Shown: positions 1-61,841, counted from the first letter of the stretch. The stretch: 61,841 bases of DNA from a virus (IMGVR_UViG_3300050821_003130:1-61841), one strand, 5' to 3'. The notes: generated by a model from the letters alone, not told the origin. A program made the numbers and translations.

Positions 1-9
1 CTGTGGGTG
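1..9. repeat. Left copy of 9-base terminal repeat
   Basis: CTGTGGGTG opens the window and also closes it. Joining the ends through this overlap keeps the zinc-ribbon gene in frame, which supports a circular or circularly permuted genome. The repeat is too short to tell a physical end structure from an assembly overlap. Confidence 0.7.
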
Positions 10-470
10 GACCGTATCATGTGCTGCAACCGCGCGCCAGCGTTGGGCTCAGGACCCTCAGCCGTGCCCGCTGATAGCGCCACGCCGTTGTTGCCAAACC
101 CCACCGGCAACCCCTGGGCCTGCATCTGCTGCATCCTCTGGCTCACCGGGTTGGGTGGCAGCGGGACAACGGAATTCTCTCCGACCCGAACGTTGTCGCG
201 CATGTTCGTGATCTTGAGTGATTCGGCTCCATCCACGCCCATCTCGCGGGCCATCTGGGCGCGGTGGATCGATCCTTCCTCCATGGCGCGGTACACGCCG
301 TCCGTGGCGGCGCGGCATTTGGAGATCGACGGCATGACTATATCGTCATCTGCCCGATCGCTCGCCACCCTATAGCCGCACCCAAGTCCACAGACCTTGG
401 GCAATCCCTTGATGGGATCGACCGGGAAACGACCGCCACACCCTGGGCAAACCGCGCGGTATCGGGCCAT
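1..470 (-). CDS. Zinc-ribbon protein, N-terminal part (gene crosses the window ends)
   Basis: Hypothetical protein with an N-terminal zinc ribbon: C8-x2-C11 and C27-x3-C31, each followed by glycine, a plausible four-cysteine site. The ATG at 470 overlaps the TAA of the gene before it (TAATG). The frame is open to base 1 and, when the window ends are joined through their shared 9 bases, continues to a TAA at 61742-61744, giving about 186 residues. The middle and C-terminus are rich in Gln, Pro and Asn with no recognisable domain. It lies between the terminase and portal genes, so a packaging or head role is possible, but that is inference from position only. Confidence 0.8.
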   Translation of the reverse strand, partial: MARYRAVCPGCGGRFPVDPIKGLPKVCGLGCGYRVASDRADDDIVMPSISKCRAATDGVYRAMEEGSIHRAQMAREMGVDGAESLKITNMRDNVRVGENSVVPLPPNPVSQRMQQMQAQGLPVGFGNNGVALSAGTAEGPEPNAGARLQHMIRSTH

Positions 471-664
471 TACTTTGCTCCAACGGTTTGCGGAGGGTCG
501 TAAGCACCGCCATCGCATTTCTGGGCATATGACGTTGTTCTAGGGCAGAACGCGCCGGCCCATCCCTTCCAATCGCCGCTGGGATTGGTTTTCATCTGAA
601 ACGAATCGCAGGTCATGCACCATCGGCGCTGACCTACCTCGATCCAATCATGATCCTTTTGCAT
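470..664 (-). CDS. Small cysteine-containing protein downstream of terminase
   Basis: 64-residue hypothetical protein with a CMTC pair and two further cysteines, possibly a small zinc-binding fold. The ATG at 664 overlaps the terminase TGA (TGATG) and has GGAGG inside the terminase 3' end at good spacing. An in-frame ATG at 679 lies within terminase and looks less likely. Its stop overlaps the start of the zinc-ribbon gene, so the three genes are translationally linked. Family not recognised. Confidence 0.7.
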   Translation of the reverse strand: MQKDHDWIEVGQRRWCMTCDSFQMKTNPSGDWKGWAGAFCPRTTSYAQKCDGGAYDPPQTVGAK

Positions 665-3600
665 CAGCGATTCCTCCATGAGGCGCGGCGAATCAGGGAT
701 TGAGCCTGAAACCGCGTGCGCCGCTTCTCGGAAAAGAACGATTCGAGTTGGTTCTTGGAATATAGCGATGCCATGTCAACAATGGACATGCTTTTTTTGG
801 CCTTCTCGGCCTCCCTGGTGCGCTTGTTGACCGCCATGGCGCGACGGACCCGCTCCTCCCAGCATCGAACGGCGAGGGCGAGGGAGACGACCCTATCGTC
901 CTTCCGGCGGCCCCGAGTCTCGATATTGTCGCCCTCCCGGGTGACCGACTTCATTTCCCCGAGCGTTTCAAGAGACCTGATTCGCAGCATCCCGTTCGAC
1001 ACGAAATCACGCAGGCGCTCCATCAGGCGGACCTTTCCGGATGGGCCAGCACCAGCGTTGGTGTTATGGGTCGGGATCATTCCCTCTCCAGCAAGATATA
1101 GGCTAGACGGGCTATCCACCTGTATGCAACGGACAGGAACGCTATCTATTTTGTCAACCGAAACAATCCTGTGAGTTTTTGAAACCCTCTCTCTGGTCGC
1201 CCCCCCATCGCACCTAGACCGCTTTCTTTCCAACCTAAACACCGGCATGCCCTTATAGGACATGAAAAAGAACTGCCACGCAGGGGCGCACACAACATCG
1301 CGCCCCTTATACCGAACAGTTCTATTCCTAATTGTGTGCTTAGATTTGAATCCGAGAGACCTCAGAAGCTCTGCAAATCCGGCCGCCATCTTTGGCGACG
1401 ATGTAGTGAAGTAGCACTGTCGTCCGTGCCTACCGGACTTGTTGACATTGCCATCGGTATCCATAAGACCTTGCAGCAGAGACAGCCTTTGCTCTTTTGA
1501 TGCCCTTAGATACTGACTTGGGATATGCTTATTTCCGAACACCCCAATTGATCTGATTTCTGTCGTCAACCCAACAACTCTCATATAGACTACGCGATTA
1601 TTTTTCTTCTCTGGTGTTGGTCTCCCCACTTCTCGGCCACACTCCATCAACAACCCGGAGATTTCCTCCGCGTCATTTATACCACAATGTATTTTTCCGC
1701 TGACAGAGGCTCCGTCTCCAAGCCACACTCCCAGAACATACGGATCAATGAGGAGATTCGCTTCTCCAAGAATTATCGGCTTGGCCACTGCAATGCGGTG
1801 TTTCAATGGATCAAGAGATTCAGTGGTCACAAGCTCATCAATGTATTTACCGGTTTTTCTGATTTGTCTTGACACCGGCCACAGGTGCTCTGCATCAGCG
1901 ACAATCGACGTTTTATCGTCGAATGTCACTCGATAGCACGTGTTTCCTATTTTTACCTCTGATGTGAAAACTACCGAACATTCATTCCCTTGGTCATCGA
2001 TCAGTATGTCGTCCGGCATCACATCTCCCATCGTCGTCCACCCGAACGGAGTCGGAAGTTTTTCGTAAACCGAAAGACATTTCCACATCCATGCTTTGCC
2101 AGTGCTCATCGAATCGGGTCGGCTATAGATGTACGACCGGACGTTTTTCATCACGTCACGAAGCCCAACTGCATCGAGTTCCTTCTGCTGATATCCAGAC
2201 GGAAGGTGCGTCTTGAGATACACGATCTCGTCCCACACCGCCGCTCCTGGTCCGTTCAATTCGATAATCAAATACACCTCGTTCGATGTCCCCGAGTACC
2301 ATCCGGCGAGGGCAAGAATGACCCATGCGAATTGCCGGGTCGAAATCAGCGGCCACGCATATTCGGCCACTTGGTCGATGCCATCAGCGTAGCAGCGCGT
2401 GACCTGAATTGCCGATCGGTCGTTGTCCTCGTTCATTCCGAACGCAGGATCGGCGGCGACCACATAGACCGCATCGCGTGGCTCCGGCTCCTCCCACACT
2501 CTCAGCTCCGTCAGGCGCGTATTCGGGGCCGGGTAAACCTTCGTGTCGACAAACTCCATGCCGCAGCCGAACATGTGTGACGATTTCGACTTGACGACGT
2601 TCTTGTTGGCCTGATCGGTCAGCGTCTCAGCCTGGAAAAACTGAGAGCCCGTAACCTGCCACATATCCTCTTCGGTCCACGGCTGCTCCTGAAGCCGCAT
2701 GACCCCGCCGTCGTACTCGGCCGGAGAATCACCCTCCGCCGTGGCGGTCGGGTCCATCTTTCTGCGTATCCACGCCAGCTGCTCGTCGGTGATCTGCCAA
2801 CCGTAAAGCTCGCGGACCTCCTTTATGCGATGCAATTCCTTGTCGGTCGGAGGCTGCACACCGTACCGCTCGTAGTCCGGATGGTTGACCGATATTCGCT
2901 GATTGTCCTTCGCCCACCATCCGATGAACACGCACCGTTGATGCGCGTCGTCTTTCTTTGCTTCCTGATAAATATCGTACCAAAGATTGAAGCCTCGGGC
3001 GGTCGATTCCCACAGATACAGGCGATTCTCGAAATCCTCGGCCAGAGCGTTGCGGAACGCCTCGATCTGTTCACCGGCCGCCCACGAGCAAATTTCCGAG
3101 GCGTGGACGAAGTTGATGCCGCTCGATCGCCCAAGAGTGCCGGACCCCTTGCCTTCGCGGACACCGGCCGCTGCGAAGTTGATGATGGTGCTGTTGCTGA
3201 GTTCGACGAGGGTGCGGTTCTGGCGCTTGATCTTCGGAAATCCAAGCTTGCGCGGCAGCCCTTCGATCATGCCCAGGAGCTCGATCCGCGCCTCTTCCTT
3301 GTGGCCGTCGGTATCGAAAACCATGTAGCCGCGCAGACCGTCGTGCATCCCGGCCCAGAACGTCGTCAGAGCGCGGGAGAACGTCGATACGCCGAGCTGG
3401 CGGCTCTTGCCGGCCTTGATGTCGTGGATGTCGGCGGCGAGTGCTCCGCAAATCCCGTCCAGCAAGAGGCGCTGCGCCGTGTAAATGTGCTCGCCAAGAA
3501 TGATCGGCCCCAACTCCTTCGAGTTGATCGATACATGGTTGGCGAACTCAAGGAATGCCGATCGAAATTCGGAGACTTTGGCGGGGTTCCAGCCGGACAT
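664..3600 (-). CDS. terL: Terminase large subunit interrupted by an intein
   Basis: DNA-packaging motor: an ATPase that drives genome translocation, fused to a nuclease that cuts concatemers. The 978-residue precursor has a terminase-type Walker A variant (KSRQLGVST, residues 65-73), a Walker B-like strand ending in HASEI (166-170), and nuclease acidic residues at D384 (AADPAFG), E447 and the DD pair at 901-902. Residues 508-846 are an intein; the spliced protein would be about 639 residues, a normal size for the family. No recognisable small terminase subunit adjoins it. One of the nearby small genes (3617-4104 or 470-664) could fill that role, but none shows a diagnostic motif. The N-terminus matches terminases that begin directly with the ATPase region. 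Confidence 0.95.
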   Translation of the reverse strand: MSGWNPAKVSEFRSAFLEFANHVSINSKELGPIILGEHIYTAQRLLLDGICGALAADIHDIKAGKSRQLGVSTFSRALTTFWAGMHDGLRGYMVFDTDGHKEEARIELLGMIEGLPRKLGFPKIKRQNRTLVELSNSTIINFAAAGVREGKGSGTLGRSSGINFVHASEICSWAAGEQIEAFRNALAEDFENRLYLWESTARGFNLWYDIYQEAKKDDAHQRCVFIGWWAKDNQRISVNHPDYERYGVQPPTDKELHRIKEVRELYGWQITDEQLAWIRRKMDPTATAEGDSPAEYDGGVMRLQEQPWTEEDMWQVTGSQFFQAETLTDQANKNVVKSKSSHMFGCGMEFVDTKVYPAPNTRLTELRVWEEPEPRDAVYVVAADPAFGMNEDNDRSAIQVTRCYADGIDQVAEYAWPLISTRQFAWVILALAGWYSGTSNEVYLIIELNGPGAAVWDEIVYLKTHLPSGYQQKELDAVGLRDVMKNVRSYIYSRPDSMSTGKAWMWKCLSVYEKLPTPFGWTTMGDVMPDDILIDDQGNECSVVFTSEVKIGNTCYRVTFDDKTSIVADAEHLWPVSRQIRKTGKYIDELVTTESLDPLKHRIAVAKPIILGEANLLIDPYVLGVWLGDGASVSGKIHCGINDAEEISGLLMECGREVGRPTPEKKNNRVVYMRVVGLTTEIRSIGVFGNKHIPSQYLRASKEQRLSLLQGLMDTDGNVNKSGRHGRQCYFTTSSPKMAAGFAELLRSLGFKSKHTIRNRTVRYKGRDVVCAPAWQFFFMSYKGMPVFRLERKRSRCDGGATRERVSKTHRIVSVDKIDSVPVRCIQVDSPSSLYLAGEGMIPTHNTNAGAGPSGKVRLMERLRDFVSNGMLRIRSLETLGEMKSVTREGDNIETRGRRKDDRVVSLALAVRCWEERVRRAMAVNKRTREAEKAKKSMSIVDMASLYSKNQLESFFSEKRRTRFQAQSLIRRASWRNR
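1063..2079 (-). mobile_element. Intein with LAGLIDADG homing endonuclease, inside terL
   Basis: Self-splicing element of 339 residues in the terminase nuclease domain. It starts at Cys508 (CLSVYEKLPTPFGW, splicing block A) and ends with IPTHN before Thr847, a standard C-terminal His-Asn junction with Thr as the +1 residue. A block B-like stretch ends in ADAEHLW. Two LAGLIDADG-type helices are visible: YVLGVWLGDG (about 621-630) and LLQGLMDTDG (about 708-717), so both splicing and homing functions look intact. Local base composition is more AT-rich than the flanking terminase codons, consistent with separate ancestry. Confidence 0.93.
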
Positions 3601-3616
3601 ACCGTCCGTTTACCAC

Positions 3617-3874
3617 CTATTGGCGGCGTCCGAAAGCCTGCGTATTGCGAGCCTTGTTCTCCAATTCATCCAGCGCAATCTTGCATTTAGCGCTCAGATT
3701 GCCCCAAAACTGCACGGCTGACAGGGAGCTATCCAGGATCAAAATTTCCACCGCCTCTCCCCCCTCTGCCGGCGGGACGATCACCGCCGCCCCGGCGAAC
3801 ACGGCATCTGCGTTGTGGTCCAAGCGCGCGGCCATGCGGCGGAAGATTTTGGCCTGTGGGGTTTCGTCGGTCAT
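3617..3874 (-). CDS. Hypothetical protein upstream of terminase
   Basis: 85 residues, starting at an ATG that forms an ATGA overlap with the gene before it; a longer in-frame start at 3934 would bury the neighbour's 3' end. It has a soluble, mixed composition with a C-terminal stretch containing VQFWGNL. Its position immediately before the large terminase makes a small-terminase or packaging role thinkable, but no HTH or coiled-coil signature is clear. Confidence 0.65.
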   Translation of the reverse strand: MTDETPQAKIFRRMAARLDHNADAVFAGAAVIVPPAEGGEAVEILILDSSLSAVQFWGNLSAKCKIALDELENKARNTQAFGRRQ

Positions 3875-4104
3875 TCCGGCCATCCCATGAGCTTGTGCTT
3901 GAAGAAATTCCCGATACGAGCGGCTACCTCGCAATTCGCCTTGTCAATGCCGTAGGTCGTACAGTGCTCACCGCCTTTTATCGCCTGTTTGGCTGTCTCG
4001 CCAACTCCCGCTGGCCGGTCGACCTTGCGCGCAATGATCACGACTTGGTCGTAACCATATTTGTCAGCCACCAACTTGGCTGCGCTGATCGGGATTGGCT
4101 TCAT
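3871..4104 (-). CDS. Hypothetical protein, 77 residues
   Basis: A short alpha/beta-looking protein with a YGYDQVVIIARK strand-like segment followed by a Gly/Lys-rich region. Its start and stop both lie in ATGA overlaps with the adjacent genes, so it is part of the coupled operon. I do not recognise the family; the segment recalls small conserved phage proteins of alphaproteobacteria. Confidence 0.7.
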   Translation of the reverse strand: MKPIPISAAKLVADKYGYDQVVIIARKVDRPAGVGETAKQAIKGGEHCTTYGIDKANCEVAARIGNFFKHKLMGWPE

Positions 4105-5123
4105 AGTATCCTCCCGTCAAGTCGGATGTCGTTCAGCCTGTTTTCCCACTCGATGAGGCTGAGGTAGTATTTGAGCGTATAGCACGTCGGATCATCCTTC
4201 AGCGTGCCGTCGCGCAGCATCTTGGACATGCGAGTGATTTCATCGGAAGTGGTCACCGATTTTAGCAGACAACCGTCGTCAATTGTCTCGGATATTTTCC
4301 GATATGAGCACGAATAGCTCCGCTTGTCTGGATCATCCGGTATCGGCATGACCCTCGCCATCGGGAACTCATGAGCGACCTTCTTCGCCACGTCCGCGAT
4401 CGTGTGGTTGCTCGTCCCGACGTTGAACGTCTCCCCGGCCACGCTGTCGGACTCCACGGCCCACACGAACGCTCGCACCACATCATCAACGTGAATGAAG
4501 GGGCGCCACTGCTCCCCACCGCCCATCACGTAGATCACGCCGTCGCGCCAAGCCCGCAAAGTCATGATATTTATTGCGAGGTCGAACCGCATCCGCGGCG
4601 CCACCCCGAACACCGTGGCGTTGCGGAGGATGACCGGCTCGAACCCATCCTCCGCGATGGACCGCAGATGGTCCTCCACCTCAACCTTGCTGCGGGCGTA
4701 CAGCGTGAGGGGCTTGCAGGCGTCGGCCTCGGTGAGGTTCGGCCGGTCACCGGCTCCGTACACGCTGGCCGAACTCGAGTAGACATATCGGCGGCACCCA
4801 GCAGCCTTAGCCAACGTCGCCAGCCGCTTGCCGCCCTCGATGTTGATGCTGCGGGTCAGCTCGGGGTCGATTTCTGCGGAAAGGTCGTTCGATAGGCCAC
4901 AGAGGTCGACCACGGCGTCGAAAACCGGACCCGATTCGAAGCGGAGAAAGTCCAGATGAACACTGCGGATGTCACCTCGGATAGTCGACAGATTTGGCCC
5001 ATCCTTGGGGTATTTGCCGAAAAAGAAACGGTCGAAGCCGGTGACGTGATGGCCCCGCGCGGCAAGAGCCTCCGCCAATGGAATACCTAAATACCCGCCA
5101 CAGCCGGCTAAAAGTATTCTCAT
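4101..5123 (-). CDS. NAD-dependent sugar epimerase/dehydratase (SDR)
   Basis: Extended short-chain dehydrogenase/reductase of 340 residues, the family that epimerises or dehydrates nucleotide-activated sugars. The NAD-binding motif GCGGYLG is at the N-terminus, followed by SSSASVYG and the catalytic YARSK (Y-x3-K), and a late substrate-domain segment RPFIHVDDVVRA. The start at 5123 makes an ATGA overlap with the exonuclease gene; an upstream extension to 5351 would run over that gene and lacks family character. It sits with a DegT aminotransferase, a second epimerase, an ATP-grasp enzyme and glycosyltransferase-like genes, so a nucleotide-sugar pathway is the likely context. The substrate cannot be told from sequence. 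Confidence 0.9.
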   Translation of the reverse strand: MRILLAGCGGYLGIPLAEALAARGHHVTGFDRFFFGKYPKDGPNLSTIRGDIRSVHLDFLRFESGPVFDAVVDLCGLSNDLSAEIDPELTRSINIEGGKRLATLAKAAGCRRYVYSSSASVYGAGDRPNLTEADACKPLTLYARSKVEVEDHLRSIAEDGFEPVILRNATVFGVAPRMRFDLAINIMTLRAWRDGVIYVMGGGEQWRPFIHVDDVVRAFVWAVESDSVAGETFNVGTSNHTIADVAKKVAHEFPMARVMPIPDDPDKRSYSCSYRKISETIDDGCLLKSVTTSDEITRMSKMLRDGTLKDDPTCYTLKYYLSLIEWENRLNDIRLDGRIL

Positions 5124-5599
5124 GTCTGCACCGAAAGACCGTGCAAAAACTCCCACGCCACCTTGGTCCACTGCGCATCCATCAGGGCGTTGTGCTCTTT
5201 CGTTGTCTGCTCTGGAAGCATCGGGTTTCCAAGGGCATCGCACCACTGCTTTACGTCCCGGCAGTATTTTGGCCATCCATTCGGTAGCTCCATCATGGTC
5301 CCGAATAGCTGGCAGAGTGCCACCCAATCGTAATCGGCGTAATAGGCCCAAACCTCAGGCTTCTCGCCCATAAATTCAATCAAAGCGCTCACAATAGCCC
5401 ATCGCTCGTAAATATGCCTACTGTCTATCGTAAGGTGCGGAGCGACGTTGGTTGCAAGCCACTGCGTTGACCGCGCCAACCTCCGGGACTCTGGAGTTTC
5501 CGCGTAATATGTCCGTCCGTCCTCGGAGACAACACCGATTGAGATCAACTGAATGGTGCTGCCATCCTCGTAGAACTCGGTATCGAACCAAAATCTCAT
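5120..5599 (-). CDS. DEDD-type 3'-5' exonuclease-like protein
   Basis: 159 residues with DnaQ-fold features: FDTEFYEDG at the N-terminus (D-x-E, motif I), WAYYADYDW in the middle (motif II Asp) and EHNALMDA near the end (the His and Asp of motif III in the DEDDh subclass). It resembles the compact exoribonuclease family typified by Rv2179c. Both ends are in ATGA overlaps with sugar-pathway genes. A nuclease inside a sugar operon is odd; it may act on RNA during takeover and share only the promoter. Activity is inferred from motifs. Confidence 0.8.
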   Translation of the reverse strand: MRFWFDTEFYEDGSTIQLISIGVVSEDGRTYYAETPESRRLARSTQWLATNVAPHLTIDSRHIYERWAIVSALIEFMGEKPEVWAYYADYDWVALCQLFGTMMELPNGWPKYCRDVKQWCDALGNPMLPEQTTKEHNALMDAQWTKVAWEFLHGLSVQT

Positions 5600-6687
5600 C
5601 GTGCGCTCCCTTGGATCTCGCGGATGGCCGTCGCGACCCGTTCGCACTCGGCCGGCGTATGGTCGTTGTAAATCCCGATCGCGATCACCTGACTGGCCAC
5701 GCGCAAGGTCACCGGAAGTTTGACCTTCTGGTTCGGCCAGTAGATCGGATCGAGATGCATTGCCGGATAGTAGACGCGCGTCTCAATCCCGCGCAGTTTC
5801 AGCATCTCCACGAGACGGTCGCGCGTCATTCCGAATGCGGTCTTGTCGATAAGGAGCGGGAAGTAGCACCAGCTCGGCGCTTGGTTCGGTGGAGGATCAA
5901 CCCATCTGACACCTGATATGCCACGCAGTTGATCGCTGAGACACATGGCGGCGCGCGATCGATTGGCTATGTGCGTCGGGAACGCGCGGAGGCTTTCCAT
6001 GCCGATGAGCGCGGCAACCTCGGTCATCTTGCCGTTGAATCCGAGTTCGCCCGACAGTCCGAAATTCCTGATCTTGCGCGCCGTGGCGATGAACGACTTC
6101 TCGGGCGAGCACAGGCACCCGCCTTCCATAACGCTAAATGGTTTTGTCGCATGGAAACTGTATATTTTGGGCCGGTCAGGTCGCGGCGGGAACGCCCCGA
6201 ACGCCGGCGCGCTGTCGAACATCAGGTCAACGCGGTTACGGTTTGCGACGTTGGACAGCATCGGGTCGCAGACCAGCCCATACACGTCCACGCCGAGAAT
6301 CGCCTTGGTCCGTCGCGTGAGCTTGCGTTCCGCGTCGAACGGATCAAGCGTCAGCGTTTCCTCGTTTATGTCCGAGAAGATCGGGTGCCCGCCGGCCAGC
6401 TTGACCGCGTGCGGAGTGGCGCAGAAGGTCAGACTCGGCACGATTACATCCCAACCGTTCACACCTTCCGCCATCAGCATCGCAACCAGCGCCGCCATGC
6501 CGGAGGAAAAGCAAATCGTGGGCACGCCGAGATATTCGGTCAGCACCGCCTCAAATTCCTCGACGTATTTACCGCCATTCGTAACTTGACCCGTGGCCAA
6601 ACATTCCGCGAACCTATCCGCTATCGTTTCCAGAGGCGGGAACGTCGGCCGCACGATCGGGAGGATGGGCAGGGTTTTGTCGAGCAT
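5596..6687 (-). CDS. DegT/DnrJ/EryC1-family PLP-dependent aminotransferase
   Basis: 363 residues of the sugar aminotransferase family, which moves an amino group onto a keto-sugar nucleotide. The PLP lysine is in SFHATKPF (about Lys182), with the aspartate in MFDSAPAFG upstream and the family's EGG after the lysine. The TNGGKYVEEFE segment near the N-terminus is also typical. The start at 6687 gives the expected family N-terminus; the upstream gene overlaps it by 74 bases, more than other junctions here. With the flanking epimerases it suggests synthesis of an amino- or acylamino-sugar. Confidence 0.9.
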   Translation of the reverse strand: MLDKTLPILPIVRPTFPPLETIADRFAECLATGQVTNGGKYVEEFEAVLTEYLGVPTICFSSGMAALVAMLMAEGVNGWDVIVPSLTFCATPHAVKLAGGHPIFSDINEETLTLDPFDAERKLTRRTKAILGVDVYGLVCDPMLSNVANRNRVDLMFDSAPAFGAFPPRPDRPKIYSFHATKPFSVMEGGCLCSPEKSFIATARKIRNFGLSGELGFNGKMTEVAALIGMESLRAFPTHIANRSRAAMCLSDQLRGISGVRWVDPPPNQAPSWCYFPLLIDKTAFGMTRDRLVEMLKLRGIETRVYYPAMHLDPIYWPNQKVKLPVTLRVASQVIAIGIYNDHTPAECERVATAIREIQGSAR

Positions 6688-7546
6688 CTGTGTCTCCGTT
6701 CTGGCGCAGCCATGCGACGTACTCCGGCAGGCCGTCCTTGATGGAACGCGGGCGGAAATTGAACTCGGCACGGGCCTTGTTGATGTTGAGAGCGGGGAAG
6801 CCGCAGTATCGCGGATGATCGCCGTGCTTGATGATCACCTGAGCCGTGCCTAGGTCGGCCTGGAGCAGCAGGTCCATGACCTGGCCGATTGTGGTTCGCG
6901 ACCCAGAGCCGATGTTCACCGGCCCGGTGACGTGTGATTCGCAGGCCGCGAGGGTCGCCTGAACCACGTCATGGACGCTGACATAATCCGCCCCGTAGGC
7001 CCCGCCGTTCTCGAGCACGATCATGTCACCCCGCAACATCCGGCGCACGAGGCTCGGCAGGAGGCCCTTGGATAGGCCTGGGCCATAGACGGACGACAGG
7101 CGCAGGGTGCAGCTCTCCAGCCCCCTCCAGCCCGCCACAACGGTCTCCTGGGCCACCTTGCTGGCAAGGTAGGGTGTGCCGCGGCTGGTCGGGTAGAGCG
7201 GGGCCGATTCGTCGGGGAAATCCTGCCGCATGGCGTAGGCGTTGCCACTGCCGAAATTTACGAATCGGCGCACCCCGGCAAGCTCGGCGGCCCGCAGCAC
7301 CTTGGTCGTGAATAGGACGTTGCCCTCGAAGCACTCCCGGAACGTCTCCGGGTGCATGTCGGCCATCAGGATGGGGATGTACGCGGCGAGGTGGCAGACG
7401 ACTTTGCAATCTTTGAATAATCGAAAGAAGTCAGGACTGTCTGCATACACGCGCCGGATCGGTATGACATGGTGTCCAGCCGCCAGCGCCGCGACGTGGA
7501 CATGGCTGCCGATGAATCCATTTGAGCCGGTGAGAGCAATTCTCAT
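6614..7546 (-). CDS. NAD-dependent sugar epimerase (second SDR)
   Basis: 310-residue extended SDR: TGSNGFIGSH NAD motif at the N-terminus and the catalytic YLASK tetrad segment in the middle. It is only distantly similar to the other epimerase of this operon, so the two probably catalyse different steps or act on different sugars. The start at 7546 is in an ATGA overlap with a tiny membrane protein gene; a longer frame to 7726 would cover that gene. The C-terminal 25 residues overlap the aminotransferase start and look unstructured. Confidence 0.9.
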   Translation of the reverse strand: MRIALTGSNGFIGSHVHVAALAAGHHVIPIRRVYADSPDFFRLFKDCKVVCHLAAYIPILMADMHPETFRECFEGNVLFTTKVLRAAELAGVRRFVNFGSGNAYAMRQDFPDESAPLYPTSRGTPYLASKVAQETVVAGWRGLESCTLRLSSVYGPGLSKGLLPSLVRRMLRGDMIVLENGGAYGADYVSVHDVVQATLAACESHVTGPVNIGSGSRTTIGQVMDLLLQADLGTAQVIIKHGDHPRYCGFPALNINKARAEFNFRPRSIKDGLPEYVAWLRQNGDTDARQNPAHPPDRAADVPASGNDSG

Positions 7547-7668
7547 AGCTTTTTCCGTTTGACCCAGACACAAAAGAGGACTGCGATAGGCCCGGCGACG
7601 ACCGCCCACACCAGCAGAAAATCGATCACCAAACGTACCTCGTTCTCGATCGCGATCGGCGGGATCAT
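7543..7668 (-). CDS. Single-span membrane microprotein, 41 residues
   Basis: Short gene fitted exactly between two ATGA overlaps, which supports it despite its size. The protein has an acidic/polar N-terminus, one hydrophobic segment of about 22 residues (IDFLLVWAVVAGPIAVLF) and a basic C-terminal tail (VKRKKL), so it should be inner-membrane with the lysines in the cytoplasm. Function unknown; it could anchor or regulate the sugar-pathway enzymes encoded around it. Confidence 0.75.
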   Translation of the reverse strand: MIPPIAIENEVRLVIDFLLVWAVVAGPIAVLFCVWVKRKKL

Positions 7669-7844
7669 GGTCGAACCATGACGAACAACATTTGACCAGA
7701 CGCAATCGCATTGCGGTATTGGTCAATTGTTAACCCGAAATGCCACGCCTCGTATCGGCGGATATACTCGTCGCTCGGCATCCCGGCCTGGAACTCGGAG
7801 AGTGAGCAAGTGTATTTGAAAGGAGGTTCCCGATCTTCTTTCAT
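7665..7844 (-). CDS. Hypothetical protein, 59 residues
   Basis: Small soluble protein with aromatic and acidic residues (DEYIRRYEAWHFG). The start at 7844 gives an ATGA overlap with the ATP-grasp gene and its stop overlaps the start of the membrane microprotein. Not recognised. Confidence 0.65.
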   Translation of the reverse strand: MKEDREPPFKYTCSLSEFQAGMPSDEYIRRYEAWHFGLTIDQYRNAIASGQMLFVMVRP

Positions 7845-8770
7845 TTTGTCACCGCCAATTCGCTCCAATACCGCAGGATTTTCATCGGCTTGATATGCGG
7901 CTTGGTGATCGGACGACCGTGCAACAGAAAGTCTACGCACATACGGACCTCATTGAATCCCGCCATCGCCCGCATAGGAGTGGTTCCAGAGAACCGCGCG
8001 TTGATCTCGAAGCATCGCGGCTCGCCCTTGGCGTCAACGCGAAACTGAAAGTTGACTGGCCCCCACGGCTTGAGCGCCAGCGTCCATTCGCGCACCTTGG
8101 CGTTCAGCTCGGGGAATTCCTCGACGTAGGCGCGATACGTGTTGCCGTCGCGCAGCTCGCGGCGCATGACAATGGTGGCGACTTCGCCGCCGAAGTAGAC
8201 GGCACCGGCCGTGTATTCGGGGCCGTCGATGTATTCCTGATGGATCATTCCATCAGCTTGCATTTCTCTTATTAGTTGCTCAGTTGAGGTGACGACAGAT
8301 ACACCTCTTGACCTACCTCCGATACGAGGTTTAACGACCAACGTATCGTTCTGTGCTTCATGCACAAAATACGATGTTTTAGGTGGGAAAAACCCCGCAT
8401 CCCGCATGAACTCGTAGGTCCGGTACTTGTCATCGGCAATGGCGATGACTTCGGGCGAACTGACCAACACTTTCGATCCATGATCAATCTCTATGTCATT
8501 GCGATATTTTGCCAGAACCGGCAATTCCACGTCAGTCCCGATCATCACGATATCCGGCTTCTCGTGCTCGATCGTCTCAATGATTGCGTCCAGATAGTCG
8601 TCCGCGCTCGCCAGCGGCACCGGATGCGCGCTGTCCGCCCAATGGCACCCGACAGCATTGTCCGGATCGGGATCGACCGCGACGATATGCACGCGCGGCC
8701 CCATCCGCAGCGACTTGATGATGCCCTGCCCGCAGAGAGAGCCGCCGCCCGTCACCATGATTTTGGTCAT
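7841..8770 (-). CDS. ATP-grasp ligase (carbamoyl-phosphate-synthase-like / PylC-like)
   Basis: 309-residue ATP-grasp enzyme, a family that joins a carboxylate to an amine or thiol with ATP. The N-terminal domain has VTGGGSLCGQG, a Rossmann-like start seen in PylC and sugar-cluster ATP-grasp proteins. VVKPRIGGRSRGV carries the ATP-binding lysine and glycine loop, and CFEINARFSGTTP carries the Glu-x-Asn metal ligands. The ATG at 8770 has AGGA at good spacing; an upstream ATG at 8830 would add an Arg-rich stretch unlike the family. In this operon it may add an amino-acid or carboxylate group to the amino sugar (inference). Confidence 0.87.
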   Translation of the reverse strand: MTKIMVTGGGSLCGQGIIKSLRMGPRVHIVAVDPDPDNAVGCHWADSAHPVPLASADDYLDAIIETIEHEKPDIVMIGTDVELPVLAKYRNDIEIDHGSKVLVSSPEVIAIADDKYRTYEFMRDAGFFPPKTSYFVHEAQNDTLVVKPRIGGRSRGVSVVTSTEQLIREMQADGMIHQEYIDGPEYTAGAVYFGGEVATIVMRRELRDGNTYRAYVEEFPELNAKVREWTLALKPWGPVNFQFRVDAKGEPRCFEINARFSGTTPMRAMAGFNEVRMCVDFLLHGRPITKPHIKPMKILRYWSELAVTK

Positions 8771-8830
8771 TTGTTTGCGGTCCTGTGATGAGAGTGGACG
8801 CCGCGCCCGCCTCCGAGCGCGGCGTGACAT

Positions 8831-9010
8831 TTAGTCGTGTTCCCTGGCATGGTTCAGTAAGTGTAGGACATTGCCAGGATGATTGTTGTCTTTCTTCAAG
8901 TGCCACATGTCTCCACACTTCGGGCACTCGATAAGCCACTTGTCGGTCTGGCGCGGAGCTGTCTCAACGGTGAAGTACTTTCGGACTGATTTCATCGTGT
9001 CGTTTTCCAT
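8831..9010 (-). CDS. Small zinc-finger-like protein
   Basis: 59 residues with CPKCG followed by a histidine-rich tail (HLLNHAREH), consistent with a C2H2-type zinc finger. GGAGG precedes the ATG at 9010 by about 7 bases, so this start is preferred to the in-frame ATG at 9022. Function unknown. Confidence 0.65.
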   Translation of the reverse strand: MENDTMKSVRKYFTVETAPRQTDKWLIECPKCGDMWHLKKDNNHPGNVLHLLNHAREHD

Positions 9011-9034
9011 GTCATCCTCCATTGAAGATGACGC

Positions 9035-9040
9035 ATTATA
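9035..9040 (-). promoter_or_regulatory. Candidate promoter -10 box (TATAAT)
   Basis: A perfect TATAAT on the minus strand lies in the AT-rich gap (about 130 bases) upstream of the zinc-finger gene and the sugar operon. No good -35 hexamer is found 16-18 bases away, so it may depend on an activator or be fortuitous. Confidence 0.4.
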
Positions 9041-9139
9041 CCAAATCGACTTTTACAACTTTTCGAGTTGGGGAATTTTCATTGGACTTTTCGGATTGGT
9101 TGCCGCCGTTTGCTCGGAGTTGTCTGTAACAAAAAGTGA

Positions 9140-9370
9140 TTAGGATGTCCTTTTGTTTGTTTGCTCGGACAGTGCCGCACGCCCCGCGTCGGTGACGCTG
9201 TAAACCCTCCATCCCGGCGTAGGGTGCCCCCGCTCCGCGAGACCGCGATCAACCAAGGCGTCCCATAGCGGAATGTCGTCGGCGCCGGCAACGTAATGGT
9301 TCCGGTATGCCACATCGGAAATATGGAGCCCCAGAGCGTGCCGCATGACCTGTAGTTCCCGATCCGTCAT
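9140..9370 (-). CDS. Winged-helix-like hypothetical protein
   Basis: 76 residues; the segment RVYSVTDAGRAAL resembles the wing and final helix of MarR/PadR-like winged helices. The start at 9370 lies in an ATGA overlap with the next gene upstream. A DNA-binding role is possible but the protein is shorter than known regulators. Confidence 0.6.
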   Translation of the reverse strand: MTDRELQVMRHALGLHISDVAYRNHYVAGADDIPLWDALVDRGLAERGHPTPGWRVYSVTDAGRAALSEQTNKRTS

Positions 9371-9555
9371 GACTTTCTTCCTTGAGCATAGGACACCAAA
9401 AGCTCGGTCAGACACCACCATGCAAGCGGGTCGTCGTCAGCTCGCCATGAAATAGGACCTCGCTCGCCCCGCCCGCGATGATGGTCCTTACCCATGATGA
9501 TCTTCGCGTCCGCCATGGCGCTCTGATAGAGCTTGAGATTGAGCGAGGACATCAT
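9367..9555 (-). CDS. Hypothetical protein, 62 residues
   Basis: Small soluble protein with a His/Arg-rich centre (KDHHRGRGERG) and a hydrophobic C-terminal helix. Two adjacent ATG codons are possible starts and no strong ribosome binding site is seen. Its stop overlaps the next start (ATGA). Not recognised. Confidence 0.55.
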   Translation of the reverse strand: MMSSLNLKLYQSAMADAKIIMGKDHHRGRGERGPISWRADDDPLAWWCLTELLVSYAQGRKS

Positions 9556-9602
9556 GTTCGCCGCACCCTACTGATTTGCTATCGCCAAGTCTCTACTGAA
9601 GT

Positions 9603-10310
9603 TTACGCCGCCCTCGCATCGTTGACTTGCAGCCCGTTGAGCCGCAGGAATTCATGGCATAGCGGCAACGTGGCGCGCGTGATGTAGTCCGGTGGCATGT
9701 ATGGATAGAGCCCCGCCAGATTTTCCACATTCGCCTCGTTCATGTCGTTGCGCATCCCGCGATACGGCAGCAAGAACAAGTCGTCCTGTACCAACTGCTC
9801 GATCCGTATTTCAGGGATAGGCCACGTCGGCGCGGTCTGCCAGCAATAGCGCTCGACGAATCTAGATTCGATCATATGCCGCACGTTGTAGAAAGAGATA
9901 CCCCATTCGAGGAACTGGTAGTATTTCTGTGGGAGTGCCGCGACCTTGACCCCGGTGCGTGCCATCTTCTCGACGATCGGTCGGATGTGGCGGGCGAACA
10001 ACAAATCGGTTTCCCAATGGACGCAGTAGTCGTAGCCACGTTCAGCCGCGATCAACATTCCCTCGGTGAACGTCCTGCCAGCCCCATCCTGACCGCCCCG
10101 GCAGAGGTGCCCGACGTTCTTCTCGAACCCGACAACCTCCACCTCCCCGACGAGAAACACGCGCGGGTCGAACGGGCTGCGCGAGTCGATCACGAGCACA
10201 TCGCAGTCGCGATTGAGACCGCGCACTACTTTAGACCAGAGTTTAACCATCTCGCGGTTTTCCTCTGTGTCCACAAACGTGCCACCGTATATGAGGATGC
10301 GCGGGGTCAT
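9603..10310 (-). CDS. Putative GT-A-fold glycosyltransferase
   Basis: 235 residues that look like a GT-A catalytic domain: an N-terminal ILIYGGTF strand, a central FTEGMLIAAERGYDY helix and then HWETDLLF, where a Glu-x-Asp pair could serve as the metal/nucleotide-sugar DxD motif. It starts in an ATGA overlap with a zinc-ribbon gene. Within this operon it is the likely enzyme to use the sugar nucleotide made by the epimerases and aminotransferase. The assignment rests on fold-like features and context, not on a close family match. Confidence 0.6.
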   Translation of the reverse strand: MTPRILIYGGTFVDTEENREMVKLWSKVVRGLNRDCDVLVIDSRSPFDPRVFLVGEVEVVGFEKNVGHLCRGGQDGAGRTFTEGMLIAAERGYDYCVHWETDLLFARHIRPIVEKMARTGVKVAALPQKYYQFLEWGISFYNVRHMIESRFVERYCWQTAPTWPIPEIRIEQLVQDDLFLLPYRGMRNDMNEANVENLAGLYPYMPPDYITRATLPLCHEFLRLNGLQVNDARAA

Positions 10311-10540
10311 TGGTGGATCACCCCGCCAATTTTATCAGACCCATGGATTGGGATCATAACATCCTTCAGTTCTTCCGGATGACAATGCGGAGATACTGAA
10401 GCGTGATCATTCCCCAATGCGATGATGCACACCTTCTCCATCCACTCAATTACGTCTTCCGATTCACGCGCCTGCACTTCAACCTCTCGCTTTCGGATGC
10501 CGCACGCCGGGCAGGAATATCGGACGGTGATAAACGGCAT
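10307..10540 (-). CDS. Zinc-ribbon hypothetical protein
   Basis: 77 residues with CPACG at the N-terminus and an HCH cluster near residue 52, together a possible zinc site. The C-terminus is unremarkable. Its stop overlaps the start of the glycosyltransferase-like gene (ATGA). Not recognised. Confidence 0.6.
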   Translation of the reverse strand: MPFITVRYSCPACGIRKREVEVQARESEDVIEWMEKVCIIALGNDHASVSPHCHPEELKDVMIPIHGSDKIGGVIHQ

Positions 10541-10541
10541 G

Positions 10542-10760
10542 TCACTTCTCGTATCTATGTCCGTAAACCGGCTTCACGTTCTCGTTCAAATACTCGCCCA
10601 CCGACCATGCCGTCATCGCCTGGTTGGCCACGTCGGGCGGCACGCCTTCGTAGATTGAAACCCGTCCGGTGCGGCGCCATTTGACGTGCAATTCCTGATC
10701 GTAGGCGGAGTATCCTATGCGCTCCACCATTTCACTGTGAACGTCTTTCCACGAGATCAT
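10542..10760 (-). CDS. KTSC-domain protein
   Basis: 72 residues matching the KTSC pattern: Ser near IGYSAYDQELHVKW, then a YEGVPPDVANQAM segment and a terminal SVGEYLNENVKPVYG. KTSC domains occur alone or fused to tRNA synthetases and phage proteins and probably bind RNA or protein; the function is unsettled. The start at 10760 is in an ATGA overlap. Confidence 0.72.
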   Translation of the reverse strand: MISWKDVHSEMVERIGYSAYDQELHVKWRRTGRVSIYEGVPPDVANQAMTAWSVGEYLNENVKPVYGHRYEK

Positions 10761-11014
10761 GGCTTGCCGTCCAGATAGTCCCTGATCCAGTTTTGCTTTA
10801 TGATCTCTATGCGGCCGATAGCATCTGGAAAGTCCATCACACCACTGCGCTCGTCCGTCCACGTACCGCATTGATATTTGAGGACGACAAGGGCCGCCAC
10901 GACTTCCCCGCTTTCAGCCTGAGCCAGGGCGTCACGCAGAATTCGCACCGTCTGCGACCGGATTTCATCCCCAACCTTCGGCTTGACCGCAAGCGCAATG
11001 GTGTTGTCGGTCAT
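10757..11014 (-). CDS. Hypothetical protein, 85 residues
   Basis: Mostly helical by composition, with an Ile/Leu-rich C-terminal segment (RIEIIKQNWIRDYL). The ATG at 11014 forms an ATGA overlap with the 29-residue gene and has a GGGAAG sequence upstream; longer in-frame starts would overrun that gene. Not recognised. Confidence 0.6.
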   Translation of the reverse strand: MTDNTIALAVKPKVGDEIRSQTVRILRDALAQAESGEVVAALVVLKYQCGTWTDERSGVMDFPDAIGRIEIIKQNWIRDYLDGKP

Positions 11015-11100
11015 TTCGTCTTCCCACATCGATAGCAGTCGGGATATCTCCGGTCGAACTCGTGCCCGAATATCCAGCAGATGATGATGCGCCAGTTCAT
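11011..11100 (-). CDS. DUF1660-like mini zinc protein, 29 residues
   Basis: A very short gene set precisely between two ATGA overlaps. The peptide has one cysteine and GHEF in the first half and CYRCG near the end, the C-GH-C-x2-CG arrangement of the small prophage family DUF1660. The residues would bind one zinc. Function unknown, but such proteins recur in phage operons. Confidence 0.65.
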   Translation of the reverse strand: MNWRIIICWIFGHEFDRRYPDCYRCGKTK

Positions 11101-11492
11101 CGCAGCAATTCCTTGGCACGGTCTAGAATGACTCCGCTCCATTTTATCGCAGCATCGGCGGATGCAGTTCCGGTCGCCTCATGCGACATTCGCGCTATTT
11201 TCACCAGAACTTGCGCACATTGCTCGGCCATCTCCTGAATGGACTCTTGCGTCTTTCGCATTCGACCCAACGCGCGATTCAACTCCGCCTCCGATTCGGC
11301 ACTGGCCGACTTGCCAGCCTCGGTGATTTGGCAGTTGAAGAAGTCACCCGTCATGTCATGGAGCAACCCGCGCTTCACGAGCGACTTGACCGGCACCTCC
11401 CATCGTCCAATCGCGCCGATCGTTCCCTGCTGAGCCGCGATCTGCAGCACCGTGGACTCGTCGCCGGTCAGAGTAGTGGAGATGTCAGTCAT
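11097..11492 (-). CDS. Hypothetical protein with helical C-terminus
   Basis: 131 residues; the N-terminal half resembles a small winged-helix (repeated Leu/Val with GLLHDMTGDFFN), and residues 60-110 form an Ala/Glu/Gln-rich probable coiled coil. Both ends are in ATGA overlaps. Possible DNA-associated regulator or oligomeric scaffold; not recognised. Confidence 0.6.
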   Translation of the reverse strand: MTDISTTLTGDESTVLQIAAQQGTIGAIGRWEVPVKSLVKRGLLHDMTGDFFNCQITEAGKSASAESEAELNRALGRMRKTQESIQEMAEQCAQVLVKIARMSHEATGTASADAAIKWSGVILDRAKELLR

Positions 11493-11656
11493 GTGTCTAA
11501 TCTTTCTTCATGAGGAGTCTCACATACAGCAAACGATAAAATCGTTAGCCCCCCAAAAATTAGGGAAAAGTCCAGAAAACCACGCGACAAACCCAGAGAG
11601 ACTGCGAAAATTCCCAAAAAAAATATCGCAACATCCAGGGTGGTCTTAAATCTCAT
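11489..11656 (-). CDS. Two-span membrane protein, 55 residues
   Basis: Two hydrophobic segments (FFLGIFAVSLGL and FGGLTILSFAV) with a short turn. The ATG at 11656 forms an ATGA overlap with the TPR-glycosyltransferase gene. The coding stretch is more AT-rich than its neighbours. Function unknown. Confidence 0.6.
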   Translation of the reverse strand: MRFKTTLDVAIFFLGIFAVSLGLSRGFLDFSLIFGGLTILSFAVCETPHEERLDT

Positions 11657-13074
11657 TCCGCCGCCCTCCACATGAACGGGAACATCCGTTGCCGCAGTTC
11701 ATCGACCATTGCGTCGAATACCTGTTTCCACGCGCAGTCCTTGCCCTGCATGAAAACGCGGTGGTTGGGATTCCAGAGAACGGGGCGGGTGCCATCGCCC
11801 AGACGGTAGTCTCGGCCTCGGTACGAGTACGCGACCCACGTCTCTTTTCCCATCATGCCGGCGATGTGGCCCAGGGCGCTCTCGCACGTGATGACCAGAT
11901 CAAGTTCGCGGATGATGGCGACGGTATCGGACACGTCTCGTATTTGCGGGGCGAGGTCCCAGATCAGCGCCGCGCAGCCCGAGTCGTGGAGGTCTTTGGC
12001 GCGTGGACCGACCTGTAGGCTGTAGAGTTGCACACCCGGAACGCGATACAGCTCGAGCAGCTGCGTAACCCCAAAGGACCGATGGCCGTCAATATCGTTC
12101 GCTGGCGACCCTGCCCATGCCACGCCAATGTGTAGACGGCAGCCTGGTGCTTTCCATTTCGTCCCGATATGAAACGGAGGAACCTCGATATTAGGCGCAT
12201 CCTTGATCTCCTGATTGGTCAGCCCGAGCGCGGTCGGCAACCCCACGAACGTTGACCAGCAGTCGGCGGCCGGGAACCCGTTCGGCGGCGTCGGCACGAT
12301 GTTGATGTTGGTCAACTTCTGGAACGACGCGCGGAACAGGCGGGCGAGTTCCGGCTGAACCGCCATGTGGATGAACTTGCACCGCGCCGCAGCGGATGGC
12401 ACAAACCTAGAGAATGACAGAGTATCCCCGATACCCTGATCTGCCACCAGGAACAGCGTCTTTCCATCCTCACCTGTCCATTTCGGATACGGATAGTTCA
12501 GGAAATTCTTGAGCCGGTATTCAAACCGTCGCTCGAAATGTCTCAGACCATCCGCATACCGCCCAGCCATCATGAGCGCGAACGCCAGCTGCACCTCGAT
12601 CGCTGCCAGTTCCGGACCAAGCTTGAACGCCGTGAGTGCGGACGCGATGGCGCCAACCTCGTCGCCCTCGATGGACTGGATCATGGAGAGCGTGCAGAGT
12701 GATTGCGGGGACAAAGGATCGATCGACAGAGCTTCCTCGATCGCGGCCCGCGCCTCGTCGAAGTACCCCATCCGGTACAACTCGCGCCCCATGTTGCAGA
12801 GGCCCTTGGCCTTGTATTCGAGGTCAAGGTCGCCCTGCTCTGGTCCGATCGGAAGTTCCAACATGCGGCGATAGTTGGCAACGGCCGCAGCGACCAGGCC
12901 CATGTCCCCGTTGGCAACCCCGGTGTTGTAGTGTGCGATTGCAAAGCTCGGATCAACTATGCACGCCGACGAGAACAGCGAGTACGCTTGCTCCAAATGC
13001 TGCGGCAATTCCTTGTCGTCACGGGCGGCGACACCGTGGTTGAACATTTCCAGAGCGGCGCGACGGTCAGCCAT
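11653..13074 (-). CDS. TPR-repeat glycosyltransferase-like protein
   Basis: 473 residues. The N-terminal 190 residues hold about four tetratricopeptide repeats (for example AIEEALSIDPLSPQSL). The rest resembles the GT-B C-terminal domain found in large TPR-glycosyltransferases of proteobacteria and in heptosyl/O-GlcNAc-type enzymes: FLVADQGIGDTLSFSRF, GVAWAGSP and the late DLVITCESALGHIAG segment. It may transfer a sugar to protein or polysaccharide. It lies at the upstream end of the sugar operon and is probably the second transferase of the pathway. Its start overlaps the end of the preceding gene by 8 bases. Confidence 0.8.
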   Translation of the reverse strand: MADRRAALEMFNHGVAARDDKELPQHLEQAYSLFSSACIVDPSFAIAHYNTGVANGDMGLVAAAVANYRRMLELPIGPEQGDLDLEYKAKGLCNMGRELYRMGYFDEARAAIEEALSIDPLSPQSLCTLSMIQSIEGDEVGAIASALTAFKLGPELAAIEVQLAFALMMAGRYADGLRHFERRFEYRLKNFLNYPYPKWTGEDGKTLFLVADQGIGDTLSFSRFVPSAAARCKFIHMAVQPELARLFRASFQKLTNINIVPTPPNGFPAADCWSTFVGLPTALGLTNQEIKDAPNIEVPPFHIGTKWKAPGCRLHIGVAWAGSPANDIDGHRSFGVTQLLELYRVPGVQLYSLQVGPRAKDLHDSGCAALIWDLAPQIRDVSDTVAIIRELDLVITCESALGHIAGMMGKETWVAYSYRGRDYRLGDGTRPVLWNPNHRVFMQGKDCAWKQVFDAMVDELRQRMFPFMWRAAE

Positions 13075-13330
13075 TTTTCAAATCCGAATCATTAACAAAT
13101 TCAACAACCCCAAGCCACTGAGCGATGCGGCCCAGCTTACCTCCGCCACGCTGATCGAAATCTCCGCGACAGCATACCTTGCCTCCAGCTATCGTTGACT
13201 TGTGGCAGATGAAATAGTTGTCTCGGCCGTCAAGTTCTCGCAACAACTCTTTGCGACGATCGTTGCTTACGATCTTGTCGGAGCCGTAGAGGCACTGGTT
13301 GCAGCGCTCGGACATCACTTTGAAGGTCAT
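13067..13330 (-). CDS. Cysteine-rich phage protein
   Basis: 87 residues with CNQCLY near the N-terminus, then FICHK and CCRGDFD. This spacing of cysteines is seen in small conserved phage proteins presumed to bind zinc. The ATG at 13330 overlaps the recombinase stop (TAATG). Function unknown. Confidence 0.65.
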   Translation of the reverse strand: MTFKVMSERCNQCLYGSDKIVSNDRRKELLRELDGRDNYFICHKSTIAGGKVCCRGDFDQRGGGKLGRIAQWLGVVEFVNDSDLKNG

Positions 13331-14040
13331 TATTCGGCCGCCTGATGTTGCGGCACGCGACGAACGATGCGAAGTATCTGCGCCGGCCCGAGTTGCGTCC
13401 CCTTGCGCGACCGGAATCCGCGCTCGCTCAACGCCGTCATGATGCTGAAGTAGGACTTTCCGTCGTCCTTCATCCGCTTCATGAGTTGCACGGCTTGTTG
13501 CTCGTCATCGTCGGGGACAAGGACGGCCTCGCGACCGTGGCCGACGATGCGGTAGCCGAACGGTGCCGAGCCGCCAGCGTGTCCGCCCTTTTCCTTCTTG
13601 CCGCGGCGGCCGTCCGACATGCGCTCGGCAATGCGCCAACGCTCGAATTCCGCCATCGCAGCCAGCACGGAAAAGAACATCTTGCCCACACCATTTTCCG
13701 CGATCGGGTCGGGCGAAATGTCCGTCAAAATCACGCCTATCTTCCGCTCATGTAGCTCGCGCACGGTGCGCAGCGCGTCCTCGCTCGAACGGAACATGCG
13801 GTCGAGTTTTGCCGACACGATGATGTCGCCGGGAGCGGCGTCCTTGAGCATCTGCGCGCCGGCCGGACGCTTGTTCAGCGGCACCGATCCGGACACGCCG
13901 GGGTCGCGGTAGAACGTCATGTCGTTGACGGCGCCGCGCATCATGGCGGCACCTTTACATCGCTGCTCCTGATCCGCCATGCTGGTGCGATCCTGGGCAG
14001 CCTGCTCTACGGTCGAAACGCGGGCATAGGCGAGGATCAT
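13330..14040 (-). CDS. Small serine recombinase (resolvase/invertase type)
   Basis: 236 residues. The N-terminal catalytic domain begins ILAYARVST (nucleophile Ser9 in the new numbering), contains KLDRMFRSS with the catalytic arginines and ends in a long E-helix. The C-terminal part (FGYRIVGHG, then an HTH-like GRSYFSI-type stretch) is a shortened Recombinase-domain DNA-binding region. This is much smaller than large serine integrases, so resolution of multimers or DNA inversion is more likely than integration, though integration cannot be excluded. The start at 14040 overlaps the repeat-protein stop. Confidence 0.88.
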   Translation of the reverse strand: MILAYARVSTVEQAAQDRTSMADQEQRCKGAAMMRGAVNDMTFYRDPGVSGSVPLNKRPAGAQMLKDAAPGDIIVSAKLDRMFRSSEDALRTVRELHERKIGVILTDISPDPIAENGVGKMFFSVLAAMAEFERWRIAERMSDGRRGKKEKGGHAGGSAPFGYRIVGHGREAVLVPDDDEQQAVQLMKRMKDDGKSYFSIMTALSERGFRSRKGTQLGPAQILRIVRRVPQHQAAE

Positions 14041-14570
14041 TACACGCACTCCCCGAGTATCTCGCGCGTGAGAGCGCCGTACTTTTCTTCGTCTCCGACA
14101 ACTTCGCCGGTTAGAGCAACAATCCACCAACGATCGCCTTTCCATTTCGTCGGGATCAGCGTGGCGTGAAGCGTGCCGCTATTGCAAAGATTGAGAGGAC
14201 CTCGCGCGGTATGGACCACACCAGGAGCGGCCGGCTCGATCTTGCCGCCACCGTTGGAAGGGAGCCCTGCGGGGCTCGATCGCCAAAAGGCGATCGTCGC
14301 TCCTGCATCTCTGAGCGCGGCAAGCCGCGCCCGAAAAGTGTCTGGCCACTTAGATGCGAACGCATCAACCGTGGCCAGCCAATATTCTTCGGAGCCGTAG
14401 CCGGAGCCGTAGCCGGAGCCGGAGCCGTCGCCGGAGCCGTAGCCGGAGCCGGAGCCGGAGCCGTAGCCGTCGCCGTAGCCGGAGCCGTCGCCGTAGCCGG
14501 AGCCGTAGCCGTAGCCGTAGCCGGAGCTAATCCAACTCGGCTGATCGCCTCGCAGGATTAGCGACTCCAT
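14040..14570 (-). CDS. Gly-(Tyr/Ser/Asp) dipeptide-repeat protein
   Basis: 176 residues. After a short leader comes a run of about 23 Gly-X dipeptides in which X is Tyr, Ser or Asp, then a C-terminal domain with CNSGTLHATL and WWIVALTGEV, a conserved module seen alone in other phage proteins of unknown function. The repeat is a low-complexity, Tyr-rich segment that could self-associate or bind a surface. The start at 14570 has AAGG upstream and overlaps the preceding gene by 13 bases. Confidence 0.75.
   Translation of the reverse strand: MESLILRGDQPSWISSGYGYGYGSGYGDGSGYGDGYGSGSGSGYGSGDGSGSGYGSGYGSEEYWLATVDAFASKWPDTFRARLAALRDAGATIAFWRSSPAGLPSNGGGKIEPAAPGVVHTARGPLNLCNSGTLHATLIPTKWKGDRWWIVALTGEVVGDEEKYGALTREILGECV
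14391..14528 (-). repeat. 23 copies of a 6-base repeat within the Gly-X gene
   Basis: On the coding strand every unit is GGC plus TCC, TAC or GAC. The glycine codon never varies while the second codon takes one of three forms. The array is therefore prone to slip in whole-unit steps without losing frame. Confidence 0.9.
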
Positions 14571-14860
14571 GGGGCACCTTCCCACGCCGTAATGGCTTCC
14601 GGAGAGCATTCGGCCACGCAGGTGATGTCACGCAACTCGATATTGGCTGATGGCCCGATCTTGCAGTTCCTGGTTGGTCCGGTTGCGGCAAGTCCTATGA
14701 ACCCCTTCACGTCGGCTGACCAGTAGATGCAATTGCGGGCGCCACGAAGATTGATTGTTGCGCCATCGGTTGCGGTCGCATATCCGAAGAACACGCCCTT
14801 ATGCGCCGTAGTGACCAACACCGCACGCTCGACTTGCTTTCTGTTGGGATGGTTGACCAT
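14558..14860 (-). CDS. Hypothetical protein resembling DUF6948
   Basis: 100 residues: AVLVTTAHKGVFFGY, IYWSADVKGFIGLA and a terminal ECSPEAITAWE. This pattern fits a small beta-rich phage family (DUF6948, from memory). Upstream frame extension to 15040 would cover the HNH gene and is not supported. Function unknown. Confidence 0.7.
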   Translation of the reverse strand: MVNHPNRKQVERAVLVTTAHKGVFFGYATATDGATINLRGARNCIYWSADVKGFIGLAATGPTRNCKIGPSANIELRDITCVAECSPEAITAWEGAPWSR

Positions 14861-14903
14861 TGTTGTCTTCTCCAGCCCCTGAGAAATCGCGAGGCGCCGA
14901 TAC

Positions 14904-15449
14904 TCACAGAAGTCTTCCATTCTCGCGCGCCCACACCTCTGGCGGCTTCGCCCGCTTCGCCAAATTGCATGAAGGGCACAGCAATTGAATGTTGCTAATG
15001 TCGTTAGAGCCCCCGAGAGAAAGTGGAACGACATGATCAACGTGATATCGTCGTTTGATCGATTTACGGCAATTAGGACATTTTAATTTTTGAGATATCA
15101 GCATCAATTTTATCTGATCGCCAGTATGTCGCCCTCCATTGCCGAGTTTACGAGCCTTTCTCGCCGCTTTAACCGCTCTAGCTTTCTCTGGATTAGCTTT
15201 CCGCCACAATCGATCATTGGCCCGGTGGCGCTCTGGATTATCTTTTCTCCAACGCGCGGAGAGCTCTTTGTGGCCCGGCCTAATTCTAGGCGCCCGTGTA
15301 GTTTCCGCGTCAGGATTATCCAACCGCCATTGGCGGCAATATTCTTGACTGCATTCCTTGCAAGAGGCAGCAACTCCGGATGCTCGCCTGCTGTCGGACC
15401 TAAAGTCCGCGAGCGGCTTTTCTTGTCGGCATTTACTACACGTCTTCAT
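14904..15449 (-). CDS. HNH endonuclease with N-terminal zinc motif
   Basis: 181 residues. The N-terminus has CSKC and CKEC pairs, a zinc-binding module common in phage HNH proteins. The middle is a strongly basic linker. The C-terminus has a canonical HNH core: CPNC, HVDHVVPLSLGGSNDISNIQLLCPSC. Likely a free-standing homing endonuclease; a packaging-associated HNH is the alternative. Codon use is more AT-rich than its neighbours, suggesting recent arrival. Confidence 0.9.
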   Translation of the reverse strand: MKTCSKCRQEKPLADFRSDSRRASGVAASCKECSQEYCRQWRLDNPDAETTRAPRIRPGHKELSARWRKDNPERHRANDRLWRKANPEKARAVKAARKARKLGNGGRHTGDQIKLMLISQKLKCPNCRKSIKRRYHVDHVVPLSLGGSNDISNIQLLCPSCNLAKRAKPPEVWARENGRLL

Positions 15450-15517
15450 TTTCCTACCCGAGGCGCAGCTCGCTCAACACTGAGAGTCAATACGTGTATG
15501 TTAACTTCTGTGAGAAG

Positions 15518-15700
15518 TCAAGCGCTCTTTTTCTTCTTCCGCTCGGCGTCCAGTCGGTCCAGCTCGGCCAACAGGCACCGCTCCGCCCACGCCGAATCGC
15601 TCCGGTCATCCGCCTGCGCCGCCGCCGTGACGCGCTCCCGGTCGCTCGGCCGCATCGTGACCGACAGGAATGCGGTGCGGAGTTCTTTTTCGTTGCTCAC
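15518..15700 (-). CDS. RHH-like DNA-binding protein (GTG start)
   Basis: 60 residues starting at a GTG in a GTGA overlap with the upstream gene. The pattern of a beta-strand (RTAFLSVTM) followed by two helices is typical of ribbon-helix-helix proteins; the C-terminus is a lysine run. A long in-frame upstream extension overlaps two other genes in the wrong frame and is rejected. Probable regulator. Confidence 0.6.
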   Translation of the reverse strand: MSNEKELRTAFLSVTMRPSDRERVTAAAQADDRSDSAWAERCLLAELDRLDAERKKKKSA

Positions 15701-16062
15701 GTTTTGACCTCGTTGCTGGGTAATTGCGGAACGCGCGGAATGCGGCGCAGCCCGTCCTCGCCGCCGTTGTCGCGCCAGTCGGTTTGTTTTGACATCTGCA
15801 GCGCACGCAGGCAGAGCGTGGATATGCCGCTGATCTCGGTTTCCATCGCCACGCATCGCGACTTGAACACGTCGCGGCTCTCGGCGGTGCGACGGATGAT
15901 GCGGTCCTGCTGCGCGATCTTCTCGTGCGCCTTGTCGAGTTCCGACACGAGCAGCATATTCTCCGCCTCCAGCTCCTTCACGCGATTCTGAAACTCGACG
16001 TGCCGCTGGAGGAAGTCGACGACGGAGGGGTCGTGCTGGCGCGTGGTCGTGATGTCGGTCAT
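15697..16062 (-). CDS. Coiled-coil hypothetical protein
   Basis: 121 residues with a long heptad-like stretch (about 20-75, rich in Glu, Lys, Leu and Ala), predicted to form a coiled coil, and an unstructured C-terminus. Start and stop are in ATGA/GTGA overlaps. Function unknown. Confidence 0.65.
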   Translation of the reverse strand: MTDITTTRQHDPSVVDFLQRHVEFQNRVKELEAENMLLVSELDKAHEKIAQQDRIIRRTAESRDVFKSRCVAMETEISGISTLCLRALQMSKQTDWRDNGGEDGLRRIPRVPQLPSNEVKT

Positions 16063-16289
16063 TCGTGCGGCGCCTCGACACGATGGTAAAAGTGTTTTTC
16101 GGCTTGCTGGACGCATTCCTTGATCGCCGCCTTGATTTGCCAAGCACCGTATCCGTCCACGTCCTTGAACTTTTCGGACGCCTCTTTCCAGAACGCGACG
16201 GAGGCCGTCAGCGTGATCGTGGCGTTGATGCTGTCCACGCTGTCGAGTTTGAACCTCGCCGTAAGTCCGGAAAAGTACTCGTCCTTCAT
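16059..16289 (-). CDS. Hypothetical protein, 76 residues, first gene after a promoter
   Basis: Mixed alpha/beta protein (beta-rich N-terminal half, then AWQIKAAIKECVQQAEKHF helix). GGAGGA lies about 7 bases before the ATG. It is the first gene of a short coupled group and sits directly downstream of a candidate promoter. Not recognised. Confidence 0.65.
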   Translation of the reverse strand: MKDEYFSGLTARFKLDSVDSINATITLTASVAFWKEASEKFKDVDGYGAWQIKAAIKECVQQAEKHFYHRVEAPHE

Positions 16290-16317
16290 CCCAAAGTCCT
16301 CCCTAGAATGAACTGTT

Positions 16318-16345
16318 AGACTATGTGATGATTTGGTAATGTCAA
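16318..16345 (-). promoter_or_regulatory. Candidate sigma70-type promoter
   Basis: Minus-strand TTGACA (16340-16345), 16-base spacer, then TAGTCT (16318-16323), which matches the -10 consensus only in part. It would give a transcript starting just before the 16289 gene. The perfect -35 overlaps the 3' end of the Tat-signal gene. Confidence 0.5.
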
Positions 16346-16641
16346 GGCTCGATCGGCACGACCAATTGCTTGAGCATCCACGGAGACGGCCGGTAAATGC
16401 TGGCGCGCAACCCCGGCAGGAAGGCTTCTCGGGTGATCTTCGTCAATTCACCATAGAGATTTTGGCTGATGGCTTGGCGAGTAGCCTCGTATGCCGCGTC
16501 CATGCGGTCACGCAGCAAATCCTCGATCGAAATTGCCTTCACCGGCATGATCGAGGTCGCGCGCACGATCGCTGGCGCGGCGATGAATAGCGCACCAAGT
16601 CCGGCGATGAAGCCGCGTCGGGATCGGATAATCTCAGTCAC
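16342..16641 (-). CDS. Tat-signal-bearing phage protein
   Basis: 99 residues. The N-terminus RSRRGFIAGLGALFIAAPAI is a twin-arginine export signal with a hydrophobic core and an Ala-rich end. The short remainder is helical. Very similar Tat-signal proteins occur in phages of rhizobia and relatives (from memory). The exported part has no known function. Confidence 0.7.
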   Translation of the reverse strand: MTEIIRSRRGFIAGLGALFIAAPAIVRATSIMPVKAISIEDLLRDRMDAAYEATRQAISQNLYGELTKITREAFLPGLRASIYRPSPWMLKQLVVPIEP

Positions 16642-16644
16642 GAA

Positions 16645-16905
16645 TCACCTTTTGTAATAGAACGGCGGACGACCGTCGCCCGGCTTTGCCGGATGCAAAC
16701 CTGCCACTCGCTCGCACCACAGACGGGCCTCTACGCGGTCGTAATAGGCCCCACCGCGTTCGCGATTCCCCGTTGAAGCGTTGATGGCCGATGGATAGCA
16801 GGCGTAGCCGAAGTCCTCGACGAGGGCGATTACGCTGCCGTCATCGTCCACAAGTCCCTCGACTTCATCAGGCGAGTACGGATTCGGTTGCCATGTCGCG
16901 GTCAT
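16645..16905 (-). CDS. Hypothetical protein, 86 residues
   Basis: Starts with WQPNPYSPDEVEG and ends in a basic aromatic tail. The ATG at 16905 forms an ATGA overlap with the next gene upstream. Not recognised. Confidence 0.6.
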   Translation of the reverse strand: MTATWQPNPYSPDEVEGLVDDDGSVIALVEDFGYACYPSAINASTGNRERGGAYYDRVEARLWCERVAGLHPAKPGDGRPPFYYKR

Positions 16906-17090
16906 CGGGCTAGGCAGGCGAGCGTGTCCACCTGCCCCTCCGGCTTGTGCCGGCTGAGATACCGTGCCGTCGATGAACACTCCGGACAGACCGGACGATG
17001 CTCGCTAGGCTGATTGATAAAGTCCTCGGTAACTCTCTGACATAACGTCTGAGGCTCGTATTCAAGCCTTAGATGCCGATACTTACGCAT
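16902..17090 (-). CDS. Small CPEC-containing protein
   Basis: 62 residues with one CPEC pair and flanking His/Arg, a half zinc-ribbon. The ATG at 17090 has AGGACG upstream; the long in-frame extension to 17669 lies antisense-like over another gene and is Arg/Gly-rich noise. Not recognised. Confidence 0.6.
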   Translation of the reverse strand: MRKYRHLRLEYEPQTLCQRVTEDFINQPSEHRPVCPECSSTARYLSRHKPEGQVDTLACLAR

Positions 17091-17153
17091 CCCCGTCCTG
17101 CACCACACGAGGGGAAATGAATCCAGCGGGACGCGCGCGCCCATATCGGCCTC

Positions 17154-17179
17154 AAAGAAAAGCGGCCGTCTCCGACCGC
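17154..17179 (-). terminator. Intrinsic terminator after the 17228 gene
   Basis: On the minus strand GCGGTC pairs with GGCCGC (one G-U pair) around a 6-base loop, followed by TTTTCTTT. It closes transcription of the exported-type gene just upstream. Confidence 0.65.
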
Positions 17180-17227
17180 AGTTGACCCGCCCCCAGGGAA
17201 GTGCGTGAACGCGGGGCGGATAGCTGA

Positions 17228-18157
17228 TTACGCAGCAACGTTGAACGGGTCGTCGTTTGTCACACCGCCCGGCAGCGCGCGCACGGCCGCCACGAACACA
17301 GGCCAGATGGTCGCAGGATCGGCCGGCGGGGAGGCGAGCTCGGCGGCAACCTGCGCCAGCGTCCCAGCATCGCCCAGCGCCACCATCTTCTGGGCAACCG
17401 CGGCGAGCGTCTGCCCCTTGCTCACCAGCCACGAAATGAACGCCATCCCGCAGCCGATCGAGAGCGGATCCCCGTCGCTCGGCTCGGTCGTGTCCACGAA
17501 ATTCGGCATTCCGCCCTGCGCCCAATCCGGCGCGGTGGCAAAATCGGCGAGTGCGTTCTTGCCCACCACATTGGCGCACCAGCGCGACAGCGCCTCGCCG
17601 GTCGAATACCCACACAGATTGCCGTCCATGGCGCATTCCGACAGCTCGGCCTCGAACAGCGCCGAGCACCGCATCGACTGGCCGAACGCCGCGCAGACCT
17701 CGATGTTCTGCCCTGTGGCGAAGTCACAGCCCATGTGGTCGGCGCCGCCGGTCCCGTCCGTCGCACCGCCCAGCGCAAAGATGATCACGTTGACGGGCTT
17801 CGACGGCGCCCCGAAGATTGCCTCGTTCTCCGACACCACCCGGTCGGCATCCGCCAGCAAGGCGCTGGCATTTTGCATCCCGGACTGGCCGAGCGTTGGA
17901 TCGACCCACACCGTCACGGCGGAAGCCGACGTACCCACCAACTGCGAGGTCCCGGTGTAGCTCGGCCAGGCCGGTGGTTTGTGAGTAGGTGGTGGCGGAG
18001 GCGGGGCCGGCTGACCACCGCCCAGCGCCGCGATGTCGGCCCGGATGCGCTTCGCCTGCGCCTCGAGGTCGTCGGCAACACGGGCCAAATCCGCCACGGC
18101 CGGCGCGACAACCACCGCGGCGCGGTGAACCTGGTGGAACAGGCGATGGTGGGTCAT
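17228..18157 (-). CDS. Host-type hypothetical protein, peptidase-like in places
   Basis: 309 residues. A coiled stretch at the N-terminus (LARVADDLEAQAKRIRAD) and a proline-rich linker precede a C-terminal domain with ALFEAELSEC, GEALSRWCAN and ALSIGCGMAFISWL-like segments, which resemble a family of uncharacterised proteins in Bradyrhizobium and Burkholderia. A Glu-rich core could be a degenerate metalloprotease site, but no HExxH is present. The ATG at 18157 has GGAG at good spacing; a TTG two codons upstream is also possible. It ends at a clear terminator, so it behaves as the last gene of its transcript. Confidence 0.7.
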   Translation of the reverse strand: MTHHRLFHQVHRAAVVVAPAVADLARVADDLEAQAKRIRADIAALGGGQPAPPPPPPTHKPPAWPSYTGTSQLVGTSASAVTVWVDPTLGQSGMQNASALLADADRVVSENEAIFGAPSKPVNVIIFALGGATDGTGGADHMGCDFATGQNIEVCAAFGQSMRCSALFEAELSECAMDGNLCGYSTGEALSRWCANVVGKNALADFATAPDWAQGGMPNFVDTTEPSDGDPLSIGCGMAFISWLVSKGQTLAAVAQKMVALGDAGTLAQVAAELASPPADPATIWPVFVAAVRALPGGVTNDDPFNVAA

Positions 18158-18360
18158 CGACAATCTCCATGATTGCCGGGCATCTGAGCGCGCCGACGTG
18201 GGTCATTCCACGCGCGGTCCTCGTCCATAAAAACCGCCGAGTGCGTCATCGCTCGATCGCGAATCGCTCGGTACGTTCCCGAGTAACGCCAGCCACATTC
18301 GCAGCCCACGACGTGGTTTCTGGCGTCGCTGCCTTCCTTGAATTGCATTCGATGGTTCAT
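18154..18360 (-). CDS. Hypothetical protein, 68 residues
   Basis: Contains VVGCECGWRYSGTYRAI, a short CxC/GW motif seen in small phage proteins that may bind zinc or nucleic acid. Both start and stop lie in ATGA overlaps. Longer in-frame starts are Arg-rich and not supported. Confidence 0.6.
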   Translation of the reverse strand: MNHRMQFKEGSDARNHVVGCECGWRYSGTYRAIRDRAMTHSAVFMDEDRAWNDPRRRAQMPGNHGDCR

Positions 18361-18542
18361 TTGTGTGGCTCCACAACATACGCCGCACAGGCAGGATGCC
18401 CGTCCGACCGGAATACGCCCACGTAGCCCTCGGGACACGCGCCTGCCGTGCCGTGGTGGTTCACGCCGATAACCCATGCCGCAAAGCACGAGAAGGCGAG
18501 CAGGCAGAGGCCGCCGACCAACTGAATGCTTGGCACGCCCAT
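18357..18542 (-). CDS. Single-span membrane protein with cysteine-bearing tail
   Basis: 61 residues: one hydrophobic helix (LVGGLCLLAFSCFAAWVIG) then a tail with two cysteines (GACPEGYVG and HPACAAY), probably periplasmic. The start at 18542 overlaps the TGA of a 22-codon gene (TGATG). Function unknown. Confidence 0.62.
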   Translation of the reverse strand: MGVPSIQLVGGLCLLAFSCFAAWVIGVNHHGTAGACPEGYVGVFRSDGHPACAAYVVEPHK

Positions 18543-18610
18543 CACTCCCGCTCCCGCCGCTGAACCAGCCCCGCTACCCACGCGAAAAACCGATTGAACA
18601 GCGACCACAT
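18542..18610 (-). CDS. 22-residue Trp/Phe-rich microprotein
   Basis: A tiny frame preceded by GGGAGG at 6-base spacing, with its stop overlapping the next start. The peptide has FNRFFAWVAGL and a basic tail (QRRERE), so it could lie along or in the membrane. It is the first gene of this leftward group. The strong ribosome binding site and tight overlap are the main support. Confidence 0.55.
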   Translation of the reverse strand: MWSLFNRFFAWVAGLVQRRERE

Positions 18611-18701
18611 CGGAAACCTCCCGCGCCCCGCAGCAGCCCGCCAGCCAACCCGCCGGGGGGCAGCGTGACCAACAGGCCGCCGCGGAACGGAGGTGCATAG
18701 C

Positions 18702-18854
18702 ATGGGGGATGTGGCTTCACAAGTCCTCACAAACAAAAATCAACCTCCAGGATTGACGACCGGCGAACCTGCGCCAAAGGCCGGACCATCGAAAGCAAGG
18801 CTGCTGTCGCGATGTACTCCGGCGTGGAGAACAGAGCAGCGCAAATTCGGCTAA
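18702..18854 (+). CDS. Possible 50-residue protein at the divergent junction
   Basis: A frame with GGAGG nine bases before its ATG, running rightward into the next gene in a different frame. Proline- and lysine-rich, no known domain. It could be a real leader gene, or the remains of the N-terminus of the following host-type gene after a frameshift. Low certainty. Confidence 0.35.
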   Translation: MGDVASQVLTNKNQPPGLTTGEPAPKAGPSKARLLSRCTPAWRTEQRKFG

Positions 18855-19345
18855 TAAAATCGGCCGCTAAGGCTACCGTTACAGCCGAGCATTTCGAGGT
18901 TTTCTCTCTTCTGTTTTCGCTGGTCCTAAAGCCGGCGATGACTGAGCGCGACAAGATGGCCCATTGGACGTGGGGATACAGCGACGAATTGCCCGACGCC
19001 TTGCTGATCTCCGAACCGGAATATACGCTCGAAAGCTTGATGCACGTACTGGAATTCTTCCCCGGGATCGAGAGCGCATCAGTTAAGCAGGACTTCGATA
19101 GGATTTTCGTCGTCCGCGACGGTGACCTAGATGCCACTATCCAACGCAGCACAACTGCAAAAAATTACCTCAGGCTGGCGATGGGGACTGTGTGGGATCA
19201 CAATCCGCCTCTAAGGCGCGCTGAATACCTCCAGCAGCTATCAGACGTGCCTCCGATTCGTGAAGGCTTGGAACGCCTGAACGCCCGTCGTAAAAGAAAT
19301 GAAGCAACTCAGCCACCAATCCCTCCACAAGAGCCGAGCGATTGA
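18812..19345 (+). CDS. Host-type hypothetical protein, probably N-terminally truncated
   Basis: 177 residues. The body (AHWTWGYSDELPDALL, then a VVRDGDLD segment and a late TVWDHNP) resembles a family of uncharacterised chromosomal proteins in Bradyrhizobium, from memory. Members of that family are longer at the N-terminus. Here the frame stays open upstream of the ATG at 18812 without a good start, and no ribosome binding site is visible. It may be a captured and decaying host gene rather than a working phage gene. Confidence 0.5.
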   Translation: MYSGVENRAAQIRLIKSAAKATVTAEHFEVFSLLFSLVLKPAMTERDKMAHWTWGYSDELPDALLISEPEYTLESLMHVLEFFPGIESASVKQDFDRIFVVRDGDLDATIQRSTTAKNYLRLAMGTVWDHNPPLRRAEYLQQLSDVPPIREGLERLNARRKRNEATQPPIPPQEPSD

Positions 19346-19873
19346 TTTCTAAGATTTCATTTTGCGCTTGCGCCATTTTAGAAACCTCTTCGCTTTCTGC
19401 TACCGTGCACAAGGCGGGTGCGCCACCACAGGCCACGGGCCGCCATACCGACGCGCATCCCGCGCCTCATCCCATGGGTCAACCCCAGGAAGCCCAAAGT
19501 AAATTCCGCCCGTCTCAACAAACAGTGCTGCGATCATTCCAGTAAGCTAACACAATCTGTGACGTAGGAAAGGGGTTTTTGAAATGGGGGCCAGGAGAGA
19601 GACCTCCCCACGAATCACCCGACGATTGGGCCGTCGAGGTCGCGGAAACCTGTTACCGAACGGTTCCGTGCGAAAATCTCTCTGCCGCCGAGGGGGTCCG
19701 CCTGGCACCCTCGCGTGCGGCTCTGGGTGCTGCATTTCAGCAGGCAAACCGGGCATTTTGAGCAAATACCAACACCTATGAGCGTCTCACAGAAATACGC
19801 TCTTGTAAGAGCATATCAAAACGACCCTCCAGGACGGCTTGCCGAGCCCCGTAGTGCCCGATAAATCAGGGAT
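19346..19873. other. Largely non-coding 0.5 kb stretch
   Basis: No frame here has convincing start, composition and ribosome binding site. Two weak 60-residue-range frames overlap each other at 19.55-19.77 kb. A near-perfect inverted repeat GCTCTT-GT-AAGAGC (19799-19812) lies about 60 bases before the 19874 gene and could be an operator. No promoter with both good hexamers was found. Confidence 0.5.
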
Positions 19874-20278
19874 ATGTTGCAAACCTCCGAGCCCCGCAAG
19901 CTCACCGGCATTGCGCTGAGATTGCACACGCAGGCTTTAAAGCGCTGTCTGGTGCCAATCTCCGCCTCTGTCCCTCGTAGCGACTTGGCCACGCGGGTCA
20001 TCCGGTGCCTGTTTCCTTGGACTGTTCACACCTACCCTGGCCCGATCCGCGGGTTGCTGACGGTGCTTGGCCATCGGATCACGTGGGCCTCGGTGCGTCA
20101 CTGGCAGGCTGAGCGTCGGCCTATCCCGCCGTGGGCTCGAGCGGTGCTGGCGGACTATCTGCGGTCGCGGGCTGCGGTGGCGCTGGAGTTGGCTGCTGAG
20201 CTTGAGGCTGAACCGGAGCGGAAGGCTGGCAATCGGGCGAGGCCGAACGATCCACCGGCACCTGAGCAAGGCGGTTGA
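19874..20278 (+). CDS. Putative HTH-type regulator
   Basis: 134 residues. The central LTVLGHRITWASVRHWQ-like stretch followed by PIPPWARAVLADYL resembles a helix-turn-helix in which the recognition helix pairs with a Trp-rich scaffold, as in some phage repressor-like proteins. The C-terminus is an Ala/Glu-rich helix. No CI-like domain was recognised anywhere in this genome, so this is one candidate for the main switch protein. The start is uncertain: AGGGAT is very close to the ATG. Confidence 0.5.
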   Translation: MLQTSEPRKLTGIALRLHTQALKRCLVPISASVPRSDLATRVIRCLFPWTVHTYPGPIRGLLTVLGHRITWASVRHWQAERRPIPPWARAVLADYLRSRAAVALELAAELEAEPERKAGNRARPNDPPAPEQGG

Positions 20279-20419
20279 TGCCGCGTCGCTCTTCGCTCCT
20301 TAGCGGTTCGGCAAGGAGCATTTTGCGGGATTGCGTGTTGAAAGGCACAGTAAGAGGCCGTGCGCGCACGCGAGGGAGCCATATTTTTATTTCAGTTGTC
20401 AACAGGCACTTTGTAAGCA

Positions 20420-20435
20420 GTTGATATTAATCAAC
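20420..20435. promoter_or_regulatory. Inverted repeat, possible operator
   Basis: Perfect 6-base arms GTTGAT and ATCAAC around ATTA, in the AT-rich stretch before the HTH gene. Placed to bind a regulator encoded on either side. Confidence 0.4.
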
Positions 20436-20505
20436 TATTTTAACGATGGTTTCAGCCGTAACCATGCAAAACGTGATAACTGTTGACACCTTGTTTGCAT
20501 AACTA

Positions 20506-20535
20506 TTGACATCCTGTTTAGGTAGTCGCTATTGA
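20506..20535 (+). promoter_or_regulatory. Promoter candidate for a leaderless transcript
   Basis: TTGACA (20506-20511), 18-base spacer, TATTGA (20530-20535). The expected start point falls on or next to the ATG at 20542, and no ribosome binding site precedes that ATG, which fits leaderless translation. A second TTGACA-x2-TGTTT-like copy lies 23 bases upstream (20483-20488), so this may also be a direct-repeat operator. Confidence 0.5.
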
Positions 20536-20541
20536 AACCAA

Positions 20542-20892
20542 ATGGGTCTGCGCGGTCCACCTGCGAATTCGTTGCGCGATTACGTGATTGTTCTCTACCG
20601 GCGCGGCCAGCTCGCCACGCTGCATGAGGGCGCGCTGATTGCTGGCGTTTCGCGCTCTCGCGTTCACGCGTGGCTTCGCGTCGAAGGCATAAATTGGGTC
20701 AGGCAACGGCAAAGTTTCGTGGCGATGCATATGGCGCACGCCAGTTTGCCACTTGAGCGGCGCAAGGGGTCACATCTGAAAAAGAAGGCACGAGCCGAAT
20801 CAGCGAAAGCAGAATGGAATAGGCGGCACAAAGCGAAGGAAAACGGCAATGAACCGACCGGAGCGCGTAGCGAAGATCCGCCAGCCGATTGA
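20542..20892 (+). CDS. HTH DNA-binding protein, probable early regulator
   Basis: 116 residues; LATLHEGALIAGVSRSRVHAWLR is a helix-turn-helix of the Trp-repressor/homeodomain-like type, followed by a long Lys/Arg/Ala-rich tail. It heads the rightward group that encodes the PC4-like protein and membrane proteins. A leaderless start is likely. Confidence 0.65.
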   Translation: MGLRGPPANSLRDYVIVLYRRGQLATLHEGALIAGVSRSRVHAWLRVEGINWVRQRQSFVAMHMAHASLPLERRKGSHLKKKARAESAKAEWNRRHKAKENGNEPTGARSEDPPAD

Positions 20893-21133
20893 GATCGCCC
20901 GCTGGGACAAGAACCGCGACGGCGAGCAGTTTGTCGTGACGCTCTCGAGCTATGAGGGTTACGACATGCTTTCGTTTCGCGTTTGGTTCGAGGGCAAGGA
21001 CGGCGAGATGCGTCCGACCAAGAAGGGGATCGCGTTCAGCGAACGGCATTTGCCCGCGCTCTTCGCCGCGCTCCGTGATGCCTACAAAGCCGCAAAGGCT
21101 GCCGGGCTCAGTGTGGACCCGAATACGCAATAA
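20849..21133 (+). CDS. PC4/p15-like single-stranded-DNA-binding protein
   Basis: 94 residues resembling the transcriptional coactivator PC4 family: a strand-rich VVTLSSYEGYDMLSFRVWF region followed by RPTKKGIAF, the conserved PTKKG turn, and a final helix (LPALFAALRDAY). These proteins bind single-stranded DNA as dimers. AGGA precedes the ATG. It overlaps the HTH gene by 44 bases and may assist phage transcription or replication. Confidence 0.75.
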   Translation: MNRPERVAKIRQPIEIARWDKNRDGEQFVVTLSSYEGYDMLSFRVWFEGKDGEMRPTKKGIAFSERHLPALFAALRDAYKAAKAAGLSVDPNTQ

Positions 21134-21174
21134 TATTTCTCACATTTCCCCACAACACATGTTGACACGCACAC

Positions 21175-21208
21175 GCCGTTGTGAGACAAGAGCGTATCGG
21201 ACAACGGC
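21175..21208 (+). promoter_or_regulatory. Inverted repeat in the leader of the 21225 gene
   Basis: GCCGTTGT and ACAACGGC, perfect 8-base arms 18 bases apart, just before an AGGAG ribosome binding site. A TTGACA lies at 21162-21167. It could be an operator or a 5'-UTR hairpin affecting translation. Confidence 0.45.
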
Positions 21209-21224
21209 AACAGGAGACACGACA

Positions 21225-21392
21225 ATGACTGAAAATCAGTTAGAAGCCTATAGGCTGATGCATAAGGCGTTGGGTAAGGCGCTCGATGAAATCCACAATC
21301 CAGGATTCAATCGCGTGGTTGGCTTAGACATCGTTGAGCACATTGAAGCGGTTCGCAAACAGGCTGAGCAAGTCGCTCCAGAGGATTTTTGA
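21225..21392 (+). CDS. Hypothetical protein, 55 residues
   Basis: Helical, acidic protein (YRLMHKALGKALDEI) with AGGAG eight bases before its ATG. Not recognised. Confidence 0.6.
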   Translation: MTENQLEAYRLMHKALGKALDEIHNPGFNRVVGLDIVEHIEAVRKQAEQVAPEDF

Positions 21393-21395
21393 GCC

Positions 21396-21500
21396 ATGAC
21401 CCGCCTCGCTCCGATCGTGCTCGGCACTGCGCTCGTCGCCGGCGTGGCGTTCCTGGTGTACGCTTGGTCCTCGATCCTGCTGCTGGCGATGCCCGTCTAG
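21396..21500 (+). CDS. Single-span membrane microprotein, 34 residues
   Basis: Almost entirely a hydrophobic helix (VLGTALVAGVAFLVYAW) with a short charged start. The ATG follows the previous stop by three bases and AGGA lies upstream. Possible small holin-like or regulatory membrane peptide; function unknown. Confidence 0.5.
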   Translation: MTRLAPIVLGTALVAGVAFLVYAWSSILLLAMPV

Positions 21501-21561
21501 TCGCCCACCCGGCTACCGTGCTACATGACGAGGGCGCCCCGGTCGCGGGCGCCTTTCTCGT

Positions 21562-22188
21562 ATGGGCATGGGGGATTGGACATTGGCTGGTCAAACGCCG
21601 GAAGCTGCGCCCAGGGGCTATGTATCGGGCGGCGGGCTGGTCCCGGTCCCTGATCCAACGGCGCTCACAACGGCGCAATTGCTGCGCGAGATCGCGAATA
21701 CGCGCGAGATCATTGAAACGCGAATCACTGGCATGGACCGCGCGATCGAGCTCCTGCAGAAGATGAACGATGGCTATCCTGCGCTGATGGACGCAAAGGT
21801 CGGAAAGCTCCAAGAGGTCCATGAGGAGAAGTTCAACAGTATCGCCATACAATTTGCGGAGCGGGACAAGCGCACCGAACAGCTGTCTCTGGCCGACAAG
21901 ACCGCCATCGCTGCTGCGCTTCAAGCGCAGAAGGAGGCCGCCGGCGCCCAGAACGAGAGCAACACAGCGGCAAACGTCAAGACCGAAACCAACTTCGCCA
22001 AACTGATCGAACAGGGGCAAACGCTCCTGCTCGAGGTGCGGCGCAACACCGAGGCGCAGATCAACGACCTCAAATCCCGCCTGGACAAGGGTGAGGGGCA
22101 CAGCAGGGGGCTAGGCGACGGCTGGGCCTACCTGCTTGCGGCGGCGAGCTTGGCATTGCTTGCGGGAGACCTTTTCCTGAAGCACTAG
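21562..22188 (+). CDS. Coiled-coil protein with C-terminal membrane anchor
   Basis: 208 residues: a Pro-rich start, then about 130 residues of heptad-like helix (REIANTREIIETRI onward), and a hydrophobic C-terminus (AYLLAAASLALLAG) that should anchor it in the inner membrane. Similar tail-anchored coiled coils occur in many phages near lysis or exclusion genes. No ribosome binding site is obvious. Confidence 0.65.
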   Translation: MGMGDWTLAGQTPEAAPRGYVSGGGLVPVPDPTALTTAQLLREIANTREIIETRITGMDRAIELLQKMNDGYPALMDAKVGKLQEVHEEKFNSIAIQFAERDKRTEQLSLADKTAIAAALQAQKEAAGAQNESNTAANVKTETNFAKLIEQGQTLLLEVRRNTEAQINDLKSRLDKGEGHSRGLGDGWAYLLAAASLALLAGDLFLKH

Positions 22189-22205
22189 CGGGTGGCGGGG
22201 GCGCC

Positions 22206-22394
22206 ATGGACTACAAGCCGAATCAGCGCGTTTTCTACGTGCACCATTACGCGGGCCGCACCGCGAACCTTCCCGGCACGATCGTCGAGTCCGGATTGCG
22301 CGAGGGCACATGGCGCGTGCGGCTGGACAACCACAATCTGACGATCACGGCCGCCGATGGTGACCTTATCCCCATGAACGAGCGTGACTATTGA
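22206..22394 (+). CDS. SH3/KOW-like small protein
   Basis: 62 residues: QRVFYVHHYAGRT, then a GTIVESG turn and a WRVRLDNH strand, a small beta-barrel layout like SH3 or KOW folds. Probably binds RNA, DNA or protein. Not assigned. Confidence 0.55.
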   Translation: MDYKPNQRVFYVHHYAGRTANLPGTIVESGLREGTWRVRLDNHNLTITAADGDLIPMNERDY

Positions 22395-22481
22395 TGCTTG
22401 TGGAACTTTACCGCTCGCGCATTCGTTGAGGGTGCGGATTACGCCGCGCCGCGGGCGCGACAGTCGACTGGAGCTTCCGCC

Positions 22482-22706
22482 ATGATCCCCCTCGCCATTG
22501 GAATCCTGTGGCTGCTGATCGGCGTTATCGTGCTGCTCGGCATCGTGTGGCTGGCGCTTTACATCGTCAAGCTGTTCGTGCCGGTCCCGGACAAGATCGA
22601 GCTGGCAATCTGGTGCATCGTATTGATTTTATGCCTGATCGGCGCTCTTACGCTGCTCGCGGGCGGCGGCTCGGTAAGCTCAATCCATCCAAGCTTGCTG
22701 CATTGA
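22482..22706 (+). CDS. Two-span membrane protein
   Basis: 74 residues with two long hydrophobic segments. GGAG sits nine bases before the ATG at 22482; an upstream in-frame ATG at 22398 adds a polar stretch without support. Similar short two-span proteins are common in phages; holin activity is one possibility. Confidence 0.6.
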   Translation: MIPLAIGILWLLIGVIVLLGIVWLALYIVKLFVPVPDKIELAIWCIVLILCLIGALTLLAGGGSVSSIHPSLLH

Positions 22707-22963
22707 CGCCGGACGACCTCGATCCCGATTGGGTCATCCCGTTTCTCGTGTTCATCGCCGCCGTCGCGGCCGGTCAGGAATTGTCGCAGATCATGGTTCC
22801 CAAGCGCAAACTGCCTTGGCAGCACCAGCCGCACCACCAGCCGCACCACCAGCCGCACCACCAGCCGCCAAAACTCAGCGGCGCGATGTTTTCGATCATC
22901 ATCGTGGCCCTGATCGTCGGCGGGCTGCTGATCGCCCGCGCCTTCGATGTTGTTGCGCCATGA
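22703..22963 (+). CDS. Two-span membrane protein with HHQP repeat linker (TTG start)
   Basis: 86 residues from a TTG in a TTGA overlap with the previous stop. Two hydrophobic segments flank a polar linker with about four copies of HHQP. A longer frame from 22508 has no good start and overlaps the previous gene. The His-rich linker could bind metal. Confidence 0.5.
   Translation: MTPDDLDPDWVIPFLVFIAAVAAGQELSQIMVPKRKLPWQHQPHHQPHHQPHHQPPKLSGAMFSIIIVALIVGGLLIARAFDVVAP
22823..22869 (+). repeat. 12-base tandem repeat encoding HHQP
   Basis: Three exact copies of CACCAGCCGCAC and a partial fourth, in frame within the membrane protein gene. Unit length is a multiple of three, so copy-number changes keep the frame. 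Confidence 0.85.
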
Positions 22964-23031
22964 TGACGCAAGCCTAGTAATTCATTCCTATCCCATGTTA
23001 CCGTGTGGCTTGGAAGTCACAGGGGGCATGG

Positions 23032-23466
23032 ATGCCGGCGGACATGGTTACCATCGCGATCGGCACACTTTCGGCCGGAACTGCCCTTAGCCTCGCGGTT
23101 TATACGATCAAGGCCTCGATGTGGATGGGCAGCATTCAGACGAAAGTGGATACCATGTGGGCTTTCCAGATGCGCCGCGCCGTTTCCGAGGTTGCCGCGT
23201 CGGGGCTAGGCACGGTGAACAGCCCGATCACCTTCACCCAGGACGCCAAGACGGCCATGGATCCGCTGAAGGACGAGCTGATCGCCTTCAACCGGGGTAT
23301 CGAGACCAAAAGCGATGCCGAGGCGCTCCTCGAGATCGAGCGGGTATTCGGTGACCGCCTACTGAAGCTCGCCTGCCTGCCGTGCGGGCTGTCACACGGC
23401 GCCTGCCTCCTCCTCGCGCTCGCCGTGGCCCGCCAGACCGAGCTCCTGTCGCTCAGCCTGCACTAA
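23032..23466 (+). CDS. Membrane-associated hypothetical protein
   Basis: 144 residues: a hydrophobic N-terminal helix (IAIGTLSAGTALSLAVYTI), a short linker and a mixed C-terminus with a Cys/Gly-rich hydrophobic end. GGGGGC precedes the ATG at 23032. Its end overlaps the convergent 23463 gene by four bases. Function unknown. Confidence 0.5.
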   Translation: MPADMVTIAIGTLSAGTALSLAVYTIKASMWMGSIQTKVDTMWAFQMRRAVSEVAASGLGTVNSPITFTQDAKTAMDPLKDELIAFNRGIETKSDAEALLEIERVFGDRLLKLACLPCGLSHGACLLLALAVARQTELLSLSLH

Positions 23467-23669
23467 GGCGCCGCCACCGCCTTGAACTGACCGCACCAAT
23501 CGTCATCGCCAACCACCGGCCACGCCGCGTTGCCCACCGGCAACAGTTGCGGAGGACCGGCGTGGCACGTCCGCACCGGACCCTTGATGACGGTATTGGT
23601 GGCTGGGCTGAAGTTCGCCTGGTTGTCGGCCACCCGCGAGAAGGAGCACGTCGCGCAACTGTCAGCCAT
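23463..23669 (-). CDS. Cysteine-containing hypothetical protein
   Basis: 68 residues with CATC near the start, a central CHAGPP segment and a terminal DDWCGQF. This arrangement occurs in small phage proteins that appear to bind zinc. Converges with the membrane protein gene. Function unknown. Confidence 0.6.
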   Translation of the reverse strand: MADSCATCSFSRVADNQANFSPATNTVIKGPVRTCHAGPPQLLPVGNAAWPVVGDDDWCGQFKAVAAP

Positions 23670-23701
23670 GGCTTACACTCCCACGATGCCTCTCAAAGCC
23701 C

Positions 23702-24274
23702 CTACCGTGCCCACCGATAGGCCCCGGGATTATAGGCTACCCGACCATGGTCCGAACACCACGGCTCACCGGCGCCCGCCTGGGCATTGCAGAACATCGC
23801 TCCCTCGGCCGACCGAGGGTCGTTGGTGATCCACTTGCACTGGCCGTGCTCGAGCGCCAGCAGCCCGCACGGCACCCCGAACGCCTTCACCGCGACCTCG
23901 GACGGCGCTGGCAGCTCCGGCCGCTCGCGAATCACATTGGCCACGACCGAATCGGCCGCCAGCCCGTTCACTCGGCTCTTGGCCTTCGCTGCGGCGCGGC
24001 GCGCACCGCCCGACATCCGCCTGGCCTTCGTCCGCGACGGCGGGTCTTTCTGGCGGTTGCTCATGCTGTTGGGACTTTCCATGTGGTGGCGGTTTACCAG
24101 CCCCGATATCGCCCCGCGCGACTTGCCCATCTCGATCCCAATCCATCGTTTTGATTTGCCAGCCGCCCAATAGCCGCGAACGCGCTCGATATCAACATCG
24201 GTCCACTTCTGGCCGAAAGCCCATTTACTCCGTTGCGGTGTATCGATCGTCGTCGCACTCGTGTCGTCCAGCAT
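23702..24274 (-). CDS. GcrA-family cell-cycle regulator homologue
   Basis: 190 residues. The N-terminal part has the GcrA-like HTH (KWTDVDIERVRGYW, then GKSRGAISGLVNR), and the C-terminal segment CKWITNDPRS with CNAQAGAGEPWCSDHGRVAYNP matches the conserved GcrA end that contacts RNA polymerase. GcrA, known from alphaproteobacteria, binds near promoters and senses CcrM (GANTC) methylation to time S-phase transcription. A phage copy may redirect host RNA polymerase or respond to host methylation state. Its start lies inside the next gene upstream. Confidence 0.85.
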   Translation of the reverse strand: MLDDTSATTIDTPQRSKWAFGQKWTDVDIERVRGYWAAGKSKRWIGIEMGKSRGAISGLVNRHHMESPNSMSNRQKDPPSRTKARRMSGGARRAAAKAKSRVNGLAADSVVANVIRERPELPAPSEVAVKAFGVPCGLLALEHGQCKWITNDPRSAEGAMFCNAQAGAGEPWCSDHGRVAYNPGAYRWAR

Positions 24275-24575
24275 GGTCCAGCCCTTCCGGTTGGTGGTGA
24301 AACAGCAGCCCCGTTTGGATGATCTCGACCTTCAGCCGCCAGATGCAGCGCCAGCACGCGCAGTCGCCCGGGTGCTCGTCGACCACCGCATCCATGATCT
24401 CGTGCAACGGCATCCCGGCGTATCGCAACTCGTTCTGGACCTGCAGCCAGGCCGACCAGTCCTCTCGGTAAAGGCGGCGCAGTGATTCGCGGTGATAAAA
24501 ACACACCTCGTGCGGCCCGCTGAAATTGATGGCGAGCAGCAACGTCTCGATCGCGACGAGGCGGTCATCCGGCAT
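24225..24575 (-). CDS. Hypothetical protein, 116 residues
   Basis: His- and Glu-rich protein with a central CACWRC motif and acidic ends. It overlaps the helicase stop (11 bases) and the GcrA start (50 bases). Not recognised. Confidence 0.55.
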   Translation of the reverse strand: MPDDRLVAIETLLLAINFSGPHEVCFYHRESLRRLYREDWSAWLQVQNELRYAGMPLHEIMDAVVDEHPGDCACWRCIWRLKVEIIQTGLLFHHQPEGLDHAGRHECDDDRYTATE

Positions 24576-26088
24576 GGTTGGCTGTCGCCTTCTTCGCCAT
24601 GGCGTAAGCGATCTGTCGGCTTTTCACCCAGGATTTTGTTGATGCTGAAATAGCCGTGGCGGGCGGTACGTTCTGCCAGTCCTTCGGCGGCCACGAGCCA
24701 AACTTTTCCTTGAACTGCACCGAGGCCCATCCGGGCTTGTAGCCGCGCTCAGCCACATGCGCCTTCAACTCCGCAAAAAATGCCTGCCGCTCCGGCGCGC
24801 TATAGTCCGATGCCTTGCGCGTCTTGGCGCGTTGTTTCTTGCCCCCGCCCGTGACTTCCACCAGCTCTCCGTCGCGTTCGATCACGGACGATTCGGCCTT
24901 GGGCGCCTGGCCGCAGTTGGGGCAAATCCGCACGCGCGCCGGCTTGAGCACGCCGCACGACTTGCATTCCTTCGGCAGCGGCGGTGCTGATTTCTCCGCT
25001 TCTCGTGCCGCAGCCTTGTCCGCTGGCGTGCCTGTATCGAGGTGCTCGTGGTGGATGTCGGTGACGAAACCCAATCTCATCGTGGTGTCGGAATGATCGA
25101 GAATCAGCGCCTCGGTCTTTCCCGGTGCCGTTCGCAGCGCGCGGCCGATGATCTGCACGTACAACATTTCTGATTTGGTAGGGCGAGCTAATATCAAACA
25201 TCTGCAATCCCAATCCACCCCCGTCGTCAACGTCTGAATATTTGAAACGACGCGGTATTCCCCGTTGTGAAATTTCTTCTTGATGTCGCGCCGCTCGTCC
25301 GGCGTCGTGTCCGCGTCCTGGTATCCGCACGACACGCCCGCCGCATGAAACCGCTCCTGGATCGTCTTCGCGTGCGCCTTATCCACTCCAAAGCACAGCG
25401 TATTTGCCTTACCCCACTTTTCCTGCCACGTCCGAACGATGTCGGCCGTCAATTCCCCCTGCTGCATCGCATCGCTCAGCTCGCCCTCGTGGTAGTCACC
25501 GGCAACCGTGCGGACCTTCGACAGATCGGGATGGCCGGTCGCGAACACGCGGAACGGCGAGAGGTAGCCCTGCTCGATCAACTCGGCCGTTGTTGCCGCG
25601 ACCAACAGGCTATCGAAATACTTGCCAAGCCCCCTGGTCCATGGCGTTGCTGATAGCCCAATGAAGGGGACGGCCGCCCACGCGGGGTCCGACAACCATT
25701 TTTTATGTTCTTCGTGGAGCGAATGGACTTCATCGATTATAACAACATCCGCCCTCGGATATGCTTTGCGCCGGTGCAGAGTCTGAATGCTGCACACTTG
25801 CACAGGTTTTGACCAGTCCTCGAGTTCGTGCGCAGCTTGAATAACAGAAATTTCTCGGATTCCTTGACTCCAAAACATCTCCACCGTTTGGGACACGAGA
25901 GAAACTGCATTAACGCAAAAAGCAACGCGCTTCCCTTTGTTTCTACACCCCTCGATAATTGCAGCTGCAAGGCCAGTTTTTCCGGAACCTGTTGGGGATT
26001 GCAACACAATTCGGCGCACACCTTGGCCGATCGACTGACGAAGCGCTTCAAGCGCGGTGACTTGGTGGGGCCAGAGTTCTCGTTTCAC
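24565..26088 (-). CDS. DExH-box helicase, RadD-like
   Basis: 507 residues from a GTG that forms a GTGA overlap with the HNH gene. Walker A SPTGSGKT (31-38), DExH box IDEVH, the SATPWTRG motif III and the QIIGRALR arginine-finger motif VI are all visible. A zinc ribbon (CKSCG, CPNCG) follows the helicase core, then a Lys-rich and hydrophobic tail. The overall plan fits the RadD/UvsW-like superfamily 2 group that restarts forks and remodels recombination intermediates. It probably works with the RecE-like nuclease and Sak4-like ATPase encoded divergently. Confidence 0.88.
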   Translation of the reverse strand: MKRELWPHQVTALEALRQSIGQGVRRIVLQSPTGSGKTGLAAAIIEGCRNKGKRVAFCVNAVSLVSQTVEMFWSQGIREISVIQAAHELEDWSKPVQVCSIQTLHRRKAYPRADVVIIDEVHSLHEEHKKWLSDPAWAAVPFIGLSATPWTRGLGKYFDSLLVAATTAELIEQGYLSPFRVFATGHPDLSKVRTVAGDYHEGELSDAMQQGELTADIVRTWQEKWGKANTLCFGVDKAHAKTIQERFHAAGVSCGYQDADTTPDERRDIKKKFHNGEYRVVSNIQTLTTGVDWDCRCLILARPTKSEMLYVQIIGRALRTAPGKTEALILDHSDTTMRLGFVTDIHHEHLDTGTPADKAAAREAEKSAPPLPKECKSCGVLKPARVRICPNCGQAPKAESSVIERDGELVEVTGGGKKQRAKTRKASDYSAPERQAFFAELKAHVAERGYKPGWASVQFKEKFGSWPPKDWQNVPPATAISASTKSWVKSRQIAYAMAKKATANHAG

Positions 26089-26828
26089 AGCAGCATTCCC
26101 CTCTCGCGACAAAAATCTATCGGGTCTTTGGCGCTTTTACGTTGATTGCAGTGAGCGCAAAGAAATTGGATATTTCGAGCAGAGTTTGACCCGCCGCTCG
26201 CGAGCGCGACGATATGGTCGGCGTGTCTATTTTTTGCCGTAAGGTTGACCCGACAATAGGCGCACTTGTTGCGCTGATCCCTCAAAATCCGATTAAGATC
26301 ATCAGCGGTATGAAATCCGACCGCTCCAATCAATCGCGACCTTCTAAGATTTTTCTCAGCCTTAACCTTGTGAGGATGCCGCTTACGATACCGCGCCGCG
26401 ATGACAGCAAGCATTTTTCCGCGCTCGGGCGTCCACGGTTTTGGTCCAGTCCTATCGTACCATTTCTTGAAGCTATCTCGCCGCCGCTGAAGCCTTTCCT
26501 CTTCGGTTGCCGCGGGAGGTCTCTTGGTGCCCTTTTTGGGCGGCCTTTTGACGATCTTCAAATCGCTCCATTTGTAAATCGTCCAATCATTTCCGGTATT
26601 CCTAATGCGCCCATCCGGCCACATCTTTGTCATGTAAAAATAAACAAGCTTGCCCGCCGAATAATTTTTACCATCGATTCTAATCCAGACTATCTCGCCT
26701 CTTTGATCGCAGCACCCCGCGCGGTCGCCAATTTTAGTCTGCGACCTGCTGGTCTGAATTAGCCACGTCCACAGGCCCGTCTCCGGGTCGTAATTCAGTG
26801 CCTCAGTCAATCGTTCGTGCGTGATCAT
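26085..26828 (-). CDS. HNH homing-type endonuclease, two-part
   Basis: 247 residues. The N-terminal region (LNYDPETGLWTW and KLVYFYMTK) resembles the specificity module of HNH-associated phage proteins, and the C-terminal third is a complete HNH core: CAYC, HADHIVALASGGSNSARNIQFLCAHC. It sits inside the leftward replication group between the helicase and the DUF1376 gene, and its GTGA overlap with the helicase suggests a long-established insertion. A free-standing homing endonuclease is likely. Confidence 0.88.
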   Translation of the reverse strand: MITHERLTEALNYDPETGLWTWLIQTSRSQTKIGDRAGCCDQRGEIVWIRIDGKNYSAGKLVYFYMTKMWPDGRIRNTGNDWTIYKWSDLKIVKRPPKKGTKRPPAATEEERLQRRRDSFKKWYDRTGPKPWTPERGKMLAVIAARYRKRHPHKVKAEKNLRRSRLIGAVGFHTADDLNRILRDQRNKCAYCRVNLTAKNRHADHIVALASGGSNSARNIQFLCAHCNQRKSAKDPIDFCRERGMLL

Positions 26829-26934
26829 GCTCTGAATCTCAGTACCTTACTTCTCTTTCCGGATTCCCTCTTACTTCCAGATCAGACTCACAGTCACACT
26901 CAGACTCACACGCGCGATGGCATCGCCAAGCATT

Positions 26935-26969
26935 GCTTCAAGCATGTCGTTTTTTGTGCTTCAAGCATG
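26935..26969. repeat. 12-base direct repeat at the end of the DUF1376 gene
   Basis: GCTTCAAGCATG occurs at 26935-26946 and 26958-26969, 23 bases apart; the second copy contains the stop of the DUF1376 gene. A short duplication or protein-binding site. Confidence 0.5.
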
Positions 26970-27296
26970 GCCGTTACCCCAGCGAGCCTTTGCCGCCATA
27001 CGTGCTCGCCCTTCGTAAAACACCTCTAGTTTCTTGGTCTTAGCTAGTTCTTCGTCAACTCGTTCATGTCGCCATCCAGGCTCAAAAAATGCCTCCACAA
27101 CCGGCCTCGATCGCCTCCACTCTGCGATCGTCATTGCTGCGATTCTGGCGAGAGATTTATCGTCGTCCGGTAGCGATCCGGTCGACCAATAGTGCATGAT
27201 GAGAAGCAGGTAGGCGCCGTGCTGAGCGGCGTTCAGGTGGGCAGTTTTGGCCCGATAATCGGCCACGTAGAGTGGCATCCAAGGTCTTTTTGACAA
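26961..27296 (-). CDS. DUF1376 replication-associated protein
   Basis: About 111 residues from a TTG at 27296 preceded by GGGGAC; an ATG at 27278 is the alternative. The segments PWMPLYVADYRAKTAHL, GAYLLLIMHYWSTG and a terminal GWRHERVDEEL match DUF1376, a winged-helix family often found beside phage replication initiators. Here no longer initiator is fused to it. Likely role: origin recognition or helicase loading (inferred from family context). Confidence 0.75.
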   Translation of the reverse strand: MSKRPWMPLYVADYRAKTAHLNAAQHGAYLLLIMHYWSTGSLPDDDKSLARIAAMTIAEWRRSRPVVEAFFEPGWRHERVDEELAKTKKLEVFYEGRARMAAKARWGNGHA

Positions 27297-27335
27297 GCAA
27301 TGTCCCCAGCCTCCGATCTGGTTTCGGTGGCGGGC

Positions 27336-27364
27336 TTGACCAAGGCACAATGAGACTGTAAATC
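27336..27364 (+). promoter_or_regulatory. Promoter candidate for a small RNA
   Basis: TTGACC (27336-27341), 17-base spacer and TAAATC (27359-27364). It points into a non-coding stretch that ends in a strong terminator. The -10 is weak. Confidence 0.4.
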
Positions 27365-27370
27365 AGCATC

Positions 27371-27460
27371 GTTGCTCTCGGTCGCGACCGCCTCCACAGC
27401 AGTTTTCGCGATCAACGTTAAGCCGCCTTGCGAAACCTCGCGGGCGGCTTTTCGTTTTTA
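27371..27460 (+). ncRNA. Candidate small RNA, about 90 bases
   Basis: Between a promoter-like pair and a strong intrinsic terminator, on the strand opposite to the neighbouring genes. It carries a perfect palindrome CGGTCGCGACCG and overlaps the leader of the DUF1376 gene, so it could be an antisense or trans-acting regulator. No open frame of note. Confidence 0.4.
27420..27457 (+). terminator. Strong intrinsic terminator
   Basis: AAGCCGCC pairs with GGCGGCTT, extended by GCGA/TCGC around an AACC loop, then TTCGTTTTT. It works in the plus direction, yet all nearby genes run minus, so it probably ends a separate RNA. Confidence 0.8.
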
Positions 27461-27721
27461 GGCCTCTCTCTGCGGGCGGTCAAGCGGTCGCAGAACATAC
27501 GGCTGCTGGCCGCGGCGATGCGAGCCACCCCACTCGCATTCGATCTCGTATTGGCCCGCGAGCATCCGTCGCATTTGGCTGATGTGCATCGATATGCACT
27601 TATCCGACGGAGCGTCTTGCGGGTGGATCTGCCAGATGTGCGCCTTGATTTGGTCTGTGGTTCGAGGCCCGCGCTTGAGGAAGTCGAAAATTTGCTGTTT
27701 GATTCTAGGAAGTGTTACCAA
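27458..27721 (-). CDS. Winged-helix DNA-binding protein (TTG start)
   Basis: 87 residues from a TTG eight bases after the previous stop. KQQIFDFLKRGPRTTDQIKAHIW followed by ISMHISQMRRML is a winged-helix pattern, with a Gly/Arg-rich wing region. Likely a regulator or replication accessory protein. Confidence 0.62.
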   Translation of the reverse strand: MVTLPRIKQQIFDFLKRGPRTTDQIKAHIWQIHPQDAPSDKCISMHISQMRRMLAGQYEIECEWGGSHRRGQQPYVLRPLDRPQREA

Positions 27722-27729
27722 TCAATTAC

Positions 27730-28128
27730 CTATGCGACTTCGATAATCTTAATATTGAACTGCGCCTCGATCAGGCGCTTCTTGAGCCTATAAACCGGGG
27801 TTTTGACCCCCTTAACGTCTTCCACTTTCTCAGTACATCCCTCCATGTACCTGAAATCAGACACATATTTGAACACGGTAACGCCGTCTATTTTGAACTC
27901 GTAGACGGGCTGCAGCTCAAGCTTTCGGATGTAGCCGCCGCGCTCCAGCAAGAGCAATTCGGAAAATCGTTTGCCTTCGGCCTTGCTGGCGAATCGCCGG
28001 CCCTCGACGAAAACGGGTTCGGCGCCGTACTTGCTCCGTCCCGGCTTCCCCGCCAGCTCGCGGTACTCGGCGGCGGAGAGCGTGCCGGGCTTGGCGTTGG
28101 GCGGTGGGGGGGTGATTCGGGCGGTCAT
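27730..28128 (-). CDS. DUF1064 phage nuclease-like protein
   Basis: 132 residues matching DUF1064: RSKYGAEPVFVEGRRFASKAEGKRF near the N-terminus and a VFKYVSDFRYME segment, with acidic and Lys residues placed as in Holliday-junction/endonuclease-like proteins. The start forms an ATGA overlap. Probably a small structure-specific nuclease in phage recombination (inferred). Confidence 0.75.
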   Translation of the reverse strand: MTARITPPPPNAKPGTLSAAEYRELAGKPGRSKYGAEPVFVEGRRFASKAEGKRFSELLLLERGGYIRKLELQPVYEFKIDGVTVFKYVSDFRYMEGCTEKVEDVKGVKTPVYRLKKRLIEAQFNIKIIEVA

Positions 28129-28331
28129 GCCGTAGCATCCTTGGCCATCGCCTCATCCGCTAATTCGGCCAGCTTGTGCCATGGTGCGGCGGGCTGTCCG
28201 TTGGCCTTTTCAGCGCGACCGACCATGAAGCCGTGCCGGTAACTGTGCGACCGATTCGCGGACGGCTCTGGCGCGGTCAGGTCGTAGCCGTCCATGTAGC
28301 CTTGGACCATATCGGGGTTTGCGTCGGTCAT
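28125..28331 (-). CDS. Hypothetical protein, 68 residues
   Basis: Soluble protein with YMDGYDLTAPEPSANRS and RHGFMVGRAEKANG. The start at 28331 is in an ATGA overlap; longer in-frame starts are rejected. Not recognised. Confidence 0.6.
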   Translation of the reverse strand: MTDANPDMVQGYMDGYDLTAPEPSANRSHSYRHGFMVGRAEKANGQPAAPWHKLAELADEAMAKDATA

Positions 28332-28420
28332 TGGTTCCGCTCGTCGCACAGAGAGCCGAGCCACAGGACGAAGCCGAAGGCGATCACGGCGACGGCGGCT
28401 ATGATGAGGATGAGGGTCAT
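28328..28420 (-). CDS. Single-span membrane microprotein, 30 residues
   Basis: One hydrophobic helix (LILIIAAVAVIAFGFVLWLG) with a short polar tail containing a cysteine. Both ends are in ATGA overlaps, which supports it despite its size. Function unknown. Confidence 0.6.
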   Translation of the reverse strand: MTLILIIAAVAVIAFGFVLWLGSLCDERNQ

Positions 28421-28620
28421 GCTTGCTCCAAGAGGTACCGCAGGGCGGCCGGACGGGTGACAGACCTTCTCGTTCCACAAATCTTTTGCAGTCGGCAAAG
28501 CCGGTCTAGCTTCTTGATCTGTTGTGCATTTAGGCGGACTTGGATTTGCTCGCCTGGCCCAGTTCTCGGCCGGCCGCGTCGTGTGGTACCATTTTTCTCT
28601 TGTGCCGATGCTTGAGACAT
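28417..28620 (-). CDS. Ribbon-helix-helix regulator, likely autoregulated
   Basis: 67 residues: an AT-hook-like GRPRTG, then QIQVRLNAQQIKKLDRL and a second helix ending RYLLEQA, the RHH pattern. Two palindromes TGGTACCA, one inside its first codons and one just upstream, are obvious candidate operators. It divides the leftward replication group from the rightward recombination group, so it may control both. Confidence 0.7.
   Translation of the reverse strand: MSQASAQEKNGTTRRGRPRTGPGEQIQVRLNAQQIKKLDRLCRLQKICGTRRSVTRPAALRYLLEQA
28584..28591. promoter_or_regulatory. Operator candidate TGGTACCA, copy 1
   Basis: Perfect 8-base palindrome within the first codons of the RHH gene. The second copy is 45 bases to the right. 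Confidence 0.45.
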
Positions 28621-28628
28621 GCAATAGC

Positions 28629-28636
28629 TGGTACCA
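28629..28636. promoter_or_regulatory. Operator candidate TGGTACCA, copy 2
   Basis: Same palindrome in the 49-base intergenic stretch between the divergent RHH gene and the rightward operon, overlapping the likely -10 position of a minus-strand promoter (TTGACT on the minus strand lies about 18 bases upstream). Confidence 0.48.
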
Positions 28637-28669
28637 CCGAGAAACGCAGAAAGTCAAGAGGACCCGCAC

Positions 28670-28939
28670 ATGGACGCCGCCGCAGACCGCGCAGAACTCT
28701 ACGGGCCTGACTGGGCAGATAAGCTAGCTCACGACATCGCCATGGATTTCTTGCGATTCAGCCGCAGCTACGCGCAGGACTTGACTGCCGCTAAATTGCG
28801 GCTGGTCAGAAATACGGGGCGGCTTGAGGTGGCGGAGCGCACGCATGCCATTGTCACCGGCAACAATGCCGACCTGCAGTCCGAGTATGTGGCCGACGTG
28901 GAGAAATTCGGCATCGACGGCTGGGGTGGCCAGCAATGA
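28670..28939 (+). CDS. Hypothetical protein, first gene of the recombination operon
   Basis: 89 residues, helical (AHDIAMDFLRFSR), with GAGGA eight bases before the ATG. It begins the rightward group that encodes the RecE-like nuclease and Sak4-like ATPase. Not recognised. Confidence 0.65.
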   Translation: MDAAADRAELYGPDWADKLAHDIAMDFLRFSRSYAQDLTAAKLRLVRNTGRLEVAERTHAIVTGNNADLQSEYVADVEKFGIDGWGGQQ

Positions 28940-29046
28940 CACCCGAACAAGCCGCCGTCATGATCGACCTGTTGCGCAAAATCCTCAAGGAACTTAAGGC
29001 TGCGCGCACGGTTCGCCCCAAGCAAGGTCCGGGAGGTTGCGGGTGA
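28936..29046 (+). CDS. 36-residue helical microprotein
   Basis: Starts in an ATGA overlap and ends with its TGA overlapping the nuclease ATG. The peptide is a helix (AVMIDLLRKILKEL) with a basic Gly/Pro-rich tail. The coupling on both sides is the main support. Confidence 0.6.
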   Translation: MTPEQAAVMIDLLRKILKELKAARTVRPKQGPGGCG

Positions 29047-29960
29047 TGACGCTCAAACCCGGTATCCACTTCGACGTGCCATCGGCGGACTACTTCGCTG
29101 ATCCGGCGCCCGAGCCAAGTCTGACCCAGAGCATCGCCAAGATACTGCTGGACGAGTCGCCCGCCCACGCGCGCCTCGCCCATCCGCGTCTCGCGCCGCC
29201 ACGCGCGGAGGACGAGCCGACCGAGAAATACGTCGCGGCCCAGGCCATCGGCAACGCCGCCCATAAACTGCTGATCGGGCGTGGCAAGGAACTGGCGCTC
29301 GCGGACTTTGAGGATTGGAAAAAGAAAGACGCCCAGGCGTTCAAGGCAGCGGCATATCTCGCCGGCCTCACGCCGATCCTGTCCAAGCACTACGACCGTG
29401 CGCAGCAGATGGCGAAGGCGGCGCGGGTGCAGCTCGACGCGATCGGCTGGACCGATGCGTTCAAGGAGGGCAACGGCGAGACGGTGGTCATCGCGAAGGA
29501 CGGCGACACGTATCTCCGTAGCATGATCGACTGGTACATCGATCCGACCCTCTGCTACGATCTCAAGACCTCTGGCGGCTCTTTAGCGCCGCATGTGATC
29601 GGACGCGCGGCCGAATCGGCAGGTTGGCACGTGCAGGCTGCCATGCAGGAGCGAATACTCGACATCCTGCACCCCGATAGCGCCGGCCGGCACCGTTGGC
29701 GCTTCGTCGCTCAAGAAAATTGGGAGCCGTGGGCGATCGTGGCGGTGGAGCTCGACGAGCGCTGGCTCACGATGGGGCGCAAAGCCTTGGACATGGCCAT
29801 CAGCATTTGGCGCCAGTGCATGGCGAGCGGTCAGTGGCCAGGCTACCCGCCGTTCCCGATCACGCCGGGGTTCCCGGGGTACAAGGAGGCTGCGTGGCTG
29901 GGGCGGGAGTTGGCGGCCGAAGATCGTCGAATTGCTGCTGATCACTTGATGGGAGGTTGA
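29046..29960 (+). CDS. PD-(D/E)XK exonuclease, RecE/DUF3799-like
   Basis: 304 residues. A conserved N-terminus (GIHFDVPSADYFADPAP), then IDWYIDPTLCYDLKTSGGS, where the Asp and DLK form the PD-(D/E)XK core, then HVQAAMQERIL and WAIVAVELDERW. This is the phage family that resects double-stranded DNA to load an annealing or recombination protein. GGGAGG precedes the ATG at 29046. It is encoded next to a Sak4-like ATPase, the expected partner. Confidence 0.85.
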   Translation: MTLKPGIHFDVPSADYFADPAPEPSLTQSIAKILLDESPAHARLAHPRLAPPRAEDEPTEKYVAAQAIGNAAHKLLIGRGKELALADFEDWKKKDAQAFKAAAYLAGLTPILSKHYDRAQQMAKAARVQLDAIGWTDAFKEGNGETVVIAKDGDTYLRSMIDWYIDPTLCYDLKTSGGSLAPHVIGRAAESAGWHVQAAMQERILDILHPDSAGRHRWRFVAQENWEPWAIVAVELDERWLTMGRKALDMAISIWRQCMASGQWPGYPPFPITPGFPGYKEAAWLGRELAAEDRRIAADHLMGG

Positions 29961-29961
29961 A

Positions 29962-31032
29962 TTGTCGAACGACTTGGCCGTTATTGAAACGATCAGCGCT
30001 GAAATCGTATTTGTTCCTGGCGGCGTGGACGCGATCTTGGAAAAGATCACGAAGGAAGTCCGCTCTATCAAGACCGACATCTCAACGGCACAAGGCCGCG
30101 CGGCCGTCGCCTCGCTCGCGTACAAGGTCGCTAGGTCCAAGACCGCTCTTGACGATATGGGCAAAGACCTCGTGTCCGAGTTGAAGGCAAAGACGGGCGC
30201 TATAGACGCTGAGCGCCGGGTAATTCGGCAAAAGCTTGACGACCTTAAGGACGAGGTCCGCAAACCGCTGACCGATTGGGAGAATGCTGATAAGGCGCGG
30301 ATCGACGCGCACGAAGCGGCGCTCGCCGAGATCGAGCGCACAGCTTCCTTTGCCGTGCTAGAGCCGTCATCCGACGAACTTGCATCGCGTATTGTTTATC
30401 TCTCTGAGCTTCCGGCGCGCGATTGGCAGGAGTTTTGGGCAAGGGCCAAGGATGCACTCACAGCCGCCCTTGGGACGCTGACCAAAATGCACGGATCGGC
30501 GGTCAAGCGCGAGACAGAACGCGCCGAATTGGAACGCCTCCGTCGTGAGCAGGCCGAACGCGAGCAGCGCGAACGAGACGAGCGCATTGCCGCTGAGGCT
30601 GCCGAGCGCGCTCGCCTAGCAGCAGAGGCAAAGGCCAAGCGTGAGGCGGATGAGGCCGCTGAACGTGCAGCGGCAGAGCAGCGGCGTTTGGACCAAGAGC
30701 GCGCCGCAGCGGAAGCGCGCGCTATCAAGGCGGAGCAAGATAGGATTGCCGCTGAGCAAAAGTCTCGTGACGACGCCCAGGCCGCCGCTGAGGCTGCCGA
30801 GCGCAAGCGCCTGCAATCCATCGAAGATGAGCGCGCACGGGTTGCCGCTATCCAGGCGCAAGAGGCGGCGGAAACGTCGCGCCGAGAGGCGGACAAGAAA
30901 CACCGCGCCAAGATCAACAACGAGGTGGTCGCGGCACTTAGGAAATTGGCGGCAATCAGCGAGGACGATGCGAAGTTGGTCGTCACAGAGATTGCTCGCG
31001 GAACCATCCCGCATACGAGGATTTCGTACTGA
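29962..31032 (+). CDS. Long coiled-coil protein of the recombination operon (TTG start)
   Basis: 356 residues from a TTG with GGGAGG six bases upstream. The middle 150 residues are an Ala/Glu/Arg-rich coiled coil (for example RREQAEREQRERDERIAAEA), and the C-terminal KINNEVVAALRKLA with VTEIARGTIPHTRISY resembles the tail found on phage proteins beside RecE/RecT and Sak genes. It may tether or load the recombination machinery. Confidence 0.75.
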   Translation: MSNDLAVIETISAEIVFVPGGVDAILEKITKEVRSIKTDISTAQGRAAVASLAYKVARSKTALDDMGKDLVSELKAKTGAIDAERRVIRQKLDDLKDEVRKPLTDWENADKARIDAHEAALAEIERTASFAVLEPSSDELASRIVYLSELPARDWQEFWARAKDALTAALGTLTKMHGSAVKRETERAELERLRREQAEREQRERDERIAAEAAERARLAAEAKAKREADEAAERAAAEQRRLDQERAAAEARAIKAEQDRIAAEQKSRDDAQAAAEAAERKRLQSIEDERARVAAIQAQEAAETSRREADKKHRAKINNEVVAALRKLAAISEDDAKLVVTEIARGTIPHTRISY

Positions 31033-31997
31033 TGAACTCGCCCGCACAATACCAAGCCAAGCCAGCCGTTCGCGGCGAGGAGCCGTTGCTGCTTGGGATG
31101 ATTGGCCCTCCGGGCGGCGGCAAGAGCCTATCGAGTCTGCTGCTCGCAAAAGGCATCCAGTCGGTGCGCGGGGGAGATATTCACCTTATCGACACGGAGG
31201 GCGGACGAGCTCGAAAATACAACGACATCGTGCCGTTCAAGATCGTGGAACTGACCAACGGGAGGTCAAACGATTTCCTCGACGCCATCAACGCGCAACT
31301 GCCATTCAACCCGGCCGCCATCATCGTCGATAGCGCATCGGACGAGCATGAGGCCTATCTTGAATGGCACGACGAAATGGTGCCGAAGATGGGTGGCAAC
31401 GAGTGGGCCGCGTGGGCCAAGCCAAAGGCGGAGCGCAAAAAGCTTATATCTGGGATACTGCGGATCAAGGTTCCGCTGATATTTACGTTCCGGGCGCGCG
31501 AGAAAACCAAACAGGATACGGTGAACGGCAAGAAAACCGTGGTCAACATCGGATGGCAGCCAGTCGCCCCGCTCGAAATCGTCCACACGCTCGATCTGAC
31601 GTGCATCCTGCCGCCGCGCGCCGATGGCGTGCCTGTGTGGCATTCGCAGAAGATCGGCGAGGATTTCATCATCAAGCTTCCGAATTACCTCAAGCCGTTC
31701 ATTGAGGAAGGAAAGCCGTTGTCGGCCGAGATGGGCGCTGGATTTGCCCGCTGGGCCAAGGGCGGCACCGCTTCGCCGCCAACCACGGCTACTGCGGCGA
31801 CAGAACCGGCGCCCTCCGCCCCAGCAACCCAGCCTAACCCTGCGGATGGCGCCGGACCTCTTTCTGTCGAGGACATGGCACGCGAAGCAGCCTCGCGCGG
31901 AGCTGACGTGTTCCAACTCTTCTACAACAACCTCGGGCCAGACGATAAGAAGCGCGTCGACAAGATCAGGAAGCCGAAGGCGGCATCCGTAACTTAG
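31032..31997 (+). CDS. Sak4-like RecA-fold ATPase (AAA_24)
   Basis: 321 residues. Walker A GPPGGGKS (25-32), then HLIDTEGGRARKY, and Walker B AAIIVDSASDEHE. This fits the phage Sak4/AAA_24 group of single-strand-annealing ATPases. The C-terminal 80 residues are a Pro/Ala/Thr linker and a small helical end (DVFQLFYNNLGPDDK) that may bind SSB. It likely pairs with the upstream exonuclease for replication by recombination. Confidence 0.82.
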   Translation: MNSPAQYQAKPAVRGEEPLLLGMIGPPGGGKSLSSLLLAKGIQSVRGGDIHLIDTEGGRARKYNDIVPFKIVELTNGRSNDFLDAINAQLPFNPAAIIVDSASDEHEAYLEWHDEMVPKMGGNEWAAWAKPKAERKKLISGILRIKVPLIFTFRAREKTKQDTVNGKKTVVNIGWQPVAPLEIVHTLDLTCILPPRADGVPVWHSQKIGEDFIIKLPNYLKPFIEEGKPLSAEMGAGFARWAKGGTASPPTTATAATEPAPSAPATQPNPADGAGPLSVEDMAREAASRGADVFQLFYNNLGPDDKKRVDKIRKPKAASVT

Positions 31998-32006
31998 GTG
32001 ATGAAA

Positions 32007-32468
32007 ATGGCACAAGACCCGGAGACCTCCAAGCTGATCAAGCGAATGCAGAGGGGTGAGGATGAGGCGGCCGCTTCTCGGCGGCGCACCTTGGCCAAGG
32101 CCTTTGCTCGCGCCCTGCCGAACTTAGATGGCGGTGAGATGTACGAGTTAGACGGAAGGACCGGGCGGGAAATGAGCGACTACACACCAGGACCGTGGAC
32201 GGTTGAAGATTATGGCGACGATGAGACACCCGTACTCGTCGTTCACAAGGACACGGAGAGCCGAGTTTGTTTTATGGCGACGCCAGGAAGCAATGGCGAT
32301 CCCGCGATTATTGCCGCCGATGCACGCCTGATTGCGGCAGCACCGGATTTACTGGATGCCATCGACCAAGCGATTGACGATTTCGGAGACGGGCATTGCG
32401 TCTGCGAAAATACCAAGCAAAAAATGCGAGCCGCGATGGCCAAAGCCACTGGCGCCGACACCTTGTAA
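32007..32468 (+). CDS. Phage protein with TPGPW and ADARLIAAAPDLL motif
   Basis: 153 residues. The TPGPW and late ADARLIAAAPDLLDAI pattern is widespread in small phage and prophage proteins of unknown function. An N-terminal basic extension of about 55 residues precedes it. AGGTGA stands seven bases before the ATG at 32007; earlier in-frame starts are close by. Confidence 0.7.
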   Translation: MAQDPETSKLIKRMQRGEDEAAASRRRTLAKAFARALPNLDGGEMYELDGRTGREMSDYTPGPWTVEDYGDDETPVLVVHKDTESRVCFMATPGSNGDPAIIAADARLIAAAPDLLDAIDQAIDDFGDGHCVCENTKQKMRAAMAKATGADTL

Positions 32469-32479
32469 AGGATCAAGTA

Positions 32480-32674
32480 ATGGCAACTGACCAGAACGAC
32501 ATCTGCGACTGCGGTGACTTCCGCAAGGACCACGCCGGCGGCGACGGTGGCTGCATCTTTACGCCCGACCCAGACCATGACCGCACCGGCAGCGACGGTC
32601 ATTTCGGCAGCGGACCATGCTATCGGTTTCGATTAGCGCGCGAGGCTAGCGTTCCGAGAGTCAGAGAGTCTTGA
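32480..32674 (+). CDS. Small Cys/Asp/His-rich protein
   Basis: 64 residues: DICDCGDFRKDHAGGDGGC and a DPDHDR stretch, typical of short phage proteins that bind metal. AGGA precedes the ATG. Function unknown. Confidence 0.62.
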   Translation: MATDQNDICDCGDFRKDHAGGDGGCIFTPDPDHDRTGSDGHFGSGPCYRFRLAREASVPRVRES

Positions 32675-32714
32675 TTGAGCATCTTTCTATACATCAGCAA
32701 CCAAGGGGACTAAA

Positions 32715-33089
32715 ATGAACGAAGATGCGCTTGGGAAGCTTCGCAGGGCCATCATAGCCAACACCATGGGCGAGGAGATGGTTTGGATCGGAGAAATTCT
32801 GCTTGGCGAACTGGAAAAGGAAACCGGCCACGGCAAGCGCTCCGCTCAGTGGAAGCCCATCGAAGGTGAGATCAAGCGCAAAGTGCTCGTCACAAACAAC
32901 ATCGACGCGCGGGACGCCAACGGCCAAATGTCTCACGTCTGGATCGCGGGCCTTGTTCAAGTCGACGACAGCAAGGACAAGGCCGGATTCATCACCTTTA
33001 AGGATAGTTGGCAAAAGATATGTGGCCTGACTCACTATGCCGAGCTTCCGTACTGCGCGCCACCGGCAGGGTGCGGGAGTTACAAATGA
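32715..33089 (+). CDS. Hypothetical protein upstream of the radical SAM gene
   Basis: 124 residues, mixed alpha/beta, with GGGGA well placed before the ATG. Its last bases overlap the radical SAM start (ATGA), so the two are coupled. Not recognised; a substrate or helper of that enzyme is possible. Confidence 0.6.
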   Translation: MNEDALGKLRRAIIANTMGEEMVWIGEILLGELEKETGHGKRSAQWKPIEGEIKRKVLVTNNIDARDANGQMSHVWIAGLVQVDDSKDKAGFITFKDSWQKICGLTHYAELPYCAPPAGCGSYK

Positions 33090-33910
33090 GACTGATCCGC
33101 GTCTTTCCGCGAAAGACCAAGGCGACGCCCGATGACGCCCTGGCGTATTTCGGGCGCCCTGATCTATTCGCGCAGGCGGATCAGGTCCACGTGTCCGTGA
33201 CGTTCACCTACGACATCCCCAAGGCTGAACGCCTGGCGGAACAGTGGCGGCATGTGGCGCCGGTCAAGGTTGGCGGCGTGGCCTACGGTGATGACAGCCT
33301 TGAGTTCATCCCCGGCCGCTATATCAAGCCGGGCTACACAATCACGTCGCGGGGCTGCCCTCGCCGCTGCTGGTTCTGTGGCGTCTGGAAGAAATGGCCG
33401 ATCGCCAACCCGCTCCCGATCCATCCGGGCTGGAACGTGCTCGATGACAACCTGCTGGCGTGCCCGCGCGACCACGTAGAGGCGGTGTTTGCCATGCTGC
33501 GGCAGCAGCCCGGCCGCGTGGCGTTCACCGGCGGCTTAGAGGCACTGTCGCTTCAGGATTACCAAGTTGACCTGCTCGCCAGCCTCACACCACGCCCTGC
33601 GATGTTCTGGGCCTACGACCCAGGCGACAAATTCGAGACCCTGGAGTACGCGGCGAGCCGAATGCTGGCGGCCGGCTTCACCCGGGAGTCGCACCGGCTG
33701 CGGGTCTATGTACTGATCGGATTCCCGAAAGACACTTTCGAGGCAGCCGAGGCGCGTCTGCAGCAGATGATTTCGATTGGCCTTACGCCGATGGCAATGC
33801 TCTGGCGCCCCGAGACACCATCCCAGCAGAAATGGGAGCCGGACGAATCATGGCGTGGATTTCAACGTCGATGGGCTCGCCCGGCAATAATCCACGCGAA
33901 AGCCGCCTAA
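33086..33910 (+). CDS. Radical SAM enzyme
   Basis: 274 residues with the signature C91-x3-C95-x2-C98 (SRGCPRRCWFCG) that binds a 4Fe-4S cluster and S-adenosylmethionine, and later VYVLIGFPKD, which fits the barrel's SAM-binding strand. The N-terminal 80 residues are family-specific. It is coupled to the gene before it. Phage radical SAM proteins of this sort are known but the substrate is not clear; RNA, DNA or peptide modification are possible. Confidence 0.85.
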   Translation: MRLIRVFPRKTKATPDDALAYFGRPDLFAQADQVHVSVTFTYDIPKAERLAEQWRHVAPVKVGGVAYGDDSLEFIPGRYIKPGYTITSRGCPRRCWFCGVWKKWPIANPLPIHPGWNVLDDNLLACPRDHVEAVFAMLRQQPGRVAFTGGLEALSLQDYQVDLLASLTPRPAMFWAYDPGDKFETLEYAASRMLAAGFTRESHRLRVYVLIGFPKDTFEAAEARLQQMISIGLTPMAMLWRPETPSQQKWEPDESWRGFQRRWARPAIIHAKAA

Positions 33911-33940
33911 TGGCAGCATCTATCAAAGGAGGAGGCGAGA

Positions 33941-34129
33941 ATGGCTGATCAGGCGGCAAAGGTGCATCCGAGCAACGCGCCCGGCGTCCTTCCGAGGCGG
34001 CGGAAAGCCCTAGGCGAATGCGCCTATTGCGACGAATGGGGAGACGATCCGAACATGCCGTACCACGAGGCGTCCACTCGCTGCGAGAGCGGCAAGCGGC
34101 CCCACTGCACTTGCGACACCTGTTTCTGA
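33941..34129 (+). CDS. Zinc-finger miniprotein
   Basis: 62 residues with CAYC near the middle and CTCDTC at the end, a likely zinc site. GGAGG precedes the ATG. Follows the radical SAM gene directly. Confidence 0.62.
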   Translation: MADQAAKVHPSNAPGVLPRRRKALGECAYCDEWGDDPNMPYHEASTRCESGKRPHCTCDTCF

Positions 34130-34141
34130 GGCGCGATCTCG

Positions 34142-34336
34142 ATGACAGACTTAGCAGTTTTAAGGGCCAGGAGAAATCGCGGGCGCCCGTGGGACCAAGC
34201 GACCGAAAGATGTGGCAACTGCCGATCATGGAGAGGTCGAGGCAACAAACGCCGTTGCGTCGAGCGTAAAGTCACTACCGACGCCAGCGGAGGATGCGCC
34301 TTGCATGCTCTCGGTGAGAAAGTGAGCGATAAATGA
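34142..34336 (+). CDS. Zinc-finger miniprotein, basic
   Basis: 64 residues: CGNCRSW then two single cysteines and a GGCALH end, with a strongly basic N-terminus (RARRNRGRP) suggesting nucleic-acid binding. Overlaps the next start (ATGA). Confidence 0.6.
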   Translation: MTDLAVLRARRNRGRPWDQATERCGNCRSWRGRGNKRRCVERKVTTDASGGCALHALGEKVSDK

Positions 34337-34575
34337 TTCGCAGGTTTATTTGGTGGATGCAATCTCGGTGCACCATATGCGGTGGGAGCGTGACCTACGT
34401 TCCGATTGCAAACATGGCCGGGGTGTGCGGATGGAACCGGACATCCATGAACGCAGTTCGAGGCGTAGTCACGATGGCGAAAAATGGGTTACGATTGAGG
34501 CCATTGGCGGCCCCACGGATTAACGGCTTCTCATCCGCCGCGGTGAGAGTGAGGCCGATCGTGAGACGGTCTTGA
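34333..34575 (+). CDS. Small cysteine-containing protein, last of the rightward operon
   Basis: Starts in an ATGA overlap; the first 40 residues have SRCTICGG and a third cysteine, like a partial zinc ribbon. The last 40 residues look less protein-like. A second short frame (ATG at 34431, 30 residues) covers the same stretch, so a frameshift near 34430 is possible. Confidence 0.45.
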   Translation: MIRRFIWWMQSRCTICGGSVTYVPIANMAGVCGWNRTSMNAVRGVVTMAKNGLRLRPLAAPRINGFSSAAVRVRPIVRRS

Positions 34576-34603
34576 ACGTGGGGCCACCCATGGCGACTCT
34601 GTT

Positions 34604-35314
34604 TCAGTAATACACGCCAACCCCAGCTCGGCACACGCGCCCGAGGTTGGCGGATTGCCCGGCCGGCAGACCAGCCGTGAACCCGGTGTTGGCGAACGTG
34701 CAATCGCCAAACACATCCACCACGCTTCCGTTCGCGGTCTGCGATTGGATGCCAAGGCCGATGCCAGGCTGAATCTCCCACACATGCCCGCTCGGTAGCA
34801 GGAATGACGCGCTCACGTCGGCCTCGCGAATCACTCCGGCGACATACATCTTCGGATTGGTTGTCCCTGCGGCCGGCTGCGGCAGGCCCGGGAACAGCGC
34901 ACCGAAGTTAGGAAGGAACGCCCAGATGTCGGAGAAATTGGCTCCGACCTTGAACTTCTGGGTCATCTCCCACTTGCTGGCGAGGCTGGTGCTGATGCCG
35001 AGCGCGGGCGTGTTCGAGCTCCCGCCGAGATTCTGATAGTCGAACATGCCCTCGAAGCCGTACCAATGGCCGGCGCAGTCGCCCCATCCATAGCCGAGCG
35101 TGAAGCCAATCGCCGCGCCGTCAGCGATGACGCTGGTGCCGGCAACGTCGCCGTTGGCGACCTGGGCATAGCTGTTGAGGCCAGCATAGAATCCGGTGCC
35201 GAGCGGGCAGGCGAGTTTTTTGAGAGCCAGAGGCGCCTTGACCGGCATGTCAGCGGCACCGGCCGCGCTCGAGAACGCCGTCACCGCAGCGGCCACGATC
35301 AGTGCAATCTTCAT
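34604..35314 (-). CDS. Outer-membrane beta-barrel protein of alphaproteobacterial type
   Basis: 236 residues with a Sec signal peptide (MKIALIVAAAVTAFSSAAGA) followed by ADMPVKAPL, the start typical of rhizobial outer-membrane/porin-like proteins. Alternating strands (FYAGLNSYAQV, IGFTLGYGWGD, GIGLGIQSQ) and a C-terminal aromatic residue fit a beta-barrel inserted by BAM. GGGGAG precedes the ATG at 35314. An outer-membrane protein in a phage lysis region is unusual and suggests surface alteration, for instance blocking of superinfection. Confidence 0.82.
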   Translation of the reverse strand: MKIALIVAAAVTAFSSAAGAADMPVKAPLALKKLACPLGTGFYAGLNSYAQVANGDVAGTSVIADGAAIGFTLGYGWGDCAGHWYGFEGMFDYQNLGGSSNTPALGISTSLASKWEMTQKFKVGANFSDIWAFLPNFGALFPGLPQPAAGTTNPKMYVAGVIREADVSASFLLPSGHVWEIQPGIGLGIQSQTANGSVVDVFGDCTFANTGFTAGLPAGQSANLGRVCRAGVGVYY

Positions 35315-35436
35315 GGAAATTCTCCCCATCGCCCGTGATTAGGCTGGGGAGATATGCGCTCAGGCGGCGGGGGGATTGTGGCAAACGGTCGCCGCGGTGT
35401 CAGATTGTCGGCAGTGTGTGCTGTTACGGCAACACC

Positions 35437-35835
35437 CTAGCCGGCCTTTGCCACCGGCGTCACCGTCGCCGGTATCTCGGCCGGGGTTGCGACCACCTTG
35501 TCGCTCGGAGAGGCCGCTGCCACCGCAGGGGTGGTGACAATGCCCTTGACCTCCGGCATGGCGGCCACGGTCTCGATCTGCTCCTGAGCGCTCGCGCTGT
35601 GGGCTGCCTTATAGGCGGCGTAGATCGGCGCCAGCACACCAGCAATCACGCCGATGCCCTGGACGACGCTAGTCAGGCCGCTCGCGATTTGGTTGAGGCC
35701 AGCCATGAGGCTGGTCGAATCGCTTTGCGAGATCAGCCCCATAAACGCAGCGGCGGTGACGGCTCCGGCCGCATAACTCAGCGCGTGGCGACCGGCGGCC
35801 TTGTATTGGTTCCAGTTCAGGTCAGGCAACTGCAT
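35437..35835 (-). CDS. Putative holin
   Basis: 132 residues with two hydrophobic segments in the first 70 residues (YAAGAVTAAAFMGLI and IGVIAGVLAPIYAAY), then a hydrophilic Pro/Ala/Val-rich tail. The start overlaps the endolysin stop by 14 bases. The layout and the position next to the endolysin suggest a holin, but no specific family was confirmed. Confidence 0.6.
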   Translation of the reverse strand: MQLPDLNWNQYKAAGRHALSYAAGAVTAAAFMGLISQSDSTSLMAGLNQIASGLTSVVQGIGVIAGVLAPIYAAYKAAHSASAQEQIETVAAMPEVKGIVTTPAVAAASPSDKVVATPAEIPATVTPVAKAG

Positions 35836-36937
35836 TGGAGCCCCCTTGCGGCGCGAATTCCCAATCCACGGTCACGGTGCGGGTGCCTTCCGGCCCGACA
35901 ACCCCCAGCGCGTCAAATACCGCAGGCGTGGCGTCAATGCCAGCCTTATTCCCATGATCCGATTCGGCTTGGGGCCGCTTGTGCTCCACCCAATAGGGGT
36001 CGTTGACGTGGTGGGGACCGACATCGACGAGCTGGCAGTCAACGGACTTACCGGCGTGGGAGACGCGAATCAGGGGCCGGTCGCCATGGAACCGGGACGG
36101 CAGCGCCACCCCGGGCAGCTTGGGATTGACCGGCTGGCTGGTGTAGGCGTCGTCCTGCTCGTCGCCCTCGCCCCCAAATTCGGTCATGACGACGTTCCGG
36201 TTGACCCACGGCAGGGCTACGGGCGGCGCTGGCTGCGCAGGCGTGGCGGCAGGAGGCTCAGATGGCCCGGCGACGACAGGCTCGTCCTGGGGCTCCTCTG
36301 CCGCGCCAAACGGCACGAAATCCCCGATATCAGGATGGGCGGGGTTCACCTCGTCGGGGTCCGTATCCAGCCCGGCAATGACCTGGGGGAGGTGCTGGCG
36401 GATATTGTGCCGGCCGGACGCCACAAAAACGTGCGATTCGGTCCAGCCCATGGAGCAGGAAACCCAGGTGAGGTCGACCAGACCTGCCTCGAGCACGGAG
36501 CGACAGGACAGACCGGACCCGTACACCCCCGCCCGGAGCTTGGGGAAGTTGTTGGCCTCGGTAAGCGCCTTCCGGACCCCCTCGAAATACGGGATCACAT
36601 CTCGCTTTATCTGGAACTGATTCGCGTCGAAATCGACCGCGAAATAGACCGCCGACCCGTCCGGCTGGCCCCGCTCCGCCGCTTGCTCGCGGGAATACTT
36701 GGCGTCCTGGTATCCGGTGGCGTCAGAGAACTGCCCCGGCTGATCACCCGCCCCCTCGTAGACGATGCCGAGCCGCAGCCCGGCCGCCGCGATGGCCCTG
36801 GCCTCCGCCGGCTTGATCTGCTTCTCGCCATGTGGGTTGAGGCGGTTGTCGTACCGAATCACCGTCTCGATCCCAAGCGACTTCAACTCGGCGAGCTTGT
36901 GGGTGCAGTCTTGGTTGGTGTCGATGACGGATGTCAT
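35822..36937 (-). CDS. Endolysin: DUF1906 glycosidase domain plus DPBB-like domain
   Basis: 371 residues. The N-terminal 200 residues match DUF1906, a GH25-like TIM barrel (VIDTNQDCTHKLAEL, then VIRYDNRL, AVYFAVDFD and AGVYGSG). The C-terminal part (about 235-371) has IRVSHAGKSVDCQLVDVGP and GIDATPAVFDALG, as in double-psi beta-barrel RlpA-like proteins. The combination fits a two-domain peptidoglycan hydrolase that opens the cell wall at lysis. No signal peptide is visible, so holin release is expected. Confidence 0.8.
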   Translation of the reverse strand: MTSVIDTNQDCTHKLAELKSLGIETVIRYDNRLNPHGEKQIKPAEARAIAAAGLRLGIVYEGAGDQPGQFSDATGYQDAKYSREQAAERGQPDGSAVYFAVDFDANQFQIKRDVIPYFEGVRKALTEANNFPKLRAGVYGSGLSCRSVLEAGLVDLTWVSCSMGWTESHVFVASGRHNIRQHLPQVIAGLDTDPDEVNPAHPDIGDFVPFGAAEEPQDEPVVAGPSEPPAATPAQPAPPVALPWVNRNVVMTEFGGEGDEQDDAYTSQPVNPKLPGVALPSRFHGDRPLIRVSHAGKSVDCQLVDVGPHHVNDPYWVEHKRPQAESDHGNKAGIDATPAVFDALGVVGPEGTRTVTVDWEFAPQGGSNAVA

Positions 36938-36956
36938 GTAAAACGCCCTTTCCAGG

Positions 36957-38837
36957 TCAATTGAGCTCTATTACTCCGCCGACGACATAGGACGATCCTG
37001 TCACTCCAGGATACGTGCCGTCATACTGGAAGCAATTCATCTGGGTGTTTCCAGGTGCCGAATTGACGCACGACAAGCCCTTGCCAGTATTTGTTATCTC
37101 TCGTCCTGAAAGCGCGTAAGTATTGGACGCAGCCACCGCATTCGGGATTGAGAATTGCAGATTTCCGGCACACGTTCCATTTGTTGTTATGTTGATTTGT
37201 ACCTGGACATCTTGTGTTTTTCCTATGGTCTTGGTGCGGCCAGTGGCGGTCGCGGTAGTTAGAGTTCCCGTACCGCAGCTCAACGTTGGTGTGTATGTCG
37301 TCCAAGACGAATTGACGTTCTGCGGCAGAACGTTCTTTTGCGCGGGAGACGTAGACAGCATCGATCCGCCAGACCAGGAGACTGCCGCGAATACACCAAG
37401 CTCCGGCGACCACGAAATGCCACCCCAATTTAAGTTGTTGGTTGTGTGTGTGGTCCAATTGATCCCATCCGGAGAGGTCATGACATTTGTGGTGCCTGGC
37501 GTCGGGGCACCAGTTGCGGCAAAAATACCAAGCTGGGGGGACCACGCGACCCGCGTCCATGTATTGGTGGTCGGCGTGGTGCGCAGCGTCCAATTTATTC
37601 CGTCCGGCGAGGTCATAACGCTGTCGGTCGTTCCCGAATATGACACAGCGACAAACAGGCGAAGCTGCGGCGACCAGACAACGCTATCCCAATTGCGATC
37701 CGTCGCCACAGACCGCGCCGTCCAATTGATCCCGTCCGGCGAAGTCATCACCCGATTGCCGGTTCCCGAGTTTGCCACCGTGACAAATAGCGTCAGCTCG
37801 GGCGCCCATGCCACGCCTGACCAGTTATTGTCGGCGGCGCTAGTCCGTGCTGTCCACGTCACACCATCAGGGCTCGTCATCACCCGATTTCCGGTGCCGC
37901 TATAGCCGACGGCAACCAGCAAATTCAGGTCGGGAGACCAGACGAGTCCATCCCAATTGTTGGTGTTAGGGGTCGTGCGTCCAGTCCATGTAATACCGTC
38001 AGGAGAAGTCATTGCCGATGAGGTGCTGCCACCACCAACGGCAACAAATAATTTCAACGCTGGCGCCCAAACCACGCCGTGCCAAGTCGCAGCGCTTGGT
38101 GCTGTTCTGACCGTCCATGTGATGCCATCAGGGGACGACTTGACCATTCCAGACGTGCCGGCCGTGGCCACGAAAAGCCCAAGTTCTGGAGACCATGCGG
38201 CGTCGGTGTAGGTGTTGCTATCGGGGCCGTTGTATGGGGTCCACGTCGCAACGGCAGCCGATGCAACAAATGACGAATAGAACGGGTTTGGCGGTACTCC
38301 TCGCGCAAGAGAGCTTGGCGTATTAGCTAATATAACATCTCCATTAGAGAGCGGTGCGGTAGGAAACAATATCCCAGAATCTTTTAAAAGCGTTCCTGAT
38401 GTATTGTTGAATATTGGGATATCACCGACCGTAGATGTCACTGGACCAGCGATTAACCCAGAGGTGGCGGCGGTGACAAACGCCGTGTTGGCAAGGTTTG
38501 TCGTATTGTCTCCCGGACTGCGGGTGGGTCCTGTTGCTCCACCGTTGAAATTCTGCAGTCCAGTCCACGCATTCGTGTTTACGGCGGATAACCCGCAATC
38601 GATGATGGTCCCGCTGGCGCCGACGCAGGCAAAATCGTTGACGGTTGTGCTGCCGGTGAAGATGGGGCCGCCTGGCTGGCCGCCGTCAATAATGACGCCC
38701 GTGGTTGCCCAAGTTGCGATGTGACCTGGCGTCACGTTTCCGCTCTGGATCACCGGAGGATTTTGGGCGCCGAGCGGAGATGCGCAAATCAGCAGCCCGA
38801 GAAGAACCGCGCATTGCGCCATTCGATGTCCGATCAT
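36957..38837 (-). CDS. Exported receptor-binding candidate with seven-repeat beta-propeller
   Basis: 626 residues. A Sec signal (CAVLLGLLICASPLGAQ) precedes a fibre-type N-terminal motif (VIQSGNVTPGHIATW, then IIDGGQ). Residues about 207-500 form seven repeats of about 44 residues, each with xWSPEL-LFVAV and TSPDGxxWT, with tryptophans at about 215, 257, 300, 344, 388, 432 and 476: the plan of a seven-bladed propeller. The C-terminal domain (SWTTYTPTLSCGTG onward) resembles the end domain of tail fibres. The start at 38837 is in an ATGA overlap with the next gene. It could be a virion receptor-binding protein or a secreted decoy or adhesin; the signal peptide leaves this open. Confidence 0.82.
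   Translation of the reverse strand: MIGHRMAQCAVLLGLLICASPLGAQNPPVIQSGNVTPGHIATWATTGVIIDGGQPGGPIFTGSTTVNDFACVGASGTIIDCGLSAVNTNAWTGLQNFNGGATGPTRSPGDNTTNLANTAFVTAATSGLIAGPVTSTVGDIPIFNNTSGTLLKDSGILFPTAPLSNGDVILANTPSSLARGVPPNPFYSSFVASAAVATWTPYNGPDSNTYTDAAWSPELGLFVATAGTSGMVKSSPDGITWTVRTAPSAATWHGVVWAPALKLFVAVGGGSTSSAMTSPDGITWTGRTTPNTNNWDGLVWSPDLNLLVAVGYSGTGNRVMTSPDGVTWTARTSAADNNWSGVAWAPELTLFVTVANSGTGNRVMTSPDGINWTARSVATDRNWDSVVWSPQLRLFVAVSYSGTTDSVMTSPDGINWTLRTTPTTNTWTRVAWSPQLGIFAATGAPTPGTTNVMTSPDGINWTTHTTNNLNWGGISWSPELGVFAAVSWSGGSMLSTSPAQKNVLPQNVNSSWTTYTPTLSCGTGTLTTATATGRTKTIGKTQDVQVQINITTNGTCAGNLQFSIPNAVAASNTYALSGREITNTGKGLSCVNSAPGNTQMNCFQYDGTYPGVTGSSYVVGGVIELN
37338..38219 (-). repeat. Seven-fold ~132-base repeat coding propeller blades
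   Basis: Seven units of about 44 codons, strongly diverged at DNA level but aligned by the TSPDG and WSP motifs. Confidence 0.85.
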
Positions 38838-39322
38838 GTGAGGTCCTGTCCGCAAAGATACACGTCCGCCGTTGCCGCCGCACCCTGCCCCGTCGTCAAG
38901 CTGAGCCATATCATCAACAGCCCGGCGATGCTACCGAGATTGGCGGACGAGAACCGCGTATTGGCCCCGAATGACGCCAGCGTGGCGGACATCAGCGATG
39001 CCGGGGTGGTCAGCGAGGAATACGCTTGCGCCGCAGCAACGATCGGAGTTCCGCCCTTCGCCGCCGCAGGATAAAACCCACCCGCTGCCGTCGTCAGACT
39101 GACCGTCGCGTTTGTGATTATGATGCTCGTGAGCTGGAACGCCACGAACCTCTGCGGTATGGCAATCGGCTGGTCGTTCGTGGTGTTGAAATTCGCCCCA
39201 CGCAGGCTCGCAATGACGCGCTGCCCGGCCGGGAATGGCCCGCCGTCCTGAACGGCCCCGTCGGATGCCCACGTTACGGCGTGCCCCGGGGTGACCTGAC
39301 CGCTTTGCAAGATGCTTGGCAT
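38834..39322 (-). CDS. Short fibre-associated protein
   Basis: 162 residues. Begins ILQSGQVTPGHAVTWASDG, the same module as the propeller protein but without a signal peptide, then a beta-rich hydrophobic region. AGGA precedes the ATG. Likely a virion attachment or adaptor protein for fibres. Confidence 0.7.
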   Translation of the reverse strand: MPSILQSGQVTPGHAVTWASDGAVQDGGPFPAGQRVIASLRGANFNTTNDQPIAIPQRFVAFQLTSIIITNATVSLTTAAGGFYPAAAKGGTPIVAAAQAYSSLTTPASLMSATLASFGANTRFSSANLGSIAGLLMIWLSLTTGQGAAATADVYLCGQDLT

Positions 39323-39370
39323 TTCATCCTACTTTGTTGAGCCCTACCGGGCTATTATCGTTCGATGCCG

Positions 39371-39544
39371 CTATCCGGGCGCGTTCTTATTTTGAGATTG
39401 ATCGATCTTGATGCACACCACCCGCGTCGGATGATTGGCCATCCCAATATGATACCCCGGTGGACATTGCGGCGGGTCGCCTGTCGCGGGGATAACGTTC
39501 GGCTGCGCTTGTGCAAGCATCAGAATAGCGAGGATGATCTTCAT
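39371..39544 (-). CDS. Small exported cysteine protein, 57 residues
   Basis: MKIILAILMLAQAQP is a short signal peptide; the mature part has two cysteines (CPPGYH and VCIK) that could pair. The start forms an ATGA overlap with the metalloprotease-like gene. Not recognised. Confidence 0.6.
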   Translation of the reverse strand: MKIILAILMLAQAQPNVIPATGDPPQCPPGYHIGMANHPTRVVCIKIDQSQNKNAPG

Positions 39545-40407
39545 TGGCTACTATACCCCAGAACATCGATCATGATGAAGTCGCATGGCAATAGAGGAAT
39601 AAGTTGCCCCGACGTGGCGCTACCGTCAAACGGAGATGGTGCGCCGGCGTACAGCCCACCACCAGACCAATCGCCGTAGTCAGGACTAGTCTGGAAACTT
39701 CGCTGGTTCGTCGCACCACTATTGATCGAGAAGTAGCGCGCTCCTGTCGTGGTCAGATTTCGCGTCCCATTCGAGGCGTAGCCGTAGAAGTCCTGGATCG
39801 ACATCGCCCCGGCACCGAAAGACATGCTGAGGTTGGCGAAACGCCCCATCGTCTCCATCATCTCGTGCAGAGCCGCCTCGCGGAAGTCGATCTGTCCCGC
39901 CGTCGGCGTCCCGCTGTACGACCAACTAACACCTGTGTTGAAGCCGATGAAGGCGTATCCGGTGCCAGACTCAGTAGTGAGCCCGAGTGCAATTTCTTGC
40001 GCGGTCGTCATGACGCCAAAAGAAACACCAGACGGCGCGGATGACGGCAGCGTACTGACCGCCTGCATAGCGTTCGCGCTTGTCGCGTGAGCGATGAGAG
40101 CGGTTCTGGCATCGGTGTAAGCGATGGCGGCCAGGAAATAGACGCTTGAAGCGTCACCACCAACGCCGCTGCCGTCTACCTCGCCCCAACCAACGTTAAT
40201 GTGGATCGTGCTGTTCAGATAGATCAACGACCCGAGGTACGCCGCAGCCGCGTTCATCGCAGGCTTGAAGCCGGCCGGAGCGCTGCTCGTGCTGCTGTCG
40301 TAGATTAGGACTATCTGGAACTGGCCGCTGTTGTTCCCGTGCGTCCATGCGTATGCCGGATTCAACAGCCACAAAAACAAAAAAATTACAGAAAACGCTT
40401 TTCGCAT
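39541..40407 (-). CDS. Exported metalloprotease-like protein
   Basis: 288 residues. Signal peptide (FSVIFLFLWLLNPAYA), then a domain with ALHEMMETMGR (His181, Glu182), like the HExxE-type site of a bacterial family of secreted metalloprotease-like proteins (NF038122, from memory). The third metal ligand is not evident. In a phage it could trim surface proteins or process fibres. Confidence 0.68.
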   Translation of the reverse strand: MRKAFSVIFLFLWLLNPAYAWTHGNNSGQFQIVLIYDSSTSSAPAGFKPAMNAAAAYLGSLIYLNSTIHINVGWGEVDGSGVGGDASSVYFLAAIAYTDARTALIAHATSANAMQAVSTLPSSAPSGVSFGVMTTAQEIALGLTTESGTGYAFIGFNTGVSWSYSGTPTAGQIDFREAALHEMMETMGRFANLSMSFGAGAMSIQDFYGYASNGTRNLTTTGARYFSINSGATNQRSFQTSPDYGDWSGGGLYAGAPSPFDGSATSGQLIPLLPCDFIMIDVLGYSSQ

Positions 40408-40412
40408 TGATT

Positions 40413-40742
40413 TTACTGCGCAGGCGTTACAGTGATTGGCACGACAGCATTAGCCGCATTTTGCGCTGCCGTCGTCTGCGCTGCGGCTTGCACAGCCAAC
40501 TTTAACTGGTTAAAAATATCGTTCGCATAGATGTTGAAACAGCCAGCGGCAGTCCCGCTCCCCGGCGTACTGGCGTAATGCGCCGAGCACCAGGAAACGA
40601 ACGTCGCTGCGTCAGCGTCCGAGATCGTGGCTGTAGGCGCGAACGTCGTGGTGCCGGCTGTGTTCTTGTATGTGATAGTTAAGCTCCCGGCGTTAGCCGG
40701 AAGCACAGATGCAAGTAGAAATATTAGCGCTGCTCTGATCAT
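40413..40742 (-). CDS. Small exported hypothetical protein
   Basis: 109 residues with a clear signal (IRAALIFLLASVLPANA) and a mature part ending in an Ala/Gln-rich helix. The start at 40742 is four bases after the neighbouring stop. Not recognised. Confidence 0.65.
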   Translation of the reverse strand: MIRAALIFLLASVLPANAGSLTITYKNTAGTTTFAPTATISDADAATFVSWCSAHYASTPGSGTAAGCFNIYANDIFNQLKLAVQAAAQTTAAQNAANAVVPITVTPAQ

Positions 40743-40746
40743 GGGT

Positions 40747-41784
40747 TCAGTCCGTTTTCCAACTCGTGCCATCACAGTAAACAGATGCGTGAACAGCACC
40801 GCCGCTGACATAGGCGGTCAAAAATGTAGGGGTCAAGGCGTCTGATACAGCGCCACGCGAGCCCTCCGCGCCAGCATTGCAAGTCGGCAGTGGCGTACCG
40901 GCAGCAGAGAACACTACGTTGTCTTGAATGACACCAGTATTCTTGACCGTAAATACGGTCTGAAGGGCGTTTTGCGACGTGCCTGTAGTGCCGGCGCGCG
41001 CCGCCTGAAAGATGATGTCGCCACCTGCTCCCGTACCAGTGCCGCGCGATCCATTTATAGTCGCATTTGCTCCTGTCGTATTACTCGTACCAGCCACAAC
41101 GCTTTGAAACGTTAATGTCTGCGCAGCCGGCGCCGCCGCATCAGACCGCCCGAATTGCCAAGTCGCGTTACCAGTAACAGTAAGAAAATCGTTAAAGCTA
41201 TTATTCCACTCGTCGAACTGAAATTGTCCATCACCGGATGCGGAGAGGGACCAATTATTTGTGTTAATTAGCGACCCACCGTTAAGCGTTATATTTCCAC
41301 CAACAGTCGTAAATCCCTGCGCGGCTGTCACAGCTCCGGTATTTGATACTTTAAACTCGCTGGTTGTTCCACTAGCTCCACCATATAAATTCATCAATGT
41401 CGATCCAGCGCCACGCGCCGTGTCAGTAATGTGCATTGCAAAAATGTCGGTAACCCCGGTCGTGTTGATCGTCCCCGTAAGGCTCATAAGTGAAGTCGCG
41501 CCAGAGCCTGTCAAAGAATATCCAGTAGAGGTTAACGGCGTTGTGTTGACAGTAGAATTGGTAATCGTAACCTGTCCGGTCCCGGCGTAAGTGAACCCCG
41601 CATCGCCGCCGAAGGCGGATGAATTGTTGAACTGAACGTTGGTGTTTGCTCCACCGGGAGTTCCTCCGCCACCACCACCGCCGCCAGCTCCGACTTGGAT
41701 TTGCGAGTACAGAGGCAGCGTCGAAAGCACGAACGCCGCGAGCGCGGAGAATAGGACAGAAGCTACTACGTCTTGCTTTCTCAT
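40747..41784 (-). CDS. Fibre/spike-like protein with N-terminal export or anchor segment
   Basis: 345 residues. A hydrophobic N-terminus (VVASVLFSALAAFVLSTL) precedes a Gly run, then GANTNVQFNNSSAFGGDAGF, a fibre-type repeat unit, and a C-terminal domain (LPTCNAGAEGSRGAVSDA) typical of phage fibre ends. Receptor or surface binding is likely. Confidence 0.75.
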   Translation of the reverse strand: MRKQDVVASVLFSALAAFVLSTLPLYSQIQVGAGGGGGGGGTPGGANTNVQFNNSSAFGGDAGFTYAGTGQVTITNSTVNTTPLTSTGYSLTGSGATSLMSLTGTINTTGVTDIFAMHITDTARGAGSTLMNLYGGASGTTSEFKVSNTGAVTAAQGFTTVGGNITLNGGSLINTNNWSLSASGDGQFQFDEWNNSFNDFLTVTGNATWQFGRSDAAAPAAQTLTFQSVVAGTSNTTGANATINGSRGTGTGAGGDIIFQAARAGTTGTSQNALQTVFTVKNTGVIQDNVVFSAAGTPLPTCNAGAEGSRGAVSDALTPTFLTAYVSGGAVHASVYCDGTSWKTD

Positions 41785-41785
41785 A

Positions 41786-42901
41786 TCACTTCACCGATCC
41801 GTGAATGAACGCCGTGGCAGAGGCTGTCTTGGTGAAGCACCCTGTTGACGACCATGATGCCGTGATCCCGGTCGTGAAGATCTCAACTGGACCAGGGTTG
41901 TAGTTGATACTCGCGGCGTAGATACCGCTCTGCGTCAAAGCGCCGGGAATGCAATCTTTCGGAGTTACGGCACCGTCTGCCGGCGCTGTCGTCGCGTCGA
42001 AGATCAGAAGATAGCCGGCTACAGTGCTCGTGGCATAGGCATTGTAGAGATTGCCGGGGCTTCCCTTAAGAATATGATTGGCTTCTGCCGCTGCGGACAG
42101 CACCGCCGTGATCCCGGCGGCGGCACCTGCTGTCGGAGCAATCTCAACTCCGTTCGTCGTTACGTCGGTCGTCTGGTCGATGCCAACCTTGCCGATGATT
42201 GCCGTGCCAGCAGGAATAGCCGCTTGCGCCGCCGTCAAGATGCCCTTTGCCACAGCATTCAATGTCGCCGTCGCCGCACCATTCGCGGCGGCGGTATCTG
42301 TCGTTGAACCTAATGCTACATCGGCGCCGTTGGAAATGGAACCGGAAGCGTAGGCACCGGAAGCGTAGGCACCGGAAGCCACGCCGCCAGAGGCTATGGT
42401 AACCGCTCCGCCAGAGCCTCCACCTCCACCACCACCCGTGCCGGTAGGAAGTCCCGACCCGCCGGTCATATTGACGGTCGTGGTGCTAGTCGATGTTATG
42501 CACGTAAGCTGGGTTGATGCCCCTACGGTGAACGCGAACCAACCACCGCCGGGAGAGAGGTACTGCGAGCTGGTGGTGGCAGATGCACCAAGAGCGCAAT
42601 AGGCGCCATTGGTCGCGCCCACATTGGTTGCCACCACCACAGTTCCGGCTGGTAGGGTGCCGGTAACTCCGCCGGTCGTAACCGCAATTGGAGTGCCGGT
42701 CGAAGTAGCGGTGAATCCCGAGATCGAGGCCGTTACCGAAGCGTTGACCTGCAGCGGGGTTGTCGAATTACACGGAAGCCACTGATTTAATCCGGACGTG
42801 GCGTTTGGATTCCAACAATTTAGATTGACGTTTTGGGCCTGCGATGGAGTTCCAATAAAGCTGAGCAGCAGCCCGATGAGCAGCAGAATTGCGCGTGTCA
42901 T
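41786..42901 (-). CDS. Exported fibre-like protein
   Basis: 371 residues: a strong signal peptide (AILLLIGLLLSFIGTPSQAQ), a beta-rich body, a Gly-rich linker and three short ASGAYASG-type repeats before a C-terminal region (PKDCIPGALTQSGIYAASI) found in phage virion proteins. The start is coupled to the small coiled-coil gene before it. Confidence 0.72.
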   Translation of the reverse strand: MTRAILLLIGLLLSFIGTPSQAQNVNLNCWNPNATSGLNQWLPCNSTTPLQVNASVTASISGFTATSTGTPIAVTTGGVTGTLPAGTVVVATNVGATNGAYCALGASATTSSQYLSPGGGWFAFTVGASTQLTCITSTSTTTVNMTGGSGLPTGTGGGGGGGSGGAVTIASGGVASGAYASGAYASGSISNGADVALGSTTDTAAANGAATATLNAVAKGILTAAQAAIPAGTAIIGKVGIDQTTDVTTNGVEIAPTAGAAAGITAVLSAAAEANHILKGSPGNLYNAYATSTVAGYLLIFDATTAPADGAVTPKDCIPGALTQSGIYAASINYNPGPVEIFTTGITASWSSTGCFTKTASATAFIHGSVK

Positions 42902-43119
42902 TTGGGCGACTCCTGCTTGGCCTGGAGGTCTTTGACTTGCTGCTGTGCAGCGGCAAGGGCGGCCTGCAATTGCTCAATCTGTACGGACTGGCTCGTCACC
43001 TGAATGATCAGGTTTCCGATCTGGGTGGCGATTCGTTGATTGATGTCGGACGGGGGTTGCTGGGCATGCGCGGGGATTGATACGACCAATCCCAGAGTAA
43101 GCAGGAAAGCGCGCATCAT
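42898..43119 (-). CDS. Small exported coiled-coil protein
   Basis: 73 residues: signal peptide (MRAFLLTLGLVVSIPAHAQ) then a helix rich in Gln/Ala/Leu with heptads. ATGA overlap at the start. It could be a spanin-like or fibre-tethering component. Confidence 0.62.
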   Translation of the reverse strand: MMRAFLLTLGLVVSIPAHAQQPPSDINQRIATQIGNLIIQVTSQSVQIEQLQAALAAAQQQVKDLQAKQESPK

Positions 43120-43409
43120 TTTCGCCTCACGATGATGTTCACCGCGATCACAAACGCCGCGTAAATCGCCAGCGTGGTGATCTGGTACGGGTTGGGATCG
43201 GCGGAAATCGCCATGCCGAGCCAAAATACGGAGGCCACGGTCAGGAGTGAGAACAACGAGGCCAGCGCGACCAGCGCCCGCTGCGACAGCGCGGTCAGGG
43301 CCAAGGTCAGGGCGTTGGTGGCGAGCTCGGTGCGGTTGTCCGGTGGAGCGGCTGTATTCTCGTCTTCCTCAACCAGCTCCAGCTTGAACGTCCCCGGTTT
43401 CTCCGCCAT
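43116..43409 (-). CDS. Two-span membrane protein
   Basis: 97 residues: a charged N-terminus and two hydrophobic segments (LVALASLFSLLTVASVFWLG and TTLAIYAAFVIAVNII). It precedes the exported-protein block and may be involved in lysis timing or export. Overlaps the upstream gene by 41 bases. Confidence 0.6.
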   Translation of the reverse strand: MAEKPGTFKLELVEEDENTAAPPDNRTELATNALTLALTALSQRALVALASLFSLLTVASVFWLGMAISADPNPYQITTLAIYAAFVIAVNIIVRRK

Positions 43410-43644
43410 CCTCGCCCTCCACGACGCTCAGGCGACCGCGCCACGAGCTGAAGTTGCCGCTGGGGGCCTCGGATTCGTCGTCCGGAGAATCCTTTTTCCC
43501 CTTCATCAGGGGCGCATAGTATGGGGCGAGGGCCTTGAGCGCGTCTAGCATTGTCTCGAATTCTGTTCCGTTTTCTTGCGCTTTCTTCGCAACGCTGGTG
43601 GCAAGCTTGTAGGTCTCGTCCAGGAAGTCTTTTTGTGCGGTCAT
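43369..43644 (-). CDS. Hypothetical acidic protein
   Basis: 91 residues from an ATG in an ATGA overlap with the 702-codon gene. Helical at the N-terminus (FLDETYKLATSVAKKAQ), acidic and disordered at the C-terminus. Not recognised. Confidence 0.6.
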   Translation of the reverse strand: MTAQKDFLDETYKLATSVAKKAQENGTEFETMLDALKALAPYYAPLMKGKKDSPDDESEAPSGNFSSWRGRLSVVEGEDGGETGDVQAGAG

Positions 43645-45719
43645 TGTCCAACCGTGGATGAGATGGGACCGGCCGTCAACGGGGTTAGAGCCGATCCGCC
43701 CTGCGAGACGGCCCCTGCCGCCCCGCCTAGACGGTTGACCGATGTCGGCCCCTTGTAGGCTCCGGTCAGGCGTTGGGCCACTTCGCTTTCCTGGTCGATT
43801 GGCGTCTGGAATAGGATGCGGGAAATCTGCTCGTTCAGTTTCGGATTTCCGCGACGGTCTTGGCGGTCGCGCCACATGCGCAGCGCCGTGCGTGCGGCAG
43901 AGTGCCACCGACCCGTCCCAGCCTGCATTGCCAAATCGGCGCCACCGGCAGACAGCAAGTTCTCCGTAGATTCGTCTTCAGCCGCTCTCTTGGCTGTCTG
44001 AGAGCCACCAAGAACGTCGAACTTGGTTCCGAACATCTTGGATTCCTTCGTCACCGCATCGACGAATGAATCGAAGTCATCCGGCGTCTTGAAATACGGC
44101 TTGAGCTGGTCGCGCATCCACGGGTTTTTGACCAGCGCCTTGGCTTCATCTCCGCTCAATCCAGTTTTGGCCAAGCGTTCACGCAGCATGTCGGCAACGC
44201 CGAGGCGGGCGAACTCCTGATCCCCGGGAGCCAGCTTGGAAAACTCCGCCGCGTTCTGCTCCGGTGAATTATTAAACACGGAGCGCCCCATCCGCATTGC
44301 GTCAAGGCTCTTGGTGGGTCCGGACCACGTTTCTCGGGCGAGCCGGTACACCCCACTCTTATCCAGCGTATCGAGTTCGTTGACGTAGGCCTGCCGAACT
44401 CGGTCTAGCCACACCCCTCGGGCGCTCAATCGGCCAGTGAGTTCATTCCGCTCGTCTGCGATCATTGCATCGAGGCCCTGCTTTCCCATGTCAAGAACGC
44501 GCATATTTGGGGACTTAAGAATCTTGATGTTCCCCTGCTGATCCAAATCAACGCCGAGCTGCGTAGGATCGAATGGCCGATTTTCGGCAAGAGACTGAAG
44601 TCGCTCAAGCTCGTATCCTCGGGCCATACCTGATCGAAGTGCCGGGTCATCAATGAACTGTTGCAGGCGCGGGCTCCAGATGCCTTCAAGCGCCCGCATC
44701 TCGTCATAGACCGGCTTCGACGCCGCGCTGCGGGCCTGCAGCATCGCCTCCGTCGTCTTGTGCATCGATGGGCCGCCGTTGACGTACTTGGCGATGTCAC
44801 CCGACAGGCGCTCTTGCGCGGACATCTGCTGCGGCGTGCGCGGACCGACCATGCCGCCTGGAGCGCCAGCGTCCCGCGTCTCCAGAAAGCTCTTTGTGAT
44901 GTTGCGAGACGGCCCCGGCTGCCGAGACACGTTCCCGGCCAGCGCCTTGGTGTTCTCTCCGCCGACATCGGCAAGCGTCATCGGCTTGCCTTCCTTGGCC
45001 GCCTCATTGATCAGGTCGATTGCGTCCTTGGCCGTTGGGCCGCCCGCCTTCTCATCCTGCCCCATGCGCTTGAGGATTTTCTGCACCGCCTGCGTCATGA
45101 CGTTTTCGGGGTACTCTCGGGCGAGATATTCACCAAGCGAGCGCACGCCATAACCAGCCGCCTTCCCGGCCGTCCCCAGGACGCCACCCACTGCGGTCCC
45201 CACCGCGCCCTGTTCAGCCTTGGTGGTCGCAAAGTCCTTCGTATCCTTCACTGGCTGAGTCAGCCCGGTTAGGGCTCCAGCCGTCATCGCCCCGGTGATC
45301 GGGCCACCGACCATCGCACCGAGGTAGTTCAGTGGCTGCAGCGCATTTCCAGCGATGCGACCCGCGTCGATCCCTTCCGGAGGCTTGTAGTCCTCCTCTC
45401 TCTTTTGGACCGTCTTATCGATGCTTTCGCGACCCGACTGCTGACGCTCTCGGATGCGCTTCTGCCCCTCCGTCTCGTTTTTCTTCGGAGGAGATTCGTT
45501 GGCGTGCGCCATCAATTGGGCGCCGCCGTATATCGAATCCATGAACCCGGTTCCGACCCGAGAACCAAATGAATCAGGCGCCGGCTTCTCTTGCGCTGGC
45601 GCCACATTCGGCAGCGCCTTGGCAATCTCCTCCACGGTGGCGTGCTGCTGCTCCGGCGACATTTTCATGAAGTCGTCGCCGACCGAGATTTTGTTTTCGC
45701 CGATGGTAAGAGTGGGCAT
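43641..45719 (-). CDS. Internal virion (ejection) protein candidate
   Basis: 692 residues, largely helical, with Gly/Ala-rich hydrophobic stretches (AVGTAVGGVLGTAGKAAGYG) in the first third, as in ejection proteins that cross the envelope. It lies among the tail and internal proteins, in the place where P22- and T7-like phages carry ejected proteins. The ATG at 45719 is preferred; an in-frame ATG at 45749 adds 10 residues. Confidence 0.7.
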   Translation of the reverse strand: MPTLTIGENKISVGDDFMKMSPEQQHATVEEIAKALPNVAPAQEKPAPDSFGSRVGTGFMDSIYGGAQLMAHANESPPKKNETEGQKRIRERQQSGRESIDKTVQKREEDYKPPEGIDAGRIAGNALQPLNYLGAMVGGPITGAMTAGALTGLTQPVKDTKDFATTKAEQGAVGTAVGGVLGTAGKAAGYGVRSLGEYLAREYPENVMTQAVQKILKRMGQDEKAGGPTAKDAIDLINEAAKEGKPMTLADVGGENTKALAGNVSRQPGPSRNITKSFLETRDAGAPGGMVGPRTPQQMSAQERLSGDIAKYVNGGPSMHKTTEAMLQARSAASKPVYDEMRALEGIWSPRLQQFIDDPALRSGMARGYELERLQSLAENRPFDPTQLGVDLDQQGNIKILKSPNMRVLDMGKQGLDAMIADERNELTGRLSARGVWLDRVRQAYVNELDTLDKSGVYRLARETWSGPTKSLDAMRMGRSVFNNSPEQNAAEFSKLAPGDQEFARLGVADMLRERLAKTGLSGDEAKALVKNPWMRDQLKPYFKTPDDFDSFVDAVTKESKMFGTKFDVLGGSQTAKRAAEDESTENLLSAGGADLAMQAGTGRWHSAARTALRMWRDRQDRRGNPKLNEQISRILFQTPIDQESEVAQRLTGAYKGPTSVNRLGGAAGAVSQGGSALTPLTAGPISSTVGQ

Positions 45720-45720
45720 C

Positions 45721-46401
45721 TCATTTCTCTTTAAATGGATCGTGATCAACTGGTATTAGTTTATAGTCAGGAGGCTCAAATCCGGGAGCAAATCCCGAGA
45801 AATTTCCATTTTCAAATTTGGCGCCAGGCATCATCGCCCATTTTCGTCGTTGCCACCGTTCCTCTGAGTGGTATTCTTTGTCCCGCTTGGCGGACGCTAT
45901 AGCAGAAGGAGTTTTTGAAATCTTTGCATTCCAGCTTGGACTTTCCGACCAATCCACCCCCGGACGCAAAACGTTATGTACGTCTGATGAATATCGATCT
46001 AATCCACGCGCAATGATGCGGTGACGTTCTGTCAAGTTTGGGTTATTTGCAATTTTTTCCGCTCTCGGCTCCGGATTCAAAGTCTCTGCTCCAAGTAGTC
46101 GATCATTATCCATTTGCTCCCGAAGGGATGATAGCCAATCCGTATTTTTAAATCCTCCCACCATTCCAAGAGCAATATTCACATTTGGGCTATCTAGCAC
46201 TTCACCAATTCTATCTGACCACTGCGGGGTTGCGGCTCCTTGTCCCTTCACAAGACCCATCAATCCACCAGACCAGAAGTCTTGCGCTGGCTTCTTGAGA
46301 GAGGCTACGGAATTGATGACACTTTCCGCAACATTTCCCTTTGGCCCCGAACCATGAACATCCTGGAACGGATCATAATCCACTGGCAATAGTTCAGGCA
46401 T
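45721..46401 (-). CDS. Virion-associated protein with PVDxDPF motif at both ends
   Basis: 226 residues. LPVDYDPF near the N-terminus is echoed by IPVDHDPF at the C-terminus. The base composition is more AT-rich than the flanking genes. Likely an internal virion protein or an interaction bridge; not recognised. Confidence 0.65.
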   Translation of the reverse strand: MPELLPVDYDPFQDVHGSGPKGNVAESVINSVASLKKPAQDFWSGGLMGLVKGQGAATPQWSDRIGEVLDSPNVNIALGMVGGFKNTDWLSSLREQMDNDRLLGAETLNPEPRAEKIANNPNLTERHRIIARGLDRYSSDVHNVLRPGVDWSESPSWNAKISKTPSAIASAKRDKEYHSEERWQRRKWAMMPGAKFENGNFSGFAPGFEPPDYKLIPVDHDPFKEK

Positions 46402-48349
46402 TTGCTACCATTAGGTATTTTCCGGGTCGGCTGGGATCGTCAACATAATAGCGACCATCGGGAGCCTGCCTGGCCCCTTCCGGCAATTGCAATTCGGAAT
46501 GTTTGTCAGGATCAAGATTCCACTTGATACCGGACGGGGTTACACCGCTCACGCCGCCACCCGGAATGGCGGTATGCGAACCCGACGACTTGTCGTCAAC
46601 GTCCGATCCCGGCTCCTCCTCCGTCGACAACTCCTGCAGAGCCTTTCGGGTGGATCGCATTTCGGCGCGCGTTTCCTTGTGCAGCTGCTCGATCACGGCA
46701 TCAACGGCACCCGTCCCCATCGCCTTGTTGATCATCTCATAGGCGTGTTCTTTGTCCCCGATGCGGGATTGGCCGCCACCGGAAATTGCCTGGGCATAGG
46801 TGTTGACGTAGGAATTTATAGCGGCAACGAAGCGCGCCAACTTCGGGTCGCTGGTTGCAGCTTCAACCGCCTGCGTGCCTTTATTTAGGATCGTGAACTG
46901 AGACCTCGGGGCCGCATCGGATGCCTGTTTGAGCAAGTCACCCATTTCGTCCGTCGCGTATATCGACGACAGCAGGCGACCGCGGCGGGTTTCCAGAGCG
47001 CGCAACCCGGCGGCCCGCGTCTGGAACCCGCGCTGACCTTCTGCGACTTGCTCCGGGGTCTTTCCCTCTTCCTTCATGACCTCCGCAACCCGGTTTTGGA
47101 TCGCCGTGACATTGGCCGAGCCCTGCGTACCGCGCCCGAGGTTAGGAGGCATCTTGCCGGTCTTGACGTAGGTCCTAGCCGCTCCATCGATTGCCTCCGG
47201 AGACAACGTAGTTCCCGATTGCTTCGCCGCCGCAATCTCCTTGGCCGCACGGTCATACGACGCGGCGTGGTCGCCAAAAGTTGGGCTGTTCGGATCGGTC
47301 TCATACGTCTGGGTGCGCTTATCGATCTCGTTGCTGCGGGCGCTGATCTGCTGAATCTGCTGCCACGCCTTAATCTCCTCCTCGCTGGAGGGCATCCTGT
47401 GGTTCTTTTCCCAATATTCGTTGCGGAAATCCTTCATGAGCTTCTGTTGCTCGGAAGTGGCAGGCTCGTTCAACGACTGCTTGACCTGCAGCGCATGATG
47501 GATGACGCGCAAGTCCTTCGGATCGGTGATCCCATTGACCTCCATGAACGACTTTTTCTCGGCCTCCAGAATTTGGTATTTGTTGTTGAAATCCTCGAAC
47601 TCATCCTTTGCCTTCGTCATCTCAACCGCGCCCTTGATCTGGGCGTTCTGGATGTCAATCACATCCTTGTCCATGCCGGCGTCCAGCATGGCCATGACTT
47701 TCTGATTGTCATACCGAGCCGCAATCTGCATCTGCTGCGTGCGCCAATCGGCAATGTCGGTAGTGGCAAGCTTGTTCGCGTCCTCGAACAGTTGGCGCTC
47801 CATGCCGAAACGCTTCAGCGCCAGTTCGGTGTTGTCCTTCCACGCCGTATAGGCGTCCTTGTATTTCGTCTCGTCGCCCGCCTTGATGGCTTCCATTGCG
47901 CCGGCTGCGGCATTGAGGGCGGATGTCATTGGGGTTTTCGTGAACGCCGACGCGGCCAGAGCGAAGATGACACCAACGCTGCCGAACGATTCGATAGGGC
48001 CATGACTGCGCTTGGCGCGCTCGGCATCGGCGTCCCACTTGGGCGGTAGCGTATCTGGCCCGGCCGCCTCTGCCCGGTAGGCCCGCTCGCGTTCTGCCCG
48101 GTCGCGGTCAAGTCGCTCGTTCAGTTTGGCGTCTGCCGCATCGCTGGCGGCCGACCGGCGCAGCGCGTTGTACGTCAGGCTACCGGACGGGCCCGTCAGA
48201 CCCGACGATTGCCGCTGTATGGCGCTGATAGGAGAATCGGTATCAGTTCCAGGTGCAGGTTCCGCCACCGGCTGGCCGAGGCCAAGGCCGCCCGTTCCCG
48301 TCTTGAGCGGCGGGAGATCGGTGGCGTCTATGGTCTCGGTTTCGGGCAT
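46394..48349 (-). CDS. Internal virion (ejection) protein candidate
   Basis: 651 residues, almost entirely helical with heptads (for example LNERLDRDRAERERAYRAEA) and a short hydrophobic segment near 130. It belongs with the two other long internal proteins of this region. Overlaps the 45721 gene by 8 bases. Confidence 0.7.
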   Translation of the reverse strand: MPETETIDATDLPPLKTGTGGLGLGQPVAEPAPGTDTDSPISAIQRQSSGLTGPSGSLTYNALRRSAASDAADAKLNERLDRDRAERERAYRAEAAGPDTLPPKWDADAERAKRSHGPIESFGSVGVIFALAASAFTKTPMTSALNAAAGAMEAIKAGDETKYKDAYTAWKDNTELALKRFGMERQLFEDANKLATTDIADWRTQQMQIAARYDNQKVMAMLDAGMDKDVIDIQNAQIKGAVEMTKAKDEFEDFNNKYQILEAEKKSFMEVNGITDPKDLRVIHHALQVKQSLNEPATSEQQKLMKDFRNEYWEKNHRMPSSEEEIKAWQQIQQISARSNEIDKRTQTYETDPNSPTFGDHAASYDRAAKEIAAAKQSGTTLSPEAIDGAARTYVKTGKMPPNLGRGTQGSANVTAIQNRVAEVMKEEGKTPEQVAEGQRGFQTRAAGLRALETRRGRLLSSIYATDEMGDLLKQASDAAPRSQFTILNKGTQAVEAATSDPKLARFVAAINSYVNTYAQAISGGGQSRIGDKEHAYEMINKAMGTGAVDAVIEQLHKETRAEMRSTRKALQELSTEEEPGSDVDDKSSGSHTAIPGGGVSGVTPSGIKWNLDPDKHSELQLPEGARQAPDGRYYVDDPSRPGKYLMVANA

Positions 48350-48350
48350 G

Positions 48351-49031
48351 TTAGATGGCCGCTGCAACTACCGGCGTAATTGCTTTTGCGAACGAGGAAA
48401 TCGAGGACATAAGGTCAGAATTCTGCTGCTGGTCGTACTTGTACAGCGATTCGTAGAGCTGGCTTGAGAGCCCGGTCGCCTGCAACCCGCTGCTGATGAG
48501 CTGTTGCCCGGTCTGCGCGAGCTTCATCTGATAGTCCGCGCTCTCCGCCGTCCCGGAGCGATCGGCCGCCGCCAAATCCTGGGTCAAGGCACTGTTCTGG
48601 CGGGGGTCCGCAGACGATCCGGTCTGCGCCGCGTTCTGGGTGATTCGCGCCTTGTTGGCCTGGGTGTCCTGCTCGACCTTGGCTTGTAGGGCTGGCGGCA
48701 ACGTTCCCTGCGTAAGGTACGACTGAAGCCCCTGCCCGGTGCTCAGCAGGCTCGATCCGGTCCCGGCGAGTGCGCCCGCCTCGCCGCTTAGAGCACTCAT
48801 GTTCGGGTCGGTCGGGTTTCCCTTCAGGAGGTCGTAGCCGAGTAGCCCGCCGGCAACACCAGCGCCGGCCAGCGACGATCCGCTGACATTGCCGAATAGG
48901 CTGCTGCTTTTGGCGGCGCCCGTGTTCGGGTCAAAGCCAGAAGCGTCCGCGCTCCCGGCATACGGAAACCCGCCGCCTGAGAACCCGATTCCACTGGTGT
49001 CGTCGAATATGCCGCTGTCAGACGTGGGCAT
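48351..49031 (-). CDS. Internal virion protein candidate
   Basis: 226 residues, Gly/Ser/Ala-rich N-terminus with a short hydrophobic loop (GAGVAGGLLGYDLL) and a Gln/Ala helical C-terminus (QMKLAQTGQQLISSG). Typical of the small ejection protein of short-tailed phages. Confidence 0.68.
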   Translation of the reverse strand: MPTSDSGIFDDTSGIGFSGGGFPYAGSADASGFDPNTGAAKSSSLFGNVSGSSLAGAGVAGGLLGYDLLKGNPTDPNMSALSGEAGALAGTGSSLLSTGQGLQSYLTQGTLPPALQAKVEQDTQANKARITQNAAQTGSSADPRQNSALTQDLAAADRSGTAESADYQMKLAQTGQQLISSGLQATGLSSQLYESLYKYDQQQNSDLMSSISSFAKAITPVVAAAI

Positions 49032-49038
49032 GAGCCAC

Positions 49039-49236
49039 CTATAAACTACAGTATATAGCCACGGGTACGGTTATGGCTGTCGCAAAAAGAGCAGCAACCA
49101 ATATTATTGAAACACTGCTTTCTTCATCCCTCTTTTCTCGCAATTCTGCGGCTCTGCTCTCAGGAGAGAGGGCATCAATCCACCGTTGCCAGCGCAACTC
49201 CTTCTCGACCTGTTCACGATATTCGTTCCTGGGCAT
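49039..49236 (-). CDS. Membrane-anchored hypothetical protein
   Basis: 65 residues: charged, helical N-terminus (YREQVEKELRWQRW) and a C-terminal hydrophobic anchor (VSIILVAALFATAITVPVAIY). The ATG at 49236 is favoured. Not recognised. Confidence 0.6.
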   Translation of the reverse strand: MPRNEYREQVEKELRWQRWIDALSPESRAAELREKRDEESSVSIILVAALFATAITVPVAIYCSL

Positions 49237-49300
49237 GGCGGTCACCATTCCATTCCTATCTAGGACCAGCCTGTGACCTTATGTTAAATTATGCCTTACG

Positions 49301-49510
49301 TCAATCCTCTATGTTTTTAACAATTGTCGGAGAGTCCGGCATGACACTTTCTTCTAGATATCTGCGGATTGTCTCTGCCTCTCGAATCAGTGATGAGACA
49401 GATATCGAGTCATTTTCGGATGGGCAGACCGTTGCTAACCTCAAACAGCATAGTCGAATCTCAAGAGGAGTAGATGGCCATGGTCCGTTAATTCTTTCGC
49501 TCTCAGCCAT
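49301..49510 (-). CDS. Hypothetical protein, 69 residues
   Basis: Contains LRLATVCPSENDSISVSSL and ends in a polar helix. A weak GGG sequence precedes the ATG. Not recognised; moderate support. Confidence 0.5.
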   Translation of the reverse strand: MAESERINGPWPSTPLEIRLCCLRLATVCPSENDSISVSSLIREAETIRRYLEESVMPDSPTIVKNIED

Positions 49511-49513
49511 ATT

Positions 49514-49999
49514 TCAGCCCTTTCCCGCCACCCGCACGAAAACGACCTCCCGCGTGAACAGTCGGCCGATTCGTTCGGTCAGTTCCTTGTGCGGAACGTC
49601 CGTGAACTGCTCCACGATCATGTCACGCGCGCCGAGATTCTGCGCCCACCGCACGAGGTCGCCGTACAGGTGCAGGCACTCGGCAATATGCTCCTTGTCC
49701 TCACGGTCCTTGGCGATGACGAATTTCTCAAGCACCTCGGGGACCGGCGACAGCGTGTCACGCCAAACCTGAGCACACGCCACCGCCGATGGGGTGCGAA
49801 TGAACATGAACTCTCGGCTATCGATGATGCTGCGAATCCAGCCATCGACCTGGACCGCTTGCAAATGCGGCCACTTGACTTGGAGGCGCGGCAGAAGCCA
49901 GTTGCGCGTGTCGGTCCAGTCGGGCAGGACGAAATTGCGCGACGTGATGGTGCGCGGTGCGGCAGCTTCCTTCGGCTTGTCGGCGACGGCGGTGTTCAT
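49514..49999 (-). CDS. Virion-region hypothetical protein, possibly acetyltransferase-like
   Basis: 161 residues with alternating strands and helices (NWLLPRLQVKWPHLQAV, REFMFIRTPSAVACAQV and a final VVFVRV). Its size and strand pattern recall the GNAT-like internal proteins of podoviruses (T7 gp13-like), but this is inference. The ATG at 49999 is coupled to the previous stop. Confidence 0.55.
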   Translation of the reverse strand: MNTAVADKPKEAAAPRTITSRNFVLPDWTDTRNWLLPRLQVKWPHLQAVQVDGWIRSIIDSREFMFIRTPSAVACAQVWRDTLSPVPEVLEKFVIAKDREDKEHIAECLHLYGDLVRWAQNLGARDMIVEQFTDVPHKELTERIGRLFTREVVFVRVAGKG

Positions 50000-50001
50000 T
50001 C

Positions 50002-50346
50002 TCAAAGCCCCAATATAGAGGATGTCCGACTATGGAGATCCTGGTTCAGGTCGTTCCAGATTTCTAGCGCCTCTTTGTCGGCAAAGTCCATGTTCAGCAG
50101 ATTATACCCCGAAATTCCCAGGATTGCATTGATTTGATCATGCATCATCTGATGATGGTAGGCCCATGCGCCCATGTTCTGCGGGTCGATCGGGTCTAGC
50201 ACATATTCGGGCAGGGAGATGCCAAATCTCTGGAAAATGACCCGGATGTAGTCGCGGTGCTGTGCCATGTGGGAGAACGAAAACCCAGCCCAACCCTCTG
50301 CGGTGTCGGTGTTTTCTGGTAGCTCGGCATATGCTGCATCGGGCAT
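50002..50346 (-). CDS. Hypothetical protein of the tail region
   Basis: 114 residues, helical, with His-rich centre (WAYHHQMMHDQINAIL). Situated directly downstream of the nozzle gene. Not recognised. Confidence 0.58.
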   Translation of the reverse strand: MPDAAYAELPENTDTAEGWAGFSFSHMAQHRDYIRVIFQRFGISLPEYVLDPIDPQNMGAWAYHHQMMHDQINAILGISGYNLLNMDFADKEALEIWNDLNQDLHSRTSSILGL

Positions 50347-50350
50347 GGCG

Positions 50351-52651
50351 TCACCCTCGGTAATCGTGAACTATGCTGCTGATCATGGCCGAAATCAGCG
50401 ACATGTCGGCCGCCGCCGTGGTCATGGTGAACCCGGTCAACGCCCCCTGCTGGCCGATGGCCTGGGGTCCGAATACCTCGATTCCGTCCGGGCTGTCGGG
50501 TGCGATCGTATAGGCCGGACCTGGAGAATATCCGTTCGACGAACTATCCTCGTTGTCGATGTTGAATGTCACATTCGGGGTTATCCCACTGTAATACTGA
50601 CACATTCCCCACAGTCGTCCCGAGACCTTTGTCGTTTCGATCCCGACCGGCGTGTCCCAAAGCTTCGATTGAACCACCTTGTTGAAGGCGGAAGACGGCT
50701 GCTGGAACAGCGGATATATGTTGGTCCCGTCCGTCCCGTAGGCGGTAAAGACGGAGTTGATCTCCTGCGATGCGACGAAGGTCAGAGCCACGTCCTGCAT
50801 CGAGGCAAACCATTTTTTCCCATACCGCATGAACAGTTTGTTTACCGTCGCTCCGCTGATCGGGTCGGCTATGCGCACAAGCGTCATCTGGCATTTCTTG
50901 CCAAAGATCGTCGCCTGCGCGGAACTCAATTGCAGTCCGCCGAAATTGGGAACGGTGTTGTACACTCCGTCGAGGTCATCGCTGACCTTGAGCGCCTTGG
51001 CGCCGTTCATCTCATGGATGCCGAACGAGTTGGCAAGCATCAGGTTTTGCCCGTTCTTGATGACGGATGACGGGTAGGGAGTTCCGACCTCAGGATCAGC
51101 GTTGGTGTTGGTGAACGTCGTGGTGGGCGGCGACCCGGCCGTCTGGACACCGGAAATATAGTTGATGCACGAATCCCCGATCAGGAACAAAAACCCGTTG
51201 GTGCTGACCACCCGCTGATAGGCGATGCGCAGGAAGCTGTCGCTCGATTGCCGGTTTCCGCCACCGTCGCTCGTGGCAAAGTCAGTCACCGACCCCGGAG
51301 CGTTGAAAAATAGGTTCGTTCCGTTGATTACCCACACGGAGCCCTGATACGTCTCGACATCGGTTCCCTGCACCCCGAACGGCATGAGTGACACCGTGGC
51401 CGATGCATTTACCACCGGGTCGCTCACCGTGACGGTGGGGGGTGTGTTGCTGCCGTAAAGCCCTCCGCTTGCCACTGTCACTCCGGTGATCACACCACCG
51501 GTGATAATCAACTGCAATGACGCCTGCTGAATTGGAGACCCACCTCCAGAGCAAACGGCGGTGGCAGACGCGCTGTATCCAGTTCCTCCGCTTACAATCG
51601 TCACCGAGACAACGTGGAAATTTCCACTATCAGAGGCCGCAAGCGTCCCGGTCGGAGCGGTAGGAGAGAATCGATAATAATCGCCAGAGTTGACGATGGT
51701 CACTCCAGTGATAACACCTCCGGAAATTACCGGCTGAAGAACCGCCGACGTAACAATCGCCGTGCTGCTGGACGTTATTGTCAGGTTGAGAGTTGTAAAG
51801 CTTGAATATCCGCTGCCACCGTTGGTGACAACAACTGACCCGATTTTCCAGTGCGGTGAAATCGGAGGACTGCTGTTGAAGTTTACGAAAGTGACCGTGA
51901 ACGTCGCTCCGGTGCCGCCTCCGGTTGATGCCAGATTGGCAGTCAATGACGCGCCGGTGCCGCCTGAATTTCCTCCGGAGAATACGAGCGTGACCGTCTG
52001 CCCTGGCAAATAACCTTGGCCGGGATTGGTCACTGTTACAGTGGTCACCACGCCGCCCGCAACCGTGGCAACGAATGTCGCGCCCGTTCCGCTGCCTCCA
52101 GACGCCACAACAATAGGCGATGAATTGTATCCCGCTCCAACGTTTGTCAGCGTGACCACAGGACCAAGTGTCCCGGACTTATAAACAATAGACCCATCCC
52201 AAATCCAATATCCGTTGGTCTGATTTGCAACAATTATCAGGTAGCTATGACCATACTGAGAGATTCCGAACTGTCCTATCGTTGGGTTTAATATAGAGGA
52301 CCCTGCGAGGATTACCGTGATCGCTCCATCAGATATGCGAATCTGAACCGCAACCCCATTCGTCAAAACCGCCACGCAATAGGCTGTGGTTCCGATGTTG
52401 TAAAAGTCGTACCAGACGATTGATGCTCCGACCCCGACGGTGAAAATGGTGGTCCCGATCCCGTACAATGTCCGCAGATTACGCGGCGCAATGGGGAAGA
52501 ATCCGTCGATCCAAAAGCATTGACGATCGTCCACCCCAACGCGCGTGGCCTGTGTGTTCATCCCCTCGAACGCCTCCATGGTCAGGGGGCGCTCGTTGAT
52601 CGGAATCAGCGGGTTGGGCTTTTCGCCTTCAGGCTCGGAGACGGTGAGCAT
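50351..52651 (-). CDS. Tail nozzle protein (T7 gp12-like) with Gly-Tyr repeat inserts
   Basis: 766 residues. N-terminal EGMNTQATRVGVDDRQCFWIDGFFPIAP fits the start of podovirus nozzle proteins. A large middle section (about 165-430) is built of repeated units such as NVGAGYNSSPIVVASGGSG and GGSGYSSFTTLNLTITSSS. Segments like GSVWVINGTNLFF and GIHEMNGAKALKVSDDL resemble propeller-type strands near the C-terminus. It closes the tail and probably carries fibres. Confidence 0.75.
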   Translation of the reverse strand: MLTVSEPEGEKPNPLIPINERPLTMEAFEGMNTQATRVGVDDRQCFWIDGFFPIAPRNLRTLYGIGTTIFTVGVGASIVWYDFYNIGTTAYCVAVLTNGVAVQIRISDGAITVILAGSSILNPTIGQFGISQYGHSYLIIVANQTNGYWIWDGSIVYKSGTLGPVVTLTNVGAGYNSSPIVVASGGSGTGATFVATVAGGVVTTVTVTNPGQGYLPGQTVTLVFSGGNSGGTGASLTANLASTGGGTGATFTVTFVNFNSSPPISPHWKIGSVVVTNGGSGYSSFTTLNLTITSSSTAIVTSAVLQPVISGGVITGVTIVNSGDYYRFSPTAPTGTLAASDSGNFHVVSVTIVSGGTGYSASATAVCSGGGSPIQQASLQLIITGGVITGVTVASGGLYGSNTPPTVTVSDPVVNASATVSLMPFGVQGTDVETYQGSVWVINGTNLFFNAPGSVTDFATSDGGGNRQSSDSFLRIAYQRVVSTNGFLFLIGDSCINYISGVQTAGSPPTTTFTNTNADPEVGTPYPSSVIKNGQNLMLANSFGIHEMNGAKALKVSDDLDGVYNTVPNFGGLQLSSAQATIFGKKCQMTLVRIADPISGATVNKLFMRYGKKWFASMQDVALTFVASQEINSVFTAYGTDGTNIYPLFQQPSSAFNKVVQSKLWDTPVGIETTKVSGRLWGMCQYYSGITPNVTFNIDNEDSSSNGYSPGPAYTIAPDSPDGIEVFGPQAIGQQGALTGFTMTTAAADMSLISAMISSIVHDYRG

Positions 52652-52681
52652 CAGACGGCCCCCTTGACGCAGCGGCGCCAA

Positions 52682-53590
52682 TGTGGTGACACTTGGCTAC
52701 TGAACAGGAGGGCAGACATGGCGCGAATCAGGCAGACAATCACGTTCACCGCACCGCAGATGAAGTGGCTCGTAAAGAACGCTGCGGCGCTCGGAGTAAC
52801 CGTATCAGAGATGATTCGCCGGATCATCGATAGGCACCGAGAGACCGTTTTCAGCAAGGCCCCGAAGGGGTGGCCGAAATCCGATGACTGAGGTCGAGTG
52901 CGCGGAGTGCGGCGGTCCCGTGGTACAGAAGCCGCACGTTCGGCCAATGAAGTTCTGTTGCCGACGATGCGGCTACCTGTACCACAAGAAGCATCCTGCG
53001 ACGTATCGAAAACCGAAAGATGGCGTATGTGACGTTTGCTCTGAACCATTTGTGCGCTTGAAAAACAATCAACGGTACTGCTCGCGCACGTGCTATGTGA
53101 AGGCGTGGCCGATAAACAACCGTAAAAAACACAACAAGAAGTCACGCACCAGACGTCAGGAAAAGAGTGAGTGGTATCGAAGAAATGAGCCACGTTATGC
53201 CCGCACATATCGAAGCAATGTCACCGGCATCCGGCCATGGGAATTCCTGATCAAATCAGCAAGGTCGAGAGCGAAGGAAAAGGGGTTTGAATACGAGTTG
53301 GATGATGAGTGGGCAAGCCAACGATGGACCGGGTGCTGCGAAATTACGGGTATCAGCTTCACAACTAATCCACGCAAAGCAGGACCGCACCCCTGGTCGG
53401 CGACAGTAGACCGAATCGATTCCAGCATCGGGTACACAAAGAAGAATTCACGCTTCATTCTGTGGGCCTGTAACGCCCTTAGGGGGACAGGAACGGACGC
53501 TGACATGATGAGATTCGCTAAAGCTATAGCAGCCAGTGCGGGAAACATGGATGGATCGTCGGACATATCCGTTTTCCTCTCCTTGCCCGC
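52682..53590 (+). mobile_element. Plus-strand RHH + HNH cassette inside the structural operon
   Basis: Two coupled plus-strand genes lie between the nozzle and adaptor genes, both of which are on the minus strand. The cassette has its own ribosome binding site, and its last stop shares the CTAG with the adaptor stop. This is the layout of a homing-endonuclease insertion. Exact ends are uncertain. Confidence 0.72.
52718..52891 (+). CDS. Ribbon-helix-helix regulator of the cassette
   Basis: 57 residues: ITFTAPQMKWLVKNAAALGVTVSEMIRRIIDRH is an RHH fold. AGGAGG precedes the ATG by six bases. Probably regulates the cassette. Overlaps the nuclease start. Confidence 0.7.
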   Translation: MARIRQTITFTAPQMKWLVKNAAALGVTVSEMIRRIIDRHRETVFSKAPKGWPKSDD

Positions 53591-53594
53591 CTAG
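52884..53594 (+). CDS. HNH endonuclease with N-terminal zinc fingers
   Basis: 236 residues: CAEC, CCRRC, CDVC and CSRTC at the N-terminus, a basic linker, then a catalytic half with CCEITGIS, SATVDRIDSSIGYTKKNSRF and ILWACNAL, the HNH variant in which Asp-Arg-Ile carries the core. A homing endonuclease is likely. Ends at a CTAG shared with the adaptor gene. Confidence 0.82.
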   Translation: MTEVECAECGGPVVQKPHVRPMKFCCRRCGYLYHKKHPATYRKPKDGVCDVCSEPFVRLKNNQRYCSRTCYVKAWPINNRKKHNKKSRTRRQEKSEWYRRNEPRYARTYRSNVTGIRPWEFLIKSARSRAKEKGFEYELDDEWASQRWTGCCEITGISFTTNPRKAGPHPWSATVDRIDSSIGYTKKNSRFILWACNALRGTGTDADMMRFAKAIAASAGNMDGSSDISVFLSLPA

Positions 53595-54529
53595 CCTATT
53601 GGGCGACCATAGGGGTTTGGTCTCCGCCCAGGACGTGCCGCAATAGAATATCCATGATTAAACTTCTCAAATAACTCCAGGTGCATTCTGGCCATATTTG
53701 GATTCTGTAGACTCAGGTAGCCCCAGTAACAAGCAAAATGAGCTATCCCATCCGTCCATGGCTGAGGAATGGCTTCTACAGATTGGTCATCCGTCAGGTC
53801 GCTCGGCAGGGCTCTGAAGACCATTTCGCATTGCCAATTTGTCGAAGGTAACGGATATAAAAACAAAGACCCTGCGGTTCCTTGCGCAAGTTGCGCAGCA
53901 AAGAATGGAACGTATTGGTAGGAATTGGTAAATTGTCTCAGCAGCGCATTGTACGTGGAGAAGGATTGAACAACTAACGAATAGCGCTGAGCAGCATACA
54001 AAATACTAATTGATTCAACATAGTACACACTATCGAGACCAGGAAACTGGCTCAGATCAATGTCGCTGAACAGGTACACCTCCTGTCCTTGGACAAGCTT
54101 GCTTACATACGATGTATTGATGGTTACCGCAGCGCCAGCGCCCGTTGGATCGGAAATGGTCGCTGACGGCAAAAAGTAACCGCTTCCGCCGTATCCGATT
54201 AGAACCGACGATATGGTCCCCGCGGACGTAAGAGCGGTGGCTGTCGCTTGAGCGCCGTTCGGAAACGGCCTCATCCCGCTCGGATAGTCCGGTGGAGTTA
54301 TAGTCACCGTTGGTGACGTATATCCGTGGCCTCCACTAACAACACTCGCAGAAATGCAAGCGCCCGCGATAGGCGTGATTCCCCTGCAGCATGAAGTTCT
54401 GAGAGCAATCTCTCGCCGCGCCCGGTTGATCCACTGAATAATATCCGGCGGGTCAATCTCCTGCTGCTTCTGCTCGCGGAGCAGGGTTTGCACATCGGAA
54501 AGATAGGTGAACAGCGTGGGTGCCGGCAT
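53591..54529 (-). CDS. Head-tail adaptor protein with repeat insert (copy A)
   Basis: 312 residues, gp11-like head-tail adaptor by position and helical ends (IIQWINRARREIALR and a terminal FEKFNHGY). An insert with GGHGYTSPTVTITPPD and GGSGYFLPSATISDPTG carries the Gly-Tyr repeat seen in the nozzle. Shares AIPQPWTDGIAHFA with the next gene. Confidence 0.72.
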   Translation of the reverse strand: MPAPTLFTYLSDVQTLLREQKQQEIDPPDIIQWINRARREIALRTSCCRGITPIAGACISASVVSGGHGYTSPTVTITPPDYPSGMRPFPNGAQATATALTSAGTISSVLIGYGGSGYFLPSATISDPTGAGAAVTINTSYVSKLVQGQEVYLFSDIDLSQFPGLDSVYYVESISILYAAQRYSLVVQSFSTYNALLRQFTNSYQYVPFFAAQLAQGTAGSLFLYPLPSTNWQCEMVFRALPSDLTDDQSVEAIPQPWTDGIAHFACYWGYLSLQNPNMARMHLELFEKFNHGYSIAARPGRRPNPYGRPIG

Positions 54530-54531
54530 CG

Positions 54532-55263
54532 TCAGCCCCCGCTCGATTGCCGAGGCGCGATGCCGAGCTTGTTGGCGTCCGTCCTATCCGTCTCCTGCGC
54601 GTAGATATAGCGCGTGACGGATGGATTGGAGAACCGACGAGCGCGGTTGGTGAATTCCTCGTACCTTTCATACATTCTGTTGGCATCCGCCGTGCGCGCC
54701 CCGCTCTGCGCCGATAGCAGGGCAAAGAATGCGGCCAGGAACTGCACAGCGTCCTGCCAGAGCGGCGGGATGGCCTCAACCGTGGTGTCGTCCACCAGCG
54801 GGATCGGGAGGCACACGCAGTCGCACGTGAGGACGTAGACCAGATCGGGGATTGGGTCGATGTAGAAGCTGCCCGTCGATCCCTGGGCATACTGCGCCCA
54901 TCGGAGCGGAGGGCCGCTCCCCGGAACAGGATTGTTCATGGCGTAGAACTGGAACCACTGCCACGGGCGAGGTCTGACCCACTTCTGACCGGACGCCACA
55001 GAGTAGAGAATGCTGCGGACGTTCAGCGGACCAAGGATTCCGTTGGTCGCCGAAACTCCGGTGCTGATGCTGGCGAAGTTGTAGGGACGCTGTCCGATCG
55101 CGGTGTTGATAGTTCCGAGAAACCGGATGCTCTCGCTCTCGCCTGCCAACTGACCGCGAGCGAGGTTGATCGCATTCGTCAGCGTCGTGTTATCGTATAG
55201 GGGAGTAGGCGCTGGCGGATTCTGCAACAGCGTCTGCGTCTGTAAAAGGTACTTGTTCAGCAA
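54532..55263 (-). CDS. Head-tail adaptor protein (copy B, TTG start)
   Basis: 243 residues, paralogous to its neighbour: VDDTTVEAIPPLWQDAVQFL against TDDQSVEAIPQPWTDGIAHF, and a similar YAQGSTGSFYIDPIPD segment. Starts at a TTG preceded by AAGGGAG; that ribosome binding site is inside a hairpin. A second adaptor or a specialised connector. Confidence 0.7.
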   Translation of the reverse strand: MLNKYLLQTQTLLQNPPAPTPLYDNTTLTNAINLARGQLAGESESIRFLGTINTAIGQRPYNFASISTGVSATNGILGPLNVRSILYSVASGQKWVRPRPWQWFQFYAMNNPVPGSGPPLRWAQYAQGSTGSFYIDPIPDLVYVLTCDCVCLPIPLVDDTTVEAIPPLWQDAVQFLAAFFALLSAQSGARTADANRMYERYEEFTNRARRFSNPSVTRYIYAQETDRTDANKLGIAPRQSSGG

Positions 55264-55307
55264 CGGCGGTCTCCCTTATGAACCGCCGTTATCTCCCGCT
55301 ACGGCGG
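55261..55307 (-). promoter_or_regulatory. Mutually exclusive hairpins over the adaptor B start
   Basis: On the minus strand ACGGCGGT (55282-55289) can pair with ACCGCCGT (55263-55270), which abuts the TTG start and puts AAGGGAG in its loop, or with an upstream CCGCCGT (55301-55307). CCCGC and GCGGG can form a further small hairpin overlapping the upstream copy. The arrangement would let the leader switch between a closed and an open ribosome binding site. Confidence 0.55.
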
Positions 55308-55349
55308 GGATGTCGGGGTAGAGGCCCCAGCCCCTATCCCCGTGAGGTC

Positions 55350-55583
55350 TCAGGTTGCCTTGCCGATCGCCGTGTTCGCGGCATCGATGGCGGTCCTGAG
55401 CTTCTTGTGCGCAGCGGAAAGGGCTTCTGAGGCCGCTTCAAGATCGTGCGCGGCCGTCTTTGACACCGCCGCTGCGGATGCCACCTTGGCTGTCTGATCG
55501 GACATGTCTTTGTGGGCCGCATCGATGGCCGGCAAGCATTCCGCCATTTCGGCTTTCAGGGTCGCGTTTTTCAGTTCGCTCAT
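55350..55583 (-). CDS. Small coiled-coil protein
   Basis: 77 residues: nearly all helix (LEAASEALSAAHKKLRTAI) with GGAG before the ATG. It lies between capsid-associated and adaptor genes. Perhaps an assembly helper. Confidence 0.65.
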   Translation of the reverse strand: MSELKNATLKAEMAECLPAIDAAHKDMSDQTAKVASAAAVSKTAAHDLEAASEALSAAHKKLRTAIDAANTAIGKAT

Positions 55584-55605
55584 AGGAGTTCTCCTGTTGG
55601 GTCGA

Positions 55606-56745
55606 TCAGACCCTCAATTGCTGAAGCCTGCAGAGCCCGTTGGCCGACCCGACGATGGCGACAACGCTTGGGCCGGTGGCGCCGACCGAGCCGGCGGTGG
55701 GCGTCACGATCAGGGTCGGGGTGGCGCCGACGAACAGGCCGCCGTCGTAGATGGTCGACACGCTGACCAGCGATCCGCCGGTGTTGGCCAACCCGCCCGT
55801 CGCCGGTCTCGGGATGAAGCTGATCAGCTCGATATCCGGGTTGGTGTTGACCGCGGTAGAGGTCGGGACGCCGCCAACCGTGAGGAATGCGCCCGCATCC
55901 GTGATGCCGGTGCCGCCGGAGATGACGGTAGCGCCGGTCAGGGTCTGCATCAGCTGGGCAACCGCCGTCGCACTCGAGCCACCCGTCCCCGTGATGGTCA
56001 AGGTTGGGGCGGTGGTCACCGGAGCGCCGGGGTTGGTGCAGATGACAGCGGCGATCGACCCGGAACCGATCAGAGCCGAGGTCGCGGTCGCGGCCACGAT
56101 CGCCGTGGTGCTGAGCAGGTTCGGATCGGCCGGGTTCGGCAGGATCGTGATGGTCGGAGCCGTCAGGTAGCCGGCGCCGCGGTTCGTGAGGGTGACACCG
56201 GTCACCGTGCCGCTGGTGATCGTTGAATAGGCGGTCGCCTGAACGCCAGGCGAGGGAGGCGCCGGTATGAACACCAGCGGCGCGATGCCGTACCCCGAAC
56301 CCGTAGCCGTAACTGACGTGATGCTGACCTGTCCGCCGACGATCGGGAGCCACGTCGATCCACCCGTACCGCTGGCCGTGCAAGTCGTGGTTCCGGTCGG
56401 ATAGCCAGAGCCGGCATTGGTCACCACCGCACCGACCGGGCAGCCGGTCAGATTGGCGATACGCACATTCTGCCCATCACTCTGGATGAACTGCGGCGTG
56501 CCGCGAAATCCGGTCGCCGGGGTGCGGAAGATTCCGGTGGTTGGATCTGCCCATTGGACGATGATCGGTCCACCGATGTCAATCAGCCAATCACCGCGGA
56601 GCAACGGCATGGCCTGGCCAGGAGCGAGCACGACTTCGTTTGTGGCGAAGTCAGGAGAGCTGCCCAAACCAGCCAGGAGCTCCGAAGGATAAAGAGCCTG
56701 ATTGGCCTGAAGGCCTACCCCAACGCCACCAAGAGGACCGGGCAT
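55606..56745 (-). CDS. Virion protein with repeated GxGYxxxP beta units
   Basis: 379 residues; the N-terminal 100 residues are specific, and the rest contains several units such as NAGSGYPTGTTTC, GSGYGIAPLVFIPAP and GAGYLTAPTITILPN, the same repeat as in the nozzle and adaptor A. Probably a decoration or connector protein. GGAG precedes the ATG. Confidence 0.68.
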   Translation of the reverse strand: MPGPLGGVGVGLQANQALYPSELLAGLGSSPDFATNEVVLAPGQAMPLLRGDWLIDIGGPIIVQWADPTTGIFRTPATGFRGTPQFIQSDGQNVRIANLTGCPVGAVVTNAGSGYPTGTTTCTASGTGGSTWLPIVGGQVSITSVTATGSGYGIAPLVFIPAPPSPGVQATAYSTITSGTVTGVTLTNRGAGYLTAPTITILPNPADPNLLSTTAIVAATATSALIGSGSIAAVICTNPGAPVTTAPTLTITGTGGSSATAVAQLMQTLTGATVISGGTGITDAGAFLTVGGVPTSTAVNTNPDIELISFIPRPATGGLANTGGSLVSVSTIYDGGLFVGATPTLIVTPTAGSVGATGPSVVAIVGSANGLCRLQQLRV

Positions 56746-56766
56746 GTGATATTCTCCTATAAGTCC

Positions 56767-57813
56767 TCAGAACGCCGATCCAGGCAATCCGTATGCCCAG
56801 CAACCAGAGGATGATTTCGCGCTGATCACGTCGTAGCCGCAGACCACGATGCCTTGCTGGCCGATCTGACCGAGCGGCACGAGCGAGTAGAAGCCCGAGA
56901 AGTCGAAGGCGGCGTCCTCGCTCATGTACATCGCCGTGTACTTCACATTCGGGAAGAACATGCTGCCTTTCGGGCAGAAGTGATCGGCGAAGATCGGGAC
57001 GCCCGACACGTTCAGGTTCGGGAACGAGGACCGCAGAGGCGTGTCCATCGTGTAGGACTTGCCGGGGTTGACGAACGCCGTCTCCGTCCCGACGAAATCG
57101 TTGTTGAGCGTGGCGAAGTCGCCCGGGTTCATCACGCCATAGGTCGGGGCCTCGCCGCCGGCCACGTCGGTGATCTTGGTGAGCAGCGCCTGTGTCGCCT
57201 TGCGGGTCGCGCCCGCAGTGAACGGCGTGGTCCACGGCGTGGATGCCAGATTGATGTACTGGCCCTGGAAGTTGGCGTTGCCTTGCGCGTTGCGGTTGAT
57301 GCCGCCGTAGGTAGGGAAATTGGTGCCGTTGTCGAATGCGGATTGGAAGCTGTCGGGATACAGCGGCTGGGCCGAATTGTTGGTGTAGAGCAAGGTCGCC
57401 ATCTGCTGGCGAGTGACTGCATAGGCGTCGTTCATGCGCGCCTTGAGGATCGGGATCACGACCTCGGTCGATTGGATGATGCTCTCGCCGAATGGCAGCG
57501 GGATCGGGACCACCCAGAATGCCAAATTCCACTGGCCGTTCTGAATGCCCGGGATGACTTGCGGGGAGTTGAACCCACCGCCGTACCCGGTGAACTGCCC
57601 CTGCACCATCGAATTGCCCTGCATCGGGATGGTAACTTGGTTCAAGCCACCGGCCGCCTTTTGGGCATTGCCGATCAGGTAGAACAGCGACGGCGAGGCG
57701 AAGTACATCTGGACAAAGAGGTTTTTCACATACGCGCGGCGTGTCGCTGCCGTAAGTTCCAAAAATAGAGAACTAGACGCAGCCGGGACGACGCCCGTAT
57801 TACCGATCGGCAT
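56767..57813 (-). CDS. Major capsid protein
   Basis: 348 residues in the right place, after the scaffold gene and before the decoration-type gene. Long loops and mixed strands (NLFVQMYFASPSLFYLIGNAQK, QVTIPMQGNSMVQGQ, FVGTETAFVNPGKS) with no repeats, fitting an HK97-fold shell protein of podovirus type. GGAGA is well placed before the ATG. Confidence 0.78.
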   Translation of the reverse strand: MPIGNTGVVPAASSSLFLELTAATRRAYVKNLFVQMYFASPSLFYLIGNAQKAAGGLNQVTIPMQGNSMVQGQFTGYGGGFNSPQVIPGIQNGQWNLAFWVVPIPLPFGESIIQSTEVVIPILKARMNDAYAVTRQQMATLLYTNNSAQPLYPDSFQSAFDNGTNFPTYGGINRNAQGNANFQGQYINLASTPWTTPFTAGATRKATQALLTKITDVAGGEAPTYGVMNPGDFATLNNDFVGTETAFVNPGKSYTMDTPLRSSFPNLNVSGVPIFADHFCPKGSMFFPNVKYTAMYMSEDAAFDFSGFYSLVPLGQIGQQGIVVCGYDVISAKSSSGCWAYGLPGSAF

Positions 57814-57828
57814 GACGCAAGTCTCCTA

Positions 57829-58422
57829 TCAGCGCTTTTGCGCGCCACGAACCTCGTTGATCGCTTCCCACGCAGCCCTATCCACGGCCGCGCTGTCGTC
57901 TCCGCGACCCTCAATCATCTTCTTGAGAAGATCATCATCCCCCTGACGTGCCGCCGAGATCACATCGAACATGCGGCCGGACGCCGGAGCGGCGGGCGGG
58001 GGCGGCGGGTTGTGGCGCAGGAAGATGGCCCAGGCGTCGTCCACGTCGGTCTCGCCCTTCTTTGTCATCAGCTCGCGCAGGGCCTTCTCGCCCTCGTCGG
58101 TGAGACCCTCGGTCTGCCGCAGTCGGGCAATGCCGGAATCGATCGAGTTGGAAAGCCTCTCCAGGCGGCGCTCGGCCTCGTCCTTCTCGCGCTGCGTCTT
58201 GGATTCGGTGATGAAGTCCGTCACGGTCTTGGTGAGCTCGCCGACCTTGGCATTGACCACGGTCTCCATCTCGATTTCCGGATGAACGACGGTCGGGTCG
58301 ATTTCCTTCTCGGCCAGCTTCAGGAGCTTGGCGGACGACGGCTTGGCGAGCATCGCCTTGACCGTGTTGCGGAGCTTCTGGTTTGCCAGAAACTCCTCCT
58401 CGTCGACCTCTATTTTCGGCAT
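57829..58422 (-). CDS. Scaffolding protein
   Basis: 197 residues, acidic/basic alternating helices (EKDEAERRLERLSNSID) and a Pro-rich hinge, directly before the capsid gene: the usual size, composition and position of a phage scaffold. No protease domain is present. Confidence 0.78.
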   Translation of the reverse strand: MPKIEVDEEEFLANQKLRNTVKAMLAKPSSAKLLKLAEKEIDPTVVHPEIEMETVVNAKVGELTKTVTDFITESKTQREKDEAERRLERLSNSIDSGIARLRQTEGLTDEGEKALRELMTKKGETDVDDAWAIFLRHNPPPPPAAPASGRMFDVISAARQGDDDLLKKMIEGRGDDSAAVDRAAWEAINEVRGAQKR

Positions 58423-58435
58423 TGGTCAGGCGTCC

Positions 58436-58612
58436 TTACTTCGGGCTCGAGGAAGTGCCGACGTGCTCGACGCCCATCTTCGGGGACTTCTGCTGGCCCG
58501 GCAGATTGGACTTGCGTCCGCCGATCTCCTGTTCCTCCATGCTGACGCGCACGATCTGGGCATCGCTGGTGGGGATGGACTTGGTTCCGTTGCTGAAAAT
58601 ATTGGCTCCCAT
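58436..58612 (-). CDS. Hypothetical structural-region protein, 58 residues
   Basis: Polar protein with VRVSMEEQEIGGRKSNLPGQQK and a Ser-rich end. GGAG lies eight bases before the ATG. Possibly a small head protein. Not recognised. Confidence 0.65.
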   Translation of the reverse strand: MGANIFSNGTKSIPTSDAQIVRVSMEEQEIGGRKSNLPGQQKSPKMGVEHVGTSSSPK

Positions 58613-58621
58613 GATGGGCTC

Positions 58622-59017
58622 CTATGCCGCGGCTTGAGGCTGCGGTGCTCCGGGTTGCGGGGACGGGGGCGCGCCACCGGGCGCCCCGCGCTGCTGTAGC
58701 TGGGCCATGAGCTGAGCATTTTGCGTCTGCTTCAGCTGCATGTCCTGAATCTCGTTGCGCTTGCCGGCTGGGGAGGACGATCCGGGCGGGACGTGCTTCG
58801 CCAGCAGCGATATCGCCTTGGTGATGGCCTGCCCCGCCTCGGATGTGGCCCCGAGGTCCGCGAGGATGCTCGGCATTTCGCCAACCAGGAGCGCCAGCTT
58901 CTGCATACCCTTCATCTCAAGACCACGGTTCGGCGTCGGCTGAGTGGCCGGCGATGAACCCATGGGAGGACCCTGGGACGGGGGCGGGGCTTGGGCTGGC
59001 ATTCCTGTGTCAGGCAT
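58622..59017 (-). CDS. Pro/Gln-rich virion-region protein
   Basis: 131 residues: flexible Pro/Gln-rich ends with a helical centre (LALLVGEMPSILADLGATSEAGQAI). Likely a head or connector accessory protein. Not recognised. Confidence 0.6.
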   Translation of the reverse strand: MPDTGMPAQAPPPSQGPPMGSSPATQPTPNRGLEMKGMQKLALLVGEMPSILADLGATSEAGQAITKAISLLAKHVPPGSSSPAGKRNEIQDMQLKQTQNAQLMAQLQQRGAPGGAPPSPQPGAPQPQAAA

Positions 59018-59029
59018 ATTGGGGATGGC

Positions 59030-59077
59030 CTACTTGCGGCCCTTCCGCTTGCCCTTACGCTTGCTGCGCTCGTACAT
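59030..59077 (-). CDS. 15-residue polybasic microprotein
   Basis: Ten of fifteen residues are Lys/Arg in KRKGKRKGRK-type repeats. GGAGG lies six bases before the ATG, one of the best ribosome binding sites in the window. It opens the leftward capsid group. It may neutralise DNA during packaging or act as a leader peptide. Its size limits certainty. Confidence 0.5.
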   Translation of the reverse strand: MYERSKRKGKRKGRK

Positions 59078-59234
59078 CTGGCGCCTCCTTTCGAGGGTTG
59101 ATGTGACCCGTCACGCGACGGTGATGCAACGTGGACCGGTATGGCGTTCGGGAGCAACCCCGCATTCTTTACGTTTTTCTTGAATTCTGTTTGGTTATGC
59201 GATAGTTGTGCGAAGATTGGCGGGGAATTTTGCA
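59078..59234. promoter_or_regulatory. Divergent promoter region
   Basis: 157 bases between the leftward microprotein gene and the rightward AlpA-like gene, with an AT-rich core but no hexamer pair of high quality. At least one promoter in each direction is expected. Confidence 0.4.
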
Positions 59235-59474
59235 ATGGACATGGACGTAAAGACCATCAAGGCAAGGAAAGAGCGCCAACCCATCCCGCAGTGCGAATAT
59301 TACACAGCCAAGGAAGTATCGACGATCCTTGGTGTCAGCATGGGGTGGCTTTACCCTCGCATCGGAACCAAAGAGGCCCCTCCCGCCACGCGATTCGGCC
59401 TGTTGTTCAAATTCCCCAAAGATGAATTCAACCGCTGGCGACAGCAGAGAGGCAAAGTTCAATGTTCAGCCTAG
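59235..59474 (+). CDS. AlpA/excisionase-type HTH protein
   Basis: 79 residues: YYTAKEVSTILGVSMGWLYPRI is the MerR-like HTH of AlpA and Xis, followed by a basic hydrophobic wing. GGGGAA precedes the ATG at 59235. Likely controls the small rightward cassette or excision. Confidence 0.7.
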   Translation: MDMDVKTIKARKERQPIPQCEYYTAKEVSTILGVSMGWLYPRIGTKEAPPATRFGLLFKFPKDEFNRWRQQRGKVQCSA

Positions 59475-59818
59475 CAATCAATTTCGGCGCGTCCGGAAAT
59501 GCGTGGTCGTTCCTGTTCACGAAGAAGGAGCACGTCGAGGCTGCGGTCAGCATGTTCGCTCAGGCCAAGCCGGACGACGAGATCGCAATCACCGATGATT
59601 TCGGCACCACTGCCGTCATCCGCCGCGGCGGGTTTAACGGCTGGCTGGTCGAAGACCTCAACCTCGCCAAGGGCGCCAACATCGCCCGCTCGATGTATCA
59701 GGCCAAGACGCAGGCGGAGTTTCAATCGATGGCGCAGAACGAGCCGTCGCTCGCCATCCTGCGCGGCCAGCAGTCTCCGATCATCGCTCCGTTTCCGCGC
59801 CAAGGGAGGGCGTCATGA
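59462..59818 (+). CDS. Hypothetical protein of the rightward cassette
   Basis: 118 residues, alpha/beta (FLFTKKEHVEAAVSMF, then ITDDFGTTAVIRR). Overlaps its neighbours on both sides. Not recognised. Confidence 0.6.
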   Translation: MFSLAINFGASGNAWSFLFTKKEHVEAAVSMFAQAKPDDEIAITDDFGTTAVIRRGGFNGWLVEDLNLAKGANIARSMYQAKTQAEFQSMAQNEPSLAILRGQQSPIIAPFPRQGRAS

Positions 59819-60027
59819 ACACACCGGCACTCGACAAGCTCCTGCAGGACGTGGCCAACGCTTCCAGCCCGTTCGCGCTCGGCAACGATTGGCAGGACAT
59901 CAAGGCCGGGATGGTGGAGGCTGCGGCGTGGAAGGCCGACATCGAAAGCCGGCTTGCTGCACTCGAAAGTCCCCACATTGTCGTGATCGGCGAGCACCAC
60001 CCCGGCCCCACCGGATCGGGAGACTAG
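59815..60027 (+). CDS. Hypothetical protein, last of the rightward cassette
   Basis: 70 residues; helical with a Gly/Pro/His end. Its TAG overlaps the portal stop through a shared CTAG. Not recognised. Confidence 0.6.
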   Translation: MNTPALDKLLQDVANASSPFALGNDWQDIKAGMVEAAAWKADIESRLAALESPHIVVIGEHHPGPTGSGD

Positions 60028-61739
60028 TGCTTCCCGCCCATCTGCTTTGACACCACCTTCTCGTAAATGTCGGGGTGGTTGGCCTTCAAATCCTCGATCA
60101 TCGCCGCGTTCTGCTTTTCCTTCTCGCGCAGCTCGGTGTGCAGCAATTCCTTGTTGGGGAATGGCAGGTTGTCCACCATGTAGTGCGGCGTGACGATGCC
60201 GAGCTTTGCCCCCTCCGCCATGAGTTGCTTGTGATCGTCGGCAAAGATCGGGCTGGACGAATGGCTGTCCACAGATACGCGCCGGTCCATGGGGATGTCG
60301 GAGAGCAGAAATGACGTTTCCTCCGCATCTTTCGGCGTGTCCGCTTTGGTCCAATACGTTGCACCGTCCTTGTACTGCTTCAGCATGAACGTGAGATCGG
60401 CGGCCGTGGCGCACTGGCGTTCGACCAGAAGTGAGCGGTCACGCAGCGTCGGAGAGCCGGTTTTCAGCAGCGTGTCGGCATGGACGCCTGCCCGCACGCC
60501 GGGCTCGCCGCGGCCCTGGAGGATTTCCGGGAACCCGCTCTGCATGTTGATGATCTCGATGATGAACTTCAGGATCGGCAGGAAATCGACCCATGCCGGG
60601 GTGATGTCGTTCACCGAGGCTCCGGCCGGCATGTTGAAGTAGCCGGCTGAACGGGCTTGGTCGTAGAGCTCGTCGGCCAACCCGTCGTAGCCGGCAAATC
60701 CGAGCAGCTTGTCGATCTGGACACCCAGCATCCGGCGCGCGTCGTCGGCTGTGGTGGCGAGCCACCCGCTGGCCTCGATCACGTCCGAAATCTCGCTCTT
60801 GCCCCAGAAATATCCCGATACCTCGTTCATCTGGATCAGTGTGTAGGGGTGCCGGCCGCTGTTCTTGGCGAGCAGGTTGGTCCGGTTGTAGATCGGCGCC
60901 ACCAGGATATCGGGCTCGATAATCTGGATGGTGACGTAATCGTCCTCGCCTTGCACCCAAAGCTCGTGCATCCGAACCGTGTCGGTTCCGATCTGCGGCT
61001 CGAGGATGGGGTAATTGGCGTCGGACGTGAGCGAGACGATCCCGCCCGGCATGGGCGATCCGGCCTGCCCGCTGGTGTTGATCTGATTCGTTGACAGGAC
61101 TTGGTGAAAGAAGCTGTTGGGCGTGTCCCCGATCAGGCCGCGCATGGAGTGGGTCTGAATGCGCTTATAGAGCTTGTCGGCCTCGGGAAGCGAGTAGACC
61201 CGGCGCCACACCTCCGGCATGGTCAGAAGCGTGGTTTCGCAGAGGATGGGCTGCTTGCCGATCTCGTTCTCGTCCTCGCGATAGACGGCGAACTGCCACG
61301 GCATGACGAGGCGCTTGTGGTAGACGGGCGCTGACTTTTCCCCCTCCTGCTGAACCCACTGCTTGAAAATGCAGGCTCCGTACTTTCCGGCCTCGTAGAC
61401 GCCGCGGGCGAACGCCGTATCGGTGTTGCTGCGCTCCCAATCACGGCTGAGCAGGCGGGCGCCGACCTTGCCCCATTCGAGGATGTTCTTGGGATAGACG
61501 TTCTCGTAATCGATCGTGAATTGGAGCTCGGTCGGGCTGAACAGGTGGGCGGAGAACCGATCAAGGAGGAAAGGCAGCAGGTTTATCAGCGCCTTGGGCC
61601 CGGTGTTTCGTCCGGCTTCGGTGATCTGATTGATGTTGCGGCAGTGGGCTGTGCGGGTCGCCTGGCTCTGTCGGCATTCCTCAGACCATTCGAGAGCCTG
61701 TCGTGTCAGCTTCTTGTTATCACTCGGTATTTCCAGCAC
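60024..61739 (-). CDS. Portal protein (podovirus-type)
   Basis: 571 residues, the ring through which DNA is packed and ejected. Long and alpha-rich, with RIQTHSMRGLIGD, PYTLIQMNEVSGYFWGKSE and a C-terminal FPNKELLHTELREKEKQ coil. The length fits podovirus portals. Starts at a GTG two bases after the TAA of the zinc-ribbon gene. The gene order terminase, zinc ribbon, portal is the typical packaging arrangement across the window ends. Confidence 0.85.
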   Translation of the reverse strand: MLEIPSDNKKLTRQALEWSEECRQSQATRTAHCRNINQITEAGRNTGPKALINLLPFLLDRFSAHLFSPTELQFTIDYENVYPKNILEWGKVGARLLSRDWERSNTDTAFARGVYEAGKYGACIFKQWVQQEGEKSAPVYHKRLVMPWQFAVYREDENEIGKQPILCETTLLTMPEVWRRVYSLPEADKLYKRIQTHSMRGLIGDTPNSFFHQVLSTNQINTSGQAGSPMPGGIVSLTSDANYPILEPQIGTDTVRMHELWVQGEDDYVTIQIIEPDILVAPIYNRTNLLAKNSGRHPYTLIQMNEVSGYFWGKSEISDVIEASGWLATTADDARRMLGVQIDKLLGFAGYDGLADELYDQARSAGYFNMPAGASVNDITPAWVDFLPILKFIIEIINMQSGFPEILQGRGEPGVRAGVHADTLLKTGSPTLRDRSLLVERQCATAADLTFMLKQYKDGATYWTKADTPKDAEETSFLLSDIPMDRRVSVDSHSSSPIFADDHKQLMAEGAKLGIVTPHYMVDNLPFPNKELLHTELREKEKQNAAMIEDLKANHPDIYEKVVSKQMGGKH

Positions 61740-61741
61740 GA

Positions 61742-61841
61742 TTAGACCCGCTTGCGATACAGCGGATTCTGCACCTCCAGCGAAGGCATGTCGGACGCAA
61801 CCGCCCCAGCGTGACGAGGATCAATCCGCTCCCTGTGGGTG
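61742..61841 (-). CDS. Zinc-ribbon protein, C-terminal part (continues from base 1)
   Basis: C-terminal about 30 codons of the gene that begins at 470, ending MPSLEVQNPLYRKRV and a TAA at 61742-61744. The frame continues from the left edge through the 9-base terminal overlap. Confidence 0.78.
   Translation of the reverse strand, partial: THRERIDPRHAGAVASDMPSLEVQNPLYRKRV
61833..61841. repeat. Right copy of 9-base terminal repeat
   Basis: Identical to bases 1-9; see the left copy. Confidence 0.7.

Follow-up and report, generated by a model that had tools for sequence, protein, structure and literature searches.

A block of eight head-to-tail open reading frames (ORFs), running from 43119 to 36957 on the minus strand of a tailed phage, may encode putative receptor-binding fibres and associated tip proteins that are exported through the host Sec pathway, folded in the periplasm and joined to the virion at lysis; we assign this reading a probability of roughly 0.55. 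The window analysed here is a complete virus record of 61,841 bases, which also encodes helicase and endolysin genes (Table 1). No close relatives of the virus were found in annotated phage collections, and the nearest cultured match to one of its structural genes was Rhizobium phage RHph_I1_23, with 28% identity. All ORFs named in the original prediction exist. As in most sister phages, the block lies in the fibre slot, between the phrog_5880 protein and the endolysin, and the two-TM protein just upstream of it is conserved in L002, L003, L102, L103, L111 and L112 (L-numbers denote fetched viral loci or contigs).

Table 1. Features of the window (block genes are named by their lower coordinate; a slash marks the predicted signal peptide (SP) cleavage site)
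Feature	Position	Strand	Description	Remarks
Terminase-type gene	664-3600			in window
Beta-barrel-like protein	34604..35314	-	236-aa SP protein, outer-membrane beta-barrel-like	N-terminus ...GA/ADMPVKAP; outside block
Endolysin	35822..36937	-	Rv2525c-like glycoside-hydrolase-like domain, PF08924, phrog_13480	downstream border of block
36957	36957..38837	-	626-aa exported tail-fibre-like protein (predicted), 6 Cys	SP, VTPGH module
38834	38834..39322	-	162-aa protein, no SP	VTPGH module and predicted jelly-roll
39371	39371..39544	-	57-aa small ORF, 2 Cys	short borderline SP; missed by home-made gene caller
39541	39541..40407	-	288-aa exported (predicted) NF038122-family metalloprotease-like protein, 1 Cys	mature N-terminus WTHG
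40413	40413..40742	-	109-aa exported protein (predicted), 2 Cys	SP ...SVLPANA/GS
40747	40747..41784	-	345-aa exported fibre-like protein (predicted), 2 Cys	Gly-rich linker, GGANTNVQFNNSSAFGGDAGF repeat-type segment
41786	41786..42901	-	371-aa exported fibre-like protein (predicted), 6 Cys total	SP ...GTPSQA/QNVNLN
42898	42898..43119	-	73-aa exported small protein (predicted), coiled-coil-like mature part, no Cys	SP ...SIPAHA/QQPPSD
Two-TM protein	43116..43409	-	97 aa	just upstream of SP block, conserved there in sister phages
phrog_5880 protein	43641..45719	-	692-aa probable internal virion protein, no SP, no Cys	upstream anchor gene for finding sister phages
Capsid protein	56767-57813		phrog_9953	in window

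Genes were called with a home-made caller. SPs were predicted by rules (positive n-region, hydrophobic core, small-x-small site) rather than by SignalP; shuffled N-termini gave false positives at a rate of 0.6% and internal segments at 0.1%. The rules overlook some genuine signals, for instance in L023 and L007, whose N-termini are export-like by eye. Of the seven block genes that were called, six were predicted to have a Sec-type SP, with n-h-c organization and a signal peptidase I site, compared with two of the 66 other window genes (Fisher p=1.1e-6), namely the beta-barrel-like protein and a 99-aa protein at 16342-16641 that is Tat-like. The original prediction had described export-type N-termini in at least six genes, with 40747 as a probable seventh, and had proposed that SP prediction be used as a check. 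This was borne out for six genes including 40747 (MRKQDVVASVLFSALAAFVLSTLPLYSQ), while 39371 proved only borderline (MKIILAILMLAQA, cut before Q). The other predicted signals are MMRAFLLTLGLVVSIPAHA before QQ in 42898, which starts at 43119 and has a homologue in L006 at 7771; MTRAILLLIGLLLSFIGTPSQA before QN in 41786; MIRAALIFLLASVLPANA before GS in 40413, where the ATG at 40742 is the probable real start; MRKAFSVIFLFLWLLNPAYA before WT in 39541; and AQCAVLLGLLICASPLGA, ending the signal before QN, in 36957, which starts at the ATG at 38837 (overlapping the 38834 stop) or at 38822. The SP-bearing block proteins are probably exported from the cytoplasm. Three sister-phage proteins had Tat-like instead of Sec signals (L003 11953, L105 3355, L110 20005), the TIGR01409 (Tat) score of the L003 protein being below the cutoff.

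Folding in an oxidising compartment goes with even cysteine numbers. When proteins were clustered at 35% identity, SP clusters were 63 even, 6 odd and 12 without cysteine, versus 196, 282 and 261 for non-SP clusters, giving a marked even bias (binomial p 4e-13; SP versus non-SP, Fisher 2.8e-16). Among proteins of fibre-like composition only, the even/odd counts were 71/9 with an SP versus 54/70 without (Fisher p 2.9e-11), and cysteine density was doubled in the SP class. The counts within the block were 6, 2, 2, 6 and 0, all even, the odd number in the metalloprotease-like 39541 counting against our preferred reading. One fibre domain had four aligned cysteines in its SP-bearing forms (L020, L104) and none of the four in the SP-less form of L112. 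A residue-wise count over all alignments of SP and non-SP homologues followed the same trend and was set aside as unreliable, the alignments being of low complexity. The even bias argues that the proteins were selected to fold in oxidising surroundings, a need that fibres made in the cytoplasm would not have. The pattern stops short of proving disulphides, but neither a vestigial nor a misread signal would yield it. Paired cysteines, with the disulphides predicted from them, suggest folding outside the cytoplasm; at the level of sequence, export combined with oxidative folding is well supported.

A candidate for a fibre is 36957. In the four homologues compared, identity was 17-53% over the SP, 62-82% over the first ~95 aa of the mature protein and 16-30% over the body; L104 and L042 diverge further, with ~30% identity to the window over the mature N-terminal stretch. 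The cysteine pair C71/C81 lies within this conserved N-terminal stretch, and both residues are invariant in five full-length homologues. In the window the body consists of propeller-like, BNR-like WSPxLxLFVAV...TSPDGxxWT repeats followed by a C-terminal domain, and in the sister phages of other beta-rich sequence. A conserved mature N-terminus, the putative dock, under swapped distal bodies is a fibre architecture in 36957; the only other protein so compared was 41786, for its N-terminal module. The IxSGxVTPGHxxxW module, which had been reported as common to two genes of which one carries an SP, does indeed occur in 36957 and 38834 only, with the SP on 36957. Six contigs (window, L102, L103, L104, L105 and L042) have a 38834 homologue without an SP next to a 36957 homologue with one, and the 38834 homologues of the sister phages, which are 61-80% identical, have the VTPGH module in common with the neighbouring 36957 homologue. 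The N-terminal families of 36957 and 41786 had no match in bacterial genomes in two genome-collection scans, and several to many in viruses.

The block genes had no match to a fibre family in PHROG, Pfam or NCBIfam. In 41786 an N-terminal beta-sandwich module with two invariant cysteines, C102 and C134, is present, and this module was found in many viral contigs. Structure models were also obtained, that of 41786 being confident at residues ~61-150 only (best solved match the spore appendage Ena3A, E 0.011) and that of 38834 having a pLDDT of 65 (best solved match the cyanophage Pam1 capsid protein, E 0.028); no claims were built on either match. The description of 39541 as simply fibre-like did not hold, as residues 47-285 match the NF038122 metalloprotease family (E 7.5e-33; 114.7 bits against a curated cutoff of 80). 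A metalloprotease scan of viral contigs yielded no relative. The WTHG mature start of 39541 recurs in large exported proteins (by prediction) of other phages, with unrelated bodies. The loose WTHG-type motif was observed 10 times versus 1.7 expected, an excess to be taken as a lead, since the motif was searched for after it had been noticed.

Such blocks are not peculiar to this virus. Loci with relatives of 41786 were taken from 80 viral contigs. In the fetched loci, two to six SP genes lay side by side in 38 runs, tightly packed with gaps that were usually between -4 and +90 nt. The contigs with these runs differ in their core genes, which include a phrog_156 portal, a T7-like portal and capsid, a phrog_376 tail protein and a tape measure. 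Because those loci had been picked by a block gene, a second sampling was made by the upstream phrog_5880 gene; in the nine loci obtained, SP genes made up 16 of the 73 genes downstream versus 1 of the 87 upstream, and the block kept its position beside the phrog_5880 gene in most sister phages. In L112 the same slot holds SP-less fibre-like genes, and the equivalent genes of RHph_I1_23 also have no SP; therefore export is not obligatory.

Gene identities in the T7-like phage L014 come from PHROG matches and from our interpretation of N-terminal sequences. Its SP block is flanked by capsid genes on one side and tail-tube genes on the other, and no fibre gene could be seen beyond the internal virion genes. 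A T7-tail Pfam search for a gp17-type fibre was unusable, as no control genome gave a signal, so the absence of such a fibre rests on gene order. Among cultured phages, no match or one weak match was obtained for 41786, for 38834 and for three SP fibres of L014 and L020, and 36957 matched eight records, by its propeller part only; in tblastn it aligned partially with hypothetical proteins and with KSC gp039, which is annotated as a tail fibre. In the matched regions examined (three of the eight records for 36957) the equivalent genes had no SP, except in the environmental podovirus MW202554 (L086), where four SP genes follow the portal.

The L014 gene order and the mostly soluble appearance of the SP proteins led us to propose that exported fibres join the particles at lysis. 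The precursors would leave through host Sec, or through Tat for some sister-phage spikes, and be cut by signal peptidase I, as their SPs suggest, and the mature proteins would fold and form disulphides in the periplasm, in keeping with the cysteine statistics. Meanwhile the cytoplasm would contain DNA-filled particles that are fibreless but bear 38834, the VTPGH protein without an SP. Once the envelope is broken by the endolysin and other lysis proteins, these particles would meet the periplasmic fibres, which may dock through their conserved mature N-termini, by the VTPGH module, for which the copy in 38834 is a possible partner, and in other cases by WxHG-type N-termini, yielding infectious virions. 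Cleavage, virion attachment, docking and the role of 38834 as socket are steps that we infer. Fibres would be diluted at lysis, and assembly would therefore need to be fast or to take place in a confined periplasm. Possible benefits are fibres stabilised by disulphides for life in soil or water, and the avoidance of premature binding to cytoplasmic glycan precursors. The broader proposal, that several unrelated lineages split assembly between compartments, with heads and tails made in the cytoplasm, disulphide-locked fibres in the periplasm, the two joined only at lysis and 38834 offering the VTPGH socket, is more tentative, and we hold it somewhat doubtful.

The main rival holds that the proteins are exported but never enter the virion, so that soluble fibre-like lectins and a protease wait in the periplasm until lysis releases them; they would then cover or clip the receptors of cell debris and of nearby cells, which would free progeny or block competing phages. 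The export and cysteine evidence is identical for this reading, several different lectin-like bodies per phage exceed the needs of one tail, and the protease-like 39541 would suit a released cocktail. Nevertheless, the block occupies the tail-fibre slot, which SP-less fibre-like genes fill in L112, the N-terminal dock of 36957 is conserved while the bodies are swapped, as would be expected of a virion fibre, and no other fibre-looking gene was seen in L014. Virion fibres matured in the periplasm fit the slot and the architecture of 36957 better, and we consider free release unlikely, if still worth serious attention. The original prediction had favoured an exported decoy, an adhesin or an anti-superinfection coat; its export component agrees with the SPs and even cysteines, but a decoy, adhesin or coat on the infected cell has less support, the mature proteins looking soluble and no block gene resembling an outer-membrane translocator. 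Besides the export signals, such an envelope location could draw on occasional exosortase-type C-termini in other phages (L014) and on the beta-barrel-like SP gene downstream of the block, a possible exception to the lack of membrane, lipid or outer-membrane anchoring expected of a superinfection-exclusion or conversion protein. Genes of similar N-terminus lie close to the block in L004, L006 and L012, and the ADMPVK start is, we presume, reminiscent of Rhizobiales outer-membrane proteins; a plasmid search with this protein gave no match. Against it, only 5 of 139 SP proteins are lipobox-like, C-terminal anchors or TM segments are few, and no outer-membrane-translocator-like gene was found in the block, so the location before lysis should be the periplasm, from which soluble proteins could not cover the cell surface. 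No prophage homologue was found in the two genome-collection scans either, which makes lysogenic conversion look unlikely. A surface coat before lysis is thus the reading least compatible with soluble periplasmic proteins, and we give an envelope location little credence.

It might also be argued that the hydrophobic N-terminal segment stays uncleaved as part of the fibre in the particle, with no real export, given that tailed phages as a rule assemble in the cytoplasm. This seems highly improbable, since the SPs diverge (17-53%) yet retain n-region, core and small-x-small site beside a mature N-terminus of 62-82% identity, and the even-cysteine bias occurs only with an SP. Even less credible is that the block consists of morons, that is, host-derived secreted proteins acquired by chance and unrelated to the virion; membership of 39541 in a bacterial family would be in line with this, but the 36957 and 41786 N-terminal families have viral matches and, in the two genome-collection scans, no bacterial ones, and the position next to the phrog_5880 gene is stable in most sister phages.

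In the textbook view, with which exported fibres would conflict, tailed phages build their fibres within the cytoplasm; to our knowledge export is part of no known fibre assembly pathway, and we know of no tailed phage that adds exported fibres after lysis. Like tail fibres and other receptor-binding proteins, such as those of the T7 gp17 slot, the block lies near internal virion and lysis genes and has Gly/Ser/Thr-rich beta bodies with a conserved N-terminus and swapped C-terminal bodies; it differs by its SPs, its paired cysteines and its several exported fibre-like genes (as predicted) in a row. Filamentous phage coat proteins (M13 pIII/pVIII) are virion proteins made with cleaved signal peptides, but M13-type phages assemble at the membrane during extrusion, whereas the window, with its terminase, capsid and endolysin genes, belongs to a tailed phage. 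While 39541 resembles the NF038122 family by a full-length match, it differs in being phage-encoded and inside a fibre block. The nearest precedent found for export of such folds is WceF of Pantoea stewartii, a tailspike-fold trimer of beta-helices with a Tat signal, whose final location that paper did not settle (PMC7949094); unlike the block it is a bacterial EPS enzyme and not phage-encoded. The three sister-phage proteins with Tat-like signals have spike-like bodies as well. The suggestion that the system may be previously undescribed is upheld in that no account of such SP blocks emerged from a literature search that covered a minority of subscription journals and no bioRxiv preprints.

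Should the exported proteins prove to be virion fibres, then not all of tailed-phage assembly takes place in the cytoplasm, and the Sec or Tat system, signal peptidase and DsbA-type enzymes of the host would be determinants of host range. Receptor-binding proteins from metagenomes would then be best cloned without their signal peptide and under oxidising conditions. If instead the proteins act free, phages release at lysis multi-protein lectin cocktails that have so far gone unmeasured. Either reading concerns many uncultured phages, as SP blocks occur in most sister phages and in several other core-gene types.

Proteins bearing a signal peptide (SP), in the window and in the viral contigs compared with it (L numbers), were found to carry a short motif, [WF]x(0,1)HG, immediately or a few residues past the predicted cleavage site, on bodies that are unrelated to each other. 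A second mature N-terminal motif, QVPMTGAGKGAPGG, is present in several phages, and it is possible that both serve as docking peptides.

Features of SP proteins in the window and in compared contigs
Feature	Location	Remark
[WF]x(0,1)HG carriers	window 39541; L004 10112; L010 5955; L013 7319; L016 8544; L032 9327; L042 10489	
236-aa SP protein	window 34604-35314	mature N-terminus ADMPVKAP
SP protein, PEP-CTERM/VPLPA-like end	L014:15074-15697	counterparts in L013, L015
SP protein, PEP-CTERM/VPLPA-like end	L034:14654-15484	(-)

The 236-aa protein, which had no match in Pfam or NCBIfam, looks like a host-type outer-membrane beta-barrel, and genes alike at the N-terminus lie close to the SP block in L004 (15160), L006 (14401) and L012 (6245). 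Exosortase-type sorting ends were seen in the L014 group (TPLPPALPLFAAGLLALLTLRR) and L034 (VPEPASALMFSLGFLALAGIRR). Distant from the SP block, a 99-aa protein (window 16342-16641) with a Tat-like signal (SRRGFIAGLGALFIAAPAIVRA) matched nothing in Pfam. The annotated public record of environmental podovirus ctLwi270 (MW202554; L086:4805-10305) has four neighbouring SP genes past the portal gene; their deposited names are unremarkable ones, namely glycoprotein-repeat, lectin-like and polygalacturonase-like proteins.

The SP block of L002 holds a multi-TM Wzy_C-like gene (12930-13955; E 5.6e-6, under the cutoff) of the O-antigen ligase/O-oligosaccharyltransferase type, whose product might act on the exported fibres, or else on glycans of the host, to modify them. 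Consecutive genes at window 4101-7726, two nucleotide-sugar epimerase-like and one aminotransferase-like (phrog_540, phrog_3139), suggest that the phage encodes a sugar pathway.
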